Virus record (IMG/VR): IMGVR_UViG_3300003877_000001
Span: 1 to 64,000 of that record
Direction: 5' to 3' (one strand)
Length of the DNA: 64,000 nt
From: a virus
The notes beneath the pieces are model-generated. The model saw nothing but the letters and a program-made list of their open reading frames with translations, did no database searches and was not told the origin of the DNA. The translations under genes were made by a program, and so were the position numbers. This document shows positions 1 to 64,000 of this stretch, one piece after another; the first letter of the stretch is position 1; every line of letters begins with the position of its first letter.

Positions 1-1018
1 TTGCAGTGAAATTAATTGTACCTGCGGTTATACCAACTTCTTGTATATTTGTAGTATCATCTGCAAACGTATTATCAGGTGCAACTAATGTTGGAAAAAA
101 TGTTGTTACTAACATTTCTTCAATAATATTTTCTACGGTTCTACCTGTTAAAACAGTACCTGTTGTAATTCCACCAACATCAATATTTGAAGGTGATGCA
201 CTATTATAAATTCCAGTAGCACCTGATGATGTAATTATTACAGTGTCACCAGATGTTGTTACATTTGTATTACCAGAACCTAATAATGTTCTTATTTGTG
301 CAGTTTCACCATTAATACCACTTGTTATTCCTGAAAATATTTCACCAGTACCCAAACCAATATTTTCCATACTACTAATACCTGATGTTACACCACCACC
401 TGTTGCTCCTGATGATATTACAAAACCTCTATATTGATAGATTAATGCACTATTATTATCAAAAGTTACCAATATTGGTTTTGATATTTGACCAAATACT
501 GTTGGATCTGTTGATTGTATTCCACCTGCTGTACTTGTTGAAAGATAATATGTTGTACTTGGATTTAAAACAAGTCCACTTATACTAGCACCCTCAAGAT
601 AACCAGCATATACTACAATAAATTCATCAATAGTATTAACCTGACTAACAAAACCAATTACCTCACCACCTTGTGTACCATCAGCAATTGCTTTAATATA
701 TGTACCACCAGAATATGTGATGACATCACCAATTCCAAAACCGTGTGCAACTTGATTAACAATTTTTTCAATTCTTTCACCAGAACCACTTCCACCACCA
801 GAACCCTTAATAACTAAGTTACCATTACTTACACCTAATTCATACCAATATTCAACATTAGCAATATTAACTGTCAATCCTAAATACCTTTGAGCAATAG
901 GAATCTTGGTATTAACTTCATTAGTGTCAATATATGGTGAATTAGCAGCACTAAGATATTTTTCATCTATTGGTGCACCTACATTTATCTTTAAATTATC
1001 ACTTAATTGTATTGCCAT
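1..1018 (-). CDS. Tail-fibre-type virion protein (C-terminus beyond window edge)
   Basis: The frame starts at an ATG (1018) two bases after the stop of the upstream gene and stays open to the window edge, so the C-terminal end is missing. The visible part is rich in Gly, Ser and Thr with few charged residues, as in fibrous tail proteins. It carries a module VGGITTGTVLTGRTVENII that matches VGGIPAGTTLTGKPLEQLW in the neighbouring gene, so the two are paralogous at least over that module. Modules of this kind are common in tail fibres of phages of Bacteroidota. Receptor binding is an inference; the exact fibre position cannot be told. Confidence 0.6.
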   Translation of the reverse strand, partial: MAIQLSDNLKINVGAPIDEKYLSAANSPYIDTNEVNTKIPIAQRYLGLTVNIANVEYWYELGVSNGNLVIKGSGGGSGSGERIEKIVNQVAHGFGIGDVITYSGGTYIKAIADGTQGGEVIGFVSQVNTIDEFIVVYAGYLEGASISGLVLNPSTTYYLSTSTAGGIQSTDPTVFGQISKPILVTFDNNSALIYQYRGFVISSGATGGGVTSGISSMENIGLGTGEIFSGITSGINGETAQIRTLLGSGNTNVTTSGDTVIITSSGATGIYNSASPSNIDVGGITTGTVLTGRTVENIIEEMLVTTFFPTLVAPDNTFADDTTNIQEVGITAGTINFTA

Positions 1019-1020
1019 AA

Positions 1021-2085
1021 TTAATTATTTCTAAATTCCATATAAGTTGAATTAACTTGTTTATTACTCAAATATATTTTATATTGTATTCCATTCCAAT
1101 ATGCACTAGGTGAATCTACATTTGGTATTGCAGGGTCTGGGAATAAATTACCTGCTGGAGAAACTGCACCACCAATAGTACCATTATCTAATCCATTTAC
1201 ATACCATTTTAGTTTTGATGTTGATGTACTTGGAATTGCAAACCATATATAATCATCTGGTGTTCCAGCGAAACTATTTACTACAATAGTTCCATTACTA
1301 TTTCCAACAACAATATTTCCATTATCTATTAATGATTGTGCTGTTACTGGATTAGTAGGATCAGGTCTATTACTACCTGAAGGTGCACCACCTGAACTTA
1401 TCTTTCCAAAAAACCAAGGATAAATTGATGTTATTGTATAATTCTTTTGTCCCATAGGATTAGCTTCAGTATTTGTACCCTTAACACCCCATGTATGTGA
1501 TATTGGAATATTATTATTTATTGTTATTCCTAATGCTAAACTTTCATTACCATCATTTGCGAGTCCAGTACCTAAAATAGCATTACCATTAGTAACATCA
1601 ATAATTTCAATACTGTTAGGTTGAACATTTCCAGAATTTGTTGTGTTCCAATTAAATGTTTTTGAACCTGACCATGAAACTGGATTACCTACTTGATTTA
1701 ATAAACTAATATTATTATTAAATAAAGTAAATGTTGGTACTTGATATACTACTAATAAATCTTCCCATAGTTGTTCTAATGGTTTACCTGTAAGTGTAGT
1801 ACCTGCTGGAATACCACCAACAGTTATTGTAGATGGTGATGCTAAATTATAAAATCCTGTTCCACCAGATGTTGATGGTTCTAAAACTATTCTACTTAAT
1901 GAATCGTTATATGTTAAAACATAACCATTAACTAATGCACTTGATCCTGTGATAGTTGCATCAATTTCTACACCTTTAGATTGAAGAATACCAACAAAAT
2001 TAGTTGTACCACTAAGCGTTAAAGTTGTGCCAGCTAATTGTTTAAATTGTTCATCAATAAGTTCTGGTCTTGTGAAAAATGGCAT
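1021..2085 (-). CDS. Tail-fibre-type virion protein
   Basis: 354 residues, low charge, rich in Gly, Asn, Ser and Thr. Residues about 85-125 hold the VGGIPAGTTLTGKPLEQLW module shared with the downstream gene. The C-terminal half has aromatic segments (TITSIYPWFFG; YIWFAIPSTS; SAYWNGIQYKIYL) typical of the folded tip domain of fibre proteins in phages of Bacteroidota. It is translationally close to the downstream gene (2-bp gap), so the pair probably form one late transcript. Function as adhesin or fibre is inferred from composition and module sharing, not from a catalytic motif. Confidence 0.6.
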   Translation of the reverse strand: MPFFTRPELIDEQFKQLAGTTLTLSGTTNFVGILQSKGVEIDATITGSSALVNGYVLTYNDSLSRIVLEPSTSGGTGFYNLASPSTITVGGIPAGTTLTGKPLEQLWEDLLVVYQVPTFTLFNNNISLLNQVGNPVSWSGSKTFNWNTTNSGNVQPNSIEIIDVTNGNAILGTGLANDGNESLALGITINNNIPISHTWGVKGTNTEANPMGQKNYTITSIYPWFFGKISSGGAPSGSNRPDPTNPVTAQSLIDNGNIVVGNSNGTIVVNSFAGTPDDYIWFAIPSTSTSKLKWYVNGLDNGTIGGAVSPAGNLFPDPAIPNVDSPSAYWNGIQYKIYLSNKQVNSTYMEFRNN

Positions 2086-2176
2086 ATTATATATTTTATT
2101 TCCTTTCTAATTAACGTAACACATTGACCGTCCAGTGAGTTACAAAAAAAATCGAAGTTTATATCGATTATTTGTA

Positions 2177-2185
2177 TATAAATAC
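2177..2185 (-). promoter_or_regulatory. GTATTTATA motif (candidate late promoter) for the fibre genes
   Basis: GTATTTATA on the minus strand, about 90 bp before the start at 2085. It is one member of a recurring family described in the findings. Confidence 0.45.
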
Positions 2186-2230
2186 ATAATAAAAATAAAG
2201 AAAACCAGAATATTTTAGATTAAACAAAAA

Positions 2231-2260
2231 AAAACCCATAGGAATGTCCTATGGGTTTTT
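2231..2260 (-). terminator. Rho-independent terminator
   Basis: Inverted repeat AACCCATAGGA/TCCTATGGGTT with a 3-nt loop, followed on the minus strand by a run of about nine T. It closes the RNA block; the plus-strand side also has a short T run. Confidence 0.8.
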
Positions 2261-2324
2261 AAATCAAACTATTAACTAATTTCGGGAGAACCTAATCACC
2301 ATTTTTACAAGCAGGGCTTTCTAG

Positions 2325-2360
2325 CTGACAAAACCACCTCTCATAGGTGGTTTTGTCAAC
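2325..2360 (-). terminator. Strong hairpin after the tRNA, possible terminator or processing signal
   Basis: Arms GACAAAACCACCT and AGGTGGTTTTGTC pair perfectly around a 5-nt loop. It lies 12 nt beyond the 3' end of the tRNA. There is no good T tract after the stem, so it may protect or process the RNA rather than terminate it. The stretch 2261-2324 between the two hairpins holds nothing I recognise. Confidence 0.55.
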
Positions 2361-2371
2361 TATTTTATATG

Positions 2372-2458
2372 TTGCGAGTGCTGGACTCGAACCAGCGTAA
2401 ACCCAAAAGGGACTCCGTGCTTATGAGACAGGCGAGATACCAACTTCTCCAACTCGCT
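2372..2458 (-). tRNA. tRNA with long variable arm, apparent anticodon CAU
   Basis: On the minus strand: acceptor AGCGAGT/ACTCGCA (six pairs, A1-A72 unpaired), D arm GAGA-AGTTGGTA-TCTC, anticodon arm CCTGT-CTCATAA-GCACG with one C-C mismatch, an extended variable region containing CCC-TTTT-GGG, and a canonical T arm GCTGG-TTCGAGT-CCAGC. No CCA is encoded. The T and D arms make it a secure tRNA. A CAU anticodon (Met, or Ile if lysidine-modified) on a class II body with a long variable arm is odd, so the amino-acid identity is uncertain. Confidence 0.75.
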
Positions 2459-2463
2459 AATCT

Positions 2464-3413
2464 TAAATATTTTTAGTAGGTTACGTTTCAGGGACTAAAG
2501 GGAATATTTTCACCCAATAGTTTGAAAGAGGTTTTTACCTACTATAATTTCTTTTTAAATAAAACTCTGAGACTACAAGTTTAACAATAGGTCTTGAGAG
2601 CATTATCTTATTCTCTCATTGTCCAATGCAGTTGCCCACATTATCCTATCATCGCAAGTTAATTACGTTAACCAATCGTATCGTTACATTTTCTACTGCT
2701 GTTTCATATCTATCTCACCCGTTTCAGAGCAAACTAACTAGATCGACTAGAATAAACATCCACAACAAATATTCGGATTGGCTACCGACTTACCCCACCT
2801 CAATGGCGAGTTATGCGACTTTCTAATGCAACGCCTAAACACTTGTGCTTTTATATTGATATAAAATCTGTTTTGATCTAAATTCAAAAGATTATAAAAT
2901 TTACAGCTAATTCGGAGTTTTGAAGTCGTGGTTTAGGATGCAGTTGCCCGTCTTTTGAACGATCAATGCTGCACGACTCCATGCGTATACCAATCCGCAA
3001 TTAATAACCTTCCTGACTTATTTCCCCACCCGAAGATGGTTGTGTTCGCCTTACGGTTTAAGTTACCAACTGGTTGCTTGCCCTTCATCCTTGGTAGGAA
3101 TTATGAACATCAACCCTACATTTACATTTATTGTATTTTCATACTCAACTATGCAGTCCTTTCTGCATAATCTATGTCTTCATCTGGTTAGACCGTTAGG
3201 CACTCCCCAAAAGAAGGAAGATGTATTGTAGTGCTTATTTGAGGTCGCAAGCGACCCGATAGAGTGGACAATTAGCATTTCCACCTAACCCTTATCCCGA
3301 TTTCTCGGTTTATCTTTTCAATACCCGAAGGTAATGAACTTACTATCCGAAGACAGCAGGGAGCATAAGCACCCCCAAAAGTTTTCAATATATTAAAGAA
3401 CGTTTTCTTAATA
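2464..3413 (-). ncRNA. Large structured non-coding RNA (candidate GOLLD/ROOL-like)
   Basis: About 950 nt with no credible reading frame but very dense stable hairpins on the minus strand: three UUCG-capped stems (3026-3039, 3323-3332, 3343-3356), a CUUG-capped stem (3243-3256), ATGCAG/CTGCAT (3151-3168), GAGAG/CTCTC (2596-2617), and a domain near the 3' end closed by a perfect 8-bp stem TAGTAGGT/ACCTACTA (2474-2544). The 12-mer GGGCAACTGCAT occurs twice (2626-2637, 2938-2949). Base composition is less AT-rich than neighbouring genes. It is preceded by a host-type promoter and followed by a tRNA and terminators. Large ornate RNAs of the GOLLD and ROOL classes are known beside tRNAs in phages; membership here is inference from size, context and structure, not from a consensus match. 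Confidence 0.65.
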
Positions 3414-3414
3414 A

Positions 3415-3484
3415 GTGGAGTTGATAGGTCTTACACCTATACCTGCACCTCACAGGTGCTATACTAATTTATACTACATCCCCA
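3415..3484 (-). ncRNA. tRNA-like cloverleaf at the 5' end of the RNA block
   Basis: GGGGATG/CAACTCC pair as an acceptor stem (one wobble, one mismatch), followed by a weak D arm, a perfect ACCTG/CAGGT hairpin and ATAGG-TGTAAGA-CCTAT in the T-arm position. The T loop lacks TTC, the D loop lacks GG and the variable region is essentially absent, so it is not a standard tRNA. It could be a degenerate tRNA (a GTG triplet lies in the anticodon hairpin) or a structural element of the large RNA that follows 2 nt later. Confidence 0.35.
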
Positions 3485-3516
3485 TAATTTATTACCTTTA
3501 CTTCTTAAAGGTGTTG

Positions 3517-3547
3517 CAAATGTAAAATACTTAAATTTAATATGCAA
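3517..3547 (-). promoter_or_regulatory. Bacteroidota-type promoter for the RNA block
   Basis: On the minus strand TTG (3547-3545), a 20-bp spacer and TACATTTG (3524-3517) match the TTG/TAnnTTTG form used by the primary sigma factor of Bacteroidota. Transcription would begin about 25 nt before the tRNA-like element. Confidence 0.65.
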
Positions 3548-3599
3548 GTATTTTGTAAAATATTTTAAAACTTTTATTTTTTGTTTTTGTGTGATAATA

Positions 3600-3626
3600 A
3601 ATACGGATTTATTCCTCAAAGGTTAC
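3600..3626 (-). promoter_or_regulatory. GTAACCTTT-N12-CGTATT element (candidate phage promoter)
   Basis: Minus-strand GTAACCTTT (3626-3618), 12-bp spacer, CGTATT (3605-3600), upstream of the RNA block; the second box runs into GTATTTATT, a variant of the candidate late motif. The RNA block may therefore have both host-type and phage-type promoters. Confidence 0.5.
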
Positions 3627-3653
3627 AAAAAATTCCATTTTTTTATAAATAAT

Positions 3654-5276
3654 TTAATTATTTTTCATAACATTTTGACTTTCACGTTGTTGTCTTAATA
3701 TTTCAGTTAAATCTGTTTTAGATTTATCTCCAATATCTTCTCCTTCGTGAAGATTTTTCAATATTTCTTTACCATTTTCAATAGCAATAGGTTTAATGTG
3801 TTCAATATTTTCATTACTATTATTTATTTCATCTGCTTCATTTTCACTACGTGCTTTATATCTTTCACTTATTTCTTGATTTAAATTATCTATTTTTTCT
3901 TCAGTAATTGTAGGTAAATTAATTCTAGTAGGATCATTAACTGGATCAGTCAATGCTATTTCCATAGTATCATTATTAAATATACAATCTTTAAATACAT
4001 GTCCATCACTTGCCATTCTTGCTTTTAGAATAGCAATATTAGCTTGTCCTATTAATTTTTGTTCTTGAGTTTTTGCAACAGACATCAAAAAATGTGTTTT
4101 TTGTGCACGTTTTATATTACCACCCATTTGACCTGTATCTACTAATTCAGAACCAAATCCACTTCTATTAGTTTGAAGTGCAGTCCAACATGGAATATCT
4201 AATTCATGTGCCATACCTTCAAATGATTTAACTATTTGAAGTTCACCAGCATTTTGATCTAAACCTCTTGTATGTGGTTCTAGGACATCCAAATAATCTA
4301 ATATTATAATATCAAACGATAACCCAAATTTCTTTTTATATCTATTAACATATTGTCTAACTTTAGGCATTGTGGTATCTTCCTGCGAAAATTTCTTTAT
4401 TATTAATTTACCAAATATATTTTCTTTGTGCCAATCAATAATTTTATCATTTACCTTAACTAGATTATCATCCATTTCAGATAGTGGGATTTTAGACCAT
4501 TTAGCAAAATGTTTTCTCCTAATATCATCTTCTTTATCTTCAAAAATAATTTGTAAAACATTTAACCCTAAATTATATGCAGTATTTGCAATATATGTTA
4601 ATATTGTTGATTTACCAACACCTGATGGTGCTAATATAATTCCAATCTCACCACCACCGAGACCACCATTAGTTAACGTATCAATACCTTTAATACCTGT
4701 TGGTATTGGTTTACGAAATTCTTTAGTAAGTGCTCGACTAATATTATCCATAATTTCGATACCCATATCATCTTCATCACCAATCTCACCGATTTTCTTT
4801 AAGTCATTTTCAACATTAAATAAAAATTCATCACTATTATTACCTTGTTTAACTTCACCTTGAATATAGGATGCTATTTTTCTATATTCTTGTTGTTTAA
4901 TAAAATTTAATGTTTCCTTTTGAATTGTATCACCATCATGTTGAAGTTCTTTATTTAAAACTCTTTCGTTCCAATTATTTAATTGGATTGCAACTGCATC
5001 CAATAAATCAATTTCAATAGGGTCATTTTTTTTACTGAATTTTCTAATTGCATGTAAAATACTTTTATTTTGTAAATTAGGTGGTTTACCATTTAATTCA
5101 AAATATTGTTGTATTATAGAAAAAAATCTTTTAAATGTAGCATCATCAAAATACGATATTTCTAATAATGGAATTGATTTTTCTGCAAATTCTGGTTCAC
5201 TTACTAATTGCCATAAAATTTTTAATTGAAATTCAGCACCTAAATATTGTGAAATAGTATATTCATCTCCCATCAT
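3654..5276 (-). CDS. dnaB: Replicative DNA helicase, DnaB/T4 gp41 family
   Basis: 540 residues. The RecA-like motor domain carries Walker A LAPSGVGKST (about 215-224), a Walker B strand IIILDYLD (323-330) and the sensor segment TALQTNRSG (about 365-373), in the order found in DnaB-type hexameric helicases; the N-terminal 180 residues are the expected helical linker and collar. It would unwind the phage replication fork 5' to 3'. The C-terminal 70 residues are acidic and low complexity. First gene read from a replication cluster whose other members follow upstream (RNase H-like, UvsX, gp32-like). Tandem ATG codons mark the start; either is possible. Confidence 0.9.
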   Translation of the reverse strand: MMGDEYTISQYLGAEFQLKILWQLVSEPEFAEKSIPLLEISYFDDATFKRFFSIIQQYFELNGKPPNLQNKSILHAIRKFSKKNDPIEIDLLDAVAIQLNNWNERVLNKELQHDGDTIQKETLNFIKQQEYRKIASYIQGEVKQGNNSDEFLFNVENDLKKIGEIGDEDDMGIEIMDNISRALTKEFRKPIPTGIKGIDTLTNGGLGGGEIGIILAPSGVGKSTILTYIANTAYNLGLNVLQIIFEDKEDDIRRKHFAKWSKIPLSEMDDNLVKVNDKIIDWHKENIFGKLIIKKFSQEDTTMPKVRQYVNRYKKKFGLSFDIIILDYLDVLEPHTRGLDQNAGELQIVKSFEGMAHELDIPCWTALQTNRSGFGSELVDTGQMGGNIKRAQKTHFLMSVAKTQEQKLIGQANIAILKARMASDGHVFKDCIFNNDTMEIALTDPVNDPTRINLPTITEEKIDNLNQEISERYKARSENEADEINNSNENIEHIKPIAIENGKEILKNLHEGEDIGDKSKTDLTEILRQQRESQNVMKNN

Positions 5277-5407
5277 TATTGTTTACTTGTTTTTACTTGT
5301 TTTTACTTCTAGAATAATACATCTAGTACATTAGTCTACGTATATATTCAAAACGCTAGAGTTAACTTTCCAACTATAGGTTTATAAAAATATAACAGGA
5401 ATTTGTG

Positions 5408-6073
5408 TTAATTATTTAATTGTTGATGAGTTTGATTACAATAATGAGATTTAATCATTTTAATATAGCTTCTATCAGTTGATTTTTCAATCATTTCACT
5501 TCTTCTATTTTTGGATAGTTCTCTTATTTGATTTACATATAATCCATATATGTTAATCAAAGTGTAATCATCCCACATATGATTAACATCTAACTCTTTT
5601 AAAGATTCATGTATATCATCAATAATTTCATTAATAATTTCTCTTATTTCAATAGAAAATCTCGAAGCAGGGTTATAATTATCAACATAAAATTTCCTCT
5701 CAACAATAGGATTATCATTAATATATAAACCAAATTTACATTCAATACCTTTTATGGTTTTATTACCATATTTATATTTAATAAAATTTGGTTTAGATAG
5801 TTTATTTTCATCAATACAATATAAATCTATTAATTTCTTATAATTTTCTAAGAAATCATACCCATAATCCTTATAATTTAAATTTCTTCCTGACATAACT
5901 CTTTGTAGATTTTGAATTATTTCAGGAATGGAATCCCGAATGTCAACCGAATATCTAATTATGGGATTAAAAACATCTGCATTGAATATTCTTTCAATTA
6001 TTATGTCTTTACCTTGATAAAGGACAAATTTGAATTTATTTGTATGTGATTTTTCTTGTACTTTTTCAGTCAT
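5408..6073 (-). CDS. Unknown protein with an internal duplication
   Basis: 221 residues, no recognised family. Two halves (about 14-75 and 105-170) repeat the pattern KF-x-LY, ER-x-F, D-x-[FY]-NP, R-[FY]-S, IR, with EII/IIQ at the end, so it arose by duplication of a roughly 60-residue unit. Lies between the helicase and RNase H genes and has its own host-type promoter, so it may be expressed early and independently. Stop is TAA after NN; the ATG is preceded by an A-rich leader. Confidence 0.6.
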   Translation of the reverse strand: MTEKVQEKSHTNKFKFVLYQGKDIIIERIFNADVFNPIIRYSVDIRDSIPEIIQNLQRVMSGRNLNYKDYGYDFLENYKKLIDLYCIDENKLSKPNFIKYKYGNKTIKGIECKFGLYINDNPIVERKFYVDNYNPASRFSIEIREIINEIIDDIHESLKELDVNHMWDDYTLINIYGLYVNQIRELSKNRRSEMIEKSTDRSYIKMIKSHYCNQTHQQLNN

Positions 6074-6108
6074 TTTATGTGTGTGTTATTGTTATAAATT
6101 GTTTAATA

Positions 6109-6140
6109 CAAATATACGTTAAATTTGTCTAATATGTCAA
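6109..6140 (-). promoter_or_regulatory. Bacteroidota-type promoter
   Basis: Minus-strand TTG (6140-6138), 21-bp spacer, TATATTTG (6116-6109), 36 bp before the start at 6073. The TTG lies at the very end of the upstream RNase H-like gene. Confidence 0.55.
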
Positions 6141-7186
6141 CCATTTACATGTGATTTCTTGTAATCTTTTAACATTTTTTTCTCACTCATTATAATAGGA
6201 TAAAATGGTTCTATATAATTAACAAAGTTACCATTATATACTGTTAAAAATTCGTCTTCAATCATCATATTAATTAAATTTTTAGAATTTCTATTTTCAT
6301 CATTTAGTGGTAGTGATAGTTGTTCTAATTCTTCTTCAGCATCATCATTTAAAAATGGATCATCTAGATTAATAAGTTGATAATTTAATTTTAATCTATC
6401 TACATTTTCGGTTAAATTTGTAAGTGCTTTTAGTGGTTTCATTTTCTTACTAACACGTTCTTCATTAATCTTATCTGCATTAGTACATATTTCTTTTACA
6501 GATACATATCTATTTGCTAATTCTGGGAAATGTTTTAATAATGTTTTTATTTTTAATCCCTGAATACCTTGAATATTATCCGAGACATCACCTTCAATTA
6601 TTTTCAAAGTTAATCCGTTTTTATAATCATATGGAAAATGTAAGAAGAAATTATGTTTATCTATAATCATATCAATATTATCAAACATAATTTTAATATT
6701 TAATTTTAATAATTGAACAAAATCTCTATCATTGGTATAAATTATAATATCTTCTTTATTATGATTTTCATTGCAATATTCTGCAATTAAATCATCAGCT
6801 TCTACATTAAATACCTCAATTTGTCTTAGAAAAAGTTCTTCTGCATATGCTTGAATTCTCTTACGTTGTTTTAAAACAGATTCGTCTTTTTCTTTCTCTT
6901 TCTTAATATCGTAATCAGACATTACTATTCTATCACCCCAAGTCTTATCTTTTCTATTTGCTTTATATGCAGGATCAATATTGTGTCTATATATACCACC
7001 ATTTTCACCATCCCATGCAAGAACAACTTTATTAATTTGATTCTCTTTAACCAATTTCCTAAGTTTGGTCATAAATTGGTATAACCCACCAATATGACCA
7101 AACTTTGGTGTATAAACATCTTTAGCACCATGAATCGATCTCTTTAATAGAAATGATGAATCAACTAATAATGTTTTTATTTTCAT
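6137..7186 (-). CDS. rnh: 5'-3' exonuclease / RNase H (T4 Rnh, FEN family)
   Basis: 349 residues with the acidic cluster of FEN/PIN nucleases in order: LLVDSSF (6-12), VVLAWDGENGG (54-64), VEADD (128-132), YTNDRDF (150-156), and the helix-three-turn-helix segment GDVSDNIQGIQG (199-210). These Asp/Glu residues bind two metal ions. The T4 homologue removes RNA primers and 5' flaps during lagging-strand synthesis. The start overlaps the uvsX stop by four bases (ATGA), so the two are translationally coupled. Confidence 0.88.
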   Translation of the reverse strand: MKIKTLLVDSSFLLKRSIHGAKDVYTPKFGHIGGLYQFMTKLRKLVKENQINKVVLAWDGENGGIYRHNIDPAYKANRKDKTWGDRIVMSDYDIKKEKEKDESVLKQRKRIQAYAEELFLRQIEVFNVEADDLIAEYCNENHNKEDIIIYTNDRDFVQLLKLNIKIMFDNIDMIIDKHNFFLHFPYDYKNGLTLKIIEGDVSDNIQGIQGLKIKTLLKHFPELANRYVSVKEICTNADKINEERVSKKMKPLKALTNLTENVDRLKLNYQLINLDDPFLNDDAEEELEQLSLPLNDENRNSKNLINMMIEDEFLTVYNGNFVNYIEPFYPIIMSEKKMLKDYKKSHVNG

Positions 7187-8295
7187 GTAACTTCACCTGT
7201 TTCAGTATCTACATTTTCTAGAAAAGATAAATCCTCATCATTTCTTATTGATACAAATTTAGTTGCAATATCATTTAAATCAACATCACCACCTAATGCA
7301 TCTCTAAAGAATTTTAAATTATTTTTCTTATAAGTATCAATATCATCCTTATCTGTACCAATAAATCCATGTTTAGTTGAAATAAGTTTACCTTCCATAT
7401 TTATACCACCTAAAGCACCGTCTATCTGATTCTTCACAATTGCTACTTTTGATTCAATTCCATAGGCAACATCTCTTCCTTTGCTAGTAGCCGTTACTTT
7501 TCTAGTTCCATGTGATTGAATACCACCATGATGATATATTAATCTTGCTCCAAAGAAAAACGCTTCACCACCTTTATGTTTTACAACACCAGCACCTTGC
7601 ATTGAATCTAACCATATTTTTTGTACACCAATAATTGTATTTATATATGGTTTATTTTCTTTTCTTGAAGATGGTATTCTACTATTTAATAGATATTTAA
7701 ATGATCTTTCAAAAGCACCTGCATTCCACATATTATTATCAGAAGTCCCTTTATCTGCTGCATTAATACTTCTAACACAATCTAAACTACCAAGAGAATC
7801 TATAATAATACATAAGTTGTTTTGTAATTCACCTGAATCTTGTAAATTAAGAAAATGTGTTATACAATCAGCCATATCTTCTATTGCTGCTTCTGATCTG
7901 TTTTTATCTTTTACTTTTCCAAAATGTTTTAACAAATAATCATTTCTAATCATTATTACTTCATTAACATCTAACCCCATTGCTGTTAATCTATCTTCAC
8001 CAATATTATTCTCAGTGTCAATAAATATAACTAAATCACCTTCCTTTTGTGCTGCAACTGCTGCTTCTGATACTGATGTTGATTTACCTGTATTTGAAAA
8101 ACCACGTGCAAGTGATACGTATCCTTTAGGAAAACCGGGTAATCCTGTTGCTTTTTGTAAAGCACTAGATGTTTTATACCAATTTAATTGTTTATCTTTA
8201 ATTATTTCAGTTCCTGTTTTTTTTCTAAAATCATCTAATGAAAATGATTTTTTATTGGTAGGTTTTCTTTTACCACCTTTAGGTATATCGCTCAT
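7183..8295 (-). CDS. uvsX: UvsX/RecA-like recombinase
   Basis: 370 residues. Walker A GFSNTGKST (65-73), a conserved acidic strand FIDTEN (91-96), Walker B LCIIIDSLGSLD (161-172) and the following loop region fit RecA/UvsX strand-exchange proteins. The short C-terminal domain is as in T4 UvsX rather than bacterial RecA. It would form filaments on ssDNA coated with the gp32-like protein encoded just upstream. Ends in TGA, which shows that TGA is a stop codon in this phage. Confidence 0.9.
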   Translation of the reverse strand: MSDIPKGGKRKPTNKKSFSLDDFRKKTGTEIIKDKQLNWYKTSSALQKATGLPGFPKGYVSLARGFSNTGKSTSVSEAAVAAQKEGDLVIFIDTENNIGEDRLTAMGLDVNEVIMIRNDYLLKHFGKVKDKNRSEAAIEDMADCITHFLNLQDSGELQNNLCIIIDSLGSLDCVRSINAADKGTSDNNMWNAGAFERSFKYLLNSRIPSSRKENKPYINTIIGVQKIWLDSMQGAGVVKHKGGEAFFFGARLIYHHGGIQSHGTRKVTATSKGRDVAYGIESKVAIVKNQIDGALGGINMEGKLISTKHGFIGTDKDDIDTYKKNNLKFFRDALGGDVDLNDIATKFVSIRNDEDLSFLENVDTETGEVT

Positions 8296-8330
8296 ATTAA
8301 TGTTTTTTTATTTGTGTGTTTTAGTGTAAT

Positions 8331-8372
8331 AAAAAAAGGGGGAAGATCTAATTCCCACTCTCCCCTTTTATG
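8331..8372 (-). terminator. Terminator after the gp32-like gene
   Basis: On the minus strand AAAAGGGG ... CCCCCTTTTTTT pairs around an internal GGGAA/TTCCC stem and ends in a T tract. It separates the gp32-like gene from uvsX. Confidence 0.75.
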
Positions 8373-8382
8373 TTCATCCTAT

Positions 8383-9678
8383 TTAGAATGGTAGATCATC
8401 GTACTCTTCACTTTCTACATCATCTTCAACTGATGGTGTAAATATATGTGGTGCTTGTTCTACAACAGGTTGCGGTGCAACTTGTTCAGTAGGTGTATTA
8501 GTAAATTCTGCACCAACATCAACTGCATCATCTTTATGTGTTCCTACATCTTCTGCTGTAACATTTGTGATGTTAACATTATAAGAATCATTTACAACAT
8601 TAGCTGCTGCTACGTCTGAAGCCATCTCATAACTTTCTGTTGAATCTGCATCAAGACTTTCTGATTTTTCATTTGCTTTTACCATTAAATCTGCATCAGC
8701 AACATCTGGAAATATATATCTCTTATTATCTTGATCTCTATCATCCCAAAATGGGTCTGTACCTTTAGCAACTCTTTCAAGATATTCTGACGAAGTTAAA
8801 ACTTTCGTCATTGTTGCTTCTTTAAATACATCTCTCCAAGTAACTTGATCACTTAACCATTGATTAACTACGATATGATCATCATATAATTTACTTGGTT
8901 GTCTTGCAGTAATTGAAGAAACATCTTTATATGTGTTACCATTTGGCATTCTAGAGTCTACTACATTAATATATAAATCAGTACCTTCATTAATATCAGT
9001 TGGATTTTTTTGTTGATCTTCGTAATATAATTTAAGAGCAGGAACTAACTTATCAAGAATACCTTGATTCTTAAAGTTGTCTTTAAATCTCCAAAATTTT
9101 ACACCATCTTTTACTTTACCTCTATCGATACCACGAACAATGTGATATTTTCTAGCTTCCCACTTACCTGCTTCCTTATAAATCATAATATTCTTTTCAC
9201 GAATTGCTAATTGTGCATCATTCATAGCATCTTTCTTAATAAACTTAACACTTGTGTCAAGACGTTGCTTAATTTGTTCTGCCTTTTCACATAAAGGGCA
9301 TTTTTCGGCAACTAATACAGGATTGCCACCCTGATCTTTAATTACCATACCTTGTGCATCTAATTTAGGAACTTTAGGAGAGTTGTGTGCAGGACAGTAG
9401 ATTTTCCTCCAACCTTTACCTGCTGTTATTGCTTTATTAACAGGTACATAGTGAAAAAATGCTGATTCAATTATTTTTCTACCTTTAAGTGGTGGTAAAA
9501 TTCTAAATTGTTCAATCCCATTACGTGGGGTGAAATATTTAGCAAGAATGTCTTCTTTTGTTTGTTTAGGCTTGTTGTCCGTTGATTTATTTTCATAATC
9601 ATCAAACATTGTCATTACATCAGAGTAATCAGCACCTTGTGCCGTTCCCTGATTCGGGTTTTCATGTGTGTTTTCCAT
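8383..9678 (-). CDS. 32: Single-stranded DNA-binding protein, T4 gp32-like
   Basis: 431 residues. A zinc-binding set C95-x2-H98 ... C127-x2-C130 (YCPAHNS; KCPLCEKA) sits in the OB-fold core, as in T4 gp32, which uses a His and three Cys. The FRILPP strand (58-63) begins the core. The C-terminal 110 residues are strongly acidic and end in EEYDDLPF. That tip resembles the bacterial SSB tip (acidic, ending in Pro-Phe) more than the T4 gp32 end. It coats ssDNA during replication and recombination. The leader carries a tandem repeat likely to matter for autoregulation. Confidence 0.85.
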   Translation of the reverse strand: MENTHENPNQGTAQGADYSDVMTMFDDYENKSTDNKPKQTKEDILAKYFTPRNGIEQFRILPPLKGRKIIESAFFHYVPVNKAITAGKGWRKIYCPAHNSPKVPKLDAQGMVIKDQGGNPVLVAEKCPLCEKAEQIKQRLDTSVKFIKKDAMNDAQLAIREKNIMIYKEAGKWEARKYHIVRGIDRGKVKDGVKFWRFKDNFKNQGILDKLVPALKLYYEDQQKNPTDINEGTDLYINVVDSRMPNGNTYKDVSSITARQPSKLYDDHIVVNQWLSDQVTWRDVFKEATMTKVLTSSEYLERVAKGTDPFWDDRDQDNKRYIFPDVADADLMVKANEKSESLDADSTESYEMASDVAAANVVNDSYNVNITNVTAEDVGTHKDDAVDVGAEFTNTPTEQVAPQPVVEQAPHIFTPSVEDDVESEEYDDLPF

Positions 9679-9680
9679 TT

Positions 9681-9779
9681 ATTTACATTGTTATTATTTA
9701 CATTGTTATTATTTACATTGTTATTATTTACATTGTTATTATTTACATATTTACATTGTTATTATTTACATTGTTATTA
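9681..9779 (-). repeat. 15-bp tandem repeat in the gp32 leader
   Basis: Seven units of CAATGTAAATAATAA (minus strand), one shortened to 8 bp, with TTTACATTG starting at 9682, 9697, 9712, 9727, (9742 partial), 9750 and 9765. The array lies directly before the gp32 start. Units are A/U-rich and unstructured as RNA, and each full unit holds AUGUAA, a start codon followed at once by a stop. Confidence 0.9.
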
Positions 9780-9856
9780 CAATTTTAAATACATTTACAA
9801 ATCTACAATTTTTTTCAGTGTTCTACAAGTGTTTTTGAAAATAAATTAATATTTTC

Positions 9857-9884
9857 GTAACCTTTACTAATATAAATACGTATA
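9857..9884 (+). promoter_or_regulatory. GTAACCTTT-N13-CGTATA element, plus orientation
   Basis: GTAACCTTT (9857-9865), 13-bp spacer, CGTATA (9879-9884). In this orientation it points into the 3' end of a minus-strand gene, so it may be an antisense promoter or may be bound without starting a message. Confidence 0.4.
9871..9879 (-). promoter_or_regulatory. GTATTTATA motif upstream of gp32
   Basis: Minus-strand GTATTTATA overlapping the preceding element, about 190 bp before the gp32 start. If used, the transcript would include the whole repeat array as an untranslated leader. Confidence 0.45.
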
Positions 9885-9887
9885 ACT

Positions 9888-11309
9888 TTAGTTTTGTGCA
9901 CCAGTAACACCATCGGAAACAACAGAAAATTTAATTTTTTCTTTTACATAAAAAATGTCTCCTTCTACCATTCTAACTTGAAGAGAATAGTCTTGTGGAA
10001 TTAACCACGAAGTATCTAATGTGAATTCATAACCTTTGGATGTTCTATCTACTTTAGTCCAAGGAATTACATCAAATTCATAATTATTATTCTGTGTTGA
10101 AAATAATCTATATTCGATATCAAATGTTTGATTATTATCTTGATTAGGATAAAATGCTTTAGTTTCAACAAAAATCTTTCTGAATCTACCTCGTTTGATA
10201 TTTTCACTTTCTTTAATACCACTATATGTAAAATAGTGATTATCTGATAATACTCTATTTGTATTTTCAAAGTTAAAATATTTATCTTGAGAAATCAAGT
10301 AAAATTCTTGATCAACATCTTTATTTTTTCCATTTTGTGTAATATTCCAACGATCAGTAAATAATACAGCATCTGGATATTCATCGGAATTAATATTAAG
10401 TGTTATTCTATTAACACCTTTTCTTATATTTTCAATTGATGTACCACTTACAACTGCTACTTCAATATCATTATAATCAATAATCGTAACACTGTTAACG
10501 GTAACATCTTGTAGTGTTCCACCAACATTAGAATATAAATATAATTCATTATCCTTATCTAGGTAGAAGTAATTTCTATCATCTGTAATTCTATTATCGT
10601 ATATGGTTTCAATATATGGTTCAAAAAATGTTGTTGTATCTTTAACATGGAAAGCTACAGCTTGTCTATTTAACGTTTCAAGTATTTCTAAATTATCAGG
10701 AAATTTTAAACCTAAACCATAAGTAACACCTGATGTTGTTGCTGTATATCCTGTTGAACCACTGAATAATATATCATTAATATAATCAGTTACATCAATT
10801 TCAATATCTTCATTTCCGACTTCAAAATGTTGTGATGCTAATATGTTAGTTGAACCACTAATATAACCACCTTCAACAGTCCAAGGTACATCTGTTTTTC
10901 TATCGAACCAATTAACTGCTTGATGTGGTATTTGTGGAAATTGTTCATCTATATAAACAAAATCATATCCATTTCCTTCATCCCAATCTTCATCTATATT
11001 ATATAAATCCAAATCAAAAGAAGTTGTTCTATCAGTAATGAAATCATTAAACTTTCCACCTATTCTATCTTCACTAAATCTTATTGTATTAACCATTTTA
11101 AGAACGTGTCCTACAATCATTTCTGGTTTGATAGTACCATTATCAATATAGGTTTTAAGTCCTTCTAAGTCAATATTAAATATGAATCTACTTACATCAG
11201 AATTTGGTGTACCGTAAGAAATTTCGGTAACAGGATTTTGAGAATTGTTAGTTCTATTATTCTCTATCAGCGTATTGTTTTTAAGAAAATATGATCGATA
11301 TATACTCAT
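9888..11309 (-). CDS. Virion structural protein, unknown position
   Basis: About 473 residues from the ATG at 11309 (MSIYRSYFLK), chosen because a longer frame (ATG at 11384) overlaps the upstream gene and the short ACAAGGTA before 11309 can serve as a ribosome site. No catalytic motif. Beta-rich, with many Asn, Asp and Tyr and segments such as IDVTDYINDIL and YIETIYDNRI that look like a jelly-roll adhesive domain. It lies beside genes for acidic, leader-bearing proteins, which suggests a virion role; this is inference. Confidence 0.55.
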   Translation of the reverse strand: MSIYRSYFLKNNTLIENNRTNNSQNPVTEISYGTPNSDVSRFIFNIDLEGLKTYIDNGTIKPEMIVGHVLKMVNTIRFSEDRIGGKFNDFITDRTTSFDLDLYNIDEDWDEGNGYDFVYIDEQFPQIPHQAVNWFDRKTDVPWTVEGGYISGSTNILASQHFEVGNEDIEIDVTDYINDILFSGSTGYTATTSGVTYGLGLKFPDNLEILETLNRQAVAFHVKDTTTFFEPYIETIYDNRITDDRNYFYLDKDNELYLYSNVGGTLQDVTVNSVTIIDYNDIEVAVVSGTSIENIRKGVNRITLNINSDEYPDAVLFTDRWNITQNGKNKDVDQEFYLISQDKYFNFENTNRVLSDNHYFTYSGIKESENIKRGRFRKIFVETKAFYPNQDNNQTFDIEYRLFSTQNNNYEFDVIPWTKVDRTSKGYEFTLDTSWLIPQDYSLQVRMVEGDIFYVKEKIKFSVVSDGVTGAQN

Positions 11310-11341
11310 TACCTTGTATGTGATTAAGAATATTTTATTAA

Positions 11342-12520
11342 TTATGTGATTGATGTATGTAGTGCATTCTTTCCTTCTTCCCAACTATCAGTAACTTTAA
11401 TAATATCATCAAGTTCACCATTAATATCTAAAGTAACTACTACAACTTTCCAATTATCACTACCTAATGGTTGTTCTAATGATCTTAAAGCAATTTTTTT
11501 ATCTTCATAACCTTCAGGTATCCAATTACCCTTTTGATCATATTTAAATTTAATCCCTTCCATCTTGTCAACAACACCTGTTTTTTTATTTAAGTCATAG
11601 TACGATGTTTCAAACATATTTCTTTGATTTGGGTCTTTAGTTTTTTTATCCCAAGCTAATTTAACATCTCCTTTACTCCAATCACCACCAGAAATTGCAT
11701 ATTCATGATTCATTATATCATAAAGAGTATTAAAATCATGTTGTGTATAATCAATATTTTTTTCATCTAAATCTTTCAAAAATCTATTAAAAATATCATC
11801 TAATTCTTCTTCATTTTCAGTATTTACCATATTATTAATATCTGCAATTACATTTGCAGCAACATTAATAATATATTCATCATCTACATTATACATTTGA
11901 GAAACATCAGTAATGTCGTTATGTGGTATTGTTTTTAATGAATTTGAATATCTCATTTCTAATTCATTATAAATTTCTTGATGTAATTCTTCATCTGATT
12001 GTTCTTCTTTAATTATACCTTCATTTTCTAAACTATCTTTACGAGCAAAATCAGCACGACTATATTCATCTTCTCCATCAACATTAATTGCTTTTTCTGT
12101 AATATCTTCTAATACTTTACCATCAAACTGTACCTTTTGATTTAATTTTTGTAATGCATCACTTGATAATTTATATTCATTATCATTCCTATCCCATATT
12201 ACAATATCTGAAATTTCACCTTGAACATTTTCAGGATATCCACCTTCTTCAGGTTGTATTTGTGTTGCTGCTTGATATGATGGTTCATCCCATGTTATAG
12301 GATTTGCTTCAATTTGAACTGTTAATTCACCTACTTGAAATTCCTCTTCAGTAATAGTATTTTTAGAAATATAAGTAAATAATATTTTGAAAATTACACT
12401 ATCAGTTCCTACTTCATTACTTAATGTATCAACATATGATTCATTTAGATTTACCTTATTAACATTTTCGAACATCTCGAAAAGTCTTTCTTTAGTCCCT
12501 ATTTTTTTATGTATTCTCAT
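11342..12520 (-). CDS. Acidic protein with capsid-targeting-like leader (candidate internal head protein)
   Basis: 392 residues, acidic, no known domain recognised. Its first 27 residues (MRIHKKIGTKERLFEMFENV, then NKVNLNE) are nearly identical to the start of the next gene, although the rest differ. The leader is a short amphipathic helix ending in L-N-E. In T4, internal head proteins carry short N-terminal targeting peptides cut by the gp21 protease after [LI]-x-E. A packaged, ejected protein is the favoured inference. Stop to start spacing with the neighbour is 3 bp. Confidence 0.6.
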   Translation of the reverse strand: MRIHKKIGTKERLFEMFENVNKVNLNESYVDTLSNEVGTDSVIFKILFTYISKNTITEEEFQVGELTVQIEANPITWDEPSYQAATQIQPEEGGYPENVQGEISDIVIWDRNDNEYKLSSDALQKLNQKVQFDGKVLEDITEKAINVDGEDEYSRADFARKDSLENEGIIKEEQSDEELHQEIYNELEMRYSNSLKTIPHNDITDVSQMYNVDDEYIINVAANVIADINNMVNTENEEELDDIFNRFLKDLDEKNIDYTQHDFNTLYDIMNHEYAISGGDWSKGDVKLAWDKKTKDPNQRNMFETSYYDLNKKTGVVDKMEGIKFKYDQKGNWIPEGYEDKKIALRSLEQPLGSDNWKVVVVTLDINGELDDIIKVTDSWEEGKNALHTSIT

Positions 12521-12523
12521 AGT

Positions 12524-13984
12524 TTAAATATCCATTACACTTTCAATTGTTACTGTTAATCTATAATAATCACCAACATCTTCAATATCCTTTCTTTCTT
12601 TAGTAACCCAACCACCAGCATTTCCCTCAACACCAGCATCACTATAACCCATATATTGTTTCATGGAATTGTACCAATTTTCGTCAAATTTTGATTTAGG
12701 AAAATCAAAAACCCAAACATCAGTACCCCCTTCAAATTTATTACTAGATGGATTACTTAATTCATTATTAAGATATTTTTCATATTTATTAATAGGGACA
12801 CCATTAATATCAATACCATTAATAGAATCTACATTTTCATCTATTGTTTTTTCATCATCATCTTCAAACTCACCATTTTTAGCTTTTTCATAAAATTCAT
12901 ATTCTTCTTCACCAGCTTCAGGGTCACCACCTTCAAGTGGATAATCCTCTTCTAGTTCTTCATCTCTCATTGAAACATTTTGTGGTGTATAATCATCAAC
13001 CCAATGCTTAGAAGGGTCTAATAGACTATCTTCAGGAGCACCCATATCTGTTTCCATTCCTTTAGCTTCAGCTTCCATAGCTTCTAATCTATCGTAGTAA
13101 TCAGAAATTTCGGTTAAATGATCCATTGCAATTTCTAATGCTTTGTGAGGATCATCCGTATGTTCCATTTCTACTTGAATACCTTTAGCAATTTGAACAG
13201 GACAAAAATCACTAGGTTGTGCATCATCTGCTAAACCACCTTCGATTTGATCAACATGTGGTTCTTCCATAGTATTTGTCATTTGTTCAACACCACCATT
13301 TTCAATTTCACCACCTAATTCTGGTGCATCTTCTGCTGCTTCATCTGGTGGGAGTGTATCCATTTCCATATCATCAGGTTCTGGTTCATCACCAAAATTT
13401 TCATCCCACGCTGGTTTTTCTTCAGCACTTTCACCATCATCATTATCTACTGGTTCTTCATCAGGATTTACATCTAATTGTGTTTCTTCAGAATTTTTAT
13501 CTACAACATCTTGATCATCTTCATCAAACGCTTCTTTAATTGGAGCATCATCACCTTTAAGTTTTTCTAATGATGGGTCTTTAACTTTTAACCTATCTTC
13601 TACTGGATAACGTATACCATCATCATATTTAGAAACTTGTGAACTTTCATCACCAACAGTCTTATCTAAATATTTTTTATCTTTTTCCTTTGGAGAATCA
13701 AATGATTCATTTGTATCAAATTTACCTATTGATGGTCTTTTTTTATAATACTTTAACTCATTATTTGCAATAAATTTACCTCCCCTATCACCCCTTACAT
13801 TAACATGACCATCTTCAAAACTTTGTATTGAAAATTGATTTCCTTCAGAATCTTCAAGTCTATCATATTGTTTTAAATCATCAATCGAAGTATTGTGGAT
13901 TTCCTCATTTAATTTAATCTTATTAACGTTTTCGAACATTTCAAAAAGTTTTTCTTTAGTGCCTATTTTTTTATGTACTCTCAT
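12524..13984 (-). CDS. Highly acidic protein with capsid-targeting-like leader
   Basis: 486 residues, very rich in Asp, Glu and Pro between about 95 and 385, with a folded C-terminal segment (VWVFDFPKSKF; GGWVTKERKDIEDVGDYYRL). N-terminus MRVHKKIGTKEKLFEMFENV then NKIKLNE, paralogous to the downstream gene only in this leader. The central region is low complexity and probably disordered. Candidate internal head or scaffold-associated protein, cut after LNE. Confidence 0.55.
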   Translation of the reverse strand: MRVHKKIGTKEKLFEMFENVNKIKLNEEIHNTSIDDLKQYDRLEDSEGNQFSIQSFEDGHVNVRGDRGGKFIANNELKYYKKRPSIGKFDTNESFDSPKEKDKKYLDKTVGDESSQVSKYDDGIRYPVEDRLKVKDPSLEKLKGDDAPIKEAFDEDDQDVVDKNSEETQLDVNPDEEPVDNDDGESAEEKPAWDENFGDEPEPDDMEMDTLPPDEAAEDAPELGGEIENGGVEQMTNTMEEPHVDQIEGGLADDAQPSDFCPVQIAKGIQVEMEHTDDPHKALEIAMDHLTEISDYYDRLEAMEAEAKGMETDMGAPEDSLLDPSKHWVDDYTPQNVSMRDEELEEDYPLEGGDPEAGEEEYEFYEKAKNGEFEDDDEKTIDENVDSINGIDINGVPINKYEKYLNNELSNPSSNKFEGGTDVWVFDFPKSKFDENWYNSMKQYMGYSDAGVEGNAGGWVTKERKDIEDVGDYYRLTVTIESVMDI

Positions 13985-13986
13985 AA

Positions 13987-14697
13987 TTAAAAACTGTCAG
14001 TTACTTCTTGATCTGTGTATTTAGGTAGTGTATCAAAATCAGCAACAAATGAACCATCATCAGTTTGTTTCATACCTTCACTATTTTCAACTTGTCTTCT
14101 TGCTTGAAATGAATTACCATCCCACATATCATTTAAATTATAATAAAAGGGATGTGAATCTTCCTTTTTTGACATTAATTTTTCAACATTAGTTGGTTCT
14201 CTAACTTCTTCAACTTCTTTGTTTAATCCATCAATCTTTGAATTCAACATACCTAATGTTGATTCTAAACTATTTAATTCATCATTCATTTTCTGCATTG
14301 CAGATATGCTTGACTTTAATATATTATTTTGTATTTCATCTGCTGATGGTGGTGCTGGTTCTTCTGGTATTGGTTCTTCCATACTCATTTCACCATCCAT
14401 AGCCATAGGGTCTTCAACTCCCATTTCTTCTTTTGGAAATTCACCTTCAGCAGGTACAGGTTCTTCAACAGGCAATCCTTCGTTATCCATTTGTGGTTCT
14501 TCATCTTCCATAACATTAGAATTGTTAGGAGATACAGGTGATACCGATGATGGTTCTGTCCAGATTTCTTCTGGAATACTATCATCTTCCTCTATTCCAT
14601 CAATAAGGGTATAACTAGCCTCATTCAACGTATATTTGAACAAGTATTTCATTCTATCAACGGTTTCGTTCATAGATTTCTTTTTCTCTATTGCCAT
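13987..14697 (-). CDS. Acidic, coiled-coil protein with LNE leader
   Basis: 236 residues. Leader MAIEKKKSMNETVDRMKYLF then KYTLNEA, again an amphipathic segment ending in L-N-E. Residues about 35-110 are Pro/Glu/Met-rich and low complexity; residues 115-170 have heptad spacing (ILKSSISAMQKMNDELNSLE) typical of a coiled coil. The following gene starts 2 bp after its stop. Together with 11342-13984 it forms a block of three genes with similar leaders. Confidence 0.55.
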   Translation of the reverse strand: MAIEKKKSMNETVDRMKYLFKYTLNEASYTLIDGIEEDDSIPEEIWTEPSSVSPVSPNNSNVMEDEEPQMDNEGLPVEEPVPAEGEFPKEEMGVEDPMAMDGEMSMEEPIPEEPAPPSADEIQNNILKSSISAMQKMNDELNSLESTLGMLNSKIDGLNKEVEEVREPTNVEKLMSKKEDSHPFYYNLNDMWDGNSFQARRQVENSEGMKQTDDGSFVADFDTLPKYTDQEVTDSF

Positions 14698-14709
14698 ATT
14701 TTAAAAGTT

Positions 14710-14889
14710 TTAGTATTGCTCTCTTAATAATTGACGACCTTTACTATCTACAAATGTACGATCAATTCTCTCAATCAATCCCTCACGTTCATCTAGGATT
14801 ATTTTTTTTTCGTTCTTAATCTTTTCATCAACAACCTCTTCTTCAGTACCAAGAAAATCATTTAATACTTTTTCATTATTATCTTTCAT
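14710..14889 (-). CDS. Small charged protein of unknown function (59 aa)
   Basis: ATG at 14889, TAA at 14710-14712: MKDNNEKVLNDFLGTEEEVV, ending GRQLLREQY. Mostly Glu, Asp, Lys; predicted helical. It lies 12 bp before the acidic coiled-coil gene and has the candidate late motif GTATTTATA 30 bp upstream, which supports expression. Confidence 0.55.
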   Translation of the reverse strand: MKDNNEKVLNDFLGTEEEVVDEKIKNEKKIILDEREGLIERIDRTFVDSKGRQLLREQY

Positions 14890-14918
14890 TATTTTTTTTT
14901 TAAAATAAAGTTATTTTA

Positions 14919-14927
14919 TATAAATAC
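14919..14927 (-). promoter_or_regulatory. GTATTTATA motif for the acidic-protein operon
   Basis: Minus-strand motif 30 bp before the 14889 start; it would begin a transcript covering the 59-aa gene and the four genes down to 9888. Confidence 0.5.
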
Positions 14928-15249
14928 TTACAAATTCATTAAATCTTCACAAACAAATAAACAATTAACTCAACCACTTCTTTTTGCAATGTTATATAGT
15001 TCAATGTCATCATTTTTAAATTCATCCAAACAATCATATTTTCTAATCAATTTATTCATTCTATTAAAATCCAATACAGTAGAACAACTCCCAATTCCAC
15101 CTGTTTTTCTTCTATTTAATTTTATTCATTTATTTTTATTACAAACTTTATATACTCTTTCAGAATTTTTTCTAAATTCATGTAAAAATTCATATTTTAG
15201 TGCTTCTAATTTACTATTTTCATACGTCCATTTTTTTATGTTATTATAG
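14928..15249 (-). pseudogene. Remnant of a homing-endonuclease repeat region with two in-frame TGA codons
   Basis: The minus-strand frame reads KKWTYENSKLEALKYEF, then HEFRKNSERVYKVCNKNK, stop TGA (15126-15128), continues for about 50 codons to NIAKRSG, stop TGA (14970-14972), then VN. The pattern KWT-x-E...EA-x-KY...EF-x-KNS...NK-W is the repeat seen in the GIY-YIG endonuclease at 28145. Both TGA codons fall where that repeat has Trp. No start codon and no nuclease domain remain, so it is read as a decayed fragment at the edge of the glycan island. Confidence 0.6.
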
Positions 15250-15264
15250 ACTTAAACTAAAAAA

Positions 15265-15909
15265 CTAAGGTTTTAACATTAAAACTACTAGGTATCTTTT
15301 TAATTCTTCGAAAAAAGGAAAAATTTTATATTGTTTTTGATAGATAGAACCATCTATATCGTGTTTTGTTGTAATACTTCTATCAATAAGAATAGATGTT
15401 AATTTATCTAGATTAAAATTAAAATATTCATACATTTTTAAATCAATACCAAATATATTATTATTATTATCTAATATGTAAATCATTTCATCCTTATATT
15501 GAAATGTATTAAATTTTTCATTAGGTAGTATATTTTTAAAATTTTCTAAATTAGATATTTTATCAAATATGGGATCAATATTTTTATATGTATATTTACC
15601 TCTAAAATAATAATACGGTGCATTTCTAACAAACATTTCTATTCCACCTACATGTTGTGCTTTATTTTCATTGAAAGAAAATTCCCAATATAATTGATTT
15701 GATTTGATTTCTTTATTTAGAATTGATATTTTATCATGGAAATCATTGAGTGTTACTTTAAACTGATTCCACCCTACAAACAATATTGGTATATCTGTTG
15801 GTATATTTAAATCATTACCACCATTTTTCATATCAATATAATTAATATAATCAACCTTAGTATGATTAACTAATTCATCTTCATATATAATATTACCTAT
15901 TTTGAACAT
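15265..15909 (-). CDS. Unknown protein at the end of the glycan operon
   Basis: 214 residues, rich in Asn, Ile, Lys, Phe and Tyr; no motif recognised. It follows the PfkB-type kinase with a 1-bp overlap and so shares the glycan transcript. Segments ILFVGWNQFKVTL and YWEFSFNENKAQHVGG suggest a mixed alpha/beta soluble protein. A role in sugar handling is suggested only by location. Confidence 0.5.
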   Translation of the reverse strand: MFKIGNIIYEDELVNHTKVDYINYIDMKNGGNDLNIPTDIPILFVGWNQFKVTLNDFHDKISILNKEIKSNQLYWEFSFNENKAQHVGGIEMFVRNAPYYYFRGKYTYKNIDPIFDKISNLENFKNILPNEKFNTFQYKDEMIYILDNNNNIFGIDLKMYEYFNFNLDKLTSILIDRSITTKHDIDGSIYQKQYKIFPFFEELKRYLVVLMLKP

Positions 15910-16688
15910 TAAATTTTATCATTATCTACAACAACAACCCCCTTTTGTGTAACAACATATGATGCACATCTGTTTGCAAAATTAATTGCAGATGCAATAT
16001 CGTTATTTTCTAGATAATCCGCAACAAAACTAGCTAAAAATGTATCACCAGCTCCTGATAAATCTCGAACTTCTGATTTGTTTTTAATTGGGTGTATTAT
16101 AGTTGTTCCTAATGTCTTATCATAATGTTTAGCACCCTCTTTTCCTAGTGTTGTTATAAGATGATTTTTAAACCCATATAACTCATCTTCATTTTCCAAA
16201 TATTCTTTTTCATTAATTTTAATGAAATTAATATCATTTGCCCAACTACCTATTTTTTTCTTAGTATCTAGAAATGTTGGTATTTTATGTCCCTTACAAT
16301 ATGTAACTATTTTAAATATAATTTCTTCATCTAAAAACCCTTTATTATAGTCAGAGATAACAACACCATCCCAATGCGTTAGTTTTAATTTACCCCAAAA
16401 ACTTTTTAATGGTTTAACTTTATCTTCAGTATCTATACGTAAAAGCATTTGATTTGATACTTCATCAACATATCTTACTTTTGTAGGTTTATCTGAATCG
16501 TTTGTAATAATATCAACATGAACATTCAATGCTAATAAATTATTTAATACATTTTCAGCCATACCTACATTACTTTCCGTATTTGTTGGTTCAAATATTG
16601 GTACTGGTGCTTCAGGACTTATTCTATTACATTTTCCATATTGGAATACATCCAAACAACTATCTCCTATTACTAATACTTTTTTCAT
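15909..16688 (-). CDS. PfkB-family sugar kinase, HldE/RfaE kinase-like
   Basis: 259 residues. Starts with VLVIGDSCLDVF, then ISPEAPVPIFEP (the SPEAPVP segment typical of heptose-7-phosphate kinases), a GGAANVA-equivalent SNVGMAENVL, and the PfkB signature LSGAGDTFLASFVADYL with catalytic Asp. HldE phosphorylates D-glycero-D-manno-heptose 7-phosphate at C1 in nucleotide-heptose synthesis. It is shorter than the bacterial kinase domain (about 320), lacking some lid strands, so the substrate may differ. Overlaps wecB by four bases. Confidence 0.75.
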   Translation of the reverse strand: MKKVLVIGDSCLDVFQYGKCNRISPEAPVPIFEPTNTESNVGMAENVLNNLLALNVHVDIITNDSDKPTKVRYVDEVSNQMLLRIDTEDKVKPLKSFWGKLKLTHWDGVVISDYNKGFLDEEIIFKIVTYCKGHKIPTFLDTKKKIGSWANDINFIKINEKEYLENEDELYGFKNHLITTLGKEGAKHYDKTLGTTIIHPIKNKSEVRDLSGAGDTFLASFVADYLENNDIASAINFANRCASYVVTQKGVVVVDNDKI

Positions 16689-17701
16689 AATTCTTTTAGT
16701 ATTTTTACTATCTTTTCTGAAGCATGTCCATCACCAAATGGTGATTCATATTTAATAATTGAATTGTTTATATATTTTTCAAATATATCTGGTAATTCTA
16801 ATGGTGATTTAACCATTCTTGTAGAATATCCTATTGCTTCGGGTCTTTCCGTTACTTTTCTGCAAGTTAAACAAATTTTATTTAAAAAGCTACATTCTTC
16901 TTGTATCCCACCTGAATCAGTTATAACTAATCTTGAATTTACTAAAACATCTAATAGTTCATCATGATCTAATGGTTCAATTATTTTAATGTTTGGTGCA
17001 TCAATGAATACTTTATTTATTTGAACTTTTGGGTTTGGATGCATTGGAAATATAAAATTAAGATAATTATGTTTTTTTGCTATTTCATTTATTAATAAAA
17101 ACCACTCTTTCATCCAATGATGATTTTCTCTTCTATGGAGTGTAATTAAAATATCGTTGCTACCTGTAAATGTTTTTAATTTTTCTTTCCAAGGTAATAG
17201 ATTATCTAATCCTGTATTTCCCACAACATATATATCACCTTCTGTTTTTTCTCTTTCTAAGTACGTTTTAGATAAATCTGTTGGACATAAATGTATATCA
17301 GCAATTGATGACACTATACGTCTATTTGTTTCTTCTGGATATGGGTTTTTCTTATCAAATGTTCTTAATCCAGCTTCAAGATGAATTACTTTTATTTGAT
17401 GATGAAATGCAGACAATGCAACGGCTAATACTGATGTCGTATCGCCTTGTACTAAAACATATTTTAATGTTGGTTCTAATCTAATTATAGATGTTAATTC
17501 ATTCATTATTGAACTAACTATTGAATCTAAACGATTTTCACCATCTTTAATTGATATTACATAATCTGATTTAAAATCAGCAATATTTAAATGTTGACCA
17601 GTAAATAGTATTTTATAATCAATATTATTTTTTATAAACTCTTTAATTAAAGGTTTAATTTTCAAATATTCTGGTCTTGTTCCAAATGTTAATAGTATCA
17701 T
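16685..17701 (-). CDS. wecB: UDP-N-acetylglucosamine 2-epimerase
   Basis: 338 residues of the non-hydrolysing 2-epimerase family (GT-B-like fold): FGTRPEYLK at the start, FTGQH (about 33-37), VQGDTTS (about 94-100), HLEAGLRTFD, PEETNRRIVSSIAD, HRREN (about 187-191), and TDSGGIQEE with TERPEAI near the end. These contribute the UDP-GlcNAc site and catalytic His/Asp/Glu. The product UDP-ManNAc feeds surface polysaccharide assembly. Slightly short for the family (about 370). ATGA overlaps on both sides place it firmly in the operon. Confidence 0.88.
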   Translation of the reverse strand: MILLTFGTRPEYLKIKPLIKEFIKNNIDYKILFTGQHLNIADFKSDYVISIKDGENRLDSIVSSIMNELTSIIRLEPTLKYVLVQGDTTSVLAVALSAFHHQIKVIHLEAGLRTFDKKNPYPEETNRRIVSSIADIHLCPTDLSKTYLEREKTEGDIYVVGNTGLDNLLPWKEKLKTFTGSNDILITLHRRENHHWMKEWFLLINEIAKKHNYLNFIFPMHPNPKVQINKVFIDAPNIKIIEPLDHDELLDVLVNSRLVITDSGGIQEECSFLNKICLTCRKVTERPEAIGYSTRMVKSPLELPDIFEKYINNSIIKYESPFGDGHASEKIVKILKEL

Positions 17702-18399
17702 AAGTTTTCAATTATTTTTTTTACATATTGAATATCATCATCATTTAATTGTTTATTGGTATATAATGATTTATACCATGTTTCCGTTATCATACCACCC
17801 CTTCTAAGTATATGCCCAAAATCTAAAACATGTTTTTTATCAGTACCTAATATGATAGCACCATCATTTTTTGCAACATCTCTTAATTCCCATTCCCAAG
17901 GAGAAATTCCTAATTCAAAATATTTCATAAAATATGATGTTCTCCATACACCATAATGTAACGATAATCTATATTCCCCATTATTAGGTAATTTAATAAA
18001 ATTATAATCATTCCCATTTTTATAAATATCATTACCATATACACTTGGTGCAGCAGATGTTAAACAGATTTTTACTACTTTGTCATCATTATCCATTAAT
18101 TTTTTAAATTCATTTATCATTTCAATATTTAATTCATCAACTGCAACAATATCATCATTACCATATATAAAATATTCATCTTTAAAATCTTTAAAAAAAT
18201 TATATATATCATTAGTGAAATTATCTGCACCATTATCATTACCCAAACAAAAAAACTTCCAATTACCCATATCAAATTCAGGTTTTTTATATCCTAAAAT
18301 AGTAATGTCTAAATTTGAACCGCCAAATTTATCCATTGTATATTTATTAGCTTCTAATATATTACGATATTTATCACATGTAGGTATTATTATTTTCAT
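17698..18399 (-). CDS. Glycosyltransferase-like protein (GT-A type)
   Basis: 233 residues. The N-terminus IIIPTCDKYRN and the metal-site-like YFIYGNDDIVAVD (about 76-88) suggest a GT-A sugar transferase, and the later GISPWEWELRDVAKNDGAII is the acceptor-side acidic segment seen in short GT families. No closer family recognised. Overlaps its neighbours by four and one bases. Confidence 0.6.
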   Translation of the reverse strand: MKIIIPTCDKYRNILEANKYTMDKFGGSNLDITILGYKKPEFDMGNWKFFCLGNDNGADNFTNDIYNFFKDFKDEYFIYGNDDIVAVDELNIEMINEFKKLMDNDDKVVKICLTSAAPSVYGNDIYKNGNDYNFIKLPNNGEYRLSLHYGVWRTSYFMKYFELGISPWEWELRDVAKNDGAIILGTDKKHVLDFGHILRRGGMITETWYKSLYTNKQLNDDDIQYVKKIIENL

Positions 18400-19391
18400 T
18401 ATCTATTCGATTTAATACCCTGTAATTCATCCATCCAATGATCAACCATTTCATGCATCATTATCTCAAATGAATATTCTGGTTTCCAACCTAAAACATT
18501 TCTTGCTTTTGTTGAATCACCCTTTAGATATGGTAACTCTTCTGGTCTAATAAATTTAGGGTTTTGTACTACATAATCTTTATAATTCATATCTAAATAA
18601 CTAAAAACAACATCACACATTTCACGAACTGAATGTGTTTCCATTGTTGATATAACAAAATCGTCTGCAATATCATGATTAATTACTTTATGCATTGCAC
18701 GAACATAATCTTTTGAATGCCCCCAATCTCTATAAGAATCAATATTCCCTAATTCTAGTTTATCTGCCTTTCCTAATTTAATCATACATGCAATTTTAAC
18801 TACTTTATTTGTAACAAAATTACTTCCTCTTCTTGGTGATTCATGATTAAATAATATTCCGTTGGTTGCGTGTAAATTATAAGCACGTCTATAATGACGA
18901 ACCATATTATATGAGAATACTTTAGCACAACCATAAGGAGATACTGGATTCATTAATGTAGTTTCTCTTTGAAACTTATCATTCTCAACAGTTAAACCAA
19001 ACATTTCAGATGAACTTGCTTGATAAAATTTAGCATCAGGGCAAAGTCTTTTATACGCTTCTAATATATTAACAACACCCAACGCATTTGTTTGTACTGT
19101 AAATTGTGGTATATCAAAACTAATTCTAACGTGTGACTGAGCACCTAAATTATATATTTCATCGGGCATTATTTCGGTTAATAGACGTTCTATTGATGTT
19201 TGATCTAATAAATCACCATAATGTACGTACATATTTTTATTACTTCTTAAACCTTCAATCCTATATTGTTGGTTTTCAGCAACAGAGTTTCTTCTAATCA
19301 TTCCATGTACTTCATATCCTAGTGATAATAAATATTCACTAAGATAACTACCATCTTGACCACTAATTCCTGTTATAAACGCTTTTTTCAT
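18399..19391 (-). CDS. gmd: GDP-mannose 4,6-dehydratase
   Basis: 330 residues, full length for the family. Rossmann motif ITGISGQDGSYLSEYLL (7-23), HYGDLLDQTS, YNLGAQSHVR, catalytic Ser/Glu region ASSSEMFG and Y-x3-K as YGCAK (about 151-155), the Gmd-specific NHESPRRGSNFVT, and YRDWGHSKDYV. Converts GDP-D-mannose to GDP-4-keto-6-deoxymannose, the entry point to GDP-fucose, GDP-rhamnose and GDP-perosamine. An aminotransferase-like gene lies directly upstream; no GDP-fucose synthase is visible in the window. Confidence 0.93.
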   Translation of the reverse strand: MKKAFITGISGQDGSYLSEYLLSLGYEVHGMIRRNSVAENQQYRIEGLRSNKNMYVHYGDLLDQTSIERLLTEIMPDEIYNLGAQSHVRISFDIPQFTVQTNALGVVNILEAYKRLCPDAKFYQASSSEMFGLTVENDKFQRETTLMNPVSPYGCAKVFSYNMVRHYRRAYNLHATNGILFNHESPRRGSNFVTNKVVKIACMIKLGKADKLELGNIDSYRDWGHSKDYVRAMHKVINHDIADDFVISTMETHSVREMCDVVFSYLDMNYKDYVVQNPKFIRPEELPYLKGDSTKARNVLGWKPEYSFEIMMHEMVDHWMDELQGIKSNR

Positions 19392-19408
19392 ATTTTATAT
19401 TTATTTTA

Positions 19409-20140
19409 CTATATTCTTATATTTTTTATCATTTCTTCAATATCTGGATACATCGTACTATTTCCACTATCTTCATTTTCTTCAGGTACACTATCCATTA
19501 ATATTATTCCTCTTGCTGCATCTTCAGGTGTCATATACATATGATATCCCTTTGTTTTTATATGATTACAATCATTATATGATACTGTCAGATCTCTACC
19601 ATCATAACTCATTAATTTTAACATCTTTGCTGCTTCCTTATCATCAGTTAAAATAATACCACCCTTACCAATTGGTATTCTTTTCTTTATTTGAAAAGAT
19701 ACAACCTGTAATGCATTATTTCCAACATACATGTCTTTAGTCCAACGTACTGCACCATCATATACTCTAGTAGGATTTAATCGATAAATTCCACTCCATT
19801 CATAATCTTTAAACTCATAATCTAATCCTACTTGATTAATTAACATAGGTAATGAAACATATGTTCTATTAGGTATGGTTATTTTAGGATGAATATTCCA
19901 TTCAACCATTATTTCACCAATATTCATTAGATATTTTAATGATAAAAACATACCATTTGTACAACAATCAGTTAAAATACCATATTTTGCACCTGCAAAT
20001 TCAGCAACTTTTTGTTCAAACATGTCAATCACTTCTCTTGGGTCGTTCCAATAATAACCCATTTCTTTTATTATGTCAAGTTCTGGACGTTGTAAATGTT
20101 TGGGTATTTGACCTAAAGGATAACTATCATATTTTTCCAT
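19409..20140 (-). CDS. Short DegT/DnrJ-type sugar aminotransferase-like protein
   Basis: 243 residues. AEFAGAKYGILTDCCTNGMF matches the cofactor-binding start of DegT aminotransferases, and VVSFQIKKRIPIGKGGIIL keeps the catalytic Lys in the expected S-F-x3-K...G-x-GG spacing (Glu of the usual GEGG is Lys). The C-terminal small domain of this family (usual length about 370) is missing. A paralogue with the same truncation forms the C-terminal half of 23788-24840. With Gmd next to it, GDP-4-keto-6-deoxymannose amination is a possible reaction; inference only. Confidence 0.7.
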   Translation of the reverse strand: MEKYDSYPLGQIPKHLQRPELDIIKEMGYYWNDPREVIDMFEQKVAEFAGAKYGILTDCCTNGMFLSLKYLMNIGEIMVEWNIHPKITIPNRTYVSLPMLINQVGLDYEFKDYEWSGIYRLNPTRVYDGAVRWTKDMYVGNNALQVVSFQIKKRIPIGKGGIILTDDKEAAKMLKLMSYDGRDLTVSYNDCNHIKTKGYHMYMTPEDAARGIILMDSVPEENEDSGNSTMYPDIEEMIKNIRI

Positions 20141-20990
20141 TCTTTATATTTTTTATTTCATTTTTTAATATCCAATCATTCATTTTAATATGTCTCATTT
20201 TAGGATAAACTACAATACCATTACATAATAGTGCAGATGCATAACTAAAAGAACTTATAGATAATACTAATAATTTAGCATTTATCATTCTAATAAACAT
20301 TTCATTTGAACTAATTTCATCATCATATATTATTTTATATTTATTATATGGTTTTGGATTAAAATTCAATCTTTGTGTGGTTATTATTATGTTTTCATTT
20401 CCATTTTTTGTTAATGTATCTAATATATTTAAATAATAATCATCGTTTAATATTCTATTTTGATATTTTACAATGTCTGATCTTCTAATATGTATGATTA
20501 TTTCGTTTGACATTTCATGTTTAAATTGAAATAATGAAAATATCTTACTTCTATATTTTTTCATTATTTCAATACTTAAATCTTTTCTATCTAAATGTTT
20601 ATGTAATGTTGATATTAAATATATTTTATTTTTATGTTCATTATTTTTTATTTCTCTAACTACTTGGGTCATATCACCTTTAACAATAGTAAAATCATTT
20701 AAAATTATATTATTAACATCAACACCCACATAATTTAATGTTTTATCCCATTCATTAGCACTCTTAATATACCCTTCTCTATTCCATGTACTATAATTTT
20801 TTGATCTTGTTTTTTCACCAGCAAGAAAATTAACACCAAACCCTTCATATGATAGTGGAACATTTAAGTATTCAATATCTTTAGAATATTCTTCATTTAA
20901 ATAATATGCAAACGCACAAACATTGAAAATTCTTTGAACTCTAGCACCCATTCCATCTTGTGCTATATTACATGCAATATATGTTTTCAT
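20127..20990 (-). CDS. Fucosyltransferase-like protein (GT11-type motif)
   Basis: 287 residues. EIIIHIRRSDIVKYQ (about 163-177) is the H-x-RR-x-D GDP-binding motif of alpha-1,2/alpha-1,6 fucosyltransferases, followed by the DDYYLN segment and, near the end, SISSFSYASALL, equivalent to the conserved SSFS...AALL donor loop. The N-terminus (CNIAQDGMGARVQRIFNVCA) matches the GGLGNQ-like opening of the family loosely. Its likely donor, a GDP-deoxyhexose, fits the Gmd gene in the same operon. Confidence 0.7.
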   Translation of the reverse strand: MKTYIACNIAQDGMGARVQRIFNVCAFAYYLNEEYSKDIEYLNVPLSYEGFGVNFLAGEKTRSKNYSTWNREGYIKSANEWDKTLNYVGVDVNNIILNDFTIVKGDMTQVVREIKNNEHKNKIYLISTLHKHLDRKDLSIEIMKKYRSKIFSLFQFKHEMSNEIIIHIRRSDIVKYQNRILNDDYYLNILDTLTKNGNENIIITTQRLNFNPKPYNKYKIIYDDEISSNEMFIRMINAKLLVLSISSFSYASALLCNGIVVYPKMRHIKMNDWILKNEIKNIKNGKI

Positions 20991-21691
20991 ATTAATATGT
21001 TTACATTTCTTTCTAAAGCAATTGTATTATACATTTGAATATCTTCTCTATACATATTCATTATTTTCATTTTAATATTAAAATTTGTTTTAATATAATT
21101 TGAAATTAATTTTTTCTTTTCCTCATTACCAACATTATCGTTTGGGAAATCTAAATCATTTTTAATCTTATATTTCTCTTTAAATTCTTTATATTCCCAT
21201 GATAAATTCTTCTCTAACATTATTTCGTCAATATCATTAATATTTAAACCTCTATCTTCTATAAATTTAATTTGTGGATATGTAACAGCATCATAATAAT
21301 TATTATCACTAATAGCATTCAAAAAATATTTAAAACTTTCAATAACATCATCTTGATTCTTATAAAAACAAGATTTTTTTGTTTCTTCTATTGGATGTTG
21401 ATTTGGATATCCATTATCTTCAAGTCTTAATAAATAAAGATACATTGAAATTACTCTATCAATTGGATTTCTTAATATACAAACAGTAACTAATCCTTTA
21501 TCTTTAACATCAATATATTTAAAATATCTACCACGCATATTTAATGCATTTCTAAATGAAATTGATGCGTTTTTATATATATGAATAAATGCAAACCTTT
21601 CTTCTGGGTCTACAAAACAACCATCAATTTTATAATTATATTTATTATATGGTTTATGTATACACATATCCCAATTTTTTCGCATTTTCAA
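20987..21691 (-). CDS. Carbohydrate sulfotransferase-like protein
   Basis: 234 residues. FAFIHIYKNASISFRNAL (about 33-50) is the 5'-phosphosulfate loop of sulfotransferases (pattern hIpKnAgtS) and VCILRNPIDRVISMYLYL (about 69-86) is the 3'-phosphate loop, both binding PAPS. Would transfer sulfate to a sugar. The frame opens at 21691 but overlaps the previous gene by 38 bp; ATG at 21667 (MCIHKPYN) gives a 14-bp overlap and may be the true start. Confidence 0.75.
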   Translation of the reverse strand: MKMRKNWDMCIHKPYNKYNYKIDGCFVDPEERFAFIHIYKNASISFRNALNMRGRYFKYIDVKDKGLVTVCILRNPIDRVISMYLYLLRLEDNGYPNQHPIEETKKSCFYKNQDDVIESFKYFLNAISDNNYYDAVTYPQIKFIEDRGLNINDIDEIMLEKNLSWEYKEFKEKYKIKNDLDFPNDNVGNEEKKKLISNYIKTNFNIKMKIMNMYREDIQMYNTIALERNVNILI

Positions 21692-22202
21692 TTATTTTAT
21701 TACCATCAATCTTTTTTATCAACTTTGCAGGATTACCCTTATATATACCCCATTCTTCAGTATCACCATATATTAAACTTCCTGCTGTAACTAAAACACC
21801 TTTTCTTAGTATTGTACCCGGTAATATAATTGCATTTGAACCAACATTTGAAAATTCTTTCATTATGATTGGTTTTATTATTTGACTACCAACCAGTTCT
21901 TTAGGTATTAAAGCACCAAATAAACCAGAATCATCAAACCTATCTGAACCACATACAATTCTAGCACCAGCCATAATATTATTAAATCCTTTTAATGTTA
22001 ACATTCCATCAATACCGCCAATAGATGTCACATGTGGTGCAATATGGATATAATCACCTGTTTTCATTCCAGTTGTACAATAAAAACCATAATCAATTGC
22101 AATATGATTACCCAGTTCAATTAATTCTGGTCTTTTAAATTCAACATTTGAATGTATAAATATATCTTTACCTTGTTTAATTTTCATATTTGTTACATTC
22201 AA
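21654..22202 (-). CDS. Left-handed beta-helix acetyltransferase (sugar O-acetyltransferase-like)
   Basis: 182 residues with hexapeptide-repeat character throughout (IAIDYGFYCT, IHIAPHVTSI, IMAGARIVCG, SNVGSNAIILPGTILRKGVLVTAGSLI) and the closing YKGNPAKLIKKI found in WbbJ/maltose-O-acetyltransferase relatives. A His (IAPHV) sits where the catalytic His is expected. Transfers acetyl from acetyl-CoA to a sugar or nucleotide sugar. Confidence 0.8.
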   Translation of the reverse strand: MNVTNMKIKQGKDIFIHSNVEFKRPELIELGNHIAIDYGFYCTTGMKTGDYIHIAPHVTSIGGIDGMLTLKGFNNIMAGARIVCGSDRFDDSGLFGALIPKELVGSQIIKPIIMKEFSNVGSNAIILPGTILRKGVLVTAGSLIYGDTEEWGIYKGNPAKLIKKIDGNKIIENAKKLGYVYT

Positions 22203-22734
22203 TATTTAAACTTATTAGTTGTCCATTTTTTTTATTCATATGTGGTAAATACGATTGTGAATGATCATCAAATTGTGAATGGTCTGTATTTCTCCAATCA
22301 TATTTCTTAACATTTTTAAAATTAATACCATTTAATATATTTTTTAATGAATCAAAATCATATATTGTTTTATGATAAATTATATTATTACCCATTTTCA
22401 TTTTGCCGAAAATAGGACCTAAAAAATTTTCTATTTGATAATTTTTATTATTATATAGGTTAGATATTGATTCAATATCAGGTGTTGCAATTCTTAACAC
22501 ACCGTTTGGTTTTAATACTCTATACCATTCTTTAAATACATCAATAATTTCATCTCTATCAAAATATCCAATCACATGTGATGCATAAATTATATCAGCA
22601 AAATTATTATTAAAGGGTAATAATGAGACATTACAATTATAATCTAAATGATTATAATCACCATTATCAACATGAATCCAATCTTTACCAAAATTTCTCC
22701 AACCACAACCTAAATGTAATTTAATTTCTTCCAT
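22177..22734 (-). CDS. SAM-dependent class I methyltransferase
   Basis: 185 residues. Motif I LHLGCGWRNFGKDWIHVDNG (about 6-25), an acidic second strand, ADIIYASHVIGYF and WYRVLKPNGVLRIATPD match the class I fold. Small size and operon context point to sugar or lipid-linked glycan methylation. Overlaps the acetyltransferase by 26 bp. Confidence 0.8.
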   Translation of the reverse strand: MEEIKLHLGCGWRNFGKDWIHVDNGDYNHLDYNCNVSLLPFNNNFADIIYASHVIGYFDRDEIIDVFKEWYRVLKPNGVLRIATPDIESISNLYNNKNYQIENFLGPIFGKMKMGNNIIYHKTIYDFDSLKNILNGINFKNVKKYDWRNTDHSQFDDHSQSYLPHMNKKNGQLISLNIECNKYEN

Positions 22735-23153
22735 TATATAAACCTTTTATCTAATTCTTGACCCTCATAAGGACCTGTCTTATATTCATATACTATGGTA
22801 TTATCTTCCAATATTTCATATGTATGACCACCATACAATGTAAATGAAGCATCCCCAACTTTAAGTGTTGGTGTTGCAATAACATTATCATTAATATCAT
22901 AAAAAGTACATTTAACACTACCATTAATAATCACCCAAGATTCTTGTGCAATTTGATTTTCATATGTTCTTTTCTTCTTAATATGTTTATGTGGTTTAAA
23001 TTTCTTACCTTTTTTCATTTTTAGTGAAGAACACTGAATAAAATTATCTTCAGGTACTAATTCAACTCTAGTTTCTTGTTTTTTTATATCATCTAATCTT
23101 CTTATAATATGAAGAAGTAATTTTGGATCTACTTTTGAATATATTTTTTCCAT
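22734..23153 (-). CDS. Cupin-fold protein
   Basis: 139 residues. KKFKPHKHIKKKRTYEN ... ESWVIINGSVKCTFYD ... VGDASFTLYGGHTYEIL follow the two cupin motifs (metal-binding His/Glu in the first, His in the second). In glycan loci such proteins are often sugar isomerases or epimerases, or bind the product; the substrate is unknown. One-base overlaps on both sides. Confidence 0.7.
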   Translation of the reverse strand: MEKIYSKVDPKLLLHIIRRLDDIKKQETRVELVPEDNFIQCSSLKMKKGKKFKPHKHIKKKRTYENQIAQESWVIINGSVKCTFYDINDNVIATPTLKVGDASFTLYGGHTYEILEDNTIVYEYKTGPYEGQELDKRFI

Positions 23154-23791
23154 TATATTTTTTTATTTTTAAATGTCATTTCTTTATGCATTGTTATACC
23201 ATCATTTAAATCGATTAATACATCAAAATATTTTTTTAAATAATCAATTAATTTTGATAATTTTTCTTTTAATTGAATATGAATTTCTACTGATATATAT
23301 TTAATTTTAGATAAATCCTTATTCATTAATAGATTATATTCACTCCCCTCACAATCAACCTTCAAGTAATCAATTTCTTTAGTTCCAATTATTTCATAAA
23401 TATCTTCAATAGTAATTGTTTCAACCATTTCATAGTTATTATCATCCCATCTATCATCATCATATGTAGATGCATTTCCTGAATAATTAGATGCTTTATA
23501 TGCTTTTAATTTAATTTTATCACCAGATTTATTTGAAACAGCATATTTATAAAGTTTAACATTATCAAACATTTCAATATTTTTTAAGCATTCATTATAT
23601 GTATATTCTGCTGGTTCAAAACAATATATTTTTTCAAATTTATTATGATTAACAATTGGAAACCCACCAACATTTGCACCAACATCTACTGCAACACCAA
23701 AACCATTAAATTCATCAGGCACATAATATGCCTTTTTTACACCATTTATTCTTGTTGTTAACCAATTTGTAGGGTCGTTAAATTCTATCAT
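23153..23791 (-). CDS. FkbM-family methyltransferase
   Basis: 212 residues. VAVDVGANVGGFPIVNH (about 33-49), YCFEPAEYTYNECLKN, and IDYLKVDCEGSEYNLL with SVEIH are the ordered FkbM motifs. These SAM enzymes methylate sugar hydroxyls or carboxylates. A second methyltransferase in the operon suggests a methylated, phage-specific glycan. Confidence 0.85.
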   Translation of the reverse strand: MIEFNDPTNWLTTRINGVKKAYYVPDEFNGFGVAVDVGANVGGFPIVNHNKFEKIYCFEPAEYTYNECLKNIEMFDNVKLYKYAVSNKSGDKIKLKAYKASNYSGNASTYDDDRWDDNNYEMVETITIEDIYEIIGTKEIDYLKVDCEGSEYNLLMNKDLSKIKYISVEIHIQLKEKLSKLIDYLKKYFDVLIDLNDGITMHKEMTFKNKKI

Positions 23792-24840
23792 ATTTGTTTA
23801 AATTTATTAAATACATCATTAGTTTTTAAATCTTTATATCCACCGTTTTCACCTAAATCAGCAACATTTTGTGGATAATTTTGCATTAATGCAAGACCAT
23901 GTGCTGCTTCTTGTGGTGTCATATACATATTCCAACCAAGTGTTTTTATATTATCATCTTTATAACCAATTGCTGATCTTCCTTCATATCTTGCTTTCTT
24001 AAACCATTCAACAGCTTCAGGGTTGTCGGTTAATATCATACCACCCTTACCCATTGGTAGTGTTTTTTTTATATGAAATGACAAACATATAAATTTACCT
24101 TTCATATACATATTAGATGTAAATCTTTTAGCAGCATCAATTACAGGTAAAGGTTCTAATGAATACATACCAGACCATTCATAATTTCTAAATTTTACAT
24201 CATAACCAGCATGAATTGCAGACATTGGTACTGATAAATATGTTTTATTTGGAATAATAACATATTCATTATCATAATCTTCTAGTTCTTTCATATACAT
24301 TAAAGAAAGAAATATTGCATTAGTACAACTATCAATAGCTACCGCATAAGGTGCACCAGTATATTTAGCAACTTCTTCTTCAAACATTTCAACAATTTTA
24401 AATGGATTATGTAAATTTGTTTTATATTCTACAAATTCTTTTTTATAATATTTGAATTTTGAATCTTCCATTACAAACTTAAACCCACATGAAATAAAAA
24501 GTTTATTACTAGACTCATTATCATGTTTAACTTTAGCAAAAGATGTTGGGGCTAATCTCATTAGTTCGTTAATCATTAATTTACCATATCCTTTCTTTTG
24601 GTGATCAGGATGTGTACAAACCCTAATATCATTATCAACAGAACCAACAAAACCTACTGGAATATCATTAACCAAACAAATCCAATATTCGTCATTATGC
24701 TTTTCCATATACTTTTCCTGTTGTTTTGATGTAATTTGAACATTTTCAATAAACCCATCTTGAACTTGATCATTAGATCTTAGTTTTCTAATAAATTCCC
24801 AATACCTTTTCTCGTTCTTTACTAACTTTACCATATACAA
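23788..24840 (-). CDS. GNAT acetyltransferase fused to a short DegT-type aminotransferase
   Basis: 350 residues in two parts. Residues 1-130 are a GNAT domain with the acetyl-CoA loop VCTHPDHQKKGYGKLMINEL and a typical ISCGF beta-bulge after it. Residues 135-350 are a DegT-like domain paralogous to 19409-20140, including VAIDSCTNAIFLSL and CLSFHIKKTLPMGKGGMIL with the catalytic Lys. Joining an aminotransferase to an N-acetyltransferase would make an N-acetylated amino sugar in one protein. Both paralogues lack the C-terminal small domain. Confidence 0.75.
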   Translation of the reverse strand: MYMVKLVKNEKRYWEFIRKLRSNDQVQDGFIENVQITSKQQEKYMEKHNDEYWICLVNDIPVGFVGSVDNDIRVCTHPDHQKKGYGKLMINELMRLAPTSFAKVKHDNESSNKLFISCGFKFVMEDSKFKYYKKEFVEYKTNLHNPFKIVEMFEEEVAKYTGAPYAVAIDSCTNAIFLSLMYMKELEDYDNEYVIIPNKTYLSVPMSAIHAGYDVKFRNYEWSGMYSLEPLPVIDAAKRFTSNMYMKGKFICLSFHIKKTLPMGKGGMILTDNPEAVEWFKKARYEGRSAIGYKDDNIKTLGWNMYMTPQEAAHGLALMQNYPQNVADLGENGGYKDLKTNDVFNKFKQI

Positions 24841-25589
24841 ATTTTTCTATTTCCTCCTTTTAAATACCCCCTTATACCTTTCATACCTAAATAATCATTC
24901 ATTGTAGTACCAACATCTATATATGTATTATTTGGGTATTTCTTATATAAATGATGTATTAAAAAATTACTTAGTGATGATGCCGAAAATAAAAATACAT
25001 GATTTTCAATTAAATTTTCACTAATCCAATTGTCCATATGTTCAATTAATTCATAATCATTAATAATACAATTTTTACCAACTCTAAAATCTTTTTCAAC
25101 CTTAAATGGTAGTCCATCAATATGTCCAATTTCATTTAGAACGTAAACAATTTTCTTATTTGAAAATTCTGGAATCATATATTCTTTAAATAATGGGAAA
25201 TTACCATTAACCCATAAATTAGACCATGTTAATAAATCACTATTTGGATTACCATCATACCAATCAACCATTTCATCAAAATCTGCTTGACCAACACAAC
25301 AACGACAAGATAATCCCACATAATAGTTATTTTGAAGATGTTGATAAGCATCCATTAATTCTTGTCTATAAAATTGGTGTTTATTTGGATCAAAATGTTT
25401 ATAATCCTCTGGATGATAAAATCCTGCTGTTTTTTTATTACCTATTTTAAAATAATCATTAGCAAGAATAAGTTCTTTATTTTGCATTATACGTAATTCA
25501 CCATCTGAAAATCTACTAAAGGCAAAATTTTCACCCCTTTTAAATTTATCAAATAACATAAAAAAATGTTCTTTAAATATTTTACTCAT
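24828..25589 (-). CDS. GT-D-type glycosyltransferase-like protein
   Basis: 253 residues. AFSRFSDGELRIM (about 22-34) resembles the RFGDGE segment of GT-D glycosyltransferases (DUF1792 relatives), where D-x-E binds the metal/nucleotide. The C-terminus has FLFSASSLSNFLIHHLYKKY and a YIDVGTTMNDYLG strand-turn also seen in that family (VLIALGPTA.. DIGH..), though similarity is loose. Next to other glycosyltransferases in the same operon. Confidence 0.6.
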   Translation of the reverse strand: MSKIFKEHFFMLFDKFKRGENFAFSRFSDGELRIMQNKELILANDYFKIGNKKTAGFYHPEDYKHFDPNKHQFYRQELMDAYQHLQNNYYVGLSCRCCVGQADFDEMVDWYDGNPNSDLLTWSNLWVNGNFPLFKEYMIPEFSNKKIVYVLNEIGHIDGLPFKVEKDFRVGKNCIINDYELIEHMDNWISENLIENHVFLFSASSLSNFLIHHLYKKYPNNTYIDVGTTMNDYLGMKGIRGYLKGGNRKICIW

Positions 25590-26323
25590 TTTATTTTATG
25601 TACAGTATTCCAACCTTTATCAATACATTTAGAACAAACCAAATCTCTTAATCCATAATGATCTGCATTTATCTTAAATGATGCAACATTATCATTTCCT
25701 AACCCACCATCTCTTTCTGGGAGATTACCCCACATTTCTCTATCACTTTCAGGATGTGGTGGTACAAATGTATTTATTCCACCATATTTTTGTGCTAAAT
25801 ATGAAAACATAATATCTTCACCATTATCCCATGATACTGGTTTTTCATACCACATATATTTTGCCCATTCTTGTTTAAAAAACCACCCATGACCAACTAA
25901 ATCAACTCTCATTGTCCCATCACTATGTGTTCCTGTCCACCCAGCCTTAGAGTGTGGTCTATACGCTTTACTATTAATTATAACACCACTAGACCCTAAT
26001 ATACCATTATGTTTTTTCATCGTAGTTAAACAATTTTCAAACCATTTATTACCCGGAATAGTATCATCATCAAACATTGCAATATAGGGTGTTCTTATTA
26101 ATAATGGAATTGTAAATCTTCCATGGAATTTACTATTCCAATTAGTCACATATGTTTTTACGTTTTTATTTATTGGTAAATTTTGTCGAATATCTGATTT
26201 ATTAAACCAAACATGAATATTTTCTGGTTTAATTTTAACTGTTTGATTTAAAACAGCCTCAATTTGTTTATCTAAACTATGTGGTCTTTTATATACGTTT
26301 AATATAACTGATATTTCTTCCAT
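25586..26323 (-). CDS. Glycosyltransferase, GT-A fold
   Basis: 245 residues. ISVILNVYKRPHSL at the N-terminus and YIAMFDDDTIPGNKW (about 90-104) with a D-x-D metal site match family-2-like transferases; WDNGEDIMFSYLAQKYG (about 185-201) supplies the catalytic acidic residue. Overlaps the downstream gene by four bases. Confidence 0.75.
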   Translation of the reverse strand: MEEISVILNVYKRPHSLDKQIEAVLNQTVKIKPENIHVWFNKSDIRQNLPINKNVKTYVTNWNSKFHGRFTIPLLIRTPYIAMFDDDTIPGNKWFENCLTTMKKHNGILGSSGVIINSKAYRPHSKAGWTGTHSDGTMRVDLVGHGWFFKQEWAKYMWYEKPVSWDNGEDIMFSYLAQKYGGINTFVPPHPESDREMWGNLPERDGGLGNDNVASFKINADHYGLRDLVCSKCIDKGWNTVHKIK

Positions 26324-26325
26324 AT

Positions 26326-27312
26326 TTATTTGTTTTTATCATCAATAAATCTCCATGTATGTATTGGTTGTTTATCTCTTTGTAATTTATTCATTTTAGA
26401 ATCTTCATTTCCATTATGTTTAACTAATGAGAATTCGGTTTTATGTACTAATAATTTCATTTGATGAATTTTTTGACTTACTTGTCTCCAAACACCTGAA
26501 CTTAATTCTTTATCATTTTTCCATCTACTTTCTGATATTTCATCAATATTAAATTTTATTTTTTCTATAAATTTATAATCAAAAAGAGTTCCACCATCAA
26601 CCCAATGTTTAAAACCCCATGCTAATTGATTTGAATTATGTGTAATATGATATGAAATTCCAACATATCTATTATTTATTTCTTTCAATTCAAAAAATTT
26701 ATCTAGTAAAATATCTAAATAATTTTCACATAAAATATAATCATCATCAATTTGTAATATTGCATGGGATTTATTTTCTGAACTAACTTTAAATAATTCA
26801 TTAATTGTTTTCCAATATCTATATTTCCCACCATTTTTAACATTTTCAATATATTCTAATTTAGGAAAATAATCTTTTATTGTTTTATATTTATAATACG
26901 TTGAACCGTCATTCAATAATACTATTTTAAATTTATATTTACTGTCTTGTGTATATAATTGACTAATTAATCTTTTAACTTTGGCATATCTATTAAATGA
27001 TGATATTAAAATTACAACATCATATTTTATATTTAATTCTTTTAAATAATCAACATCAAAAATATCATCATAAACACCTCTTCTAATAAGCCCTCTTTGC
27101 TCATGTTTAGTTAATCCTTTTTTTATTTCTATTCTTTCTTTTCCTTTTGTTTGAGAAGCATCAATTTTTATATAACTCTGTTTTGGTTTTGGTGTACTAA
27201 TTAATTTTGGTTGTTTTTTTGATATTAATTTATTATTAATACGACTTTCTCTATTATTATTAATAACAATCCTTTTTTTTATAATATTTTTTATTGTTCT
27301 ATTTTTAGCCAT
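26326..27312 (-). CDS. Family 2-like glycosyltransferase with basic N-terminal extension
   Basis: 328 residues. After a Lys/Arg/Asn-rich, probably disordered stretch of about 90 residues comes a GT-A domain: VVILISSFNRYAKVKRLI, KIVLLNDGSTYYKYK, NGGKYRYWKTINELF, and AILQIDDDYILC with the D-x-D site. The basic extension may bind membrane, nucleic acid or another virion protein; its role is unknown. Confidence 0.75.
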   Translation of the reverse strand: MAKNRTIKNIIKKRIVINNNRESRINNKLISKKQPKLISTPKPKQSYIKIDASQTKGKERIEIKKGLTKHEQRGLIRRGVYDDIFDVDYLKELNIKYDVVILISSFNRYAKVKRLISQLYTQDSKYKFKIVLLNDGSTYYKYKTIKDYFPKLEYIENVKNGGKYRYWKTINELFKVSSENKSHAILQIDDDYILCENYLDILLDKFFELKEINNRYVGISYHITHNSNQLAWGFKHWVDGGTLFDYKFIEKIKFNIDEISESRWKNDKELSSGVWRQVSQKIHQMKLLVHKTEFSLVKHNGNEDSKMNKLQRDKQPIHTWRFIDDKNK

Positions 27313-27329
27313 TTCTTTTATATTTTTTT

Positions 27330-27338
27330 TATAAATAC
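27330..27338 (-). promoter_or_regulatory. GTATTTATA motif inside the glycan operon
   Basis: 18 bp before the start at 27312 and overlapping the end of the upstream gene; it would let the lower part of the island be transcribed with the late genes. Confidence 0.4.
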
Positions 27339-27985
27339 TACCATGACCCTAATTTATGTTTATTAATTATTTTTAGTAAATTTTCTCTTTCATTATTAGT
27401 GTTTGATGTTATTCCTTCATCTAGATAATATGCAAAGAATTCAATATCTTGTACTGCAATACCCTCTATTCCTTGTTTCAATAATGTCAACCAAATATCC
27501 CAATCTTGTAATCTTTTTAATGATTCATCAAACATAGGAAAAATATCACTTCTTATTAATGACATTGTTGATATATAATTTTCTCTTTTTAATACTCTAC
27601 CATCAAATGGTCTTGTTGATATTCTAAAATTCGTTTTTATTGGGTGATTAATTTTATCTTGTACTATACCAAAATATCCTCCATATGCATATCCTTTATC
27701 TGGATTTTTTTCTAAAACATCAATTGCTTTTTCTAAAAAACTAGATGGAAATATAATATCATTATCACTAAATAAAACATATTTTTGTGTAGATTTTTTA
27801 AATCCGTCATTACGTTTTTTAGGTGCACCACCATCATCAGTATTTATAATAATTTCATTTGGTAGCATTCCTTCTATTGATGGGTAACAAAAATCTTTAA
27901 AGAATTTGTCTCTTATTGGTGTTACTTTATGTGGTATTATTACTGATACTGGATATCCATCATCATATTTTTCTATGTTTATCAT
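27338..27985 (-). CDS. Family 2 glycosyltransferase
   Basis: About 215 residues from ATG 27985 (MINIEKYDDG); a TTG at 27997 is the only earlier start and is less likely. YPVSVIIPHKVTPIR, IIINTDDGGAPKKRNDGFK, KYVLFSDNDIIFPSSFLEKA (D-x-D site) and RLQDWDIWLTLLKQGI give the standard order of GT2 motifs. The start overlaps the stop of a degraded endonuclease fragment (ATGA). Confidence 0.8.
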   Translation of the reverse strand: MINIEKYDDGYPVSVIIPHKVTPIRDKFFKDFCYPSIEGMLPNEIIINTDDGGAPKKRNDGFKKSTQKYVLFSDNDIIFPSSFLEKAIDVLEKNPDKGYAYGGYFGIVQDKINHPIKTNFRISTRPFDGRVLKRENYISTMSLIRSDIFPMFDESLKRLQDWDIWLTLLKQGIEGIAVQDIEFFAYYLDEGITSNTNNERENLLKIINKHKLGSW

Positions 27986-28143
27986 ATATGTGTCCAACTT
28001 ATATTTCTAATTATTCTTGATATGGTTAATAGTGATACTTTATATTTTTTACCAATACTCATATCTATTTATTTATATTTTTTTGAACTTCCAATATAAC
28101 AATTTCCACTAATTTTATTTAATATATATTGAATAATTCTACT
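27982..28143 (-). pseudogene. Degraded homing endonuclease (GIY-YIG start and HTH tail only)
   Basis: Two fragments in series on the minus strand. The first (about 28143-28069) reads NKISGNCYIGSSKKYK then stop, the YIG half of a GIY-YIG domain. The second (28062-27982, 26 codons) reads MSIGKKYKVSLLTISRIIRN then ISWTHI, the helix-turn-helix tail found at the C-terminus of homing endonucleases. The middle of the gene has been lost. Confidence 0.6.
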
Positions 28144-28144
28144 T

Positions 28145-29215
28145 TTATCGGTAATTCCGATTTATATTTTTAAATTCATTGTACCATTTATTTTTTGTTA
28201 TTGCATCATGTGCACCAAGTTGATTTTTTTTAAAATCATTATATGATTTATATTTTTTTACTTCAATTAAACAATTCTCCAATGTCCAATAATTATTTGG
28301 TTTTTTTAAAAGAATCATATGTTTGGTAATATCAATATACCAATTATTTCTATGTGCTGCTTGATAGGCATTAGAACTATTTTTTTTAAATTCACTTTTT
28401 GTTTTATATTTTTTTGCCTCAATTAAACATTTTTCTTTTGTCCATTTTATTTTTTGTTTTTTCATATGTTTACAACATTCTTTTAACCACCCATTATTTA
28501 ATGTACTATTATATGCTGTTCTATTATTTTTTATAAATTCAGTTTTTGTTTTATATTTTTTTGCCTCAATTAAACATTTTTCTTTTGTCCATTTTAAATG
28601 ACTATTTTTTGGCATATGATTATAACATTCTTTTAACCATCCATTTCTTTTTGCGGAATTATATGCACCACCAAATTTTATTTTAAATTCTGATTTTGTA
28701 TTACATAATAATCCAGCTTCAACACATTTTTTTTTCGTCCAAAAGATAATACCACAACCCAAAGCACCACATTTATTTTTATTTAAAATATTCCAACCTT
28801 TCTTATTATAGTGTTCTAGAATATCACCCACAACAATTGAAGCAAGTTTTTTATCTAATAATTTAGTTTTTTGAATAAAAATTGGTACTAATTCAGTTTT
28901 TTTTATATATTTATATACAGTACTTTTTTTAGATGTTAAATGTTCATTTTTCCTTCTACTAAGATCATATGTTAAACCAACATATATTGATTTATCTAAA
29001 AATTCAAATACATAAATAAATCTTTTAAACCTAGAACCTAAAATCTCCATATGTTTAATAGAGTCTTCAAAACAATTTAATTTTTTAGATGCTTTATATG
29101 AACTATTCGATTTTATTGCCCATTCGGTCTTCGAATTAAATTTTAATGCTTCTATTTTAATATTCTCAATATTCCATTTTTTATTTTTTCTTTTAAATTT
29201 CCCTTGGTAATTCAT
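28145..29215 (-). CDS. GIY-YIG homing endonuclease with repeated DNA-binding modules
   Basis: About 356 residues from ATG 29215; an upstream ATG (29275) would overlap the neighbour by 83 bp. The nuclease domain is RFIYVFEFLDKSIYVGLTYD with SRRKNEHL (GIY-YIG signature with the catalytic Arg). One copy of a 43-residue module precedes it and four follow (KWTKEKCLIEAKKYKTKSEF ... AHRNNWYIDITKHM type), likely reading successive stretches of the target. Inserted in the glycan island; not expected to help the phage directly. Confidence 0.8.
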   Translation of the reverse strand: MNYQGKFKRKNKKWNIENIKIEALKFNSKTEWAIKSNSSYKASKKLNCFEDSIKHMEILGSRFKRFIYVFEFLDKSIYVGLTYDLSRRKNEHLTSKKSTVYKYIKKTELVPIFIQKTKLLDKKLASIVVGDILEHYNKKGWNILNKNKCGALGCGIIFWTKKKCVEAGLLCNTKSEFKIKFGGAYNSAKRNGWLKECYNHMPKNSHLKWTKEKCLIEAKKYKTKTEFIKNNRTAYNSTLNNGWLKECCKHMKKQKIKWTKEKCLIEAKKYKTKSEFKKNSSNAYQAAHRNNWYIDITKHMILLKKPNNYWTLENCLIEVKKYKSYNDFKKNQLGAHDAITKNKWYNEFKNINRNYR

Positions 29216-29900
29216 CTTTATATAATTCACTAAAGATTTTTTTATTATTATCCCATTCAATGTTTGTTTGACCAATAGAATTATGAATTATTGAGATTTT
29301 ATCTATAACACCAATATTACATCCATCTAAATAGTTTGGAAATATCATTCCTAGATCGTAATAGTGAAACCCTTTAAATCTTTCATCAAATCTATTTATA
29401 ATAGTTTCACCATTAACACAAATAAAAACACCATCAACAACAACAACTTCTTTAATATTTTTTATTTCTCTACTATAAATACTCTCAAAAATTCTAATTC
29501 CATTATTATGATAAACTCTACCATACATTTTTTTTCTGTTCATTTCTTTACCGTCTTCGGTTAACCACCAACATCCATGTTTAGGCAATTCCGTACTACC
29601 TGCCAAACCAATAATATCATAATCATTTTTATTAAATATATTTACTATTTTTTTGCTCCAATCTTTTGTTCTAATTAATATATCATTATGTAGAAATACA
29701 ATTATATCCTTACCAAGACCTAATTTATCTAAAGTTTTCCATCCCATATTATATGCTTCAGATAGTGAAAATTCATTCATATTTACAATACATTCTACAT
29801 GAATAGGTATACCAGCAGTATTTTTTAAATGAGATATAAATTTATTATTATCTTCTTCAGAATAATGACTACTAAAAATTACTGATAAATTTTTTTTCAT
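29193..29900 (-). CDS. Glycosyltransferase-like protein
   Basis: 235 residues. LSVIFSSHYSEEDNNKFI, EAYNMGWKTLDKLG, IIVFLHNDILIRTKDW (a D-x-x/D-type metal site) and DGVFICVNGETI with GFHYYDLGMIF fit GT2-like enzymes that modify short glycans. The C-terminus overlaps the start of the homing endonuclease. A truncated paralogue lies directly upstream. Confidence 0.7.
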   Translation of the reverse strand: MKKNLSVIFSSHYSEEDNNKFISHLKNTAGIPIHVECIVNMNEFSLSEAYNMGWKTLDKLGLGKDIIVFLHNDILIRTKDWSKKIVNIFNKNDYDIIGLAGSTELPKHGCWWLTEDGKEMNRKKMYGRVYHNNGIRIFESIYSREIKNIKEVVVVDGVFICVNGETIINRFDERFKGFHYYDLGMIFPNYLDGCNIGVIDKISIIHNSIGQTNIEWDNNKKIFSELYKDELPREI

Positions 29901-30103
29901 AAAATATAATTAGTTATCGCATCTTCACTAGAAGATAGAGAAATGGTTTTATTATAAATATCATGAAGCAAATACTGATTATGATTAACAAAAGCATGTA
30001 CGATATGAGGTATTTCACATGTATCATTAATATATTGTATAAACATATCGTTTTCATATGTAGTTAGATGTGAACTAAAGACTACTATTATCCTTTTTTT
30101 CAT
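29897..30103 (-). pseudogene. Truncated glycosyltransferase duplicate
   Basis: 68 codons. RIIVVFSSHLTTYENDMFIQ, then YINDTCEIPHIVHAFVNHNQ aligns with the first 60 residues of the next gene (VIFSSHY...; FISHLKNTAGIPIHVECIVN) and then ends. It keeps an ATG and a 4-bp overlap, so it may be translated, but no complete transferase domain remains. Confidence 0.6.
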
Positions 30104-30156
30104 ATGTATTTGCTATAATATACAAATGTAGTAAATAAAATTCAAAAAGTAAAGTA

Positions 30157-30468
30157 TTATCTATCTCTTATTTTTTTTAATTCAGTTTCGTAATCTGTTT
30201 TAACTTTTTCAAGAGGAAAGGGTATTCTAATAAGATCACCATCTTCAATATCAAACTCAGATATATATTGTGGATTTCCCCATAGAATCAAAAAATCAAA
30301 AAATTCATTACCATAATATCTTTTAGCAACTTTATCTAATCTACTAAAACCTGCTTTCCAAGTTTCATATTTATCAGAACTATTTGCAGGTAATGTTACA
30401 TATGGTAATTGATCAGTTGTACCATTCTGATTTTTAAAAATTTCATATCTATTATAATCTATTCTCAT
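30157..30468 (-). CDS. 53: Baseplate wedge protein, gp53-like with LysM-type fold
   Basis: 103 residues. DKVAKRYYGNEFFDFLILWG, then NPQYISEFDIEDGDLIRIPF follows the LysM-like pattern (long helix, Y-G, N-P, G-x-x-I-x-IP) found in the gp53 family of T4-type baseplates. It sits directly after a large baseplate protein with a 1-bp overlap, which fits a baseplate operon. Confidence 0.7.
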   Translation of the reverse strand: MRIDYNRYEIFKNQNGTTDQLPYVTLPANSSDKYETWKAGFSRLDKVAKRYYGNEFFDFLILWGNPQYISEFDIEDGDLIRIPFPLEKVKTDYETELKKIRDR

Positions 30469-33400
30469 TATGCTGATGTTGGTTGTTTAACTTTTCTAGC
30501 TATTTCTTGTGTATTATTTCTTACTTCTCTCACTTCATTACCATCAACATCTTTACTACCAAAAAGTTCAGTCATTTGTGCTTTTTCCATTTCACTTGCT
30601 CTTTCATAAATACCCGTATTATAAAATGTTGAATTAGCATAGTAATTAAATGATACCGCATTTTGTAGTGCATTAATTGGTGTTTGAAGTGATTGACCAC
30701 CAACAAGTTTTAATTGTAATTTTATATCAGCTATCATAAATTGCATACCCATACCTTCAGGATTCATATCCCAAGGAGCATCAGTATAATCTATTTGTAA
30801 ATTATCAATAACAACTTTAGTATGGAACATATCTCCAATTCTTAATATTTGAACTGGTTGTCTACCAAATACTGAATTACTAGCACTAAATGTATTATTT
30901 TTACCTCTTTGTTTTCGTATTGCATTACCTTGACGTGTACATTGATGTAAAAATGTTAATCTTCTATGAAAATCTTCTGGTGTTTGAGAATGAAAAATTG
31001 GTTTATATTTATTCTTTTGACTTGATTCAAATCCTTTTAAAACACCATCTTCGATTGTATATGTATTATATGTACAATTAGCATTATTTTTTGCTTTTTG
31101 AGTTGAAATATTTGTTTCTAAAACTTGAATTTCTTCATTTAATGAATCTATATTTTCTTGATCTGTTGTTGTTATTGGAACTTCTTTATTAATTGTTACA
31201 TTATTTTGTCCAAACGTTACAAATGCTCTTCTAGCTTCTTTAGCAGGTTGACTAGCTATTTCACTTATTTCATCAGTTGCAGTACCACCAACTTCACCAA
31301 TAGGGGTTTTTGGTATTACTACCTTTATACCTGCTTGTTCTAATGATTGACCTGTAAGTGTTTTAAATTTTTCATCAATAAATGCTACAACAGCATTAAT
31401 TCTTCTTCTACTTAATCTTACATTATAATCATCATCATTACCAAGAAATAAAACTGATGCAGATCCATTAATACGTAATTCAGTATATTCCCTAACTTTT
31501 TCATCAACAAGATATTTGGTAATATTTTCTTCAATATCTTGAATAAATGATTCATTCAATCCAAAATTTGCACCATCGACATCACTTGTATGTGCAGCAA
31601 TATCATGATTTTTATCTATTTCATAATATCTACTGATATGATCTCCAATTGATGTTGATTCACCACCAATTTTAGGTTCATCATTAATAAAGAAAAAATT
31701 ATTTGTTAATTCAATAAAATCAGGTCTAGCTTGTTTTATTTTAGGTTGAATACTTTCTCTTTCCTCAATTAATTTCTCTTTTTTTCTAATTTTATCACCT
31801 AAATTACTACCTTGAAGTGGTGCTTCACCACCAAAAGCAAAAAATCTATTAGCCTCTACATGACTCATCCCTTTTATTTGTGGTGGATAATCAATTAATA
31901 ATTTAAAAGATAAGTTTGCAATTCTTTCAGTATTATTATATGTATAAATTGGTTCACCTCTACCAATAAAATTTGTACTTTCATGATTAACTACAACATT
32001 TTCAGTTACACTTATATCATATGGTGGAAACCACATAAGACGACCACCAAATTTACCAACTTCACATAATGGTAGTTCAGTACCTTTTTCATCTTGAACT
32101 AAACCATAATTCATTGTTTCATCTGGATATACTTCAAATGCTAAATTTTCAATAGAAAACATCATATTCCTATTATTAATATCATTACCATCAATAATTG
32201 GATGTATTTTAGGTATAACATTTTTATAAACTACTGAATTTTCATTACCATTATAAATTTTATTTCCATTAAATCTTATTGCTTTAACAAACGTATTATA
32301 TGGGTCAAGAACAGTATGTTGACGGTTTTTATCTATTTCACCATCTAATCTAACTCTCAATGGTGAACCGTTAAAATGTAATTGTTCATCATTATCAATA
32401 AATTTCTTTCTCGTTAAATCAAAACTACTATTTTTACCTTTAGAGTTTAATAATTCTCTAGTATAGCTTAATAATCCACCATTTTTTATATTAAATTTAT
32501 CAATCTCACTAATATTACCAAATCTATCTAATTTACTTTCAACACCACCATTATCACTTGGTTGTATACCATCAACAGGATTATCAAAACCACCTACTTC
32601 GTCCTTATATGATGTATTATCAGTATCACGACCCCAAACTAATTGTTGTTTAGGATCATCAACTAAACCATAATCATCACCATCTAGTGAATATATTCCT
32701 GTACTAATAATTTGACCATTTAAACCAATATCAATATTATTACTATCTAATTCAGCATTACCCATTCCATCAATGAATATTTGTGATGCACCATATTCTA
32801 AATAACCAGAACTATCTTGATTTTGGTTTATGAATGTTATTCTTTCTTGATAAAGTTTATTGTTAAGTGCTGTTATATCAGCAGTTGTTTTATATTGATT
32901 ATATGGATTGAATACTTCATCTCTACCTAAGAAATATTTATTATTAAATTGAACATCAACATTCATTCCATAATTAAATCCTTCTGCATTTGATAAATCT
33001 ACAAATGGTCTTGATGAAGGTTGGTATAGATTTTTGCTTAATTCTTTATAAAATAATTGAAGTTGTCCTTTTCCTGAATTTCTAATAAAATCAAGATTAT
33101 TTGTTTCTTTAGTAAATGGATTTCCTTTTAATGGATAATTACCACTAACTTCTTCTAATATTTTTCCTACATTACCTTGGGTTTCTCTTCTTGTTATTTG
33201 AAAATCTTCCTTTTTCATTATAAATTTAGTATCAGGATTACCATCAAATAAATTTTCAAACTTTATTGCTGGAAGATATTCAGCAGCAGCATTAGATGCA
33301 GCAGTATAACCTAATTGTATTGCAAGCATTTTTAAACCTATTGCTGTTAATGGTGTTTGACCTTCAGCTAATCTACCTACGATAGTTGTAACAGTAGTAC

Positions 33401-33545
33401 CAAAAGGATTTATAACATTAGCTATATTTCCAATTACATTAATAGTTTCAGTACCACTAACATTATATGGATCATTAGGAGTATATAAATTTCTTGTTTC
33501 TAAAAACTCTCTGGTTTGAACACTATTATCTTCTAATCTTGACAT
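30468..33545 (-). CDS. Large baseplate/tail protein with OmpA-like peptidoglycan-binding domain
   Basis: 1025 residues. Residues about 500-560 hold GRLMWFPPYDISVTENVVVN and IGRGEPIYTYNNTERIANLS, a segment recurrent in baseplate proteins of phages of Bacteroidota. Residues about 670-790 form an OmpA-like domain: ELRINGSAS, DYNVRLSRRRINAVVAFIDE (the N-x2-LS-x2-R helix) and KEARRAFVTF. A C-terminal beta-rich part (VQILRIGDMFHTKVVIDNLQ) probably packs in the tail. The OmpA-like fold binds peptidoglycan, so this may anchor the tail to the wall during injection. Confidence 0.7.
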   Translation of the reverse strand: MSRLEDNSVQTREFLETRNLYTPNDPYNVSGTETINVIGNIANVINPFGTTVTTIVGRLAEGQTPLTAIGLKMLAIQLGYTAASNAAAEYLPAIKFENLFDGNPDTKFIMKKEDFQITRRETQGNVGKILEEVSGNYPLKGNPFTKETNNLDFIRNSGKGQLQLFYKELSKNLYQPSSRPFVDLSNAEGFNYGMNVDVQFNNKYFLGRDEVFNPYNQYKTTADITALNNKLYQERITFINQNQDSSGYLEYGASQIFIDGMGNAELDSNNIDIGLNGQIISTGIYSLDGDDYGLVDDPKQQLVWGRDTDNTSYKDEVGGFDNPVDGIQPSDNGGVESKLDRFGNISEIDKFNIKNGGLLSYTRELLNSKGKNSSFDLTRKKFIDNDEQLHFNGSPLRVRLDGEIDKNRQHTVLDPYNTFVKAIRFNGNKIYNGNENSVVYKNVIPKIHPIIDGNDINNRNMMFSIENLAFEVYPDETMNYGLVQDEKGTELPLCEVGKFGGRLMWFPPYDISVTENVVVNHESTNFIGRGEPIYTYNNTERIANLSFKLLIDYPPQIKGMSHVEANRFFAFGGEAPLQGSNLGDKIRKKEKLIEERESIQPKIKQARPDFIELTNNFFFINDEPKIGGESTSIGDHISRYYEIDKNHDIAAHTSDVDGANFGLNESFIQDIEENITKYLVDEKVREYTELRINGSASVLFLGNDDDYNVRLSRRRINAVVAFIDEKFKTLTGQSLEQAGIKVVIPKTPIGEVGGTATDEISEIASQPAKEARRAFVTFGQNNVTINKEVPITTTDQENIDSLNEEIQVLETNISTQKAKNNANCTYNTYTIEDGVLKGFESSQKNKYKPIFHSQTPEDFHRRLTFLHQCTRQGNAIRKQRGKNNTFSASNSVFGRQPVQILRIGDMFHTKVVIDNLQIDYTDAPWDMNPEGMGMQFMIADIKLQLKLVGGQSLQTPINALQNAVSFNYYANSTFYNTGIYERASEMEKAQMTELFGSKDVDGNEVREVRNNTQEIARKVKQPTSA

Positions 33546-33562
33546 TAATATAAAATATTTAT

Positions 33563-33571
33563 TATAAATAC
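33563..33571 (-). promoter_or_regulatory. GTATTTATA motif for the baseplate genes
   Basis: Minus strand, 18 bp before the start at 33545. Confidence 0.5.
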
Positions 33572-33721
33572 TTGTATTTGAAATTAGAATTTATTAGATT
33601 TACATTGAATTACTATGTACTATCGCTAAATACTATATATTTTTTTTCTAAAATCTAGTTGAGTTGTATATAATAGAAATTATTAAATAATCTAAATCTT
33701 ATCCATATAACCATAGACCTA

Positions 33722-33835
33722 AAAATAAAAGCAAAAGGGTTGCCCTGTATAATTTCGAAATGCTTTTAAATATTTGTTGTTTTTGTTTTGTGTTATTTCT
33801 CTTTTTGTTTCTTGTTATTAAGTTCTAAAAGCAAA
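33722..33835 (-). ncRNA. Candidate small RNA (about 115 nt)
   Basis: In the roughly 400-bp gene-free stretch between 33545 and 33950. A host-type promoter (33842-33872) points into it, and it ends in a hairpin AAAAGCA ... TGCTTTT (33767-33727) enclosing GGG-CAA-CCC and followed by ATTTTT. No reading frame of note. No RNA family recognised; the rest of the gap holds only AT-rich sequence. Confidence 0.4.
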
Positions 33836-33841
33836 GTTTTG

Positions 33842-33872
33842 CAAATTTACCGTTTTTATTTGATAAAGTCAA
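33842..33872 (-). promoter_or_regulatory. Bacteroidota-type promoter
   Basis: Minus-strand TTG (33872-33870), exactly 20 bp, TAAATTTG (33849-33842). Same spacing as the RNA-block promoter at 3517-3547, and both continue TTTGCAA-x-AC. Confidence 0.6.
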
Positions 33873-33906
33873 GTCTTTTTAATAAAAAATGAAAATAAAT
33901 ATTTAT

Positions 33907-33933
33907 GTAACCTTTTTTATTTATATACGTATA
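33907..33933 (+). promoter_or_regulatory. GTAACCTTT-N12-CGTATA promoter of the HTH gene
   Basis: GTAACCTTT (33907-33915), 12-bp spacer, CGTATA (33928-33933), 44 bp before the ATG at 33977. The operator-like inverted repeat starts 6 bp downstream, over the expected transcription start. Confidence 0.6.
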
Positions 33934-33938
33934 TTCTA

Positions 33939-33956
33939 TTGTCACAAGTTTGACAA
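33939..33956 (+). promoter_or_regulatory. Operator-like inverted repeat
   Basis: TTGTCACAAGTTTGACAA: half-sites TGTCACA and TTTGACA in inverted orientation, positioned at the start of the HTH gene transcript. Related sites occur before phoH (38245-38260) and four times inside the HTH gene. Confidence 0.55.
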
Positions 33957-33976
33957 ATATACAAAAAATATTGAAT

Positions 33977-34417
33977 ATGAGGAAGTTAATTAAAAAAATT
34001 AACCCAAATGAATATCTAAAATTATCAACATATGCTAAAAAATATAGTATAGTTAAAAGAAAGATATATCGTTATGTTGATGATGATTTAGTAGATAATG
34101 TTAAAATAGATGGAATCCCATTTATTAAAGATATTCATTTTCCTATCCTAGAACGTGATAATCGTGAATCTATTGTCCCAAGTTTGTCAATAGATACTTC
34201 TATTGTCCCAACTGTGACATTAAAAAGTGGTGAAAGTACTGATAATCAAGTAGATAATCCTATTGTCCCAACTGTGACATTAGATAAGTATATTGTCCCA
34301 AGTGTGACAATAGAAGAAAATGAAAAAATAGAATTAAATAATCTTTTAAATAAGCCTGAAAGTGATACAACTATTAGTGATTATAAAAGAATTGAAGAAT
34401 TAAAAAATAAATATTAA
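33977..34417 (+). CDS. Small helix-turn-helix DNA-binding protein (excisionase/MerR-like N-terminus)
   Basis: 146 residues from ATG 33977 (MRKLIKKINPNEYLKLSTYA); a TTG at 33950 is the only earlier start. Residues about 10-55 (LKLSTYAKKYSIVKRKIYRY, then VDDDLVDNVKIDGIPFI) have the shape of a winged-HTH: helix, helix, wing ending in a hydrophobic strand. Residues 65-125 contain four near-repeats (SIVPSLSID, SIVPTVTLK, PIVPTVTLD, YIVPSVTIE) encoded by the operator-like DNA repeats. It lies alone on the plus strand between minus-strand tail genes. Likely an autoregulator; inference. Confidence 0.6.
   Translation: MRKLIKKINPNEYLKLSTYAKKYSIVKRKIYRYVDDDLVDNVKIDGIPFIKDIHFPILERDNRESIVPSLSIDTSIVPTVTLKSGESTDNQVDNPIVPTVTLDKYIVPSVTIEENEKIELNNLLNKPESDTTISDYKRIEELKNKY
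34171..34310 (+). repeat. Four intragenic copies of the operator-like 20-mer
   Basis: TATTGTCCCAAsTGTGACAt starts at 34171 (variant with TTTGTCAA right half), 34201, 34261 and 34291, i.e. spacings of 30, 60 and 30 bp. The half-sites TGTCCCA and TGTGACA are inverted relative to each other. Codon frame is the same in all copies. Confidence 0.85.
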
Positions 34418-34420
34418 ATA

Positions 34421-36928
34421 TTAAACACTACCACCTTGTACATGTACCAATTGTGCAGGTACTTTCTTAGCAATATTTGTGTAGAATGAACTATCACCAA
34501 CATTAACATCAATATTAGCCACAAGTGCTACTTCTTGTTCACTGAATTGAACTTTAAGCGGTTTAGATAACATATTAACTAATTGACCAATTCCACTATT
34601 ACTACTTACATCTGTTGATGCAATAGATTGTATTGTATTTTTAACATCTGCAAGCTGTCCTACCGATCCACTCATAACAGCTCCAATACTTGTAAATGCA
34701 TCACCTACAATTTTCATACCATTAGAACTTGAAGCTATTGCCATTACTGAAGCTGCCATACCAGCAACACCTAACATTGTAATAGGGTTTGCAAATAATA
34801 AAGTTGCAGCACCAATAGCTGCTAAATCACCACCAATTCCAGATAAATCTGCACCACTTAACATTGCTAAACCTTCTCCCATATATCCAATACCAGCAGC
34901 AGCAATACCAATACCTGCTCCAATACCTAATACAGCTAATGTCAGAATTCCTATACCAATTGCTGATACTTCTGCTGCTTTACCGAATATTAACATACCA
35001 GCAGCCATAAGTGGAACAGCAATAGCTAATCCTAGTGCAACTCTTTCGAAACTTTCTAATTGTTCTACACTTAATTTAGACATGGAATCTGCTAAAGCAG
35101 CAACACCTTTAGCTGCAATCATTATACCAGTACCCATACCAACAGCAGCAACACCAACACCAGCACCTTTACCTAAAGCAGCCATTCCACCACCTCTTGC
35201 AGCACCACTAGCACCTTTAGCAAGACCACCAACACCTTTAGTTGCAGTACGTGCAATACCTTTACCAGCACCACCAATCAGACCACCAATACTTGGTAAT
35301 ATACCTTTTAATATTCTGATCATTGGAGATGCCATCATTAAAACAGCACCAATTGCACCAGCACCTGAAAGTATATCTTTATTTGTTTTAGATAAATCAC
35401 CAAACCATTCCGATATATTTGTAACAATAGGTCTTATAAATTCTAATACTGAATTAATACCATTAAGCATAGGAAGTAATGTTGATTTTAATTCCATTAT
35501 AGTATTTTTCATTGCATCATCAAATGTTTGAGAATCTAATGCACGTTGTTTTAAACTAGCACTTTGTTCTTTTAAACCACTTAATTGATCAGAACCAATA
35601 TTTGATACATCAGTAGCAATACCACCTATTTCAACAAACATTCTACCTGTAGTTTTATCAAATTTAGCAAGACCCTCAATAATATCTTTTTCGTCTTTAG
35701 TAAATCCTTTAGAATTCATTTGTGAACGAGTTTGTTGAATTTCTCTCATTCTAAATGCTTGTTTAGTAAGTTCTTCAGTAGTCATACCAAGTGCTTTAGC
35801 TGCTTGTGAAAGCTGATCTTTAGCCATAGGAGAAGCTAATGCAAAATCAAATCCATCAGCAGTCTTATTCAACGTAACCATACCTTGTGTCATTTCGTTA
35901 ATACGTTTCATATATGCTTCAGGATCATTTCTAGATTCAAAAAGCATAGACATAGGATCTGCTAAACTAGCAAATTTACCACCAAGTACTTGTAATTGTG
36001 CACTCATTTCAATTACTGAATCTAATCTTCTACCCTTTTCCATAGGTTCAAAAACAGAATTCATATCTATTTTAAATTTTTCAGCATAAATAGCCATATC
36101 AGCCATAGATTTTACACCATTTCTAAATGAATATTTTTGAAGTTTTTTGAAGTTCGAATTAACAGCTTTTAATACTTTACCAGTATTAACACCCATTCTT
36201 TCAGTAGTATCAACAATTCTTTGTACTTCACCAGCAGTATCAGTAGCATTGAAACCCATCATTTCATATTGACCAGCCATACGAGCAGCACCTTCAATAC
36301 CTAAAGAAGTACCTTTAGCTATTAAAGTCATTGATTCTAAATTTTCTTGATTAAATTGTCTAACTCTACCTGTTTCATCAGCATATGTACTAACCATTTG
36401 AGTAAGACCTTTCATATCAATACCCATACGAGCAGCAAACATGGAAGAATCTTCTAAATTATTTCGCATCATTGCTGAACGATCACCAGATAATCCCATT
36501 TCAAGATTAAGATTTTTAATACTTGCATCAGCATCCATTAAAAATGTTTTCATAATACCAGCATTTTTACTAATTGCAGTGCCTAATGAACTAACTGTTT
36601 TAAGGAGTAATTTTTGTGTATCTAATGTTTTTTCTGATTTTGATAATATTTTATCTTGAGCATCGGATTGATTTTTATATTTTTTTAGTAAATATTTACT
36701 AATTTTATCTTGATTAGATAGATGTTTAGTTATGGTTTCATCAATATTAGCTTGTTTATTTCTTTTTTGATTAATAATTTCTTCCTCTACTGCTTGTTTT
36801 CTTCTTAGGTTATAGATATTATCTAATTTTGATAATTCCCTTTCAAGTAAACGAATATTTTCATTAGCAATAGCATTAGCTGCTTCTGTTTCTTCTTTTA
36901 ATTGTTTAGCCGATATTTTTTTTGCCAT
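34421..36928 (-). CDS. Tail tape measure protein
   Basis: 835 residues. Long helical N-terminal 130 residues, a central helical domain, then Gly/Ala-rich hydrophobic segments (GGLIGGAGKGIARTATKGVG; AVPLMAAGMLIFGK; IGILTLAVLGIGAGIGIAAA) typical of tape measures, which set tail length and help open a path through the inner membrane. Ends only 3 bp from the convergent HTH gene. The small gene 36973-37155 directly upstream sits where tail-assembly chaperones are usual. Confidence 0.85.
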   Translation of the reverse strand: MAKKISAKQLKEETEAANAIANENIRLLERELSKLDNIYNLRRKQAVEEEIINQKRNKQANIDETITKHLSNQDKISKYLLKKYKNQSDAQDKILSKSEKTLDTQKLLLKTVSSLGTAISKNAGIMKTFLMDADASIKNLNLEMGLSGDRSAMMRNNLEDSSMFAARMGIDMKGLTQMVSTYADETGRVRQFNQENLESMTLIAKGTSLGIEGAARMAGQYEMMGFNATDTAGEVQRIVDTTERMGVNTGKVLKAVNSNFKKLQKYSFRNGVKSMADMAIYAEKFKIDMNSVFEPMEKGRRLDSVIEMSAQLQVLGGKFASLADPMSMLFESRNDPEAYMKRINEMTQGMVTLNKTADGFDFALASPMAKDQLSQAAKALGMTTEELTKQAFRMREIQQTRSQMNSKGFTKDEKDIIEGLAKFDKTTGRMFVEIGGIATDVSNIGSDQLSGLKEQSASLKQRALDSQTFDDAMKNTIMELKSTLLPMLNGINSVLEFIRPIVTNISEWFGDLSKTNKDILSGAGAIGAVLMMASPMIRILKGILPSIGGLIGGAGKGIARTATKGVGGLAKGASGAARGGGMAALGKGAGVGVAAVGMGTGIMIAAKGVAALADSMSKLSVEQLESFERVALGLAIAVPLMAAGMLIFGKAAEVSAIGIGILTLAVLGIGAGIGIAAAGIGYMGEGLAMLSGADLSGIGGDLAAIGAATLLFANPITMLGVAGMAASVMAIASSSNGMKIVGDAFTSIGAVMSGSVGQLADVKNTIQSIASTDVSSNSGIGQLVNMLSKPLKVQFSEQEVALVANIDVNVGDSSFYTNIAKKVPAQLVHVQGGSV

Positions 36929-36951
36929 TTTTTCAGAATAATTTTACTAAT

Positions 36952-36960
36952 TATAAATAC
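36952..36960 (-). promoter_or_regulatory. GTATTTATA motif for the tape measure gene
   Basis: Minus strand, 24 bp before the start at 36928, in a gap flanked on both sides by minus-strand genes, so it can only serve this direction. Confidence 0.55.
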
Positions 36961-36972
36961 ATTTAAATATAA

Positions 36973-37155
36973 TTACTTTCTTCTGGCTTGTTGACTTGCT
37001 TTTGCATTTGCTTTTTCATGAGCTTTTTTAGTACTCTCAAGTTCTTCCTTTAAAAGATTAAGATAAAATCTTCTTTTATATACAGGAATCCCTTCAACAT
37101 ATTCAGCATTAAATTTTGCATGTTTTGTAAGGAGATAAATCTCTTCCATTATCAT
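36973..37155 (-). CDS. Small protein upstream of the tape measure (possible tail-assembly factor)
   Basis: 60 residues: EEIYLLTKHAKFNAEYVEGI then PVYKRRFYLNLLKEELE, with a basic, Ala-rich end. Helical, pattern like small hub/chaperone proteins in T4-type phages (a short helix, then R-x-[FW]-Y-x2-L). Position between the hub-type protein and tape measure supports a tail-assembly role, but family identity is unproven. Confidence 0.5.
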   Translation of the reverse strand: MIMEEIYLLTKHAKFNAEYVEGIPVYKRRFYLNLLKEELESTKKAHEKANAKASQQARRK

Positions 37156-37172
37156 CTTTTTATATTCACCTG

Positions 37173-38144
37173 CTAGTGACTTGGGAAAAAAAAATCAATA
37201 CCCATACTTAACGGTGCTTCGAATTTATAACCGTCTGGTGCTGTAAACATATATTTCATTTCAACTTCAGGAGATACATCTAATAATTTTCTTCTTATAG
37301 TAAATGCATCTAAGGCTGGCATAACATCAACAAAACGTTCAATATATGATCTATCTCTATTACCATTAATTTCCATAATAGATGCTTTTAATCTCATAGT
37401 ATTAAATTCTGATACTTCTTCTTGATATGCTTCTCTACGTGCTTCTGCTTGTTTAAATATAATATCTTCAGCACCTGAAGTTAAAAGTTTTACACTAACT
37501 TTTTTCTTTCTCATAGGTATTTCAACTACAAACTCACCAGCAGCATTAGGTTTTTCATTAACTTCTTTATATTTTAATGTTAATAAATCCACATCTTCTT
37601 CAAAACTATTTCCGTTTCTAGGATCAGGAACAGAAACCTTATATATATTACCATATGATGATGTTCTTAAAAATAAAATAAGTGCACTTCTATCACCACT
37701 TAATAAATTTTTAGGATTAATATTTTTATCTACAATTTTTCTAGCTAATAACTTATCTAATACCGAACCATCATCAATGAATGATGGTGTGGTTAAAAGG
37801 TCTTCATCTCTTGAAGTAAGATATTCAATTTGAACTTCTTTTAATCCATCTGGATAAAATAAACCTTTTGATGGTAATGAAACAACTTCATATGACATCA
37901 ATAAATCAGGATCATTTTCAGTTTGAATTTGATTTTGTAAATTATCTGCATTATAATTTAATGTTTGTGCAGGTATATTAATTGGTTCAGGTATTTGTGG
38001 TGTTGGTATAACTGATGGATCATCTACTGTTGGTATAGAATTATCTTTTGGTGGTTCAATTCCTTTTGATTTATAATATTCTTCCATAGCGTTTTTCATT
38101 GCTATTCCTTCTAATTCTTTTTCTGTTTTTTTTTCTGTTGCCAT
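37173..38144 (-). CDS. Baseplate hub protein, T4 gp26-like
   Basis: 323 residues. After a Pro-rich linker, YEVVSLPSKGLFYPDGLKEV (about 77-96), TSRDEDLLTTPSFIDDGSVL, then LLSGDRSALILFLRTSSYGN form the ordered motifs of the T4 baseplate-hub (gp26-type) family. The C-terminal half (FVDVMPALDAFTIRRKLL) is helical. Ends FFFPSH. The match is by pattern; gp28/gp51-type neighbours are not obvious here. Confidence 0.65.
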   Translation of the reverse strand: MATEKKTEKELEGIAMKNAMEEYYKSKGIEPPKDNSIPTVDDPSVIPTPQIPEPINIPAQTLNYNADNLQNQIQTENDPDLLMSYEVVSLPSKGLFYPDGLKEVQIEYLTSRDEDLLTTPSFIDDGSVLDKLLARKIVDKNINPKNLLSGDRSALILFLRTSSYGNIYKVSVPDPRNGNSFEEDVDLLTLKYKEVNEKPNAAGEFVVEIPMRKKKVSVKLLTSGAEDIIFKQAEARREAYQEEVSEFNTMRLKASIMEINGNRDRSYIERFVDVMPALDAFTIRRKLLDVSPEVEMKYMFTAPDGYKFEAPLSMGIDFFFPSH

Positions 38145-38227
38145 TTTATAATATTTTATAAAAATTTATTAGTTCTACAAATAAATAGTACATAATAAAA
38201 TTTAATTCAAGATTTTCTTTTTTCATT

Positions 38228-38260
38228 CGTATAATATAGTACAATGTCAAAAATTTGACA
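38228..38260 (+). promoter_or_regulatory. CGTATA box and operator-like inverted repeat before phoH
   Basis: CGTATA (38228-38233) followed by TGTCAAAAATTTGACA (38245-38260), two perfect 7-bp arms TGTCAAA/TTTGACA around AA, ending 14 bp before the phoH start. Same half-site as at the HTH gene. The GTAACCTTT box is not evident here. Confidence 0.55.
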
Positions 38261-38274
38261 ATATAAATTAATAT

Positions 38275-40116
38275 ATGGCAGTAAAAAGAGGAAACAAAAG
38301 AAAAAATTCAATTGATCCAGAATCAATTGAACGGGACGAAAATACGACAAGGATTAATGATGAAAAGAAAAGAATTAGGTCTGCTTTAAACAGGGATGTT
38401 AATATATCGGCTAAAAATGTTAGTCAAAAAGACCTAATTAAATCTATATTGAGAAATGAGATAACCATCTGTTCAGGACCTGCTGGTACTGGTAAAGCAC
38501 AACCATTAGATAGTCTTATTTTAACTGAAAATGGTTATGTTAGAATGGGAAATATAAATATTGGTGATAAAATATTTGGTAAAAACGGAAAATTAACTAA
38601 AGTTAATGGTGTTTTTTATCAAGGAAAAAGGGAAGCATATTTGGTTACATTTTCAGATGGGTCAAAAGTTGAATGTTGTGATGAACATTTATGGTTAACA
38701 TATAATGATTATGAAAGAAATTATTTAAAAAATAGTCGTGGTACAATAAAAACATTGTCTGAAATAAACATTAACTATAAGAATAAATCAAATAAATTGA
38801 AATATTCAATTCCTATTGTTGATGCAATTGAGTTTAAGAAAAAAAAATTATTAGTTGATCCATATTTATTAGGGGTATTATTAGGTGATGGTTCACTAAC
38901 AACGACAATTAGAATTAGTAGTTCTGATAAACAAATAATTAATGAATGTGATTCTAGATTACCAAATGATTATTTTATAAAAAAAATAAAATCATCTAAA
39001 TATGATTATTCTATTTTAAATAAAATATCAAACAAAAAATATTCATATAGAAAATATATTAATGAATTAAAGTTAAATGGTATTAAATCTGAAAATAAAT
39101 TTATACCGAATAATTATTTATATTCATCAATAAATGATAGAATTGAATTATTACAAGGACTAATGGATTCAGATGGTACTGTAGATAAAAAAAGTGGAAC
39201 ATTATCATTTACTAGTACATCTAAAGAATTAATTTTAAATTTAAAATTTATTATAGAATCTTTAGGTGGGGTAATAAACCCAATTAAAGAAAAGGTAAAA
39301 AAATATAAATATAAAAATGAAATTAAATTAGGAAGAATTTCATATAGTATGTCATTTAGGTTACCAAATAAAATAATTCCATTTAAATTAAATAGGAAAA
39401 AAGGTTTATTTAAAAATAAAACAAAATATTTCCCTGTTAGATATATAAAAAATATTGAATTTATTGGTAAAAAGGAAATGAAATGTATAAGTGTTGAAGC
39501 TAATGATAATTTATATATTACAAATAATTTTATTATAACACACAATACTTTTATTTCACTTGCTTTAGCATTGGGTTTGTTAAGAGCAGAAAATAATAAA
39601 TTTTTAAAAATTTATCTTGTTAAATCAGTAACAACATTAAAGGGTGAAGAAATTGGATTCTTAAAAGGTGATTTAAATGAAAAAATTGAACCATTCATTT
39701 GGAGTTTTGTATTAAATGTTGAAAAATTATTACCAGATACAAAAATTAAATCATTAATGGAAAATGATTTTATTCGCCCATTTCCTTTAGCATATGCACG
39801 TGGTGCATCAATTGATAATGCTATTATTATAGCTGATGAAGTACAAAATATTTCAATAGGTAATATGCGTACTTTAATGACTAGAATAGGTGAAGATAGT
39901 AAAATGATTTTATTAGGTGATTCTAATCAAATTGATTTAAGAAATAAAGATGAAAGTTCGTTAGATATTTTATTAAATATGTTTAAAAATGTTGAAGAAA
40001 TTGGATGTATTAGTATGAATGATAAAGATGTAAATATTAGAAATCCAATAATAAATAAAATCGAAGATAAATTTAAAGAACATAATGATGAAAAAATCAG
40101 AAGAAAATCAAAATAA
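38275..40116 (+). CDS. phoH: PhoH-like ATPase interrupted by an intein
   Basis: 613-residue precursor. The host protein is residues 1-74 plus 425-613 (263 residues after splicing): Walker A GPAGTGK-T is split exactly between Lys74 and Thr425; NAIIIADEVQNIS is Walker B; MILLGDSNQIDLR follows. PhoH proteins are RNA/DNA-linked ATPases common in phages of many hosts, with unclear role. The intein (residues 75-424) must splice for the P-loop to form. First gene of a plus-strand operon that continues with two small genes. Confidence 0.88.
   Translation: MAVKRGNKRKNSIDPESIERDENTTRINDEKKRIRSALNRDVNISAKNVSQKDLIKSILRNEITICSGPAGTGKAQPLDSLILTENGYVRMGNINIGDKIFGKNGKLTKVNGVFYQGKREAYLVTFSDGSKVECCDEHLWLTYNDYERNYLKNSRGTIKTLSEININYKNKSNKLKYSIPIVDAIEFKKKKLLVDPYLLGVLLGDGSLTTTIRISSSDKQIINECDSRLPNDYFIKKIKSSKYDYSILNKISNKKYSYRKYINELKLNGIKSENKFIPNNYLYSSINDRIELLQGLMDSDGTVDKKSGTLSFTSTSKELILNLKFIIESLGGVINPIKEKVKKYKYKNEIKLGRISYSMSFRLPNKIIPFKLNRKKGLFKNKTKYFPVRYIKNIEFIGKKEMKCISVEANDNLYITNNFIITHNTFISLALALGLLRAENNKFLKIYLVKSVTTLKGEEIGFLKGDLNEKIEPFIWSFVLNVEKLLPDTKIKSLMENDFIRPFPLAYARGASIDNAIIIADEVQNISIGNMRTLMTRIGEDSKMILLGDSNQIDLRNKDESSLDILLNMFKNVEEIGCISMNDKDVNIRNPIINKIEDKFKEHNDEKIRRKSK
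38497..39546 (+). mobile_element. Intein with LAGLIDADG endonuclease in phoH (class 3 features)
   Basis: 350 residues, Ala75 to Asn424, followed by Thr425. N-terminal AQPLDSLILTENGYVRMGNI and the end NNFIITHN are splicing blocks. Position 1 is Ala, not Cys/Ser, while Trp140 (DEHLW), Cys404 (MKCISVE) and Thr422 (ITHN) give the W-C-T set that defines class 3 inteins. The endonuclease has two LAGLIDADG helices, LLGVLLGDGS (198-207) and LLQGLMDSDG (292-301), each with its acidic residue, so it may still cut. Confidence 0.85.
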
Positions 40117-40393
40117 ACTAATATTAGTATATTATATATCAATTGCTGATGTTGAGATTGATGCTGTTGAAGAATTTATGGAAAGAGTTATGAATAAAAT
40201 ATCTTCAAATTCTGTAAGTGAAAATAGTGAAATTATTGCTATCCCGATTTATGGTGAAAGTAGGGTAGATTGTATTAATCCTAAATATATAACTGATAGT
40301 AATTTAATAAAAAAGCATGAAAGACTAATGAGTGAACTTCATGAAAAATTAAATAATCAAATTGAAGAATTAAATAATAAAACAAATGAGTGA
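40085..40393 (+). CDS. Unknown small protein downstream of phoH
   Basis: 102 residues; overlaps the end of phoH by 32 bp and the next gene by 8 bp, so it is in the same operon. LILVYYISIADVEIDAVEEF and SEIIAIPIYGESRVDCINP look like a small alpha/beta fold; the C-terminus is a charged helix. No family recognised. Confidence 0.55.
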   Translation: MMKKSEENQNKLILVYYISIADVEIDAVEEFMERVMNKISSNSVSENSEIIAIPIYGESRVDCINPKYITDSNLIKKHERLMSELHEKLNNQIEELNNKTNE

Positions 40394-40793
40394 TTTTAAT
40401 GATGAAGATTTTCATAAATTTATAGATAGGATTAATGATAAATTAGATAATAATCCAGAATTAAGAGAAGAAATCGAACAAAATGTTAGTAGATTATCTG
40501 AAATATTTGAAACAAATGTAAATATTGATTTAGAATATTATCCAAATGCTGAAAATTATATGGATATTTTTGGAGAATATGATGATGAAGATTTTAATGG
40601 TGTAATTATACAACCTGATTTAGAATCACCAATGACATTAAATAATTTAAAAACAATGTTAAATGACGAAGAAGGTGATTTATATTTATCTATTGATCCT
40701 CTTTACATTAAAGATGGAATAAATGACATAAATGATATGCTAATTACAACAGTAAAAGATAGAATAATATTAATACCAACAATAAAAAAATAA
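40386..40793 (+). CDS. Unknown acidic protein
   Basis: 135 residues, acidic, Asn/Asp-rich; begins with a helical DEDFHKFIDRINDKLDNNPE and has later beta-like segments (DLYLSIDPLYI; DRIILIPTI). No motif recognised. One base separates its stop from the next start. Confidence 0.5.
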   Translation: MSDFNDEDFHKFIDRINDKLDNNPELREEIEQNVSRLSEIFETNVNIDLEYYPNAENYMDIFGEYDDEDFNGVIIQPDLESPMTLNNLKTMLNDEEGDLYLSIDPLYIKDGINDINDMLITTVKDRIILIPTIKK

Positions 40794-40794
40794 A

Positions 40795-41568
40795 ATGAAA
40801 AAAGTAATAGGAATAGATATTAATGAAGTATTAAGATCAAGATCAATGCAATTTGATAGATTTTATGCTATGGAATTTGGTGAAGAAGGATGTCCATCAT
40901 CAGATGACCCATATAAATTTGATTTAAGAAATGATTATGTATGGGAAGATGGTGAAGAAACAACTAAATTTTTAAATGAAGATTTACCTGATGATATTTC
41001 ACCAATAGATTATACTATTGATGAAAAAACAGGTGAAGCACCTGTTGATAGTATGGCATTTAAATCTGAAACTAAAACGGTTACTGCTGATGAAAAATAT
41101 AAAAGATTTATGTATGAAGATTTTAATTTTGAAATACATGGTTCAGCATCACCAACATATAATGGTCTAGATAAACATTTAGAATTGTTTTATAAAACAT
41201 ATAAAGATCAATTTGATATTAAAATAGTATCAAAAGAAAATTGGTTTACAATTCCACCAACATTATTTTTTCTTTCTAAATTAATGCCTAGAATAGGTCA
41301 ATACCATTTTGTTGAAACCAATAAAGAGATTTGGGATTCTGTTGATATTCTATTAACAACTGATCCTGAACTACTTAATAGACCTATAGAAAAAAAAGTT
41401 GTTAAAATAACAAGACCTTATAATGATGGATTAGAAGCTGATTTTGATGTTTTACAAATTATTGATTTAATTGAAAATGAATTTGACGAAGAAACTAAAA
41501 AAATAAAAATAAAAAAATCGTGTAGAGATTTCCAAGAATTTATTGGATTTAAAAATACAGAAGAATAA
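40795..41568 (+). CDS. HAD-like hydrolase-fold protein, function unknown
   Basis: 257 residues. The opening KKVIGIDINEVLRSR resembles HAD motif I but has DIN in place of the catalytic D-x-D, so activity is doubtful. FDIKIVSKENW and SVDILLTTDPELL occupy the places of motifs II and III. It precedes two glycosyltransferases in the plus-strand operon; a nucleotide- or sugar-phosphate-binding role is only a guess. Confidence 0.5.
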   Translation: MKKVIGIDINEVLRSRSMQFDRFYAMEFGEEGCPSSDDPYKFDLRNDYVWEDGEETTKFLNEDLPDDISPIDYTIDEKTGEAPVDSMAFKSETKTVTADEKYKRFMYEDFNFEIHGSASPTYNGLDKHLELFYKTYKDQFDIKIVSKENWFTIPPTLFFLSKLMPRIGQYHFVETNKEIWDSVDILLTTDPELLNRPIEKKVVKITRPYNDGLEADFDVLQIIDLIENEFDEETKKIKIKKSCRDFQEFIGFKNTEE

Positions 41569-41590
41569 TATAAATTAAAAATATAAAATA

Positions 41591-42760
41591 ATGGTAAATA
41601 AAAGAGAAGAAGAAATTCAAAATGCTGAAATTTCAAAAATTAATAAAGTAGAAGTAGCACTTAATAAATTAAAAAATAAGGAATCAAGAATATTAATGTT
41701 TGTTGCAAAAGGAACAAATCCAGCTGCATCAGTATATGAAATTTATTTTCATGCTAAAACATTAAAAAATTTGGGGTATAATGTAACGATGTTAACAGAT
41801 GTTGTTGATTATGAAATTCCTAGCTGGATAGAACCAGAATTAACTAACATTACACATGAACCAATGGAAAAAGCAAAATTAACTGTTGGAACACAAGATA
41901 TGGTTATAATACCTGAAATATTTTCAAATGTTATGGAACAAACTAAAAATTTACCATGTATTAGAGTAGGTTTATTACAATCGTTAGATTATAAGTTAAA
42001 TAGTTTACTTCCTGCAACAGATTGGACATCATTTGGTATTACTGAAGTTATTACAACAACAGATGAAGTTGTTAATTTAATAAATGAATTTTATCGTAAT
42101 GCTAATTTTAATATAAATGTTTCAGCACCAGCAATTCCAGATTATTTTAATAACACTAAAAATGTGATAAAAAGACCAGTAATTTCTATTGTTGGTAGAA
42201 ATCCTAATGAAATATCTAAAATTGTAAAATTATTTTATTCAAGAAATCCACAATTTGGTTGGATAACTTTTGATTCTATGATTACAGACTCAAAACCACC
42301 TTCACCATTAAGAAGAATTGATTATGCTGAAAGACTAAAGAAAAATTTTGCAACTGTTTGGGTTGATAGAATTTCAACATTCGGTACACTACCACTTGAA
42401 GCAATGAAAGCAGGATCAATACCAATTGCATTAGTACCAGACATTACACCAGAATATTTATTAGATGATGATGGTGAATTTATTGAAAATTCTGGTGTTT
42501 GGACTAGAGATATATATTCTCTCCCAATATTAATTGGAGATTTAGTAACTAAATTTTTAGATGATACTATTGATGATAAAGTATATGAAACAATGTCAAC
42601 AATTGCAAATAAATATACTGTTGAAAAAGCAACTAAGAGATTAGAAAAAATTTATAGTGATATTTTTCAAACACGTATTGATTTACTTCAAAAAGTTGTT
42701 GATGATTATAATAAAGCACAAGAAGTTACTACATCAACTGATGAAGAAATTAAAAAATAA
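41591..42760 (+). CDS. GT-B-type glycosyltransferase-like protein
   Basis: 389 residues. N-terminal domain ILMFVAKGTNPAASVYEIYF, then KTLKNLGYNVTMLTD; C-terminal domain VISIVGRNPNEISKIV, then STFGTLPLEAMKAGSIPIAL with the E-x7-E-like donor loop of family 4 enzymes. Ends in a charged helix. Works in the cytoplasm on a nucleotide-sugar donor; acceptor unknown. Confidence 0.7.
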   Translation: MVNKREEEIQNAEISKINKVEVALNKLKNKESRILMFVAKGTNPAASVYEIYFHAKTLKNLGYNVTMLTDVVDYEIPSWIEPELTNITHEPMEKAKLTVGTQDMVIIPEIFSNVMEQTKNLPCIRVGLLQSLDYKLNSLLPATDWTSFGITEVITTTDEVVNLINEFYRNANFNINVSAPAIPDYFNNTKNVIKRPVISIVGRNPNEISKIVKLFYSRNPQFGWITFDSMITDSKPPSPLRRIDYAERLKKNFATVWVDRISTFGTLPLEAMKAGSIPIALVPDITPEYLLDDDGEFIENSGVWTRDIYSLPILIGDLVTKFLDDTIDDKVYETMSTIANKYTVEKATKRLEKIYSDIFQTRIDLLQKVVDDYNKAQEVTTSTDEEIKK

Positions 42761-42783
42761 TTTAAATTAAAAATATAAAGAAA

Positions 42784-43596
42784 ATGAATATAACAACAAT
42801 AATACCTGTTCACGAATATAGTGAAGAAATTGAAAAATTACTTACTAATGCTCTTGATAGTATTTCTAAGCAAGATAAAATTGGAAAAGAAAGACCAGTA
42901 ACATTATTAGTATTTGCTGCTAAAATTGAAAAAGAAATTAATAAATTTGTTGATAAATATGAAACAGAGGTTAATTTAGTTTTACTTAAAAACGAAGATA
43001 AAACTGATTTTCAAAGTCAAATAAATTATGGTGTTGAAAATGTTGAAACCGATTGGTTCACTATACTAGAATTTGATGATGAATTAAGTACAACATATTA
43101 TAAAAATGCTTTAGATCATATTTCTAGTGTTGATAATATTGAATTATTTCTACCCATAATAGTTGAAACTAATAATAAGGAAGAAATTCTTAAAATAACT
43201 AATGAAACTGTTTGGTCTAAACAATTTGTTGGTGAAAATGGTGAAATGGGTTATCTAAATGTAAACGCACTTAATCAATATACTGACTTCAAATTTAGTG
43301 GTGGAATTTTCAATACTGAAGACTTTAAAGCTGTTGGTGGGTTAAAATCAAATATAATATTAACATTTACATATGAATATCTATTAAGAGTTCTTAATAA
43401 TGGTGGTAATATTTATATTATTCCTAAAATAGGACTAAAACACTTTGCAACTAGAGAAGGTAGTTTATTTGATACTTATAGTACTACATTATCAATAAAT
43501 GAAAGAAAATTTTGGTTTGATACTGCAAAAAAAGAATCTAATTTTATAAGTGATAGAATTATAGATATGTCATTGCTAAAAGCAAACGAAAAATAA
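42784..43596 (+). CDS. Family 2 glycosyltransferase
   Basis: 270 residues. ITTIIPVHEYSEEIEKLL, LLKNEDKTDFQSQINYGVEN and WFTILEFDDELSTTYYKNAL (D-D metal site) are in GT2 order; FSGGIFNTEDFKAVGGLK, then TYEYLLRVLNNGGNIY supplies the acceptor side. Follows the GT-B gene by 23 bp. The pair lies far from the main glycan island, beside late-transcription and baseplate genes, so it may glycosylate virion proteins. Confidence 0.75.
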   Translation: MNITTIIPVHEYSEEIEKLLTNALDSISKQDKIGKERPVTLLVFAAKIEKEINKFVDKYETEVNLVLLKNEDKTDFQSQINYGVENVETDWFTILEFDDELSTTYYKNALDHISSVDNIELFLPIIVETNNKEEILKITNETVWSKQFVGENGEMGYLNVNALNQYTDFKFSGGIFNTEDFKAVGGLKSNIILTFTYEYLLRVLNNGGNIYIIPKIGLKHFATREGSLFDTYSTTLSINERKFWFDTAKKESNFISDRIIDMSLLKANEK

Positions 43597-43620
43597 CTCT
43601 AAATTGATAATTTATGATAT

Positions 43621-44382
43621 ATGACAACAAAAAGAAAATTAAAAGTTGGAACACTATACTTTGCAGAACGTGAAGAACAAGCAGTGGTAGATTATATTAA
43701 TGCTAATAGTTCTGATATAAGACATAAAATATATAATGATATTTTAAGAGAGCCATTCAGAAAAATGACTGAATCAATACTCCGTAGGTATCCAATACAT
43801 ATTGGAAATTATGATATTCATGAAGTAGAAGCAGATGCTTTATCACACTTAATTGTTCAAATGGTTAAATTTAATCCAAATAAAATTAATAAGGCAGGAA
43901 AGAAAGTAAAAGCTTTTAGTTATTGTCAAACAATTGTAAGAAATTTTTATAAAGATCATAGTAAAAAAAGTAATAAGGAAAAATTAACTTTATTATCGTG
44001 GGAAGATTATTCATCTGATGTAATGGGTAGAGATGAGTATCTATATGAAATAGATGGGTATTATAATGATCTTGAAATATTAATGAAACAAATAATTAAA
44101 AGTATGAGAGAAAGAATAGATACCGATGCTTCTTTAAAGAAAAATGAAATTATTGTTGGTGAAGCAATTATTGATGTATTATCCAATTGGCATATCTTAT
44201 TCATGGAAGATACTCCTGATGGTAAAGTTACTAAAAAAATAACAAATAAATATCAGAAGAATAAAATTTTACAACTCCTAAAAGAACAAACAAGGCTCAA
44301 CACTAAAGAAATTAGAATATCAATGAAGCCATTTAAAGAGATATATTATTTAGAAAAGAAAACTTTCTATGAAGACGAATAG
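43621..44382 (+). CDS. 55: Late-transcription sigma factor, T4 gp55-like
   Basis: 253 residues. EPFRKMTESILRRYPIHIG, EVEADALSHLIVQMVKFNP and KAFSYCQTIVRNFYKDHSKK form the sigma region 2 arrangement of gp55-type and other minimal sigma factors; there is no clear region 4. T4 gp55 directs RNA polymerase to short late promoters with only a -10-like element. The repeated GTATTTATA motif is the natural candidate target in this phage. Confidence 0.75.
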   Translation: MTTKRKLKVGTLYFAEREEQAVVDYINANSSDIRHKIYNDILREPFRKMTESILRRYPIHIGNYDIHEVEADALSHLIVQMVKFNPNKINKAGKKVKAFSYCQTIVRNFYKDHSKKSNKEKLTLLSWEDYSSDVMGRDEYLYEIDGYYNDLEILMKQIIKSMRERIDTDASLKKNEIIVGEAIIDVLSNWHILFMEDTPDGKVTKKITNKYQKNKILQLLKEQTRLNTKEIRISMKPFKEIYYLEKKTFYEDE

Positions 44383-44403
44383 TATAAAGTTTTGTTATAC
44401 TCA

Positions 44404-44412
44404 GTATTTATA
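44404..44412 (+). promoter_or_regulatory. GTATTTATA motif for the plus-strand baseplate operon
   Basis: Plus strand, 15 bp before the ATG at 44427. Confidence 0.5.
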
Positions 44413-44426
44413 TTAAATATTGTATT

Positions 44427-44789
44427 ATGCCAAGAAAGAAAAGAACCAAGTTAAAATTTACTGAAGATGGTGTGAATCAATACATGCAAGAACTGTATGA
44501 TGATTCATTTACTTTAAAATCAAAAATTGATGTATTATTCAGAAAATGGGAAGCTAAAATTAAAGAAGGTGGTGAAATTGCTGCAATGGGCGATAGTATC
44601 GTTAAATTAATAGGTGCTATGGCAAAAAACCAAGATCAAAGAATTATGATTTTAAAATATCTTAAAGAAATTGTATTTGTTGATGGTAAAAATGGTGAAA
44701 ATACACCAGAATCTGGTAATACTGATAGAGAAGCAATTATTAAAGCTGCTCAAGATGCAATGAAAGAATTAGAAAAAAAGAAAGATTAA
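44427..44789 (+). CDS. Unknown charged helical protein
   Basis: 120 residues, basic start (MPRKKRTKLKFTEDG), predicted helical throughout, Lys/Glu-rich end. First gene of a run of baseplate-type genes to 48122. Could be a small virion or assembly protein; no family recognised. Confidence 0.5.
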   Translation: MPRKKRTKLKFTEDGVNQYMQELYDDSFTLKSKIDVLFRKWEAKIKEGGEIAAMGDSIVKLIGAMAKNQDQRIMILKYLKEIVFVDGKNGENTPESGNTDREAIIKAAQDAMKELEKKKD

Positions 44790-44795
44790 AATGGG

Positions 44796-46103
44796 ATGGG
44801 GATTATTGATAATAAAAGAAACGTATTTAGCCAAATTGGTGCATTAACATCGGTTAAGGATAATCAAAATGTACCAAATCCAAAAGATTCTATATCATCA
44901 ATAAATAATTCAAAAGAAATTGTACCTTTTTTATTAGATCTATTAGTTGTAATGGTAGGTAGTGAAAAATTAAAAAGTACTGTTGGTGAATTAATGACAA
45001 CATTCATTAGAAATGTTGAACCGAAATTAAAAGATGAATTAAAAAATCAAACAATTGAGTTTAATTCAGATCAAACATTACCATCATCATTTAATACTAG
45101 TGGTATTGCCGTACCAGCAGGGGATATTGATACTTACGAAAAATTAAAAACCGATCCATCATCACAAACAGGTAGTTTATTATATAATAATAATCCTAAT
45201 GATTTTGATGTGAAATCACGTAGTGCACAAGTAAATGCTGGTACTGATGTAACATTTAATAATACGAAAATAAATTTTAATGCAACATCAAATGAGTTTA
45301 GATATAAACCTACTAATTCATCTCAAACAATTGGAGATTTTACTAATGATTATATAGATGGTCTTACAATTATTAATGAAAAAGAATTTACATCTAAAAT
45401 AACAAATCAAATATTTGGTACAATAGATACTAATCAAAATAAAACTCAAAATCAATTAATATTAGAAGGAAAGTTAGATAAGAGTATAAACAAATTAATT
45501 AATGAAGCAGAATCGATTGAAATATCTGATGATGAACTTCGTAAAATTGAACAAGATGCTCAAAAAAGATTAGAAGGAATTCAAGATGTTGATGTTGGTT
45601 GTGGTGTTTTAATTAATATTGTTACATTAGATTCATTAGAAAATATGATTAGTATTACAACAGGTAGTACAGATCCCCTTACCGTAGGTAATGCATATTT
45701 AGAACTTGTTGAAAGTGGTTTTGATCCTGAAGATGAATCACAAGCAAAGGAAGATGGTGAGACAATAAAAGATGGATTTTTAAAACGTTTAATTAATGCT
45801 ATTGTTAGTACGTTAGTAGGTTCTGTAATATCACCACCACAAATAAGAGCATTATTTGCAATGACATCAGCATTTAAAAATAATGGAGTACCAGATATTG
45901 GTGACCCAATTGATGATTTAGTTAAAAGAAGAAAACTTGCAGATTGTTTAGCTAAACAAGCAAAAGCAACAATAAATGAATTTTTATTCGAATTAATAAA
46001 AAATGAAATGTTAAATTTAATTATTCCAGTAAGTAAATTAATATTAAAGGAAAAAATTAATCAGTATTTACAAATACTAAGAAGTTTAATAGGATTTATA
46101 TAA
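44796..46103 (+). CDS. Virion structural protein, probably baseplate
   Basis: 435 residues. Asn/Ser/Thr-rich middle and a helical, hydrophobic C-terminal region (IVSTLVGSVISPPQIRALFA; MLNLIIPVSKLILKEKI). Two ATG codons (44791, 44796) lie close; the one at 44796 is in frame. It is followed within 10 bp by small baseplate-like genes. Role inferred from the neighbourhood. Confidence 0.55.
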   Translation: MGIIDNKRNVFSQIGALTSVKDNQNVPNPKDSISSINNSKEIVPFLLDLLVVMVGSEKLKSTVGELMTTFIRNVEPKLKDELKNQTIEFNSDQTLPSSFNTSGIAVPAGDIDTYEKLKTDPSSQTGSLLYNNNPNDFDVKSRSAQVNAGTDVTFNNTKINFNATSNEFRYKPTNSSQTIGDFTNDYIDGLTIINEKEFTSKITNQIFGTIDTNQNKTQNQLILEGKLDKSINKLINEAESIEISDDELRKIEQDAQKRLEGIQDVDVGCGVLINIVTLDSLENMISITTGSTDPLTVGNAYLELVESGFDPEDESQAKEDGETIKDGFLKRLINAIVSTLVGSVISPPQIRALFAMTSAFKNNGVPDIGDPIDDLVKRRKLADCLAKQAKATINEFLFELIKNEMLNLIIPVSKLILKEKINQYLQILRSLIGFI

Positions 46104-46112
46104 AATAAAATT

Positions 46113-46283
46113 ATGATAACAGATCAAAAAATAAACAAAATCGTAGGAGTATATTTAATAGGTAATGATATTGAGAATATGACTCAATTAGCTGTTGGAT
46201 TTAAACCTAATTGGTTTAGAAGAATATGTACACAACTTTTTCTAGGATGGAAATGGGTTAGTGTAGAAGAATTAAAAAAATAA
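46113..46283 (+). CDS. Small protein of unknown function (56 aa)
   Basis: ATG 46113, TAA 46281-46283: MITDQKINKIVGVYLIGNDI ... RICTQLFLGWKWVSVEELKK. It fills the gap between two structural genes with 9 bp before and 1 bp after, the same tight spacing as its neighbours, which supports translation. Confidence 0.55.
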   Translation: MITDQKINKIVGVYLIGNDIENMTQLAVGFKPNWFRRICTQLFLGWKWVSVEELKK

Positions 46284-46284
46284 T

Positions 46285-46692
46285 ATGGCAACAGATTTCG
46301 GCAATTTAGATTCAATTATTGGTGGATTCAATAGAATATTACAAATACAAACTATTGGTGCTCCTACTAATATACCCTCACCATTAATATTGATTGGTGC
46401 ACCAAGAAGATCTGGATTATCTCCAACAGCAATAGCTTCAAGAATAATAACAAGAAAAAGTGAAGCAGGGTTACCTGTTGGTGCATTACCTTCTGGTGGT
46501 GTTGCACCTGATGAAATAATGGAAAGAATTAGAGTTGAAGAAATAATTAAAGCATTTCAAAATGAAAGTTTGATTACAGTTGTAATACCACCCGGTACTT
46601 CATTAACAGCAGCAGGTGCTTCGGTGGCAGGACCTGTTACAGTAGTAGGTTCAACAATAACATTAACAAAAGGATATGGAGTAATACAATAA
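46285..46692 (+). CDS. Structural protein, probably baseplate
   Basis: 135 residues. First half has Pro/Ile/Gly-rich segments (SPLILIGAPRRSGLSPTAIA), the end is beta-rich and apolar (SLITVVIPPGTSLTAAGASV, then GSTITLTKGYGVI). Overlaps the next gene by one base. No enzyme motif; part of the baseplate run. Confidence 0.5.
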   Translation: MATDFGNLDSIIGGFNRILQIQTIGAPTNIPSPLILIGAPRRSGLSPTAIASRIITRKSEAGLPVGALPSGGVAPDEIMERIRVEEIIKAFQNESLITVVIPPGTSLTAAGASVAGPVTVVGSTITLTKGYGVIQ

Positions 46693-46904
46693 TGAAGGAT
46701 TTAAATGAAATGACCCCAATAGAGTTGAATATATTAGTAAATAAGATAAATGAAAATCATCAAATGGTTAGAGATGAAATATATAAATCACTAGACCAAG
46801 TTGATGATCTAAAGAAAACTATAAATTCTAAATTAATAATAATGAAAAATTTAGAAGATAAATATGTTGAAATAATGGGTGTTTTAATGTCAAAACAAGA
46901 ATAA
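46692..46904 (+). CDS. Small coiled-coil protein
   Basis: 70 residues, heptad-like spacing of Ile/Leu/Val (IELNILVNKINENHQMVRDE; LDQVDDLKKTINSKLI), suggesting a coiled coil. One base before the spike gene start. Possibly an assembly factor. Confidence 0.5.
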   Translation: MKDLNEMTPIELNILVNKINENHQMVRDEIYKSLDQVDDLKKTINSKLIIMKNLEDKYVEIMGVLMSKQE

Positions 46905-46905
46905 A

Positions 46906-47793
46906 ATGTACGAAAAGAAACACATACAACAAACTAACACATATAAAAAACAAACAAACCAAGAAGCAAAAATAAAAAGTGTTTATTGGGGTGAAGTTAT
47001 ATCTATTGTAGATACAACTGATGGTGGTAGAATTAAAGTACGTATTCATGATCTTGATAATCAAATAACCAATAAAAATCTAGTTGATTGTTACCCATTA
47101 ATTCCTAAATTTTTACACGTATATCCTAAAGTTGGAGAAGTTGTAAGAATTATTTTAGAAGATTTACAATATCCACAAAGAGGTAGATATTGGGTTGGTA
47201 GCGTAATATCACAACCACAAAAAATTAATTTTGATAATATTTATACGGCATTATCGACAACACATCAAGCAGTATCTACACCAGAAATAGCACCTTCAAA
47301 TGTTCCAGAAGCAACTGGTATTTATCCAGAATTAGCTGACGTTGCTTTATTAGGTAGAGATAATACTGACATTATTTTACGTGAAAGAGATATTGAACTT
47401 AGAGCAGGTAAACACGAATTAGAAAATAATCTTAAATTAAATAAATTAAATCCAGCATCAATAAGACTTAGTTTTGATATTTCTACTGGTAATAGTGAAA
47501 CTGTGAGTTCTAATGTTGTAATGGCAGATAGAATTGCCTTAATATCTCACGATGGTATTCCTAAATTTAAAGGAGTCGAATTAGATGCTGCTGACAGGAA
47601 TAAAATATTTTCTGAGGCACATCCATTAGGTCGTGGAGATGTTATTGTGGATGCGCTAGAAATACTACGTAAAGCAATAATTCAACATATACATCCATAC
47701 GCTAGTCTACCAGTTGACAAATCAGGAATAGTTATTGACCTAGAGAAAATAGACTTTACTCAATTACTACAAAAAAATATAGTTATAAATTAA
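46906..47793 (+). CDS. 5: Baseplate spike/hub protein with gp5-like OB domain
   Basis: 295 residues. WGEVISIVDTTDGGRIKVRI, then YPLIPKFLHVYPKVGEVVRI and GRYWVGSVISQP form the OB-fold domain of gp5/VgrG-type spike proteins. No lysozyme domain follows; instead comes a beta-rich DIILRERDIELRAGKHELEN segment and a C-terminal His (IIQHIHPYASLPVDKS), as in phage spikes that lack the enzyme. The A7 run near the end may be a slippery site (see findings). Confidence 0.7.
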   Translation: MYEKKHIQQTNTYKKQTNQEAKIKSVYWGEVISIVDTTDGGRIKVRIHDLDNQITNKNLVDCYPLIPKFLHVYPKVGEVVRIILEDLQYPQRGRYWVGSVISQPQKINFDNIYTALSTTHQAVSTPEIAPSNVPEATGIYPELADVALLGRDNTDIILRERDIELRAGKHELENNLKLNKLNPASIRLSFDISTGNSETVSSNVVMADRIALISHDGIPKFKGVELDAADRNKIFSEAHPLGRGDVIVDALEILRKAIIQHIHPYASLPVDKSGIVIDLEKIDFTQLLQKNIVIN

Positions 47794-48122
47794 ATGAACC
47801 ACTAAAAAATAATAGATTTTTAGTTACTTTTACCGAAGGAATTAATATAGATGTAATACAAGTACAAAAACTTAAAATAACAAAAGATTTTCATACAATG
47901 GAAATAATGGAAATTGTTGGAAAACCTACAATATTTAACAATATTGAAATTAATACAGAAGTGAAATATGCAATTGATTTAGTAGACCCAACAGGTAAAT
48001 CATCAGAAACATTAAAATTTGAAGGTAAAATTGAAAATATGGAAATGAGTGAATTATCATATAATAATGATTCTATATTAACAACAAATATCCTAATTAA
48101 ACTAAAAACCTTGAAAATTTAA
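47794..48122 (+). CDS. Tube-like baseplate protein with a broken or recoded start
   Basis: About 110 residues. The conserved part, NEPLKNNRFLVTFTEGINID, then VIQVQKLKITKDFHTMEIME, resembles the N-terminus of tube-type proteins such as that at 49014. Its frame has no usable start: the ATG at 47794, placed right after the spike stop, is one base out of frame. Either one base has been lost after ATG (ATGAA[A]CCA would give MKPLKNNRF), or the frame is entered by -1 frameshift from the spike gene. The conservative start is an internal ATG at 47898. Confidence 0.5.
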
Positions 48123-48146
48123 ATAATTAATAGTATTATTGTATTT

Positions 48147-48947
48147 ATGGTTATACCAAATATACCACAAGAACTATTCTATAAATTTAATGACATCAAA
48201 TATCATGATGAACCACATAAATATTTTTTAGATGATAAGCAGTTTACTTCTGTAACTACATTAATTAATTCCTATGAAGAAGGGTTTGAAGAAGAAAAAT
48301 GGTCTAGAATAAAAGGTAAACAATTTAATGTTCACCCTAATGATGTTAAATATGGTTGGAGATTTATTAATGAAAGGGCAACAACTAAGGGTTCTGCTAT
48401 CCACGACTATATTGAAAATTTATTCTTAAATAAAATTTTCCCATATCCTAAAGATATGATTGAAAAAAAGTTTGGATATGATCCTGTTGAAGAAGAATAT
48501 CTTAAAACAAAAAAACTTGTTGATAATTTCTATAGTACTGTTAAAAATATATTAATACCAATTAAAACTGAATTAGTTGTTTATGATGAAGAATTCATGA
48601 TTGCTGGTATGGTTGATATGTTATTTTATAATCGTAAATCTAAGAAGTTTGAAATTTGGGACTGGAAAACTAATTCTGCCGATAATGCATTTAATGAAGA
48701 TGAAAATAATATTAGATTTTTAGAATATCCACTATATTTGGTTAATAATACTGAAATAGATATTTATTCACTTCAACTTTCAACATATAAATATATTATT
48801 GAGAAAAATATTAATATTCAATTAGGTGATTCACATATTGTTTGGTTCTCACATAAGAATGAAAACTTTGAAGTAAAAAAATGTAAAAATTTTACAAACT
48901 TAGCTGATGATATGCTTAGAGATCATCGTATGAAATTAAGTATATAA
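48147..48947 (+). CDS. PD-(D/E)XK nuclease, RecB/Cas4-like
   Basis: 266 residues. IAGMVDMLFYNRKSKKFEIW then DWKTN (G-x-x-D ... E-x-x-x-W-DWK) are the two catalytic motifs, and SLQLSTYKYIIEKNINIQLG contains the Q-x3-Y helix of this nuclease family. GSAIHDYIE (about 90) is the early motif. Likely a phage exonuclease acting in DNA processing or host DNA degradation. GTATTTATG overlaps the start codon. A terminator follows at once. Confidence 0.75.
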   Translation: MVIPNIPQELFYKFNDIKYHDEPHKYFLDDKQFTSVTTLINSYEEGFEEEKWSRIKGKQFNVHPNDVKYGWRFINERATTKGSAIHDYIENLFLNKIFPYPKDMIEKKFGYDPVEEEYLKTKKLVDNFYSTVKNILIPIKTELVVYDEEFMIAGMVDMLFYNRKSKKFEIWDWKTNSADNAFNEDENNIRFLEYPLYLVNNTEIDIYSLQLSTYKYIIEKNINIQLGDSHIVWFSHKNENFEVKKCKNFTNLADDMLRDHRMKLSI

Positions 48948-48975
48948 AAAAAAGGAACAATAAGTCCCTTTTTTT
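48947..48975. terminator. Bidirectional terminator
   Basis: A7-GG-x-AC ... GT-x-CC-T7 pairs around AATAA, with T runs on both strands; it separates the convergent nuclease and tail tube genes. Confidence 0.8.
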
Positions 48976-49013
48976 AGTCTAGTTATAACATAACCAAGTC
49001 CTAAAGCGAATTT

Positions 49014-49502
49014 TTAGTAATTTAAAATACATCTCCAAGGTTGGATTGTTACAGTAATTTTCTGTAATTCATCCGAACTATGATCATTTGTACCAAAGTC
49101 AACATCTACAATTTGTGCTTGCTCTATAAACCATTTTTCAACTTCTACACCTGTTGGATCAAGTGCCTTTAAGTTAATATTTTTCTTATATCCAGCTGCG
49201 TAACCCATACGACCAGTAAGTGATTCTGCGTGTAGTCTTACCCATTCCATTAATTGATTTGAGGTCGAAGGACCTATCGTATCAATAAATGTTATATCTA
49301 ATGTTCCCCACTTATATTTACCAGCAACGTAATTGAATTCATTAAGGTATGGTATTTCCACAGAATTTATATTTAATGTTGGTCTTTTGAAAGTTTGTAC
49401 TTTCCATACTTCTATTCCTAATTCGCTTGAAAACTCCGCAAAGAATCTATTTTCTCTTTTAGGTTCAAAATCAAACGGAATTCCTCTTAACATTTCTGCC
49501 AT
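49014..49502 (-). CDS. 19: Tail tube protein, gp19-like
   Basis: 162 residues. PKRENRFFAEFSSELGIEVW then KVQTFKRPTLNI is the conserved N-terminal strand and loop of T4-type tube proteins; GTLDITFIDTIGPSTSNQLM then EWVRLH and ITVTIQPWRCIL at the end match as well. Forms the inner tube on which the sheath (51766-54519) assembles. In T4, sheath and tube genes are adjacent; here a homing endonuclease and a small gene lie between. Confidence 0.82.
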   Translation of the reverse strand: MAEMLRGIPFDFEPKRENRFFAEFSSELGIEVWKVQTFKRPTLNINSVEIPYLNEFNYVAGKYKWGTLDITFIDTIGPSTSNQLMEWVRLHAESLTGRMGYAAGYKKNINLKALDPTGVEVEKWFIEQAQIVDVDFGTNDHSSDELQKITVTIQPWRCILNY

Positions 49503-49509
49503 TTCTCTA

Positions 49510-49549
49510 GTATTTATATTTAATTGTTATTATCTTTGTTGATAAATAC
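49510..49549. promoter_or_regulatory. Divergent GTATTTATA/GTATTTATC motifs
   Basis: GTATTTATA on the plus strand (49510-49518) faces the endonuclease gene and GTATTTATC on the minus strand (49549-49541) faces the tail tube gene. Confidence 0.45.
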
Positions 49550-49569
49550 TTTACAAATAAAAAAAAAAT

Positions 49570-51291
49570 ATGATTATTGAAAAATTTAAACAATATTTTA
49601 CAACTAATAATAAATCTGGATATAAAACTAGAGAAAAACACGTAGAAAAAAAATTTTCTAAATTATATAATAATATTGAAAATTATCAATTAAATCATTC
49701 TAAGATGTTATTTAATCAAAAATTATATAATTATTTATATAACATAAAAAAAATCCCAAAATGTCTAACATGTGGTAGTGAAATTAAATGGAGAGGTGTT
49801 TTTACCGAAGGATATAGAAAATATTGTAATTTACAATGTGGGGGGAAGGGTGAAAAAAGATTAAATAATATTAAAAATACTGTAAAAGAAAAATATGGTG
49901 TTGAGTATATTAGTCAATCTGATGAAATTAAGAATAAAATTAAAAGTAATAATCTAAAAAAATATGGTGTTGAACACTGTTTTCAATCTGATGAAATTAA
50001 GAATAAAATAGAAAAAACAAACCTAGAAAGATATAAAACAAAACACCCAATACAATCTGATGAAATTAAGAATAGAATTAAAAGTAATAATTTAAAAAGA
50101 TATGGTGTTGATAATCCAAGTAAATTAAAATCTGTTAAAGAAAAACTAAGACATACTAATTTAAAAAAATATGGTGTTGATAGTGTGATGAAGGTTGAAA
50201 GTATTAAAAATAAATTATTAGATAGTAAACTAAATAAATTCGTATTAAAAAATAAATTAAATTTTGGTGTTGATAATATTGTTAATAAAAGTAGTAGTCA
50301 ATACTTAATAAAAAATCAATGTACTGAACATGATGAATATTTAATTGATAAGTCATTATTTTATCATAGAGTAAAATATGGAGTAAGAAACACATGTACA
50401 ATATGTAATCCTATCTCTGAACAATCATCAATAAAAGAAAAGGAAATTAAAGATTGGTTAATATCAGATTTAAAACTTAATATCATTGAAAATGATAGAA
50501 AAATTCTTAATGGTAAAGAAATTGATATATTTCTTCCAAATTTTAATTTAGCAATTGAATTTAATGGATTATATTGGCATTCAGATTTATTTAAAGATAA
50601 AAATTATCACTTAAATAAAACAGAATTAGCAAATGCAAAGGGAATTCAACTACTACATATCTTTGAGGATGAATGGGTTTATAAATCTGATATTGTTAAA
50701 TCCATAATTAAAGCTAAATTAGGATTAATTGAAAATAAAATATTTGGTAGAAAATGTATTATTAAAGAAATAACTTCTAAAGAATCAAAAGAATTTCTTA
50801 ATAAAAATCACATACAAGGTAATGTTAATGCAAGCATTAGATTAGGTTTGTTTTATAATGAAAAATTAGTTAGTTTAATGACCTTTGGAAAATTAAGAAA
50901 AATGATGGGTGGTAAGTCTAAAGAAGGTGAATATGAAATGTATAGGTTTTGTAATAAATTAAATACAAGTATAATAGGTGGAGCAAGTAAATTATTTAAA
51001 TATTTTTTAAATAATTATAAACCAAAACAAATAATTTCATATGCCGATAGGAGATATTTTGATGGTAATTTATATGAGAAATTAAAATTTAATTTTATTC
51101 ATTCAACAAAACCAAATTTTTGGTATTTTAAACAAAATAGTTTAAATAGAGAATATAGATTTAAATATAATAAAAATATTTTAATAAAAAAAGGATATAA
51201 TAAAACTAAAACAGCAAATGAAATTATGTCTGAAATTGGTTATTTATGGATTTATGATTGTGGAAATCTAAAATTTAATTATTCATCTTAG
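49570..51291 (+). CDS. Homing endonuclease, Vsr-like (EDxHD-type) nuclease with zinc finger and repeats
   Basis: 573 residues. N-terminal Cys4 finger (KCLTCGSEIKWRG ... YCNLQCGG, about 62-92); five 22-residue repeats of the [20 protein letters not shown] type (about 105-215); then a nuclease domain [20 protein letters not shown] with WHSD and LLHIFEDEW (about 315-375), the acidic/His arrangement of Vsr-like homing enzymes; and a C-terminal target-recognition part. Inserted between sheath-side and tube genes on the opposite strand. Paralogue at 61546. Confidence 0.75.
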   Translation: MIIEKFKQYFTTNNKSGYKTREKHVEKKFSKLYNNIENYQLNHSKMLFNQKLYNYLYNIKKIPKCLTCGSEIKWRGVFTEGYRKYCNLQCGGKGEKRLNNIKNTVKEKYGVEYISQSDEIKNKIKSNNLKKYGVEHCFQSDEIKNKIEKTNLERYKTKHPIQSDEIKNRIKSNNLKRYGVDNPSKLKSVKEKLRHTNLKKYGVDSVMKVESIKNKLLDSKLNKFVLKNKLNFGVDNIVNKSSSQYLIKNQCTEHDEYLIDKSLFYHRVKYGVRNTCTICNPISEQSSIKEKEIKDWLISDLKLNIIENDRKILNGKEIDIFLPNFNLAIEFNGLYWHSDLFKDKNYHLNKTELANAKGIQLLHIFEDEWVYKSDIVKSIIKAKLGLIENKIFGRKCIIKEITSKESKEFLNKNHIQGNVNASIRLGLFYNEKLVSLMTFGKLRKMMGGKSKEGEYEMYRFCNKLNTSIIGGASKLFKYFLNNYKPKQIISYADRRYFDGNLYEKLKFNFIHSTKPNFWYFKQNSLNREYRFKYNKNILIKKGYNKTKTANEIMSEIGYLWIYDCGNLKFNYSS

Positions 51292-51688
51292 GAGTTTCAT
51301 CATCAAATCTAGTATATCTATTAATTGTTATTTGTGGTAATATACCTGTTCTACGATATGCACGTTGTTCCATTGGACTTAATTTAGTAATATCAACTAC
51401 AATTTCTTCATTAATAACTTCTTCTTTTGTTTTTTCTATTTCTTGTTCTAATATTTTAATTAATTCTGCTTCAGCATCAATACCATGATTATCTTCTAAT
51501 ATTTTTATATCTTCTTCAACTACATTAACAGTAATTTCTAAATCTTCGGAAAAATCATCATCCTCATACTCGATAGAAAATCTTTCATCAAATAATTCTT
51601 GAACTTGTTCAACCTTCATTTTATTTAATTCCTTTTTAGTAAATTCACCATTTTCAATTAAATGTTTAATCATATCGTCCTTTTTCAT
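51275..51688 (-). CDS. Unknown acidic protein between sheath and tube genes
   Basis: 137 residues, Glu/Asp-rich. Begins with a helix-turn pattern (DDMIKHLIENGEFTKKELNK, a SAP/HeH-like shape) and ends LSPMEQRAYRRTGILPQITI. Its 3' end overlaps the convergent endonuclease gene by 17 bp. Position suggests a tail-assembly protein; no family recognised. Confidence 0.5.
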   Translation of the reverse strand: MKKDDMIKHLIENGEFTKKELNKMKVEQVQELFDERFSIEYEDDDFSEDLEITVNVVEEDIKILEDNHGIDAEAELIKILEQEIEKTKEEVINEEIVVDITKLSPMEQRAYRRTGILPQITINRYTRFDDETPKMNN

Positions 51689-51704
51689 AAGAATTATATT
51701 TTTT

Positions 51705-51713
51705 CATAAATAC
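51705..51713 (-). promoter_or_regulatory. GTATTTATG motif
   Basis: Minus strand, 16 bp before the start at 51688, directly after the hairpin that follows the sheath gene. Confidence 0.45.
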
Positions 51714-51715
51714 TG

Positions 51716-51759
51716 AACATAATCTAAAGTGGTCTAATTAGACCACTTTAGATTATGTT
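51716..51759 (-). terminator. 44-bp perfect palindrome after the sheath gene
   Basis: AACATAATCTAAAGTGGTCT, then AATT at the centre and its exact complement; 22-bp arms with no mismatches. It begins 6 bp after the sheath stop. There is no long T tract, so it may act as terminator, RNA 3'-end protector or both. Confidence 0.65.
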
Positions 51760-51765
51760 TATTAA

Positions 51766-54519
51766 TTATAAATCATCAAACGATGCACCTTCAGGAGTAA
51801 TAGTGAACGTAATACCGATGAATTCAAGAGACTTGGTAGGCTTCAAGAATATTTCACCAAATAATTCGTTTCTATCTCTACTTTCAGGAGAGTTATTTGA
51901 ATCATCCATCTTAATTCTAAATTCAGTAAGACCTCTTTCTCTTCTAATAGAATCCAATACTGGATTAGCTTTAGATAAGAATTCATCTACTGTTGCTTGA
52001 TCATTTTGTTCAAATAATAACTTACTTGCTATGTTAGCAATAAGAACTTTAATTTGAAGTAATAATCTTCTTACATTAATTCTATCAAGTGCACTTTCTT
52101 TAAATTGAAGAGTCTTTTGACCAAATATTGCAGTTCCAACATCTGAAAAATCAGCCATTGGATTAATTCTACCAGCATAAAGTGTATCTCTAGAATCTTG
52201 AGACATTCTATATTTTGATCTTCTTGCATCAGTCACACCTCTTTGTAAACCAGCAGGTGCATACCAAGGGAATTTAACATTATCAGTAAATGCCATTGCT
52301 TTAAGTACCTCACCAGTAGGTGGTAACCAAATGTTAACGTTATTTTGTGTATCTGGAATTTGAATCCAAGGGAAATATGTACAAGCATAACTTGTATCAA
52401 TTGCAGTATTTTCTAGTAAATCAACAATCTCTGTTGCTGCAAGATTATCTGCTCTTTCACCTACTTCGATAGCAATATCAATATCAGGAGAATCAATAAT
52501 ATATAATGTATCAGTTCTTTGTGTTTCCATTATTTCAATAGTATCTTGAACAATTACAGTATTATCACCAAAATTAATTCCCGGTGTTGCAAATATGTTA
52601 ATTGTAACTTCTTCAGGGTTTGCAAATGTTAATATTGCAGTTTCCCATGCTTGGAAATCATTATGTGGTGTAACACCATCTTCAACACCATCAAATATTC
52701 CACCTTTTCTATAATTATCACCAAAAGTTCTTGATCCACGATGTTCATCCCAACCATCAAAACCACCAGCAGGAACTAATGTAAATTTACGTGAATTTAC
52801 TTCACCATAAACATCACCATCTTGAATATCACCTGAAGTTCTAAATCTACCAGCACCAACTTCAAATTCTCCTATTAATGTATTACCATCATAGAAAATA
52901 CCTGTAGCACCAGAATCCATATGGAAACCTTTAGATTTAGCAGGAGTACCTTTACCTCTGTAATTAAAATGATTTTGATCTATACCTATTGTATTAATAA
53001 AATTATCTGCTGAATAAGCAGTTTCAGAAATACCTAATGATACTCTATTTAATCTTTCGTCTGGTAAATAAAATGTTTTATAAAGTATTGATGGTGCAAT
53101 ACCTTCGGCAGAAGCTGTTGTAGCAGAAGCTGCCCAATCATTTTGAATATAACCCTCAAAACCAGCAGGGAAAGCATCTGGTTCAGCATTTTCATTAATC
53201 TCTAACATAATATATTCACTTTGAAGAACATATTCACCATTAGCAGTACCAATTCTATTACCAATAAAATTAGTTTCACCTTTTCTCATTACACAACGTG
53301 AAAACGATTCTAATACAATAGGATTTGCATCTGTATCATTAAAGTCACGAACTATAATATTAAATTCTTTTGAAATTGGATCAATATTAGTTATTGATAT
53401 TTTAATTTCTTTATTTGCATTATCACCATCAGATATTGATATGAATTTAAATAATTGATCAACATCATTACCTTTTAATTGTGATACAACCCAAGGGGTT
53501 TCAGGTGTTTGAAATTGCTCTTGATAATCTGTAAATATTGATGCATCTGCATCAATCATTATTGTATTTAAACCATAACCACTACCATTAGCATCTAATA
53601 ATCTTGTTAAATCTGGATAAACTCTTTCACACCAAATTTTACCATTTTTACCTTTAGGTTCGCTACCAATTACACTTGGTAAGAATTCTGCTGAATTAGG
53701 ATCTAATGATACTACAAAAGTTTCTGTTGATGGATCAGTATCAAATGCATCAGGTGCTTTGAATGCACTTAATTCAAAATTCCCAAACATATTACCAATA
53801 CCTGTATTAGTTTCATTTGCAATCATTGTTAATGTGTCAGTATCAAATCTTGTTGTAGGTACTGCATCATCATTATCCGTTACACTACCTCTTGAACGAA
53901 CTACTGCAAGTACCATATTTTCTAATTCAGTTTGAGATGTTGCACTAAAAGTTACCAATGTATCATCAACAGTACCACTTAATGAAGTTCCTGTATATGA
54001 TGTTACTACAAAATCATGTCTTACACCAGTAAAAGCTGAACCAGATTTAGTAAATCCAGTAAAAGTTGAACCAGTTTGTCCAATAGCATTTAAACCTACA
54101 CCTAAATAGCTTCCATTACTGAAAGGTACACTAACAGGTGCTGCGGTAGATACTTCTCCTATTGTTGCTTCATCAACACCTGCACTTAATGTAATTGCCC
54201 ATGCAGTACCTGCATCATATCCCGATAAACCAAGTACTCTTGTTACCCATGCTTGGTTTGATTCATTTAGATATGCATTAACTGCATAGGGTAATTGATA
54301 TCTTAATTCTAAATTCCCACTTGGAAATTTTTCAGTGTTTTGTTCACCAAAACGAGTTCTAAATTGTCCTTTGTCCTGTACGAATACTGGTTCAAAAGCA
54401 GGTCCTTTAACAGTTTCACCTACGATTCCCAATGTTGTTACACCAACATTTCTAGTAACGAAAGATAAGTCTCTTTCACGAAATTTATAACCGGGTGAGG
54501 TAAATACAAATTCAGCCAT
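51766..54519 (-). CDS. 18: Tail sheath protein, gp18-like
   Basis: 917 residues. FVFTSPGYKFRERDLSFVTR, then TTLGIVGETVKGPAFEPVFV is the sheath N-terminus; GNLELRYQLPYAVNAYLNES, then QAWVTRVLG follows. The C-terminal domain holds YAPAGLQRGVTDARRSKYRM, ALDRINVRRLLLQIKVLIAN and FIGITFTITPEGASFDDL, the conserved core that bears the sheath-sheath contacts. Larger than T4 gp18 (659) because of inserted beta-rich domains in the middle, probably exposed on the sheath surface. Confidence 0.92.
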   Translation of the reverse strand: MAEFVFTSPGYKFRERDLSFVTRNVGVTTLGIVGETVKGPAFEPVFVQDKGQFRTRFGEQNTEKFPSGNLELRYQLPYAVNAYLNESNQAWVTRVLGLSGYDAGTAWAITLSAGVDEATIGEVSTAAPVSVPFSNGSYLGVGLNAIGQTGSTFTGFTKSGSAFTGVRHDFVVTSYTGTSLSGTVDDTLVTFSATSQTELENMVLAVVRSRGSVTDNDDAVPTTRFDTDTLTMIANETNTGIGNMFGNFELSAFKAPDAFDTDPSTETFVVSLDPNSAEFLPSVIGSEPKGKNGKIWCERVYPDLTRLLDANGSGYGLNTIMIDADASIFTDYQEQFQTPETPWVVSQLKGNDVDQLFKFISISDGDNANKEIKISITNIDPISKEFNIIVRDFNDTDANPIVLESFSRCVMRKGETNFIGNRIGTANGEYVLQSEYIMLEINENAEPDAFPAGFEGYIQNDWAASATTASAEGIAPSILYKTFYLPDERLNRVSLGISETAYSADNFINTIGIDQNHFNYRGKGTPAKSKGFHMDSGATGIFYDGNTLIGEFEVGAGRFRTSGDIQDGDVYGEVNSRKFTLVPAGGFDGWDEHRGSRTFGDNYRKGGIFDGVEDGVTPHNDFQAWETAILTFANPEEVTINIFATPGINFGDNTVIVQDTIEIMETQRTDTLYIIDSPDIDIAIEVGERADNLAATEIVDLLENTAIDTSYACTYFPWIQIPDTQNNVNIWLPPTGEVLKAMAFTDNVKFPWYAPAGLQRGVTDARRSKYRMSQDSRDTLYAGRINPMADFSDVGTAIFGQKTLQFKESALDRINVRRLLLQIKVLIANIASKLLFEQNDQATVDEFLSKANPVLDSIRRERGLTEFRIKMDDSNNSPESRDRNELFGEIFLKPTKSLEFIGITFTITPEGASFDDL

Positions 54520-54589
54520 ATTAATCTTGTTTTATTCTTTTATTTTTATTATTTTTGCATTCTAACACAATAGTTATACTATGTTTTTT

Positions 54590-54598
54590 TATAAATAC
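54590..54598 (-). promoter_or_regulatory. GTATTTATA motif for the sheath gene
   Basis: Minus strand, about 70 bp before the start at 54519, in the divergent gap 54520-54666. Confidence 0.5.
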
Positions 54599-54666
54599 TT
54601 TTTTATTTATGAAAATCAAGAATTTATAACAGAACTATTTATAAAAAACTCTAAAATTGTTATATT

Positions 54667-56757
54667 ATGAACAAATCATATAGAATAAAAACCGACATAG
54701 GTACAAATGCAGATAAGTCCATTAAATTGAAACTTGAACAAGATGTAGATACTTTTGAAATTTTATCATTAAAAATAGATCAAAAGGATATTTATGAAGC
54801 ATTTAATTGTGATTATGGTATTATTGTTGGTAGAGTTAATGCTAATGGTTCTGTTGGAATACCTAATGCTAAGATTTCAATATTTATACCTATTAGTGAA
54901 GATGATAAACAAAATGCAGAAATAAGGGCGATATATCCATATGAAAATCCACGTGATAAAAATACAACAGGTAAAAGATATAATTTATTACCACGTGTAG
55001 CGCAAATACAAACAGATGGTACTGTAAGACCAAAACAACCATTTGGGACATTTCCAACAAAAGAAGAAGTGGTAACAAATGATAGTTGGTTAGAAGTATA
55101 TGATAAATACTATAAGTTTAGTACTGTAACTAATGAATCTGGTGATTATATGTTGTTTGGAGTTCCAGTAGGTACACAAACAGTTCATATGTCAGTCGAC
55201 ATTACGGACATTGGACAATTTTCAATGACACCTGCTACAATGGTAACTAATCTAGGTTATTCACCTAATTTATTTACTGACAATGGAACTAAAATTAAAC
55301 CAAGTACTGATTTAGATGATTTACCAAATATTGAAACACAAGAAATTAGTGTGGATGTTATACCTTTTTGTGGTGATAATGAAATATTTGATATTGGCAT
55401 AACAAGACAAGATTTTAGAATACGTGCAGAATTAGTTTCAACATTTACTATGTTTGGTAGTGGATTTACTAATGGTGATGATGAAATGTGGATTGCCGAA
55501 GAAGGTGGTAGTAATAAGACAGTTAGAGAACTTTATAGAGAACATAATTTAGAAAAATTTATGGCAACTAATAGAGCAGCAGAAGTAACTGAACAAATAT
55601 TTTATTATCCTGCAAATGTTAGTGATGCAGATATTGCAAATTCTACACTTGATCCATTAGAAGAAAGAATGATTAAATTAAGTGATACTCAATATGCAAA
55701 ATTTATTAATGAAGGTGATTTTGTTTATATTATTCCATGTAATAGAAATAAAGTAGTTACAAATGAAGAAGGTGAACTAGTTCCAGTTGATGATGATAAC
55801 CCATCAGGAGTGTTTACAGAATTTAAAGGATTTTTAACATTAGAAATTAGTTCAGAAACACTACCAATGGGATTTAGTGGTGAACTAACATCTGGTAATA
55901 ATCGAGCAGTTAGACCTTTAAGATATAAATATAAATTTCCACAATCATCAACAACACTTGGTAATACTCTTAGTTCAACAGATGATGAACCAATAATTAA
56001 TGCTTGGAGAAAACAACATCATACATTTAATTTGAATAAAATATATAGTGTTGCAAGATTTCATGGTACAACATTTAATTCGAGCAGTAGTTCACAAAAT
56101 AGTGCATTAAATCAAGTTAATGGTTTTGTTAATAATGGTACTGCTTGGGATTTAAATAATATAATGACTTCAACAGAAAGTCATTGGAATGTTGGTATTT
56201 TATGGGTTCAAGATACTGCTGATATATTAAGTAGTACTAAAGAATTTCCATCAAACAAATCTGATGGTACTCAATTTGGTGGTAATTGGATGAATTTTAC
56301 TATATATTTTGTTCAAAATGGTAGATTTCAAGGTGATGTTTCAGCATATCAAGATATGAAATCAAATCCAAATTTTCAACATGCTAGTAATCATGGTTAT
56401 CATTTTATTGATTCTAACAACCAACCAATTGCGGCAAATGTTTTAAATACACAATGGTTTCCTAGAATTGATTTACACTTTACAGATATAATTGAAGTAC
56501 CGAAGGAAGATATATTATTATTTAACAACATATCATCAAAAGGATTTAAAAAATCAACATTACTAGATCCTCTGATTGGTAGTGATTATAAAAATGGTTT
56601 GAGTCTCGTTCCTATTGCAGGTAGTAGTGATAAAACAATGGGTAGTGGTAAAATAGATGGTAGTACAACAGGTACACAAGACACTGATATATATTTCTAT
56701 AAAGGATTAAATGGATCAAATTGTACACAATTTTTAGCAGACTTAGGATTGGTATAA
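54667..56757 (+). CDS. Virion structural protein with carboxypeptidase-regulatory-like beta domain
   Basis: 696 residues. DYGIIVGRVNANGSVGIPNA, KISIFIP and later NESGDYMLFGVPVGTQTVHM form a CnaB/carboxypeptidase-regulatory-like beta sandwich of the kind seen in phage baseplates and fibres of Bacteroidota. The rest is Asn/Thr/Ser-rich. Lies divergently from the sheath gene and ends in a strong terminator. Baseplate or whisker role is inferred. Confidence 0.6.
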   Translation: MNKSYRIKTDIGTNADKSIKLKLEQDVDTFEILSLKIDQKDIYEAFNCDYGIIVGRVNANGSVGIPNAKISIFIPISEDDKQNAEIRAIYPYENPRDKNTTGKRYNLLPRVAQIQTDGTVRPKQPFGTFPTKEEVVTNDSWLEVYDKYYKFSTVTNESGDYMLFGVPVGTQTVHMSVDITDIGQFSMTPATMVTNLGYSPNLFTDNGTKIKPSTDLDDLPNIETQEISVDVIPFCGDNEIFDIGITRQDFRIRAELVSTFTMFGSGFTNGDDEMWIAEEGGSNKTVRELYREHNLEKFMATNRAAEVTEQIFYYPANVSDADIANSTLDPLEERMIKLSDTQYAKFINEGDFVYIIPCNRNKVVTNEEGELVPVDDDNPSGVFTEFKGFLTLEISSETLPMGFSGELTSGNNRAVRPLRYKYKFPQSSTTLGNTLSSTDDEPIINAWRKQHHTFNLNKIYSVARFHGTTFNSSSSSQNSALNQVNGFVNNGTAWDLNNIMTSTESHWNVGILWVQDTADILSSTKEFPSNKSDGTQFGGNWMNFTIYFVQNGRFQGDVSAYQDMKSNPNFQHASNHGYHFIDSNNQPIAANVLNTQWFPRIDLHFTDIIEVPKEDILLFNNISSKGFKKSTLLDPLIGSDYKNGLSLVPIAGSSDKTMGSGKIDGSTTGTQDTDIYFYKGLNGSNCTQFLADLGLV

Positions 56758-56786
56758 AAAAACCCATCGAATTCGATGGGTTTTTT
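56757..56786. terminator. Bidirectional terminator (perfect palindrome)
   Basis: AAAAAACCCATCGA/TTCGATGGGTTTTTT with T runs on both strands, between convergent genes. Shares the AACCCAT...ATGGGTT core with hairpins at 2231 and 57376. Confidence 0.9.
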
Positions 56787-56789
56787 TTA

Positions 56790-57269
56790 TTATTTCACAA
56801 CGTGATAGTAAATACCAATTGTGACATTATTAATGGTTATACTATCATGAATTAATCTAATAGTCGCTGTTTTTTGAGTTAAATCATATTCAGTAATTTG
56901 CCATTGAATATTATCAGTACTATTTTGAATAGTGTATTTTATTATTAATGTTTCAGGATCAAATGTAACAACCCAATTTCTTTCAAAATTATTTCGACAT
57001 ACATCAGTAAATATAATTAAATTATCTGCTGATTTAATGTTGAAATCTGTTAATTGCCAAGTAAGATGACTTAAATTACCACAAACAGAATTTCTATCAT
57101 AGGTTTCATTTTGATATGTAACAGACTCACTCAACCAAACACCATCAAAATCTGCTAATGTAATACCATTACTAGGATTATCTGGTGTAACTTCATTTGG
57201 GTCGCATGACATAACACCTAGTGCTAGTACTACTGCGAAAATCGACATTAAATTTTTCATTTTTTTCAT
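56790..57269 (-). CDS. Phage-encoded lipoprotein, lipocalin-like
   Basis: 159 residues. Signal peptide MKKMKNLMSIFAVVLALGVM then SC-DPNE: a lipobox with Cys22, followed by acidic residues as in the surface-export signal of Bacteroidota lipoproteins. The mature part (GITLADFDGVWLSESVTY; LTWQLTDFNI; WQITEYDLTQKTATIRLI) resembles small lipocalin-like domains. Likely exported to the infected cell's surface. Own GTAACCTTT-type promoter and terminator. Signal region is duplicated in the next gene. Confidence 0.8.
   Translation of the reverse strand: MKKMKNLMSIFAVVLALGVMSCDPNEVTPDNPSNGITLADFDGVWLSESVTYQNETYDRNSVCGNLSHLTWQLTDFNIKSADNLIIFTDVCRNNFERNWVVTFDPETLIIKYTIQNSTDNIQWQITEYDLTQKTATIRLIHDSITINNVTIGIYYHVVK
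57192..57266 (-). repeat. Signal-peptide-encoding repeat, copy 1
   Basis: About 74-75 bp identical to 57767-57841; it covers the start codon, signal peptide and lipobox (to CDPNE) of the first lipoprotein gene. Confidence 0.9.
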
Positions 57270-57292
57270 AATTTTTAATAGTTTTATTTTGT

Positions 57293-57321
57293 TATACGGA
57301 AAAATTCTTATAAAGGTTACA
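57293..57321 (-). promoter_or_regulatory. GTAACCTTT-N14-CGTATA promoter of the first lipoprotein
   Basis: Minus-strand GTAACCTTT (57321-57313) and CGTATA (57298-57293), 24 bp before the start at 57269. Confidence 0.6.
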
Positions 57322-57348
57322 AATTTTTAATATTTTTTTTTATAATTG

Positions 57349-57374
57349 TAACCTTTTTATTGATAATGGGTATA
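57349..57374 (+). promoter_or_regulatory. Inverted copy of the GTAACCTTT element
   Basis: TTGTAACCTTT (57347-57357) mirrors the element at 57313, forming an inverted repeat, with a weaker second box GGTATA (57369-57374) that runs into a terminator. May be a binding site rather than a working promoter. Confidence 0.35.
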
Positions 57375-57375
57375 A

Positions 57376-57405
57376 AAAAACCCATAGTATATACTATGGG
57401 TTTTT
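57376..57405. terminator. Terminator after the second lipoprotein gene
   Basis: Perfect palindrome AAAAACCCATAGTAT/ATACTATGGGTTTTT, 17 bp beyond the stop at 57422, with A/T runs for both directions. Confidence 0.88.
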
Positions 57406-57421
57406 AATTAAATTTCATCTA

Positions 57422-57835
57422 CTATATATTAAGATTATCACTATATGTAGCAACTAATCCACTATCTGTTAATGACGTAACATTTAGATTATAAACAGTC
57501 CCATAATATTTTATCAGAATATTTTTACCCCTTAAATCCCAAGTTGCTAGTTGTGGATTATGACTACCAGTGTATTTTGGATTTACGGCAAATGCAGTTC
57601 CATCTGCATTAAGAATAAAAACAAAATGTTTCCAAGATTGATCAAAATCATTACCAGTATCGAATGGTGGGTTTATTGGTGATGTTTCATCAGTACAACA
57701 CATTGAACTTGTCTGTGTGTAAGTTTCAATATATTCCTCTAATGAATTATCAGGTGTAATAGAATTTTCATTTGGGTCGCATGACATAACACCTAGTGCT
57801 AGTACTACTGCGAAAATCGACATTAAATTTTTCAT
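57422..57835 (-). CDS. Phage-encoded lipoprotein, second copy
   Basis: 137 residues. MKNLMSIFAVVLALGVMSC then DPNE: the same signal peptide and lipobox as the neighbour, identical at the DNA level, but an unrelated mature domain (QSWKHFVFILNADGTAFAVN; WDLRGKNILIKYYGTVYNLN), small and beta-rich with a CC pair after the linker. Shared export signal with different cargo suggests swapping of the mature part. Confidence 0.8.
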   Translation of the reverse strand: MKNLMSIFAVVLALGVMSCDPNENSITPDNSLEEYIETYTQTSSMCCTDETSPINPPFDTGNDFDQSWKHFVFILNADGTAFAVNPKYTGSHNPQLATWDLRGKNILIKYYGTVYNLNVTSLTDSGLVATYSDNLNI

Positions 57836-57841
57836 TTTTTT
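57767..57841 (-). repeat. Signal-peptide-encoding repeat, copy 2
   Basis: Matches 57192-57266; 575 bp apart, same orientation. Flanking sequences on both sides differ. Confidence 0.9.
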
Positions 57842-57864
57842 TATTTTTATATTTTATATTAACA

Positions 57865-57892
57865 TATACGTAATAAAATAAATAAAGGTTAC
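57865..57892 (-). promoter_or_regulatory. GTAACCTTT-N13-CGTATA promoter of the second lipoprotein
   Basis: Minus-strand GTAACCTTT (57892-57884), 13-bp spacer, CGTATA (57870-57865), 30 bp before the start at 57835. Confidence 0.6.
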
Positions 57893-57912
57893 ATTTTTTT
57901 ATAATCGTATTT

Positions 57913-59103
57913 ATGATTAGAATGGATATAAAGGAAAAAATACAATTAGGAGAGGATAGTTATATTGATAGTGTAAATGTGAATACAACAATTAAATTTC
58001 CATTACAATCAAATAATGACCTTAATTTTGAATATGATATACAAAACGTATTAGATGTTACTCAAGTATTTGATACAGAAAGACAAGAATCTAAAAAATA
58101 TAGGCTTCATGGCGAATTTGAATACCTTTCAATATTAAATGGATTACCTAAAGATTATACATTGTTAAGTGATTTTTTTAGTTTAATACCATTATCTGCT
58201 GATACAAAAAATATATATAGCGATTTAAATATATATTTAGTTAAACCATCAATAGAATTTACTGAATTAATTACAAATGAAAGATATATAAAAAACTATG
58301 AAATTATTGCAAACATAAATAATGTAGAAATATTTAATTCTGGATTTGCAAAAAATATTTATAGTGAACAACAATATACATATGTTATTAATTTAGATAT
58401 TGATATTGCTGATCAATACGATGGATTAAACTTTCCAATTACAGAATTAGCATTATATATTGAATACCAACCACAACAAAACGGTAATGGTGTTTTAGAA
58501 ACAATGGAGAGAAAAAATTATAATTCTACTGGTGGAACAATCACACAAAATTTTACACCAATATCTTTAAATGTTGGTGATATAATTGTTGGGGATGTAA
58601 TTAATTACAATAAATTACAATATGAACAAACTGATTTTATATATAATAATGAACCACAAACAATGGAACATTATATTAATACAACATATAAGGATACACC
58701 AACATCAGGAAATAAAATTTTAAAATATAAATATAAACCATTTATACCAATTACATTAAAATTTCTTGAATCTAATATAACAAGAGGAAACACTGGTAGT
58801 ACATCCTATGAAGTGACTAGTACAATACCACCATTTGCAACTCAAATTGATAATGATGGTAATTTTATATGGAGAAAATTATTACCTAATGGATTTTTTG
58901 ATCCAATTGAAGAAATAGGTGTTAATTTTCCTTTTATAAATCAAAGACATTATGTATTTTCAAATATAATATTTAAAATGCAACCAGATTTAAGTGATTT
59001 TAATACATCAAACGTATTTAATCAAATATTATTTGATCAAAATAATTTAATCAATGCTGAACCTAATAGTTCATTAGATAATATAGGAGAAATATGCAAT
59101 TAA
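57913..59103 (+). CDS. Virion structural protein (tail/baseplate)
   Basis: 396 residues; start is ATG 57913 or ATG 57922 (MDIKEKIQLG). Beta-rich, Asn/Ile/Tyr-rich, with a conserved-looking middle YKPFIPITLKFLESNITRGN and an end LPNGFFDPIEEIGVNFPFIN then QRHYVFSNIIF. GTATTTATG overlaps the first ATG. Overlaps the next gene by 10 bp. No enzymatic motif; structural role inferred. Confidence 0.55.
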   Translation: MIRMDIKEKIQLGEDSYIDSVNVNTTIKFPLQSNNDLNFEYDIQNVLDVTQVFDTERQESKKYRLHGEFEYLSILNGLPKDYTLLSDFFSLIPLSADTKNIYSDLNIYLVKPSIEFTELITNERYIKNYEIIANINNVEIFNSGFAKNIYSEQQYTYVINLDIDIADQYDGLNFPITELALYIEYQPQQNGNGVLETMERKNYNSTGGTITQNFTPISLNVGDIIVGDVINYNKLQYEQTDFIYNNEPQTMEHYINTTYKDTPTSGNKILKYKYKPFIPITLKFLESNITRGNTGSTSYEVTSTIPPFATQIDNDGNFIWRKLLPNGFFDPIEEIGVNFPFINQRHYVFSNIIFKMQPDLSDFNTSNVFNQILFDQNNLINAEPNSSLDNIGEICN

Positions 59104-59873
59104 TAAAAGAAAAGACTAGATTTACGGGTAGAGATATTAAAATAAAAATACCTCTAGATTCCACCAATAATTTAGGTGGTCTTCAACAATCTATTAATGA
59201 TTATATAGAAAGAGAAACTGGTTTATCTATTAATCCTATTACTGATGGTGAAACGTTTAAATATAAATCAACAACTAATAGAAGTATTACTCCATACTTT
59301 TATAATGGCATAGGTCTTGGTAATAGCTTAGAATATGCAGGATTTACTCCTGATGAAATTAATAATAGTAACGATGTGGTTACAAATAGTTTTTACATAT
59401 TACAAGTTTATGATACTATTGTAGGTGAAAATCAAACATTATTACATAATTCATATCATAACGGATATGAAATCGAGCATATTTCAACTACTTTTCTTTT
59501 AAAAGAAGGGAATGAAGATTCAAATTTTTACATACCTGAATGGTATATAAATGAAAATTTAAATGGTGGTGAAATCAAATTTGTTATTAAATTATTGTTT
59601 TATAATGCTAAAACAGGTAAATTACAAATATTTTATAATAGAAATAAAGCTATTAATACTACTGAAGATAAAATATATTACGATGGTACACTATTTTTAG
59701 ATGATAAAACATATACCTTAGAAACCAATGCAATGAGATACAATGAATTTGAAAACGCTGATTATGCTAATAAAATTAATGAAAGTTTAGATTCGTTTGA
59801 TAATGAAGCACCAGTATTTCCTGATGGTAAACAATTTAACAATGATGGTACATATACTGAAGTTACTACTTAA
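59094..59873 (+). CDS. Virion structural protein
   Basis: 259 residues, beta-rich. IKIKIPLDSTNNLGGLQQSI, then RSITPYFYNGIGLGNSLEYA and TFLLKEGNEDSNFYIPEWYI. Translationally coupled to the preceding gene. Ends convergently with 59866-60570 (8-bp overlap). Probably a partner of the preceding protein in the tail. Confidence 0.55.
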   Translation: MQLIKEKTRFTGRDIKIKIPLDSTNNLGGLQQSINDYIERETGLSINPITDGETFKYKSTTNRSITPYFYNGIGLGNSLEYAGFTPDEINNSNDVVTNSFYILQVYDTIVGENQTLLHNSYHNGYEIEHISTTFLLKEGNEDSNFYIPEWYINENLNGGEIKFVIKLLFYNAKTGKLQIFYNRNKAINTTEDKIYYDGTLFLDDKTYTLETNAMRYNEFENADYANKINESLDSFDNEAPVFPDGKQFNNDGTYTEVTT

Positions 59874-60570
59874 ATAAACCGTTTAGAATGTTAGGTAGCA
59901 TTGTTCTTGCAGCAGTAGCTACTTCAGCACCTTTTACACCACTAAGTCCACCTTCAATTGCTGATAATCCAATATTACCTGCTTTTGCAGCACTAGCAAA
60001 TCCACTTAATGATGCTATACCAGCAGCAACGGTAAGACCTAATATAATACCACTAGCAATTTTTCTAAGTTGTGCATCTTCAACTTTACCATATTTAGGT
60101 AGTTTTCTTAAACCATTTATAATTACATTTTGATATGCATGTTCTAATTTATGACTTGCTTCATAGGCAGCTTCACCAGCACTTCTAATCCATTCTGATT
60201 TTGTCTTAATACCTAATTGACGAACACCTTTACCGATCATACTCATAATCTTAGGTGCTGCAATTAAAGTACCGCCAACAAGTGCAAGTCCAGATTCATT
60301 AACATCAACAGGTTCACCTTGAACAGTTAATACACCATCTCTATCACCTACAATATTACCTAATCTATTTATATCATCAACATCAACATCATCTACCAAA
60401 TCTTTAATTAAAGATTCTATTCTATGAGCAAATTCAGGGGATTCAACAGCATCATCTAATGGACTGTCACCTGTATTAGGATTGTCTTTATTTGGATCGA
60501 TAAATTCATCTTCAGTAATGAGAGATAATTTTTTTATTCTAGCAATATGTTCTTCGTAAGTTTTTCTCAT
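59866..60570 (-). CDS. Protein with capsid-targeting-like leader and hydrophobic helices
   Basis: 234 residues. The start MRKTYEEHIARIKKLSLITE then DE resembles the targeting peptides of T4 internal proteins (MKTYxEFI...), with an [LI]-x-E site. Two apolar Gly/Ala-rich segments (ALVGGTLIAAPKIMSMIG; IASGIILGLTVAAGIASL) could cross a membrane after ejection. Candidate internal, ejected head protein. One-base overlap with the upstream gene. Confidence 0.55.
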   Translation of the reverse strand: MRKTYEEHIARIKKLSLITEDEFIDPNKDNPNTGDSPLDDAVESPEFAHRIESLIKDLVDDVDVDDINRLGNIVGDRDGVLTVQGEPVDVNESGLALVGGTLIAAPKIMSMIGKGVRQLGIKTKSEWIRSAGEAAYEASHKLEHAYQNVIINGLRKLPKYGKVEDAQLRKIASGIILGLTVAAGIASLSGFASAAKAGNIGLSAIEGGLSGVKGAEVATAARTMLPNILNGLFK

Positions 60571-61334
60571 TACATTAAATTTATACCAAATCTTGGTAGT
60601 CTTGACGTTTTAGTTATCTCAAATTCTTCCTCTTTTTGAATATAACCCAAAACCTTTAAAACATATTTAGATACATAAAATCTATCACCATCGATATTTT
60701 CAATTGTATTAGCTTCTTCTACTGATTCTAAATGTACAGGCATTGGATGTCCTTTAGGGAATATATACCCTTGTCTTGATGCAAAATTAGGAAATATGGT
60801 TTCATCAAAACTGTTTACATCTACACGAAATTTAGTGAATAATCTTACTTCATATGTAAAATCAATATTCGTTGGTTCAGGTATTTTAAATCTTAAATTA
60901 ATTATTTGACCTTCATCTAAAATGGGAACATCTAAATACATAAATGTTTTACCTTGTGGTATTCTCCATTGTGTACCTAATCTAGTACCTGCTTCTTTAT
61001 TTGTTCTTCTAACTGTAATATATGGAGTTGGAATGTTTTTATCACCGTCCATAAATTTCCATGTTTTAGAAAATTCACCCCATCTTTCATTTTCAAGATA
61101 AAATACAGGTACATTTTTACCATCAATAATCAATTTTAATTCACCATTATCAACATAATCATTAATTGATTGATCTATATTATGAAATTCAATTGTTCTA
61201 GGAAGGAAATTGGTATTAGTATCTGTATCACGCATTAACTGCTCAATTCTATCAAATCCATATTTGAGATATTCTGAACCTACTTTAGGTGGTTCTAAAT
61301 TTATATCAAATTTGCTTTTCTTAGGTAATCCCAT
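60570..61334 (-). CDS. Virion structural protein (neck/tail-completion candidate)
   Basis: 254 residues. FDINLEPPKVGSEYLKYGFD, then MRDTDTNTNFLPRTIEFHNI, YLENERWGEFSKTWKFMDGD and TPYITVRRTNKEAG. Soluble mixed fold with a distinctive order, common in genomes of related phages by my recollection, but without an assigned name I can defend. Candidate late motif 14 bp upstream. Confidence 0.55.
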   Translation of the reverse strand: MGLPKKSKFDINLEPPKVGSEYLKYGFDRIEQLMRDTDTNTNFLPRTIEFHNIDQSINDYVDNGELKLIIDGKNVPVFYLENERWGEFSKTWKFMDGDKNIPTPYITVRRTNKEAGTRLGTQWRIPQGKTFMYLDVPILDEGQIINLRFKIPEPTNIDFTYEVRLFTKFRVDVNSFDETIFPNFASRQGYIFPKGHPMPVHLESVEEANTIENIDGDRFYVSKYVLKVLGYIQKEEEFEITKTSRLPRFGINLM

Positions 61335-61363
61335 ATTAATTCTTTTTTATAAATACTCTTTAC
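61333..61363. repeat. 31-bp direct repeat, copy 1
   Basis: ATATTAATTCTTTTTTATAA then ATACTCTTTAC; identical to 63361-63391. The two copies bracket the RHH gene and homing endonuclease. Confidence 0.9.
61348..61356 (-). promoter_or_regulatory. GTATTTATA motif for the 61334 gene
   Basis: Minus strand, 14 bp before the start, inside direct-repeat copy 1. Confidence 0.5.
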
Positions 61364-61388
61364 ATTATTGTTTTTTATTATTATCTTA

Positions 61389-61401
61389 GTATTTATATTT
61401 G
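61389..61401 (+). promoter_or_regulatory. Overlapping GTATTTATA and TATATTTG boxes
   Basis: GTATTTATA (61389-61397) merges with TATATTTG (61394-61401), a host-type -7 box, 21 bp before the RHH start. A TTG lies 23 bp upstream of the -7 box, slightly far. Confidence 0.4.
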
Positions 61402-61421
61402 TACGGCAAAATACAGCACTT

Positions 61422-61556
61422 ATGAAAGAAAAGAAAATAACAATCAGAATCGATGAAAATTTAAGAAAAAAATATAGAGAATTTTGTAATAAAAATGGAT
61501 ATTCATTATCTAAAAGATTAAGATTAATAATAAAAAGAGATATGAATGAAGAATAA
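61422..61556 (+). CDS. Small ribbon-helix-helix DNA-binding protein
   Basis: 44 residues from ATG 61422 (a longer frame from 61368 adds an apolar stretch and lies over the promoter). [20 protein letters not shown] then [16 protein letters not shown] matches the Arc/CopG fold: a short beta strand then two helices. Its end overlaps the endonuclease start by 11 bp, so it is co-translated and may control that gene. Confidence 0.65.
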
Positions 61557-63318
61557 ATATAAAATACATCAAATATTAAGTTACGTTTTTTTATTAAGAA
61601 AAAATGAAATTAAATTCATAAATATGATAAATGAATTTAATGTGAATTTTCCTAATTCAATAAGATGGTCAAATAAAATATTTAATTATTATAATAATAT
61701 CATCACCCAAGTAAAATGTAAAGAATGTAATAGTAAAAATGTTAAATATTTATCATACAATAGAGGATATGGTAAATATTGTTCCACTAAATGTAGTGCT
61801 TGTTCTAACGAAACAAAAGAAATGAAAATAATAACGTCCATCAAAAATTATGGTACTACACATCGTTTAAAAAACAAAAAAGAATATCAAAAACAAATAA
61901 AAAATAATTTAAATAAATATGGTGTAGAAAATATATCACAAAATGAAGAAACTAAAAAAAAGAGAAAAAACACCTTTTTAAAAAAATATGGGGTGGAACA
62001 TCCTCTTCAATCTAAAAAAATAAAAGAAAAACAAAGAAATACGATTTATAATAAATACGGAGTAAAAAATCTATCCAATTCAAAAATAATCCAAGAAAAG
62101 AAAAAAGAAACTTCATTAAAAAAATATGGTGTTGAACACCCCTTCCAAAATAAAGAAATAAAAGAAAAAATAAGAGAAACAAATTTAAAAAAATATGGTG
62201 TTGAATATTATGTTTCTTCAGAAAAAAATAAAATCTATTTAAAAGAAAAATTAGAATTAAATAAAAAATTAATATGGAAAAATAAACTAAACATTAGTGA
62301 AAAAGATATAATAACACTAAAAGATAATTCTTTTCAAATTAAAAACAATTGTAATAATCATTTAGATGGATTTGAAATTAATAAATATAATTTATATAAT
62401 AGAATAAAATATGGTGTAAAAAATATTTGTACGATCTGTAACCCAATTTCCGAACAATCATCAATTAAAGAAAATGAAATTAAGGATTGGTTGAAAAACG
62501 ATTTAAAATTAAATATTATTGAAAATGATAGAGAAATCCTTAATGGTAAAGAATTAGATATTTATCTTCCTGATTTTAACTTAGCAATTGAATTTAATGG
62601 TCTTTATTATCATTCAGATAAGTTTTTACCTAATAATTATCATTTAGATAAAACTGAATTATGTGAAGAAAAGGGAATACAGTTACTTCATATCTTCGAA
62701 GACGAATGGATATATAAATCTGACATTGTTAAAAGTATAATTAAGGCTAAATTAGGATTAATAGGAAATAAAATATTTGGTAGGAAAACGGAATTAAAAG
62801 AAATAACTTCTAAAGAAAGTAGAGAATTTCTTAATAATAATCATATACAAGGTAATGTAAATTCAAGCATTAGAATTGGTTTATTTCATGAAAATGAATT
62901 AGTTAGTTTAATGACTTTTGGTAAAAAAAGGGTTATAATGAAATCTAAATCAAAAGAAGGTGAATATGAAATGTATAGATTTTGTAATAAACTAAATACT
63001 TCAGTCATTGGTGGTGCAAGTAAATTATTTAAATATTTTATTAATAATTATAAACCAGAAGAAGTAATATCATATGCAGATAGAAGATATTTTGATGGTA
63101 AAATGTACAAAAAATTGGGTTTTAATTTAGAAACTATTACCAAACCTAATTTTTGGTATGTTAAGGGGTTAAATAGATTTTATAGGTTTAACTTTAGAAA
63201 AGATAAATTAGTTTCAGAGGGCTATAACCCCAATAAAACAGCAGAAGAAATAATGATTCAAAGGAACTATTTTAAAATATATGATTCTGGAAATTTAAAA
63301 TATAGTCTTTATTTTTAA
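61546..63318 (+). CDS. Homing endonuclease, paralogue of 49570-51291
   Basis: 590 residues. Cys4 finger ([10 protein letters not shown] ... YCSTKCSAC), a longer set of [19 protein letters not shown]-type repeats (about 100-230), the Vsr-like nuclease domain [20 protein letters not shown] with HSD and LLHIFEDEW, and a C-terminal region very close to the other copy ([53 protein letters not shown]). N-terminal parts differ much more, as expected for enzymes with different targets. Confidence 0.75.
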
Positions 63319-63360
63319 GCTTTATTCATTCCACATGGGTATATGATACAACCAATCATA

Positions 63361-63391
63361 ATATTAATTCTTTTTTATAAATACTCTTTAC
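63361..63391. repeat. 31-bp direct repeat, copy 2
   Basis: Identical to 61333-61363, 2,028 bp away. It carries a second minus-oriented GTATTTATA (63384-63376), which here has no minus-strand gene to serve. Confidence 0.9.
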
Positions 63392-63409
63392 TTTTATGTT
63401 TTTTTATAT

Positions 63410-63417
63410 TATATTTG
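63410..63417 (+). promoter_or_regulatory. TATATTTG -7-like box
   Basis: Host-type TAnnTTTG box only 6 bp before the ATG at 63424; a TTTA lies at the -33 distance. If used, the message would be nearly leaderless. Confidence 0.3.
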
Positions 63418-63423
63418 TAAAAT

Positions 63424-63753
63424 ATGATAGTACAAACGAAAACACACACAGAAGAAGATGGAACTACGGGATATATAGAATGTATTTTTGATTCATCAAA
63501 TATCCTAATGAGTACATATTTCCCAAAAACAGAAACTCTATATATTTCATTTAATAGAGGTGGTGTCTATTCGTATGGTGGTGTTGATCAAGAAAAATAT
63601 GATCAATTCGAATCATCGGATTCACAAGGTAAATTTTTTGTAAAAGAAATAAAAGGTGGTGATCATCCATTTAGAAAAGAATTTAAACTGTTTGAATCAG
63701 AAATAACAGCAGCGAAAGATATATTAAACGAATGGAAAGAAAACCAGAAGTAG
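63424..63753 (+). CDS. KTSC-domain protein
   Basis: 109 residues. TLYISFNRGGVYSYGGVDQE, then FESSDSQGKFFVKEIKGGDH match the KTSC pattern (F-x2-G-x-Y-x-Y-x2-V ... S-x-GK-F/Y-F). These small domains occur in phages and bacteria; some relatives bind nucleic acid or tRNA synthetases, but the role is not known. Overlaps the next gene by 22 bp. Confidence 0.7.
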   Translation: MIVQTKTHTEEDGTTGYIECIFDSSNILMSTYFPKTETLYISFNRGGVYSYGGVDQEKYDQFESSDSQGKFFVKEIKGGDHPFRKEFKLFESEITAAKDILNEWKENQK

Positions 63754-64000
63754 AAGATTTATTAAGTCAAATAAAATTATTAGAAATAACATTAGATTTT
63801 TACGGAAATGAAATGAATTATCCAGAAATGGTTAATAAAGACTTGGGAAATCAAGCTAGGTTTGCATTAAAACAAATTAAAAATACAAATAAATATACTG
63901 ATGATTTAATTGTTAATTTTAATAAAGCAATTGAAGGAAGAGATGATATTGACCAAGATCAAATTGATAAGGCAATGGAAATAATTAATAAGATTAAAAT
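63732..64000 (+). CDS. Unknown helical protein (runs off the right edge)
   Basis: ATG 63732 in a frame still open at the window end; 89 residues visible: MERKPEVEDLLSQIKLLEIT ... IDKAMEIINKIK. Entirely helical and charged. Co-transcribed with the KTSC gene. Confidence 0.55.
   Translation, partial: MERKPEVEDLLSQIKLLEITLDFYGNEMNYPEMVNKDLGNQARFALKQIKNTNKYTDDLIVNFNKAIEGRDDIDQDQIDKAMEIINKIK

What the first reader, a model, noticed from the sequence alone, without database searches (positions are those of the whole stretch)
2464..3550. A ~950-nt highly structured non-coding RNA in a phage tRNA locus
No credible reading frame, yet at least three UUCG-capped, one CUUG-capped and several other stable stems, a perfect 8-bp closing stem around a 71-nt domain, and a repeated 12-mer GGGCAACTGCAT. 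It has its own TTG-N20-TACATTTG promoter, a tRNA-like cloverleaf at its 5' end, a true tRNA at its 3' end and terminators after. Large ornate RNAs (GOLLD, ROOL) are known in just this setting in phages and form multimeric particles; if this is one, it extends the class to a Bacteroidota phage, and if not, it is a new class.
Basis: partly seen in the sequence, partly recalled or inferred. Interest (0 to 1): 0.85.

Follow-up and report, generated by a model that had tools for sequence, protein, structure and literature searches.

The report
Phage GOLLD RNA with rRNA-style leader
A large folded RNA in a giant phage, probably of Bacteroidota bacteria, proves to be a full-length member of the known cage-forming GOLLD family, and it begins with the same boxA signal that starts ribosomal RNA operons in that host group, a feature shared by most GOLLD genes of this promoter type and for which we found no earlier report.

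Summary
Minus strand 2564-2981 matches Rfam GOLLD (RF02032) end to end: 171.8 bits, gathering 150, E 1.6e-46. The rest, to about 3406, is the less conserved GOLLD 5' domain. A covariance model of it finds the 5' domains of 15 other GOLLD loci at E<1e-3. Three homologues (74-83% identical) show 63 pairs with changes on both sides, against 5-10 in slid controls. So it is neither a new class nor ROOL, an intron or rRNA.

The unexpected result is the leader. A Bacteroidota-type promoter (TTG-N20-TACATTTG) is followed by GTTCTTTAA, a boxA. In 31 non-redundant GOLLD loci, all 22 with such a promoter carry boxA 5-115 nt downstream. A strict boxA occurs in 24 of 31 against about 0.4 expected. The host-phylum rRNA leaders carry the same element. 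Streptococcus-prophage GOLLDs and a ROOL lack it. I infer that the phage transcribes its cage RNA like rRNA, by NusB/S10 antitermination.

The 5' cloverleaf is a degenerate tRNA absent from the two nearest homologues; the repeated 12-mer is not conserved. Assembly and antitermination are inferred, not shown.

The parts
3517..3547 (-). Bacteroidota-type promoter, TTG-N20-TACATTTG; transcription start predicted about 3510
   Evidence: coordinates; same TTG-N20-TAnnTTTG spacing before L030 and L032 GOLLD and TTG-N18-22-TAnnTTTG in 22 of 31 GOLLD loci
3416..3483 (-). tRNA-like cloverleaf (degenerate tRNA, anticodon arm with a shortened loop, T loop UGUAAGA); absent from the two nearest homologues
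   Evidence: Rfam tRNA 33.7 bits (cut-off 29); one search shows a short hairpin leader in L030/L032 instead; ARAGORN does not call it
3382..3406 (-). boxA-like antitermination element in a conserved block AAAACGTTCTTTAATATATTGAAAA (core GTTCTTTAA at 3393-3401)
   Evidence: 24 of 25 positions invariant in three homologues; present at the same place in most GOLLD loci; same element in Bacteroidota rRNA leaders
2982..3390 (-). GOLLD 5' domain (cap domain in the cryo-EM structure of a relative)
   Evidence: covariation; covariance model of 3139-3318 finds 5' domains of other GOLLD loci (best E 3.5e-9)
3292..3313 (-). conserved 5'-domain hairpin AUAAAC-stem-GAAA-stem-GGAUAA
   Evidence: same motif with compensated stem in 25 of 31 loci and in L135/L136; single occurrence in the window
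2564..2981 (-). GOLLD conserved 3' domain (Rfam RF02032, positions 1-416)
   Evidence: 171.8 bits, E 1.6e-46, gathering score 150
2931..2937 (-). 5' strand (CCUAAAC) of a long-range 7-bp helix not drawn in the Rfam consensus
   Evidence: covaries with 2834-2840 across 41 GOLLD sequences
2834..2840 (-). 3' strand (GUUUAGG) of the long-range helix
2738..2750 (-). hairpin CUAG-UCGAU-CUAG, inferred to be L21a; its central CG (2744-2745) is GC in L030 and L032, the same switch reported for the symmetric kissing loop between half-cages (bridge B8)
   Evidence: PMC12286853 section 8
2474..2544 (-). trailer hairpin closed by 8 perfect pairs, between GOLLD and tRNA-Met; not recognised by Rfam
2371..2458 (-). 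tRNA-Met (CAU) with a long variable arm, downstream of GOLLD
   Evidence: 42.5 bits
2230..2260 (-). intrinsic terminator closing the unit

Best explanation
This is a phage-encoded, full-length GOLLD RNA (about 840 nt, 5' cap domain plus conserved 3' domain). It is transcribed as its own unit: Bacteroidota sigma promoter, a tRNA-like leader, boxA, GOLLD, tRNA-Met, terminator. The leader copies the plan of the host's rRNA operons. As boxA leaves the polymerase it should recruit NusB and S10 (NusE), so that a long untranslated RNA is made fast, escapes Rho and folds during transcription. The tRNA-like and tRNA-Met elements would be cut by tRNA-processing enzymes, trimming the two sides. The finished RNA is expected to assemble with copies of itself into a hollow cage, as its studied relative does. 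Shown: identity, domains, covarying structure, promoter pattern, boxA sequence and its recurrence. Inferred: use of NusB/S10, tRNA-style trimming, assembly. What the cage does remains unknown; encapsulation of something late in infection is the leading published idea.
For: GOLLD: Rfam match over the whole model above cut-off; 5' domain model finds other GOLLD 5' domains; conserved 5' hairpin in 25 of 31 loci; 63 covarying pairs in three full-length homologues beside the same helicase gene; long-range helix covarying across the family; GC/CG switch at the loop aligned to the half-cage kissing contact (PMC12286853). boxA: strict GTTCTTT[GA]A in 24 of 31 genuine non-redundant loci within -1050..-700 of the 3' end, 0.37 expected from the rest of the same loci, at most 2 in 300 shuffles (one of the 32 loci tested there, L119, was later found to be a false pattern match); all 22 loci with a TTG-N18-22-TAnnTTTG promoter have boxA or a near variant downstream; the block is invariant in three homologues but for one base; GTTCTTTGA-type boxA precedes 16S in 12 of 16 Bacteroidota genomes with at least 150 nt of leader, plus two with GTTCATTGA, and in a Flavobacteriales MAG with the same promoter-hairpin-boxA order. 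A 635-kb phage record has the order promoter, tRNA, boxA, GOLLD as here. boxA is necessary and sufficient for rRNA antitermination complexes in E. coli (PMC10250234).
Against: No experiment on this phage. One boxA by itself is not rare (3 GTTCTTTRA in the 64-kb window, 2.5 expected); the case rests on its recurrence at one place. Five of 31 GOLLD loci, three Streptococcus-prophage GOLLDs and the L. salivarius ROOL lack boxA, so antitermination is not a general GOLLD need. Weeksellaceae rRNA leaders carry a diverged form, AGATCATTGA. Host is inferred from promoter type, not shown.
Confidence: 0.72

Rival explanations
1. The GTTCTTT(G/A)A block is a structural part of the GOLLD particle (for example pairing with the conserved loop UUCAAAAGA or with the 3' end), not an antitermination signal.
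For: It sits next to the first stem at a fairly constant distance from the 3' end; RNAalifold weakly pairs UUUAA of the block with the 3' tail; UCUUUGAA is nearly complementary to the conserved loop.
Against: GOLLDs downstream of a tRNA and Streptococcus-prophage GOLLDs lack the block yet are GOLLD by Rfam; the helix proposed by RNAalifold shows no covariation (helix 1); the same sequence stands in host rRNA leaders.
Confidence: 0.17
2. boxA in GOLLD is a decoy: many copies of the RNA, or 14 copies per cage, tie up host NusB-S10 and throttle host rRNA synthesis late in infection.
For: boxA recurs at the 5' end, in some loci 5-7 nt after the promoter, so it would remain in the RNA unless trimmed; PMC12286853 cites ribosome binding of GOLLD in pull-downs.
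Against: A cis role is simpler and matches rRNA operons; relatives without boxA still keep GOLLD; in the window a tRNA-like element upstream does not help a decoy.
Confidence: 0.08
3. A new class of large RNA, or a ROOL, OLE, HEARO, group I/II intron or rRNA fragment.
For: Only the general look: long, untranslated, many tetraloops.
Against: Full-length GOLLD match; no match to any other of 4227 families above cut-off except tRNA; 5' half homologous to GOLLD 5' domains.
Confidence: 0.02
4. The unit is primarily a tRNA precursor, and GOLLD is a passenger between a tRNA-like element and tRNA-Met.
For: Flanking tRNA-like (3416-3483) and tRNA-Met (2371-2458); other loci have tRNA-Met just after GOLLD (L067, L080).
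Against: L030 and L032 have GOLLD in the same place without these tRNAs; the phage has three other tRNA-Met(CAU) and two tRNA-His genes; GOLLD is the constant part.
Confidence: 0.05

Closest known systems
GOLLD RNA (Rfam RF02032; env-38 cryo-EM 14-mer, PMC12286853)
   Same: Whole 3' domain model matched above cut-off; separate, less conserved 5' domain; linker in the 3' domain; phage genome, next to tRNA-Met; L21a-like GC/CG loop switch.
   Different: Own Bacteroidota-type promoter and boxA leader; degenerate tRNA at the 5' end and tRNA-Met after, not before, the RNA; low score (171.8 bits against up to 325 in other phage loci), that is a divergent branch.
Bacteroidota rRNA operon leader (promoter, hairpin, boxA, 16S; e.g. 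L131)
   Same: TAnnTTTG promoter, short leader with a hairpin or tRNA-like element, GTTCTTT(G/A)A, then a long structured untranslated RNA, tRNA in the same unit.
   Different: Product is GOLLD, not rRNA; phage-encoded; no long leader-trailer helix tested.
ROOL RNA (Rfam RF03087)
   Same: Large phage/plasmid RNA near tRNAs that forms an RNA cage.
   Different: No ROOL match in the window; the ROOL of L. salivarius pMP118 has no boxA in the sequence read upstream.
Lambda nut site / N antitermination
   Same: Phage use of a boxA to build a processive polymerase.
   Different: No N protein or boxB recognised here; single boxA as in rRNA operons (not tested further).

Membership tests
GOLLD RNA | Match to RF02032 at or above the gathering score | tested here: met
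   171.8 bits (cut-off 150), model positions 1-416
GOLLD RNA | Distinct, less conserved 5' domain of about 400 nt homologous to other GOLLD 5' domains | tested here: met
   model from window/L030/L032 finds 15 further GOLLD loci at E<1e-3; hairpin motif in 25 of 31
GOLLD RNA | Covarying secondary structure | tested here: met
   (63 pairs changed on both sides, slid controls 5-10)
GOLLD RNA | Intermolecular contact signature (L21a GC/CG switch) | tested here: met
   identification of L21a rests on position in the Rfam alignment
GOLLD RNA | Phage or prophage location, often near tRNAs | tested here: met
   325,854-bp virus record, flanked by a tRNA-like element and tRNA-Met
GOLLD RNA | Assembles into a 14-subunit RNA cage | not testable with these tools
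   needs cryo-EM or mass photometry
GOLLD RNA | Expression rises during lytic growth | not testable with these tools
   no RNA-seq of this phage
boxA antitermination element | Core sequence equal to host rRNA boxA | tested here: met
   GTTCTTTGA-type in 12 of 16 Bacteroidota rRNA leaders; window GTTCTTTAA
boxA antitermination element | Lies in the leader of a transcript, before the structured RNA | tested here: met
   115 nt after the -7 box, before the first GOLLD stem
boxA antitermination element | Binds NusB-S10 and suppresses termination | not testable with these tools
   needs binding and reporter assays
ROOL RNA | Match to RF03087 | tested here: not met
   searches list no ROOL match in the window
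Group I/II intron, rRNA, OLE, HEARO | Match to the respective Rfam models | tested here: not met

The most novel reading that the evidence does not exclude
GOLLD cages in Bacteroidota phages display or enclose one boxA per subunit (14 per particle) and so capture NusB-S10, turning the host's rRNA-making machinery off or over to the phage; boxA is then a working part of the particle and not only a transcription signal.
Probability: 0.08. Interest if true: 0.88.

Novelty: new variant of a known kind. Interest (0 to 1): 0.56.

Why it matters
GOLLD is one of the largest structured RNAs known and its function is open. A boxA at the start of most GOLLD genes of this promoter type suggests how the phage makes it: like ribosomal RNA, with a polymerase that resists Rho. 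It gives a concrete molecular handle (NusB, S10) on an RNA reported to bind ribosomes, and simple single-base tests. The three-homologue alignment, the long-range helix and the leader would improve GOLLD models, which now cover only the 3' domain.

Tried and rejected
New class, ROOL, introns, rRNA: no support in Rfam. Coding: no Pfam hit in ORFs of 51-71 aa and frame-breaking indels among homologues. The repeated 12-mer as a functional repeat: absent from both homologues. A 9-bp complement between the conserved loop UUCAAAAGA (2952-2960) and the linker (2875-2883): only in the window and L030, not in 11 other loci that have the loop. boxA as a feature of all GOLLD and of ROOL: rejected by the Streptococcus and L. 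salivarius controls. GTDB pattern hits L116-L127: none is GOLLD; the Flavobacteriales MAG's GOLLD-like match lies on another contig and is below cut-off (142.6 bits). Klebsiella phage KP13-16 DNA hit: inside a coding gene, chance. ICP1: searched for ROOL only, none found. Wide sampling of Bacillota genomes for GOLLD failed twice for technical reasons.

Full report
What is there. The window is bases 1-64000 of a 325,854-bp virus record. On the minus strand, between a DnaB-type helicase gene (3654-5276; Pfam DnaB_C) and a 354-aa gene without a Pfam match (1021-2085), lies a non-coding stretch. Rfam gives one large-RNA hit in the whole window: GOLLD, RF02032, 2564-2981 minus, 171.8 bits against a gathering score of 150, covering model positions 1-416. 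The Rfam model describes only the conserved 3' half of GOLLD. [quoted passage not shown]

The 5' half is also GOLLD. A search for relatives of the neighbouring helicase followed by a GOLLD search of those records gave two diverged full-length homologues in the same place, L030 (83% identical) and L032 (74%), besides an identical copy in another IMG/VR record. In their alignment (A1) a consensus structure has 97.4% of cells paired and 63 of 240 pairs with changes on both sides; sliding the partners by 1-3 columns leaves 5-10. A covariance model of 3139-3318 and its two counterparts finds the collinear region of 15 other GOLLD loci at E below 1e-3, best 3.5e-9. A hairpin AUAAxC-stem-GNRA-stem-G..UAA is kept in 25 of 31 loci, with compensated stems.

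Tertiary and quaternary signs. In 41 non-redundant 3' domains, CCUAAAC (2931-2937) and GUUUAGG (2834-2840) form a 7-bp long-range helix that changes in step nearly everywhere (CCACAAC/GUUGUGG, CCGAAG/CUUCGG, GGUAAGC/GCUUACC). It is not in the Rfam consensus structure; I did not match it to a numbered helix of the cryo-EM model. The loop aligned to Rfam 237-241 is U-CG-AU in the window and GC-AU in L030 and L032. PMC12286853 reports that the symmetric kissing loop L21a between half-shells switches between GC and CG, so the contact is probably kept. That this loop is L21a is inferred from its position (env-38 nucleotides 656-657, about position 236 of the 3' region).

How common it is. One DNA pattern from the 3' end found 82 IMG/VR stretches; 71 of 81 records searched contain GOLLD (67 above cut-off), up to 325 bits, in phage contigs up to 465 kb. 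The window's copy belongs to a low-scoring, divergent group. GOLLD is therefore widespread in phages, and the window is a new member.

The leader. All three close homologues begin with AAAACGTTCTTTAA.ATATTGAAAA, invariant but for one position, just after promoters TTG-N20-TAnnTTTG (window 3517-3547). GTTCTTT(G/A)A is the form of boxA, the rRNA antitermination site. Among non-redundant GOLLD loci with enough upstream sequence, 24 of 31 hold the strict motif 700-1050 nt before the 3' end; 0.37 are expected from its density elsewhere in the same loci, and 300 shuffles gave at most 2 (I drop L119, which one search showed to be a false pattern match). With two near variants (GTTCTTTAT, GTTCTTTTA) it is 26 of 31. 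All 22 loci that have a TTG-N18-22-TAnnTTTG promoter have the element 5-115 nt behind it; of the other nine, four have it. By hand, the chance that all five boxA-free loci fall among the nine without promoter is about 7e-4.

Is this the host's boxA? Leaders of 16S genes sampled across the phylum Bacteroidota carry GTTCTTTGA-type elements 49-216 nt before 16S in 12 of 16 genomes with at least 150 nt of leader, plus GTTCATTGA in two. A Flavobacteriales MAG has the same order, TACCTTTG promoter, hairpin, TTGTTCTTTGAA, 16S. Weeksellaceae have a diverged AGATCATTGA in the same place.

Where it is absent. GOLLD loci directly behind a tRNA (L034, L073, L099, L109), L050, three Streptococcus-prophage GOLLDs, of which two stand beside terminase genes (L134, L156, L157), and the ROOL of L. 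salivarius pMP118 lack it. So the cage RNA does not need boxA as such; the element goes with the stand-alone, Bacteroidota-promoter form. That argues for a role in transcription rather than in the fold.

tRNA parts. The 5' cloverleaf (3416-3483) scores 33.7 bits as tRNA but has a shortened anticodon loop and a poor T loop, 17 of 200 shuffles fold at least as well, and it is missing in L030 and L032. It is best read as a degenerate tRNA or a processing mark. A 635-kb phage record (L136) shows the same order with a good tRNA: promoter, tRNA, boxA, GOLLD. tRNA-Met stands 106 nt after GOLLD here and 15-16 nt after it in L067 and L080. The phage has 49 tRNA matches in all, with three other tRNA-Met(CAU) genes.

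Mechanism. Shown: family, both domains, covarying structure, promoter pattern, boxA and its recurrence. From established knowledge: boxA recruits NusB-S10 and is necessary and sufficient for the rRNA antitermination complex in E. coli (PMC10250234); long untranslated RNAs are targets of Rho. Inferred: the phage makes GOLLD with an rRNA-style polymerase complex, trims it by tRNA processing, and it assembles into a cage.

Novelty. The RNA itself is a new member of a known family. The boxA leader defines a variant of its transcription unit that I did not find described: no relevant paper in the library holds GOLLD together with boxA (the four hits are plant papers), and none holds ROOL with boxA and antitermination. 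The library lacks most subscription journals, including the original GOLLD and ROOL papers, so prior mention cannot be excluded.

Noticed in passing
window 38275-40116: PhoH-like ATPase ORF interrupted in its P-loop (GTGK) by what looks like an intein with a homing-endonuclease core (LLGVLLGDGSL, GLMDSDGTVD) starting with Ala and ending HN/T, which would be a non-canonical N-terminal residue.
   Followed up: no
window 15265-29900: Long run of sugar-nucleotide, glycosyltransferase, aminotransferase and methyltransferase-like genes (e.g. a GDP-mannose dehydratase-like and a UDP-GlcNAc epimerase-like ORF by eye), an unusually large surface-glycan cassette for a phage.
   Followed up: no
window 56790-57269 and 57422-57835: Two paralogous predicted lipoproteins with almost the same signal peptide (MKNLMSIFAVVLALGVMSCDP).
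   Followed up: no
window 49570-51291 and 61546-63318: Two large related ORFs with tandem KYGVxxxxQSxEIK repeats followed by a nuclease-like domain; look like mobile homing endonucleases.
   Followed up: no
G000 C1:157717-157787: tRNA gene called tRNA-Pyl(CTA) by ARAGORN, i.e. a possible amber-suppressor tRNA, among 49 phage tRNA matches.
   Followed up: no
G000 C1 near 105555-105562 (minus): Another GTTCTTTGA lies directly behind a tRNA-Pro gene in the phage's minus-strand tRNA cluster; could be a second boxA or chance.
   Followed up: no
L151-L153 (G000 C1:104500-158500): Near-complete tRNA set spread over 50 kb with odd anticodons (e.g. Asp ATC, Leu AAG).
   Followed up: partly
L130 (Paludibacteraceae MAG): The 16S rRNA match is poor (595 bits, 1710 nt long) for a bacterial MAG contig; its 5' end does not read like Bacteroidota 16S and may be misbinned organellar or eukaryotic sequence.
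   Followed up: no
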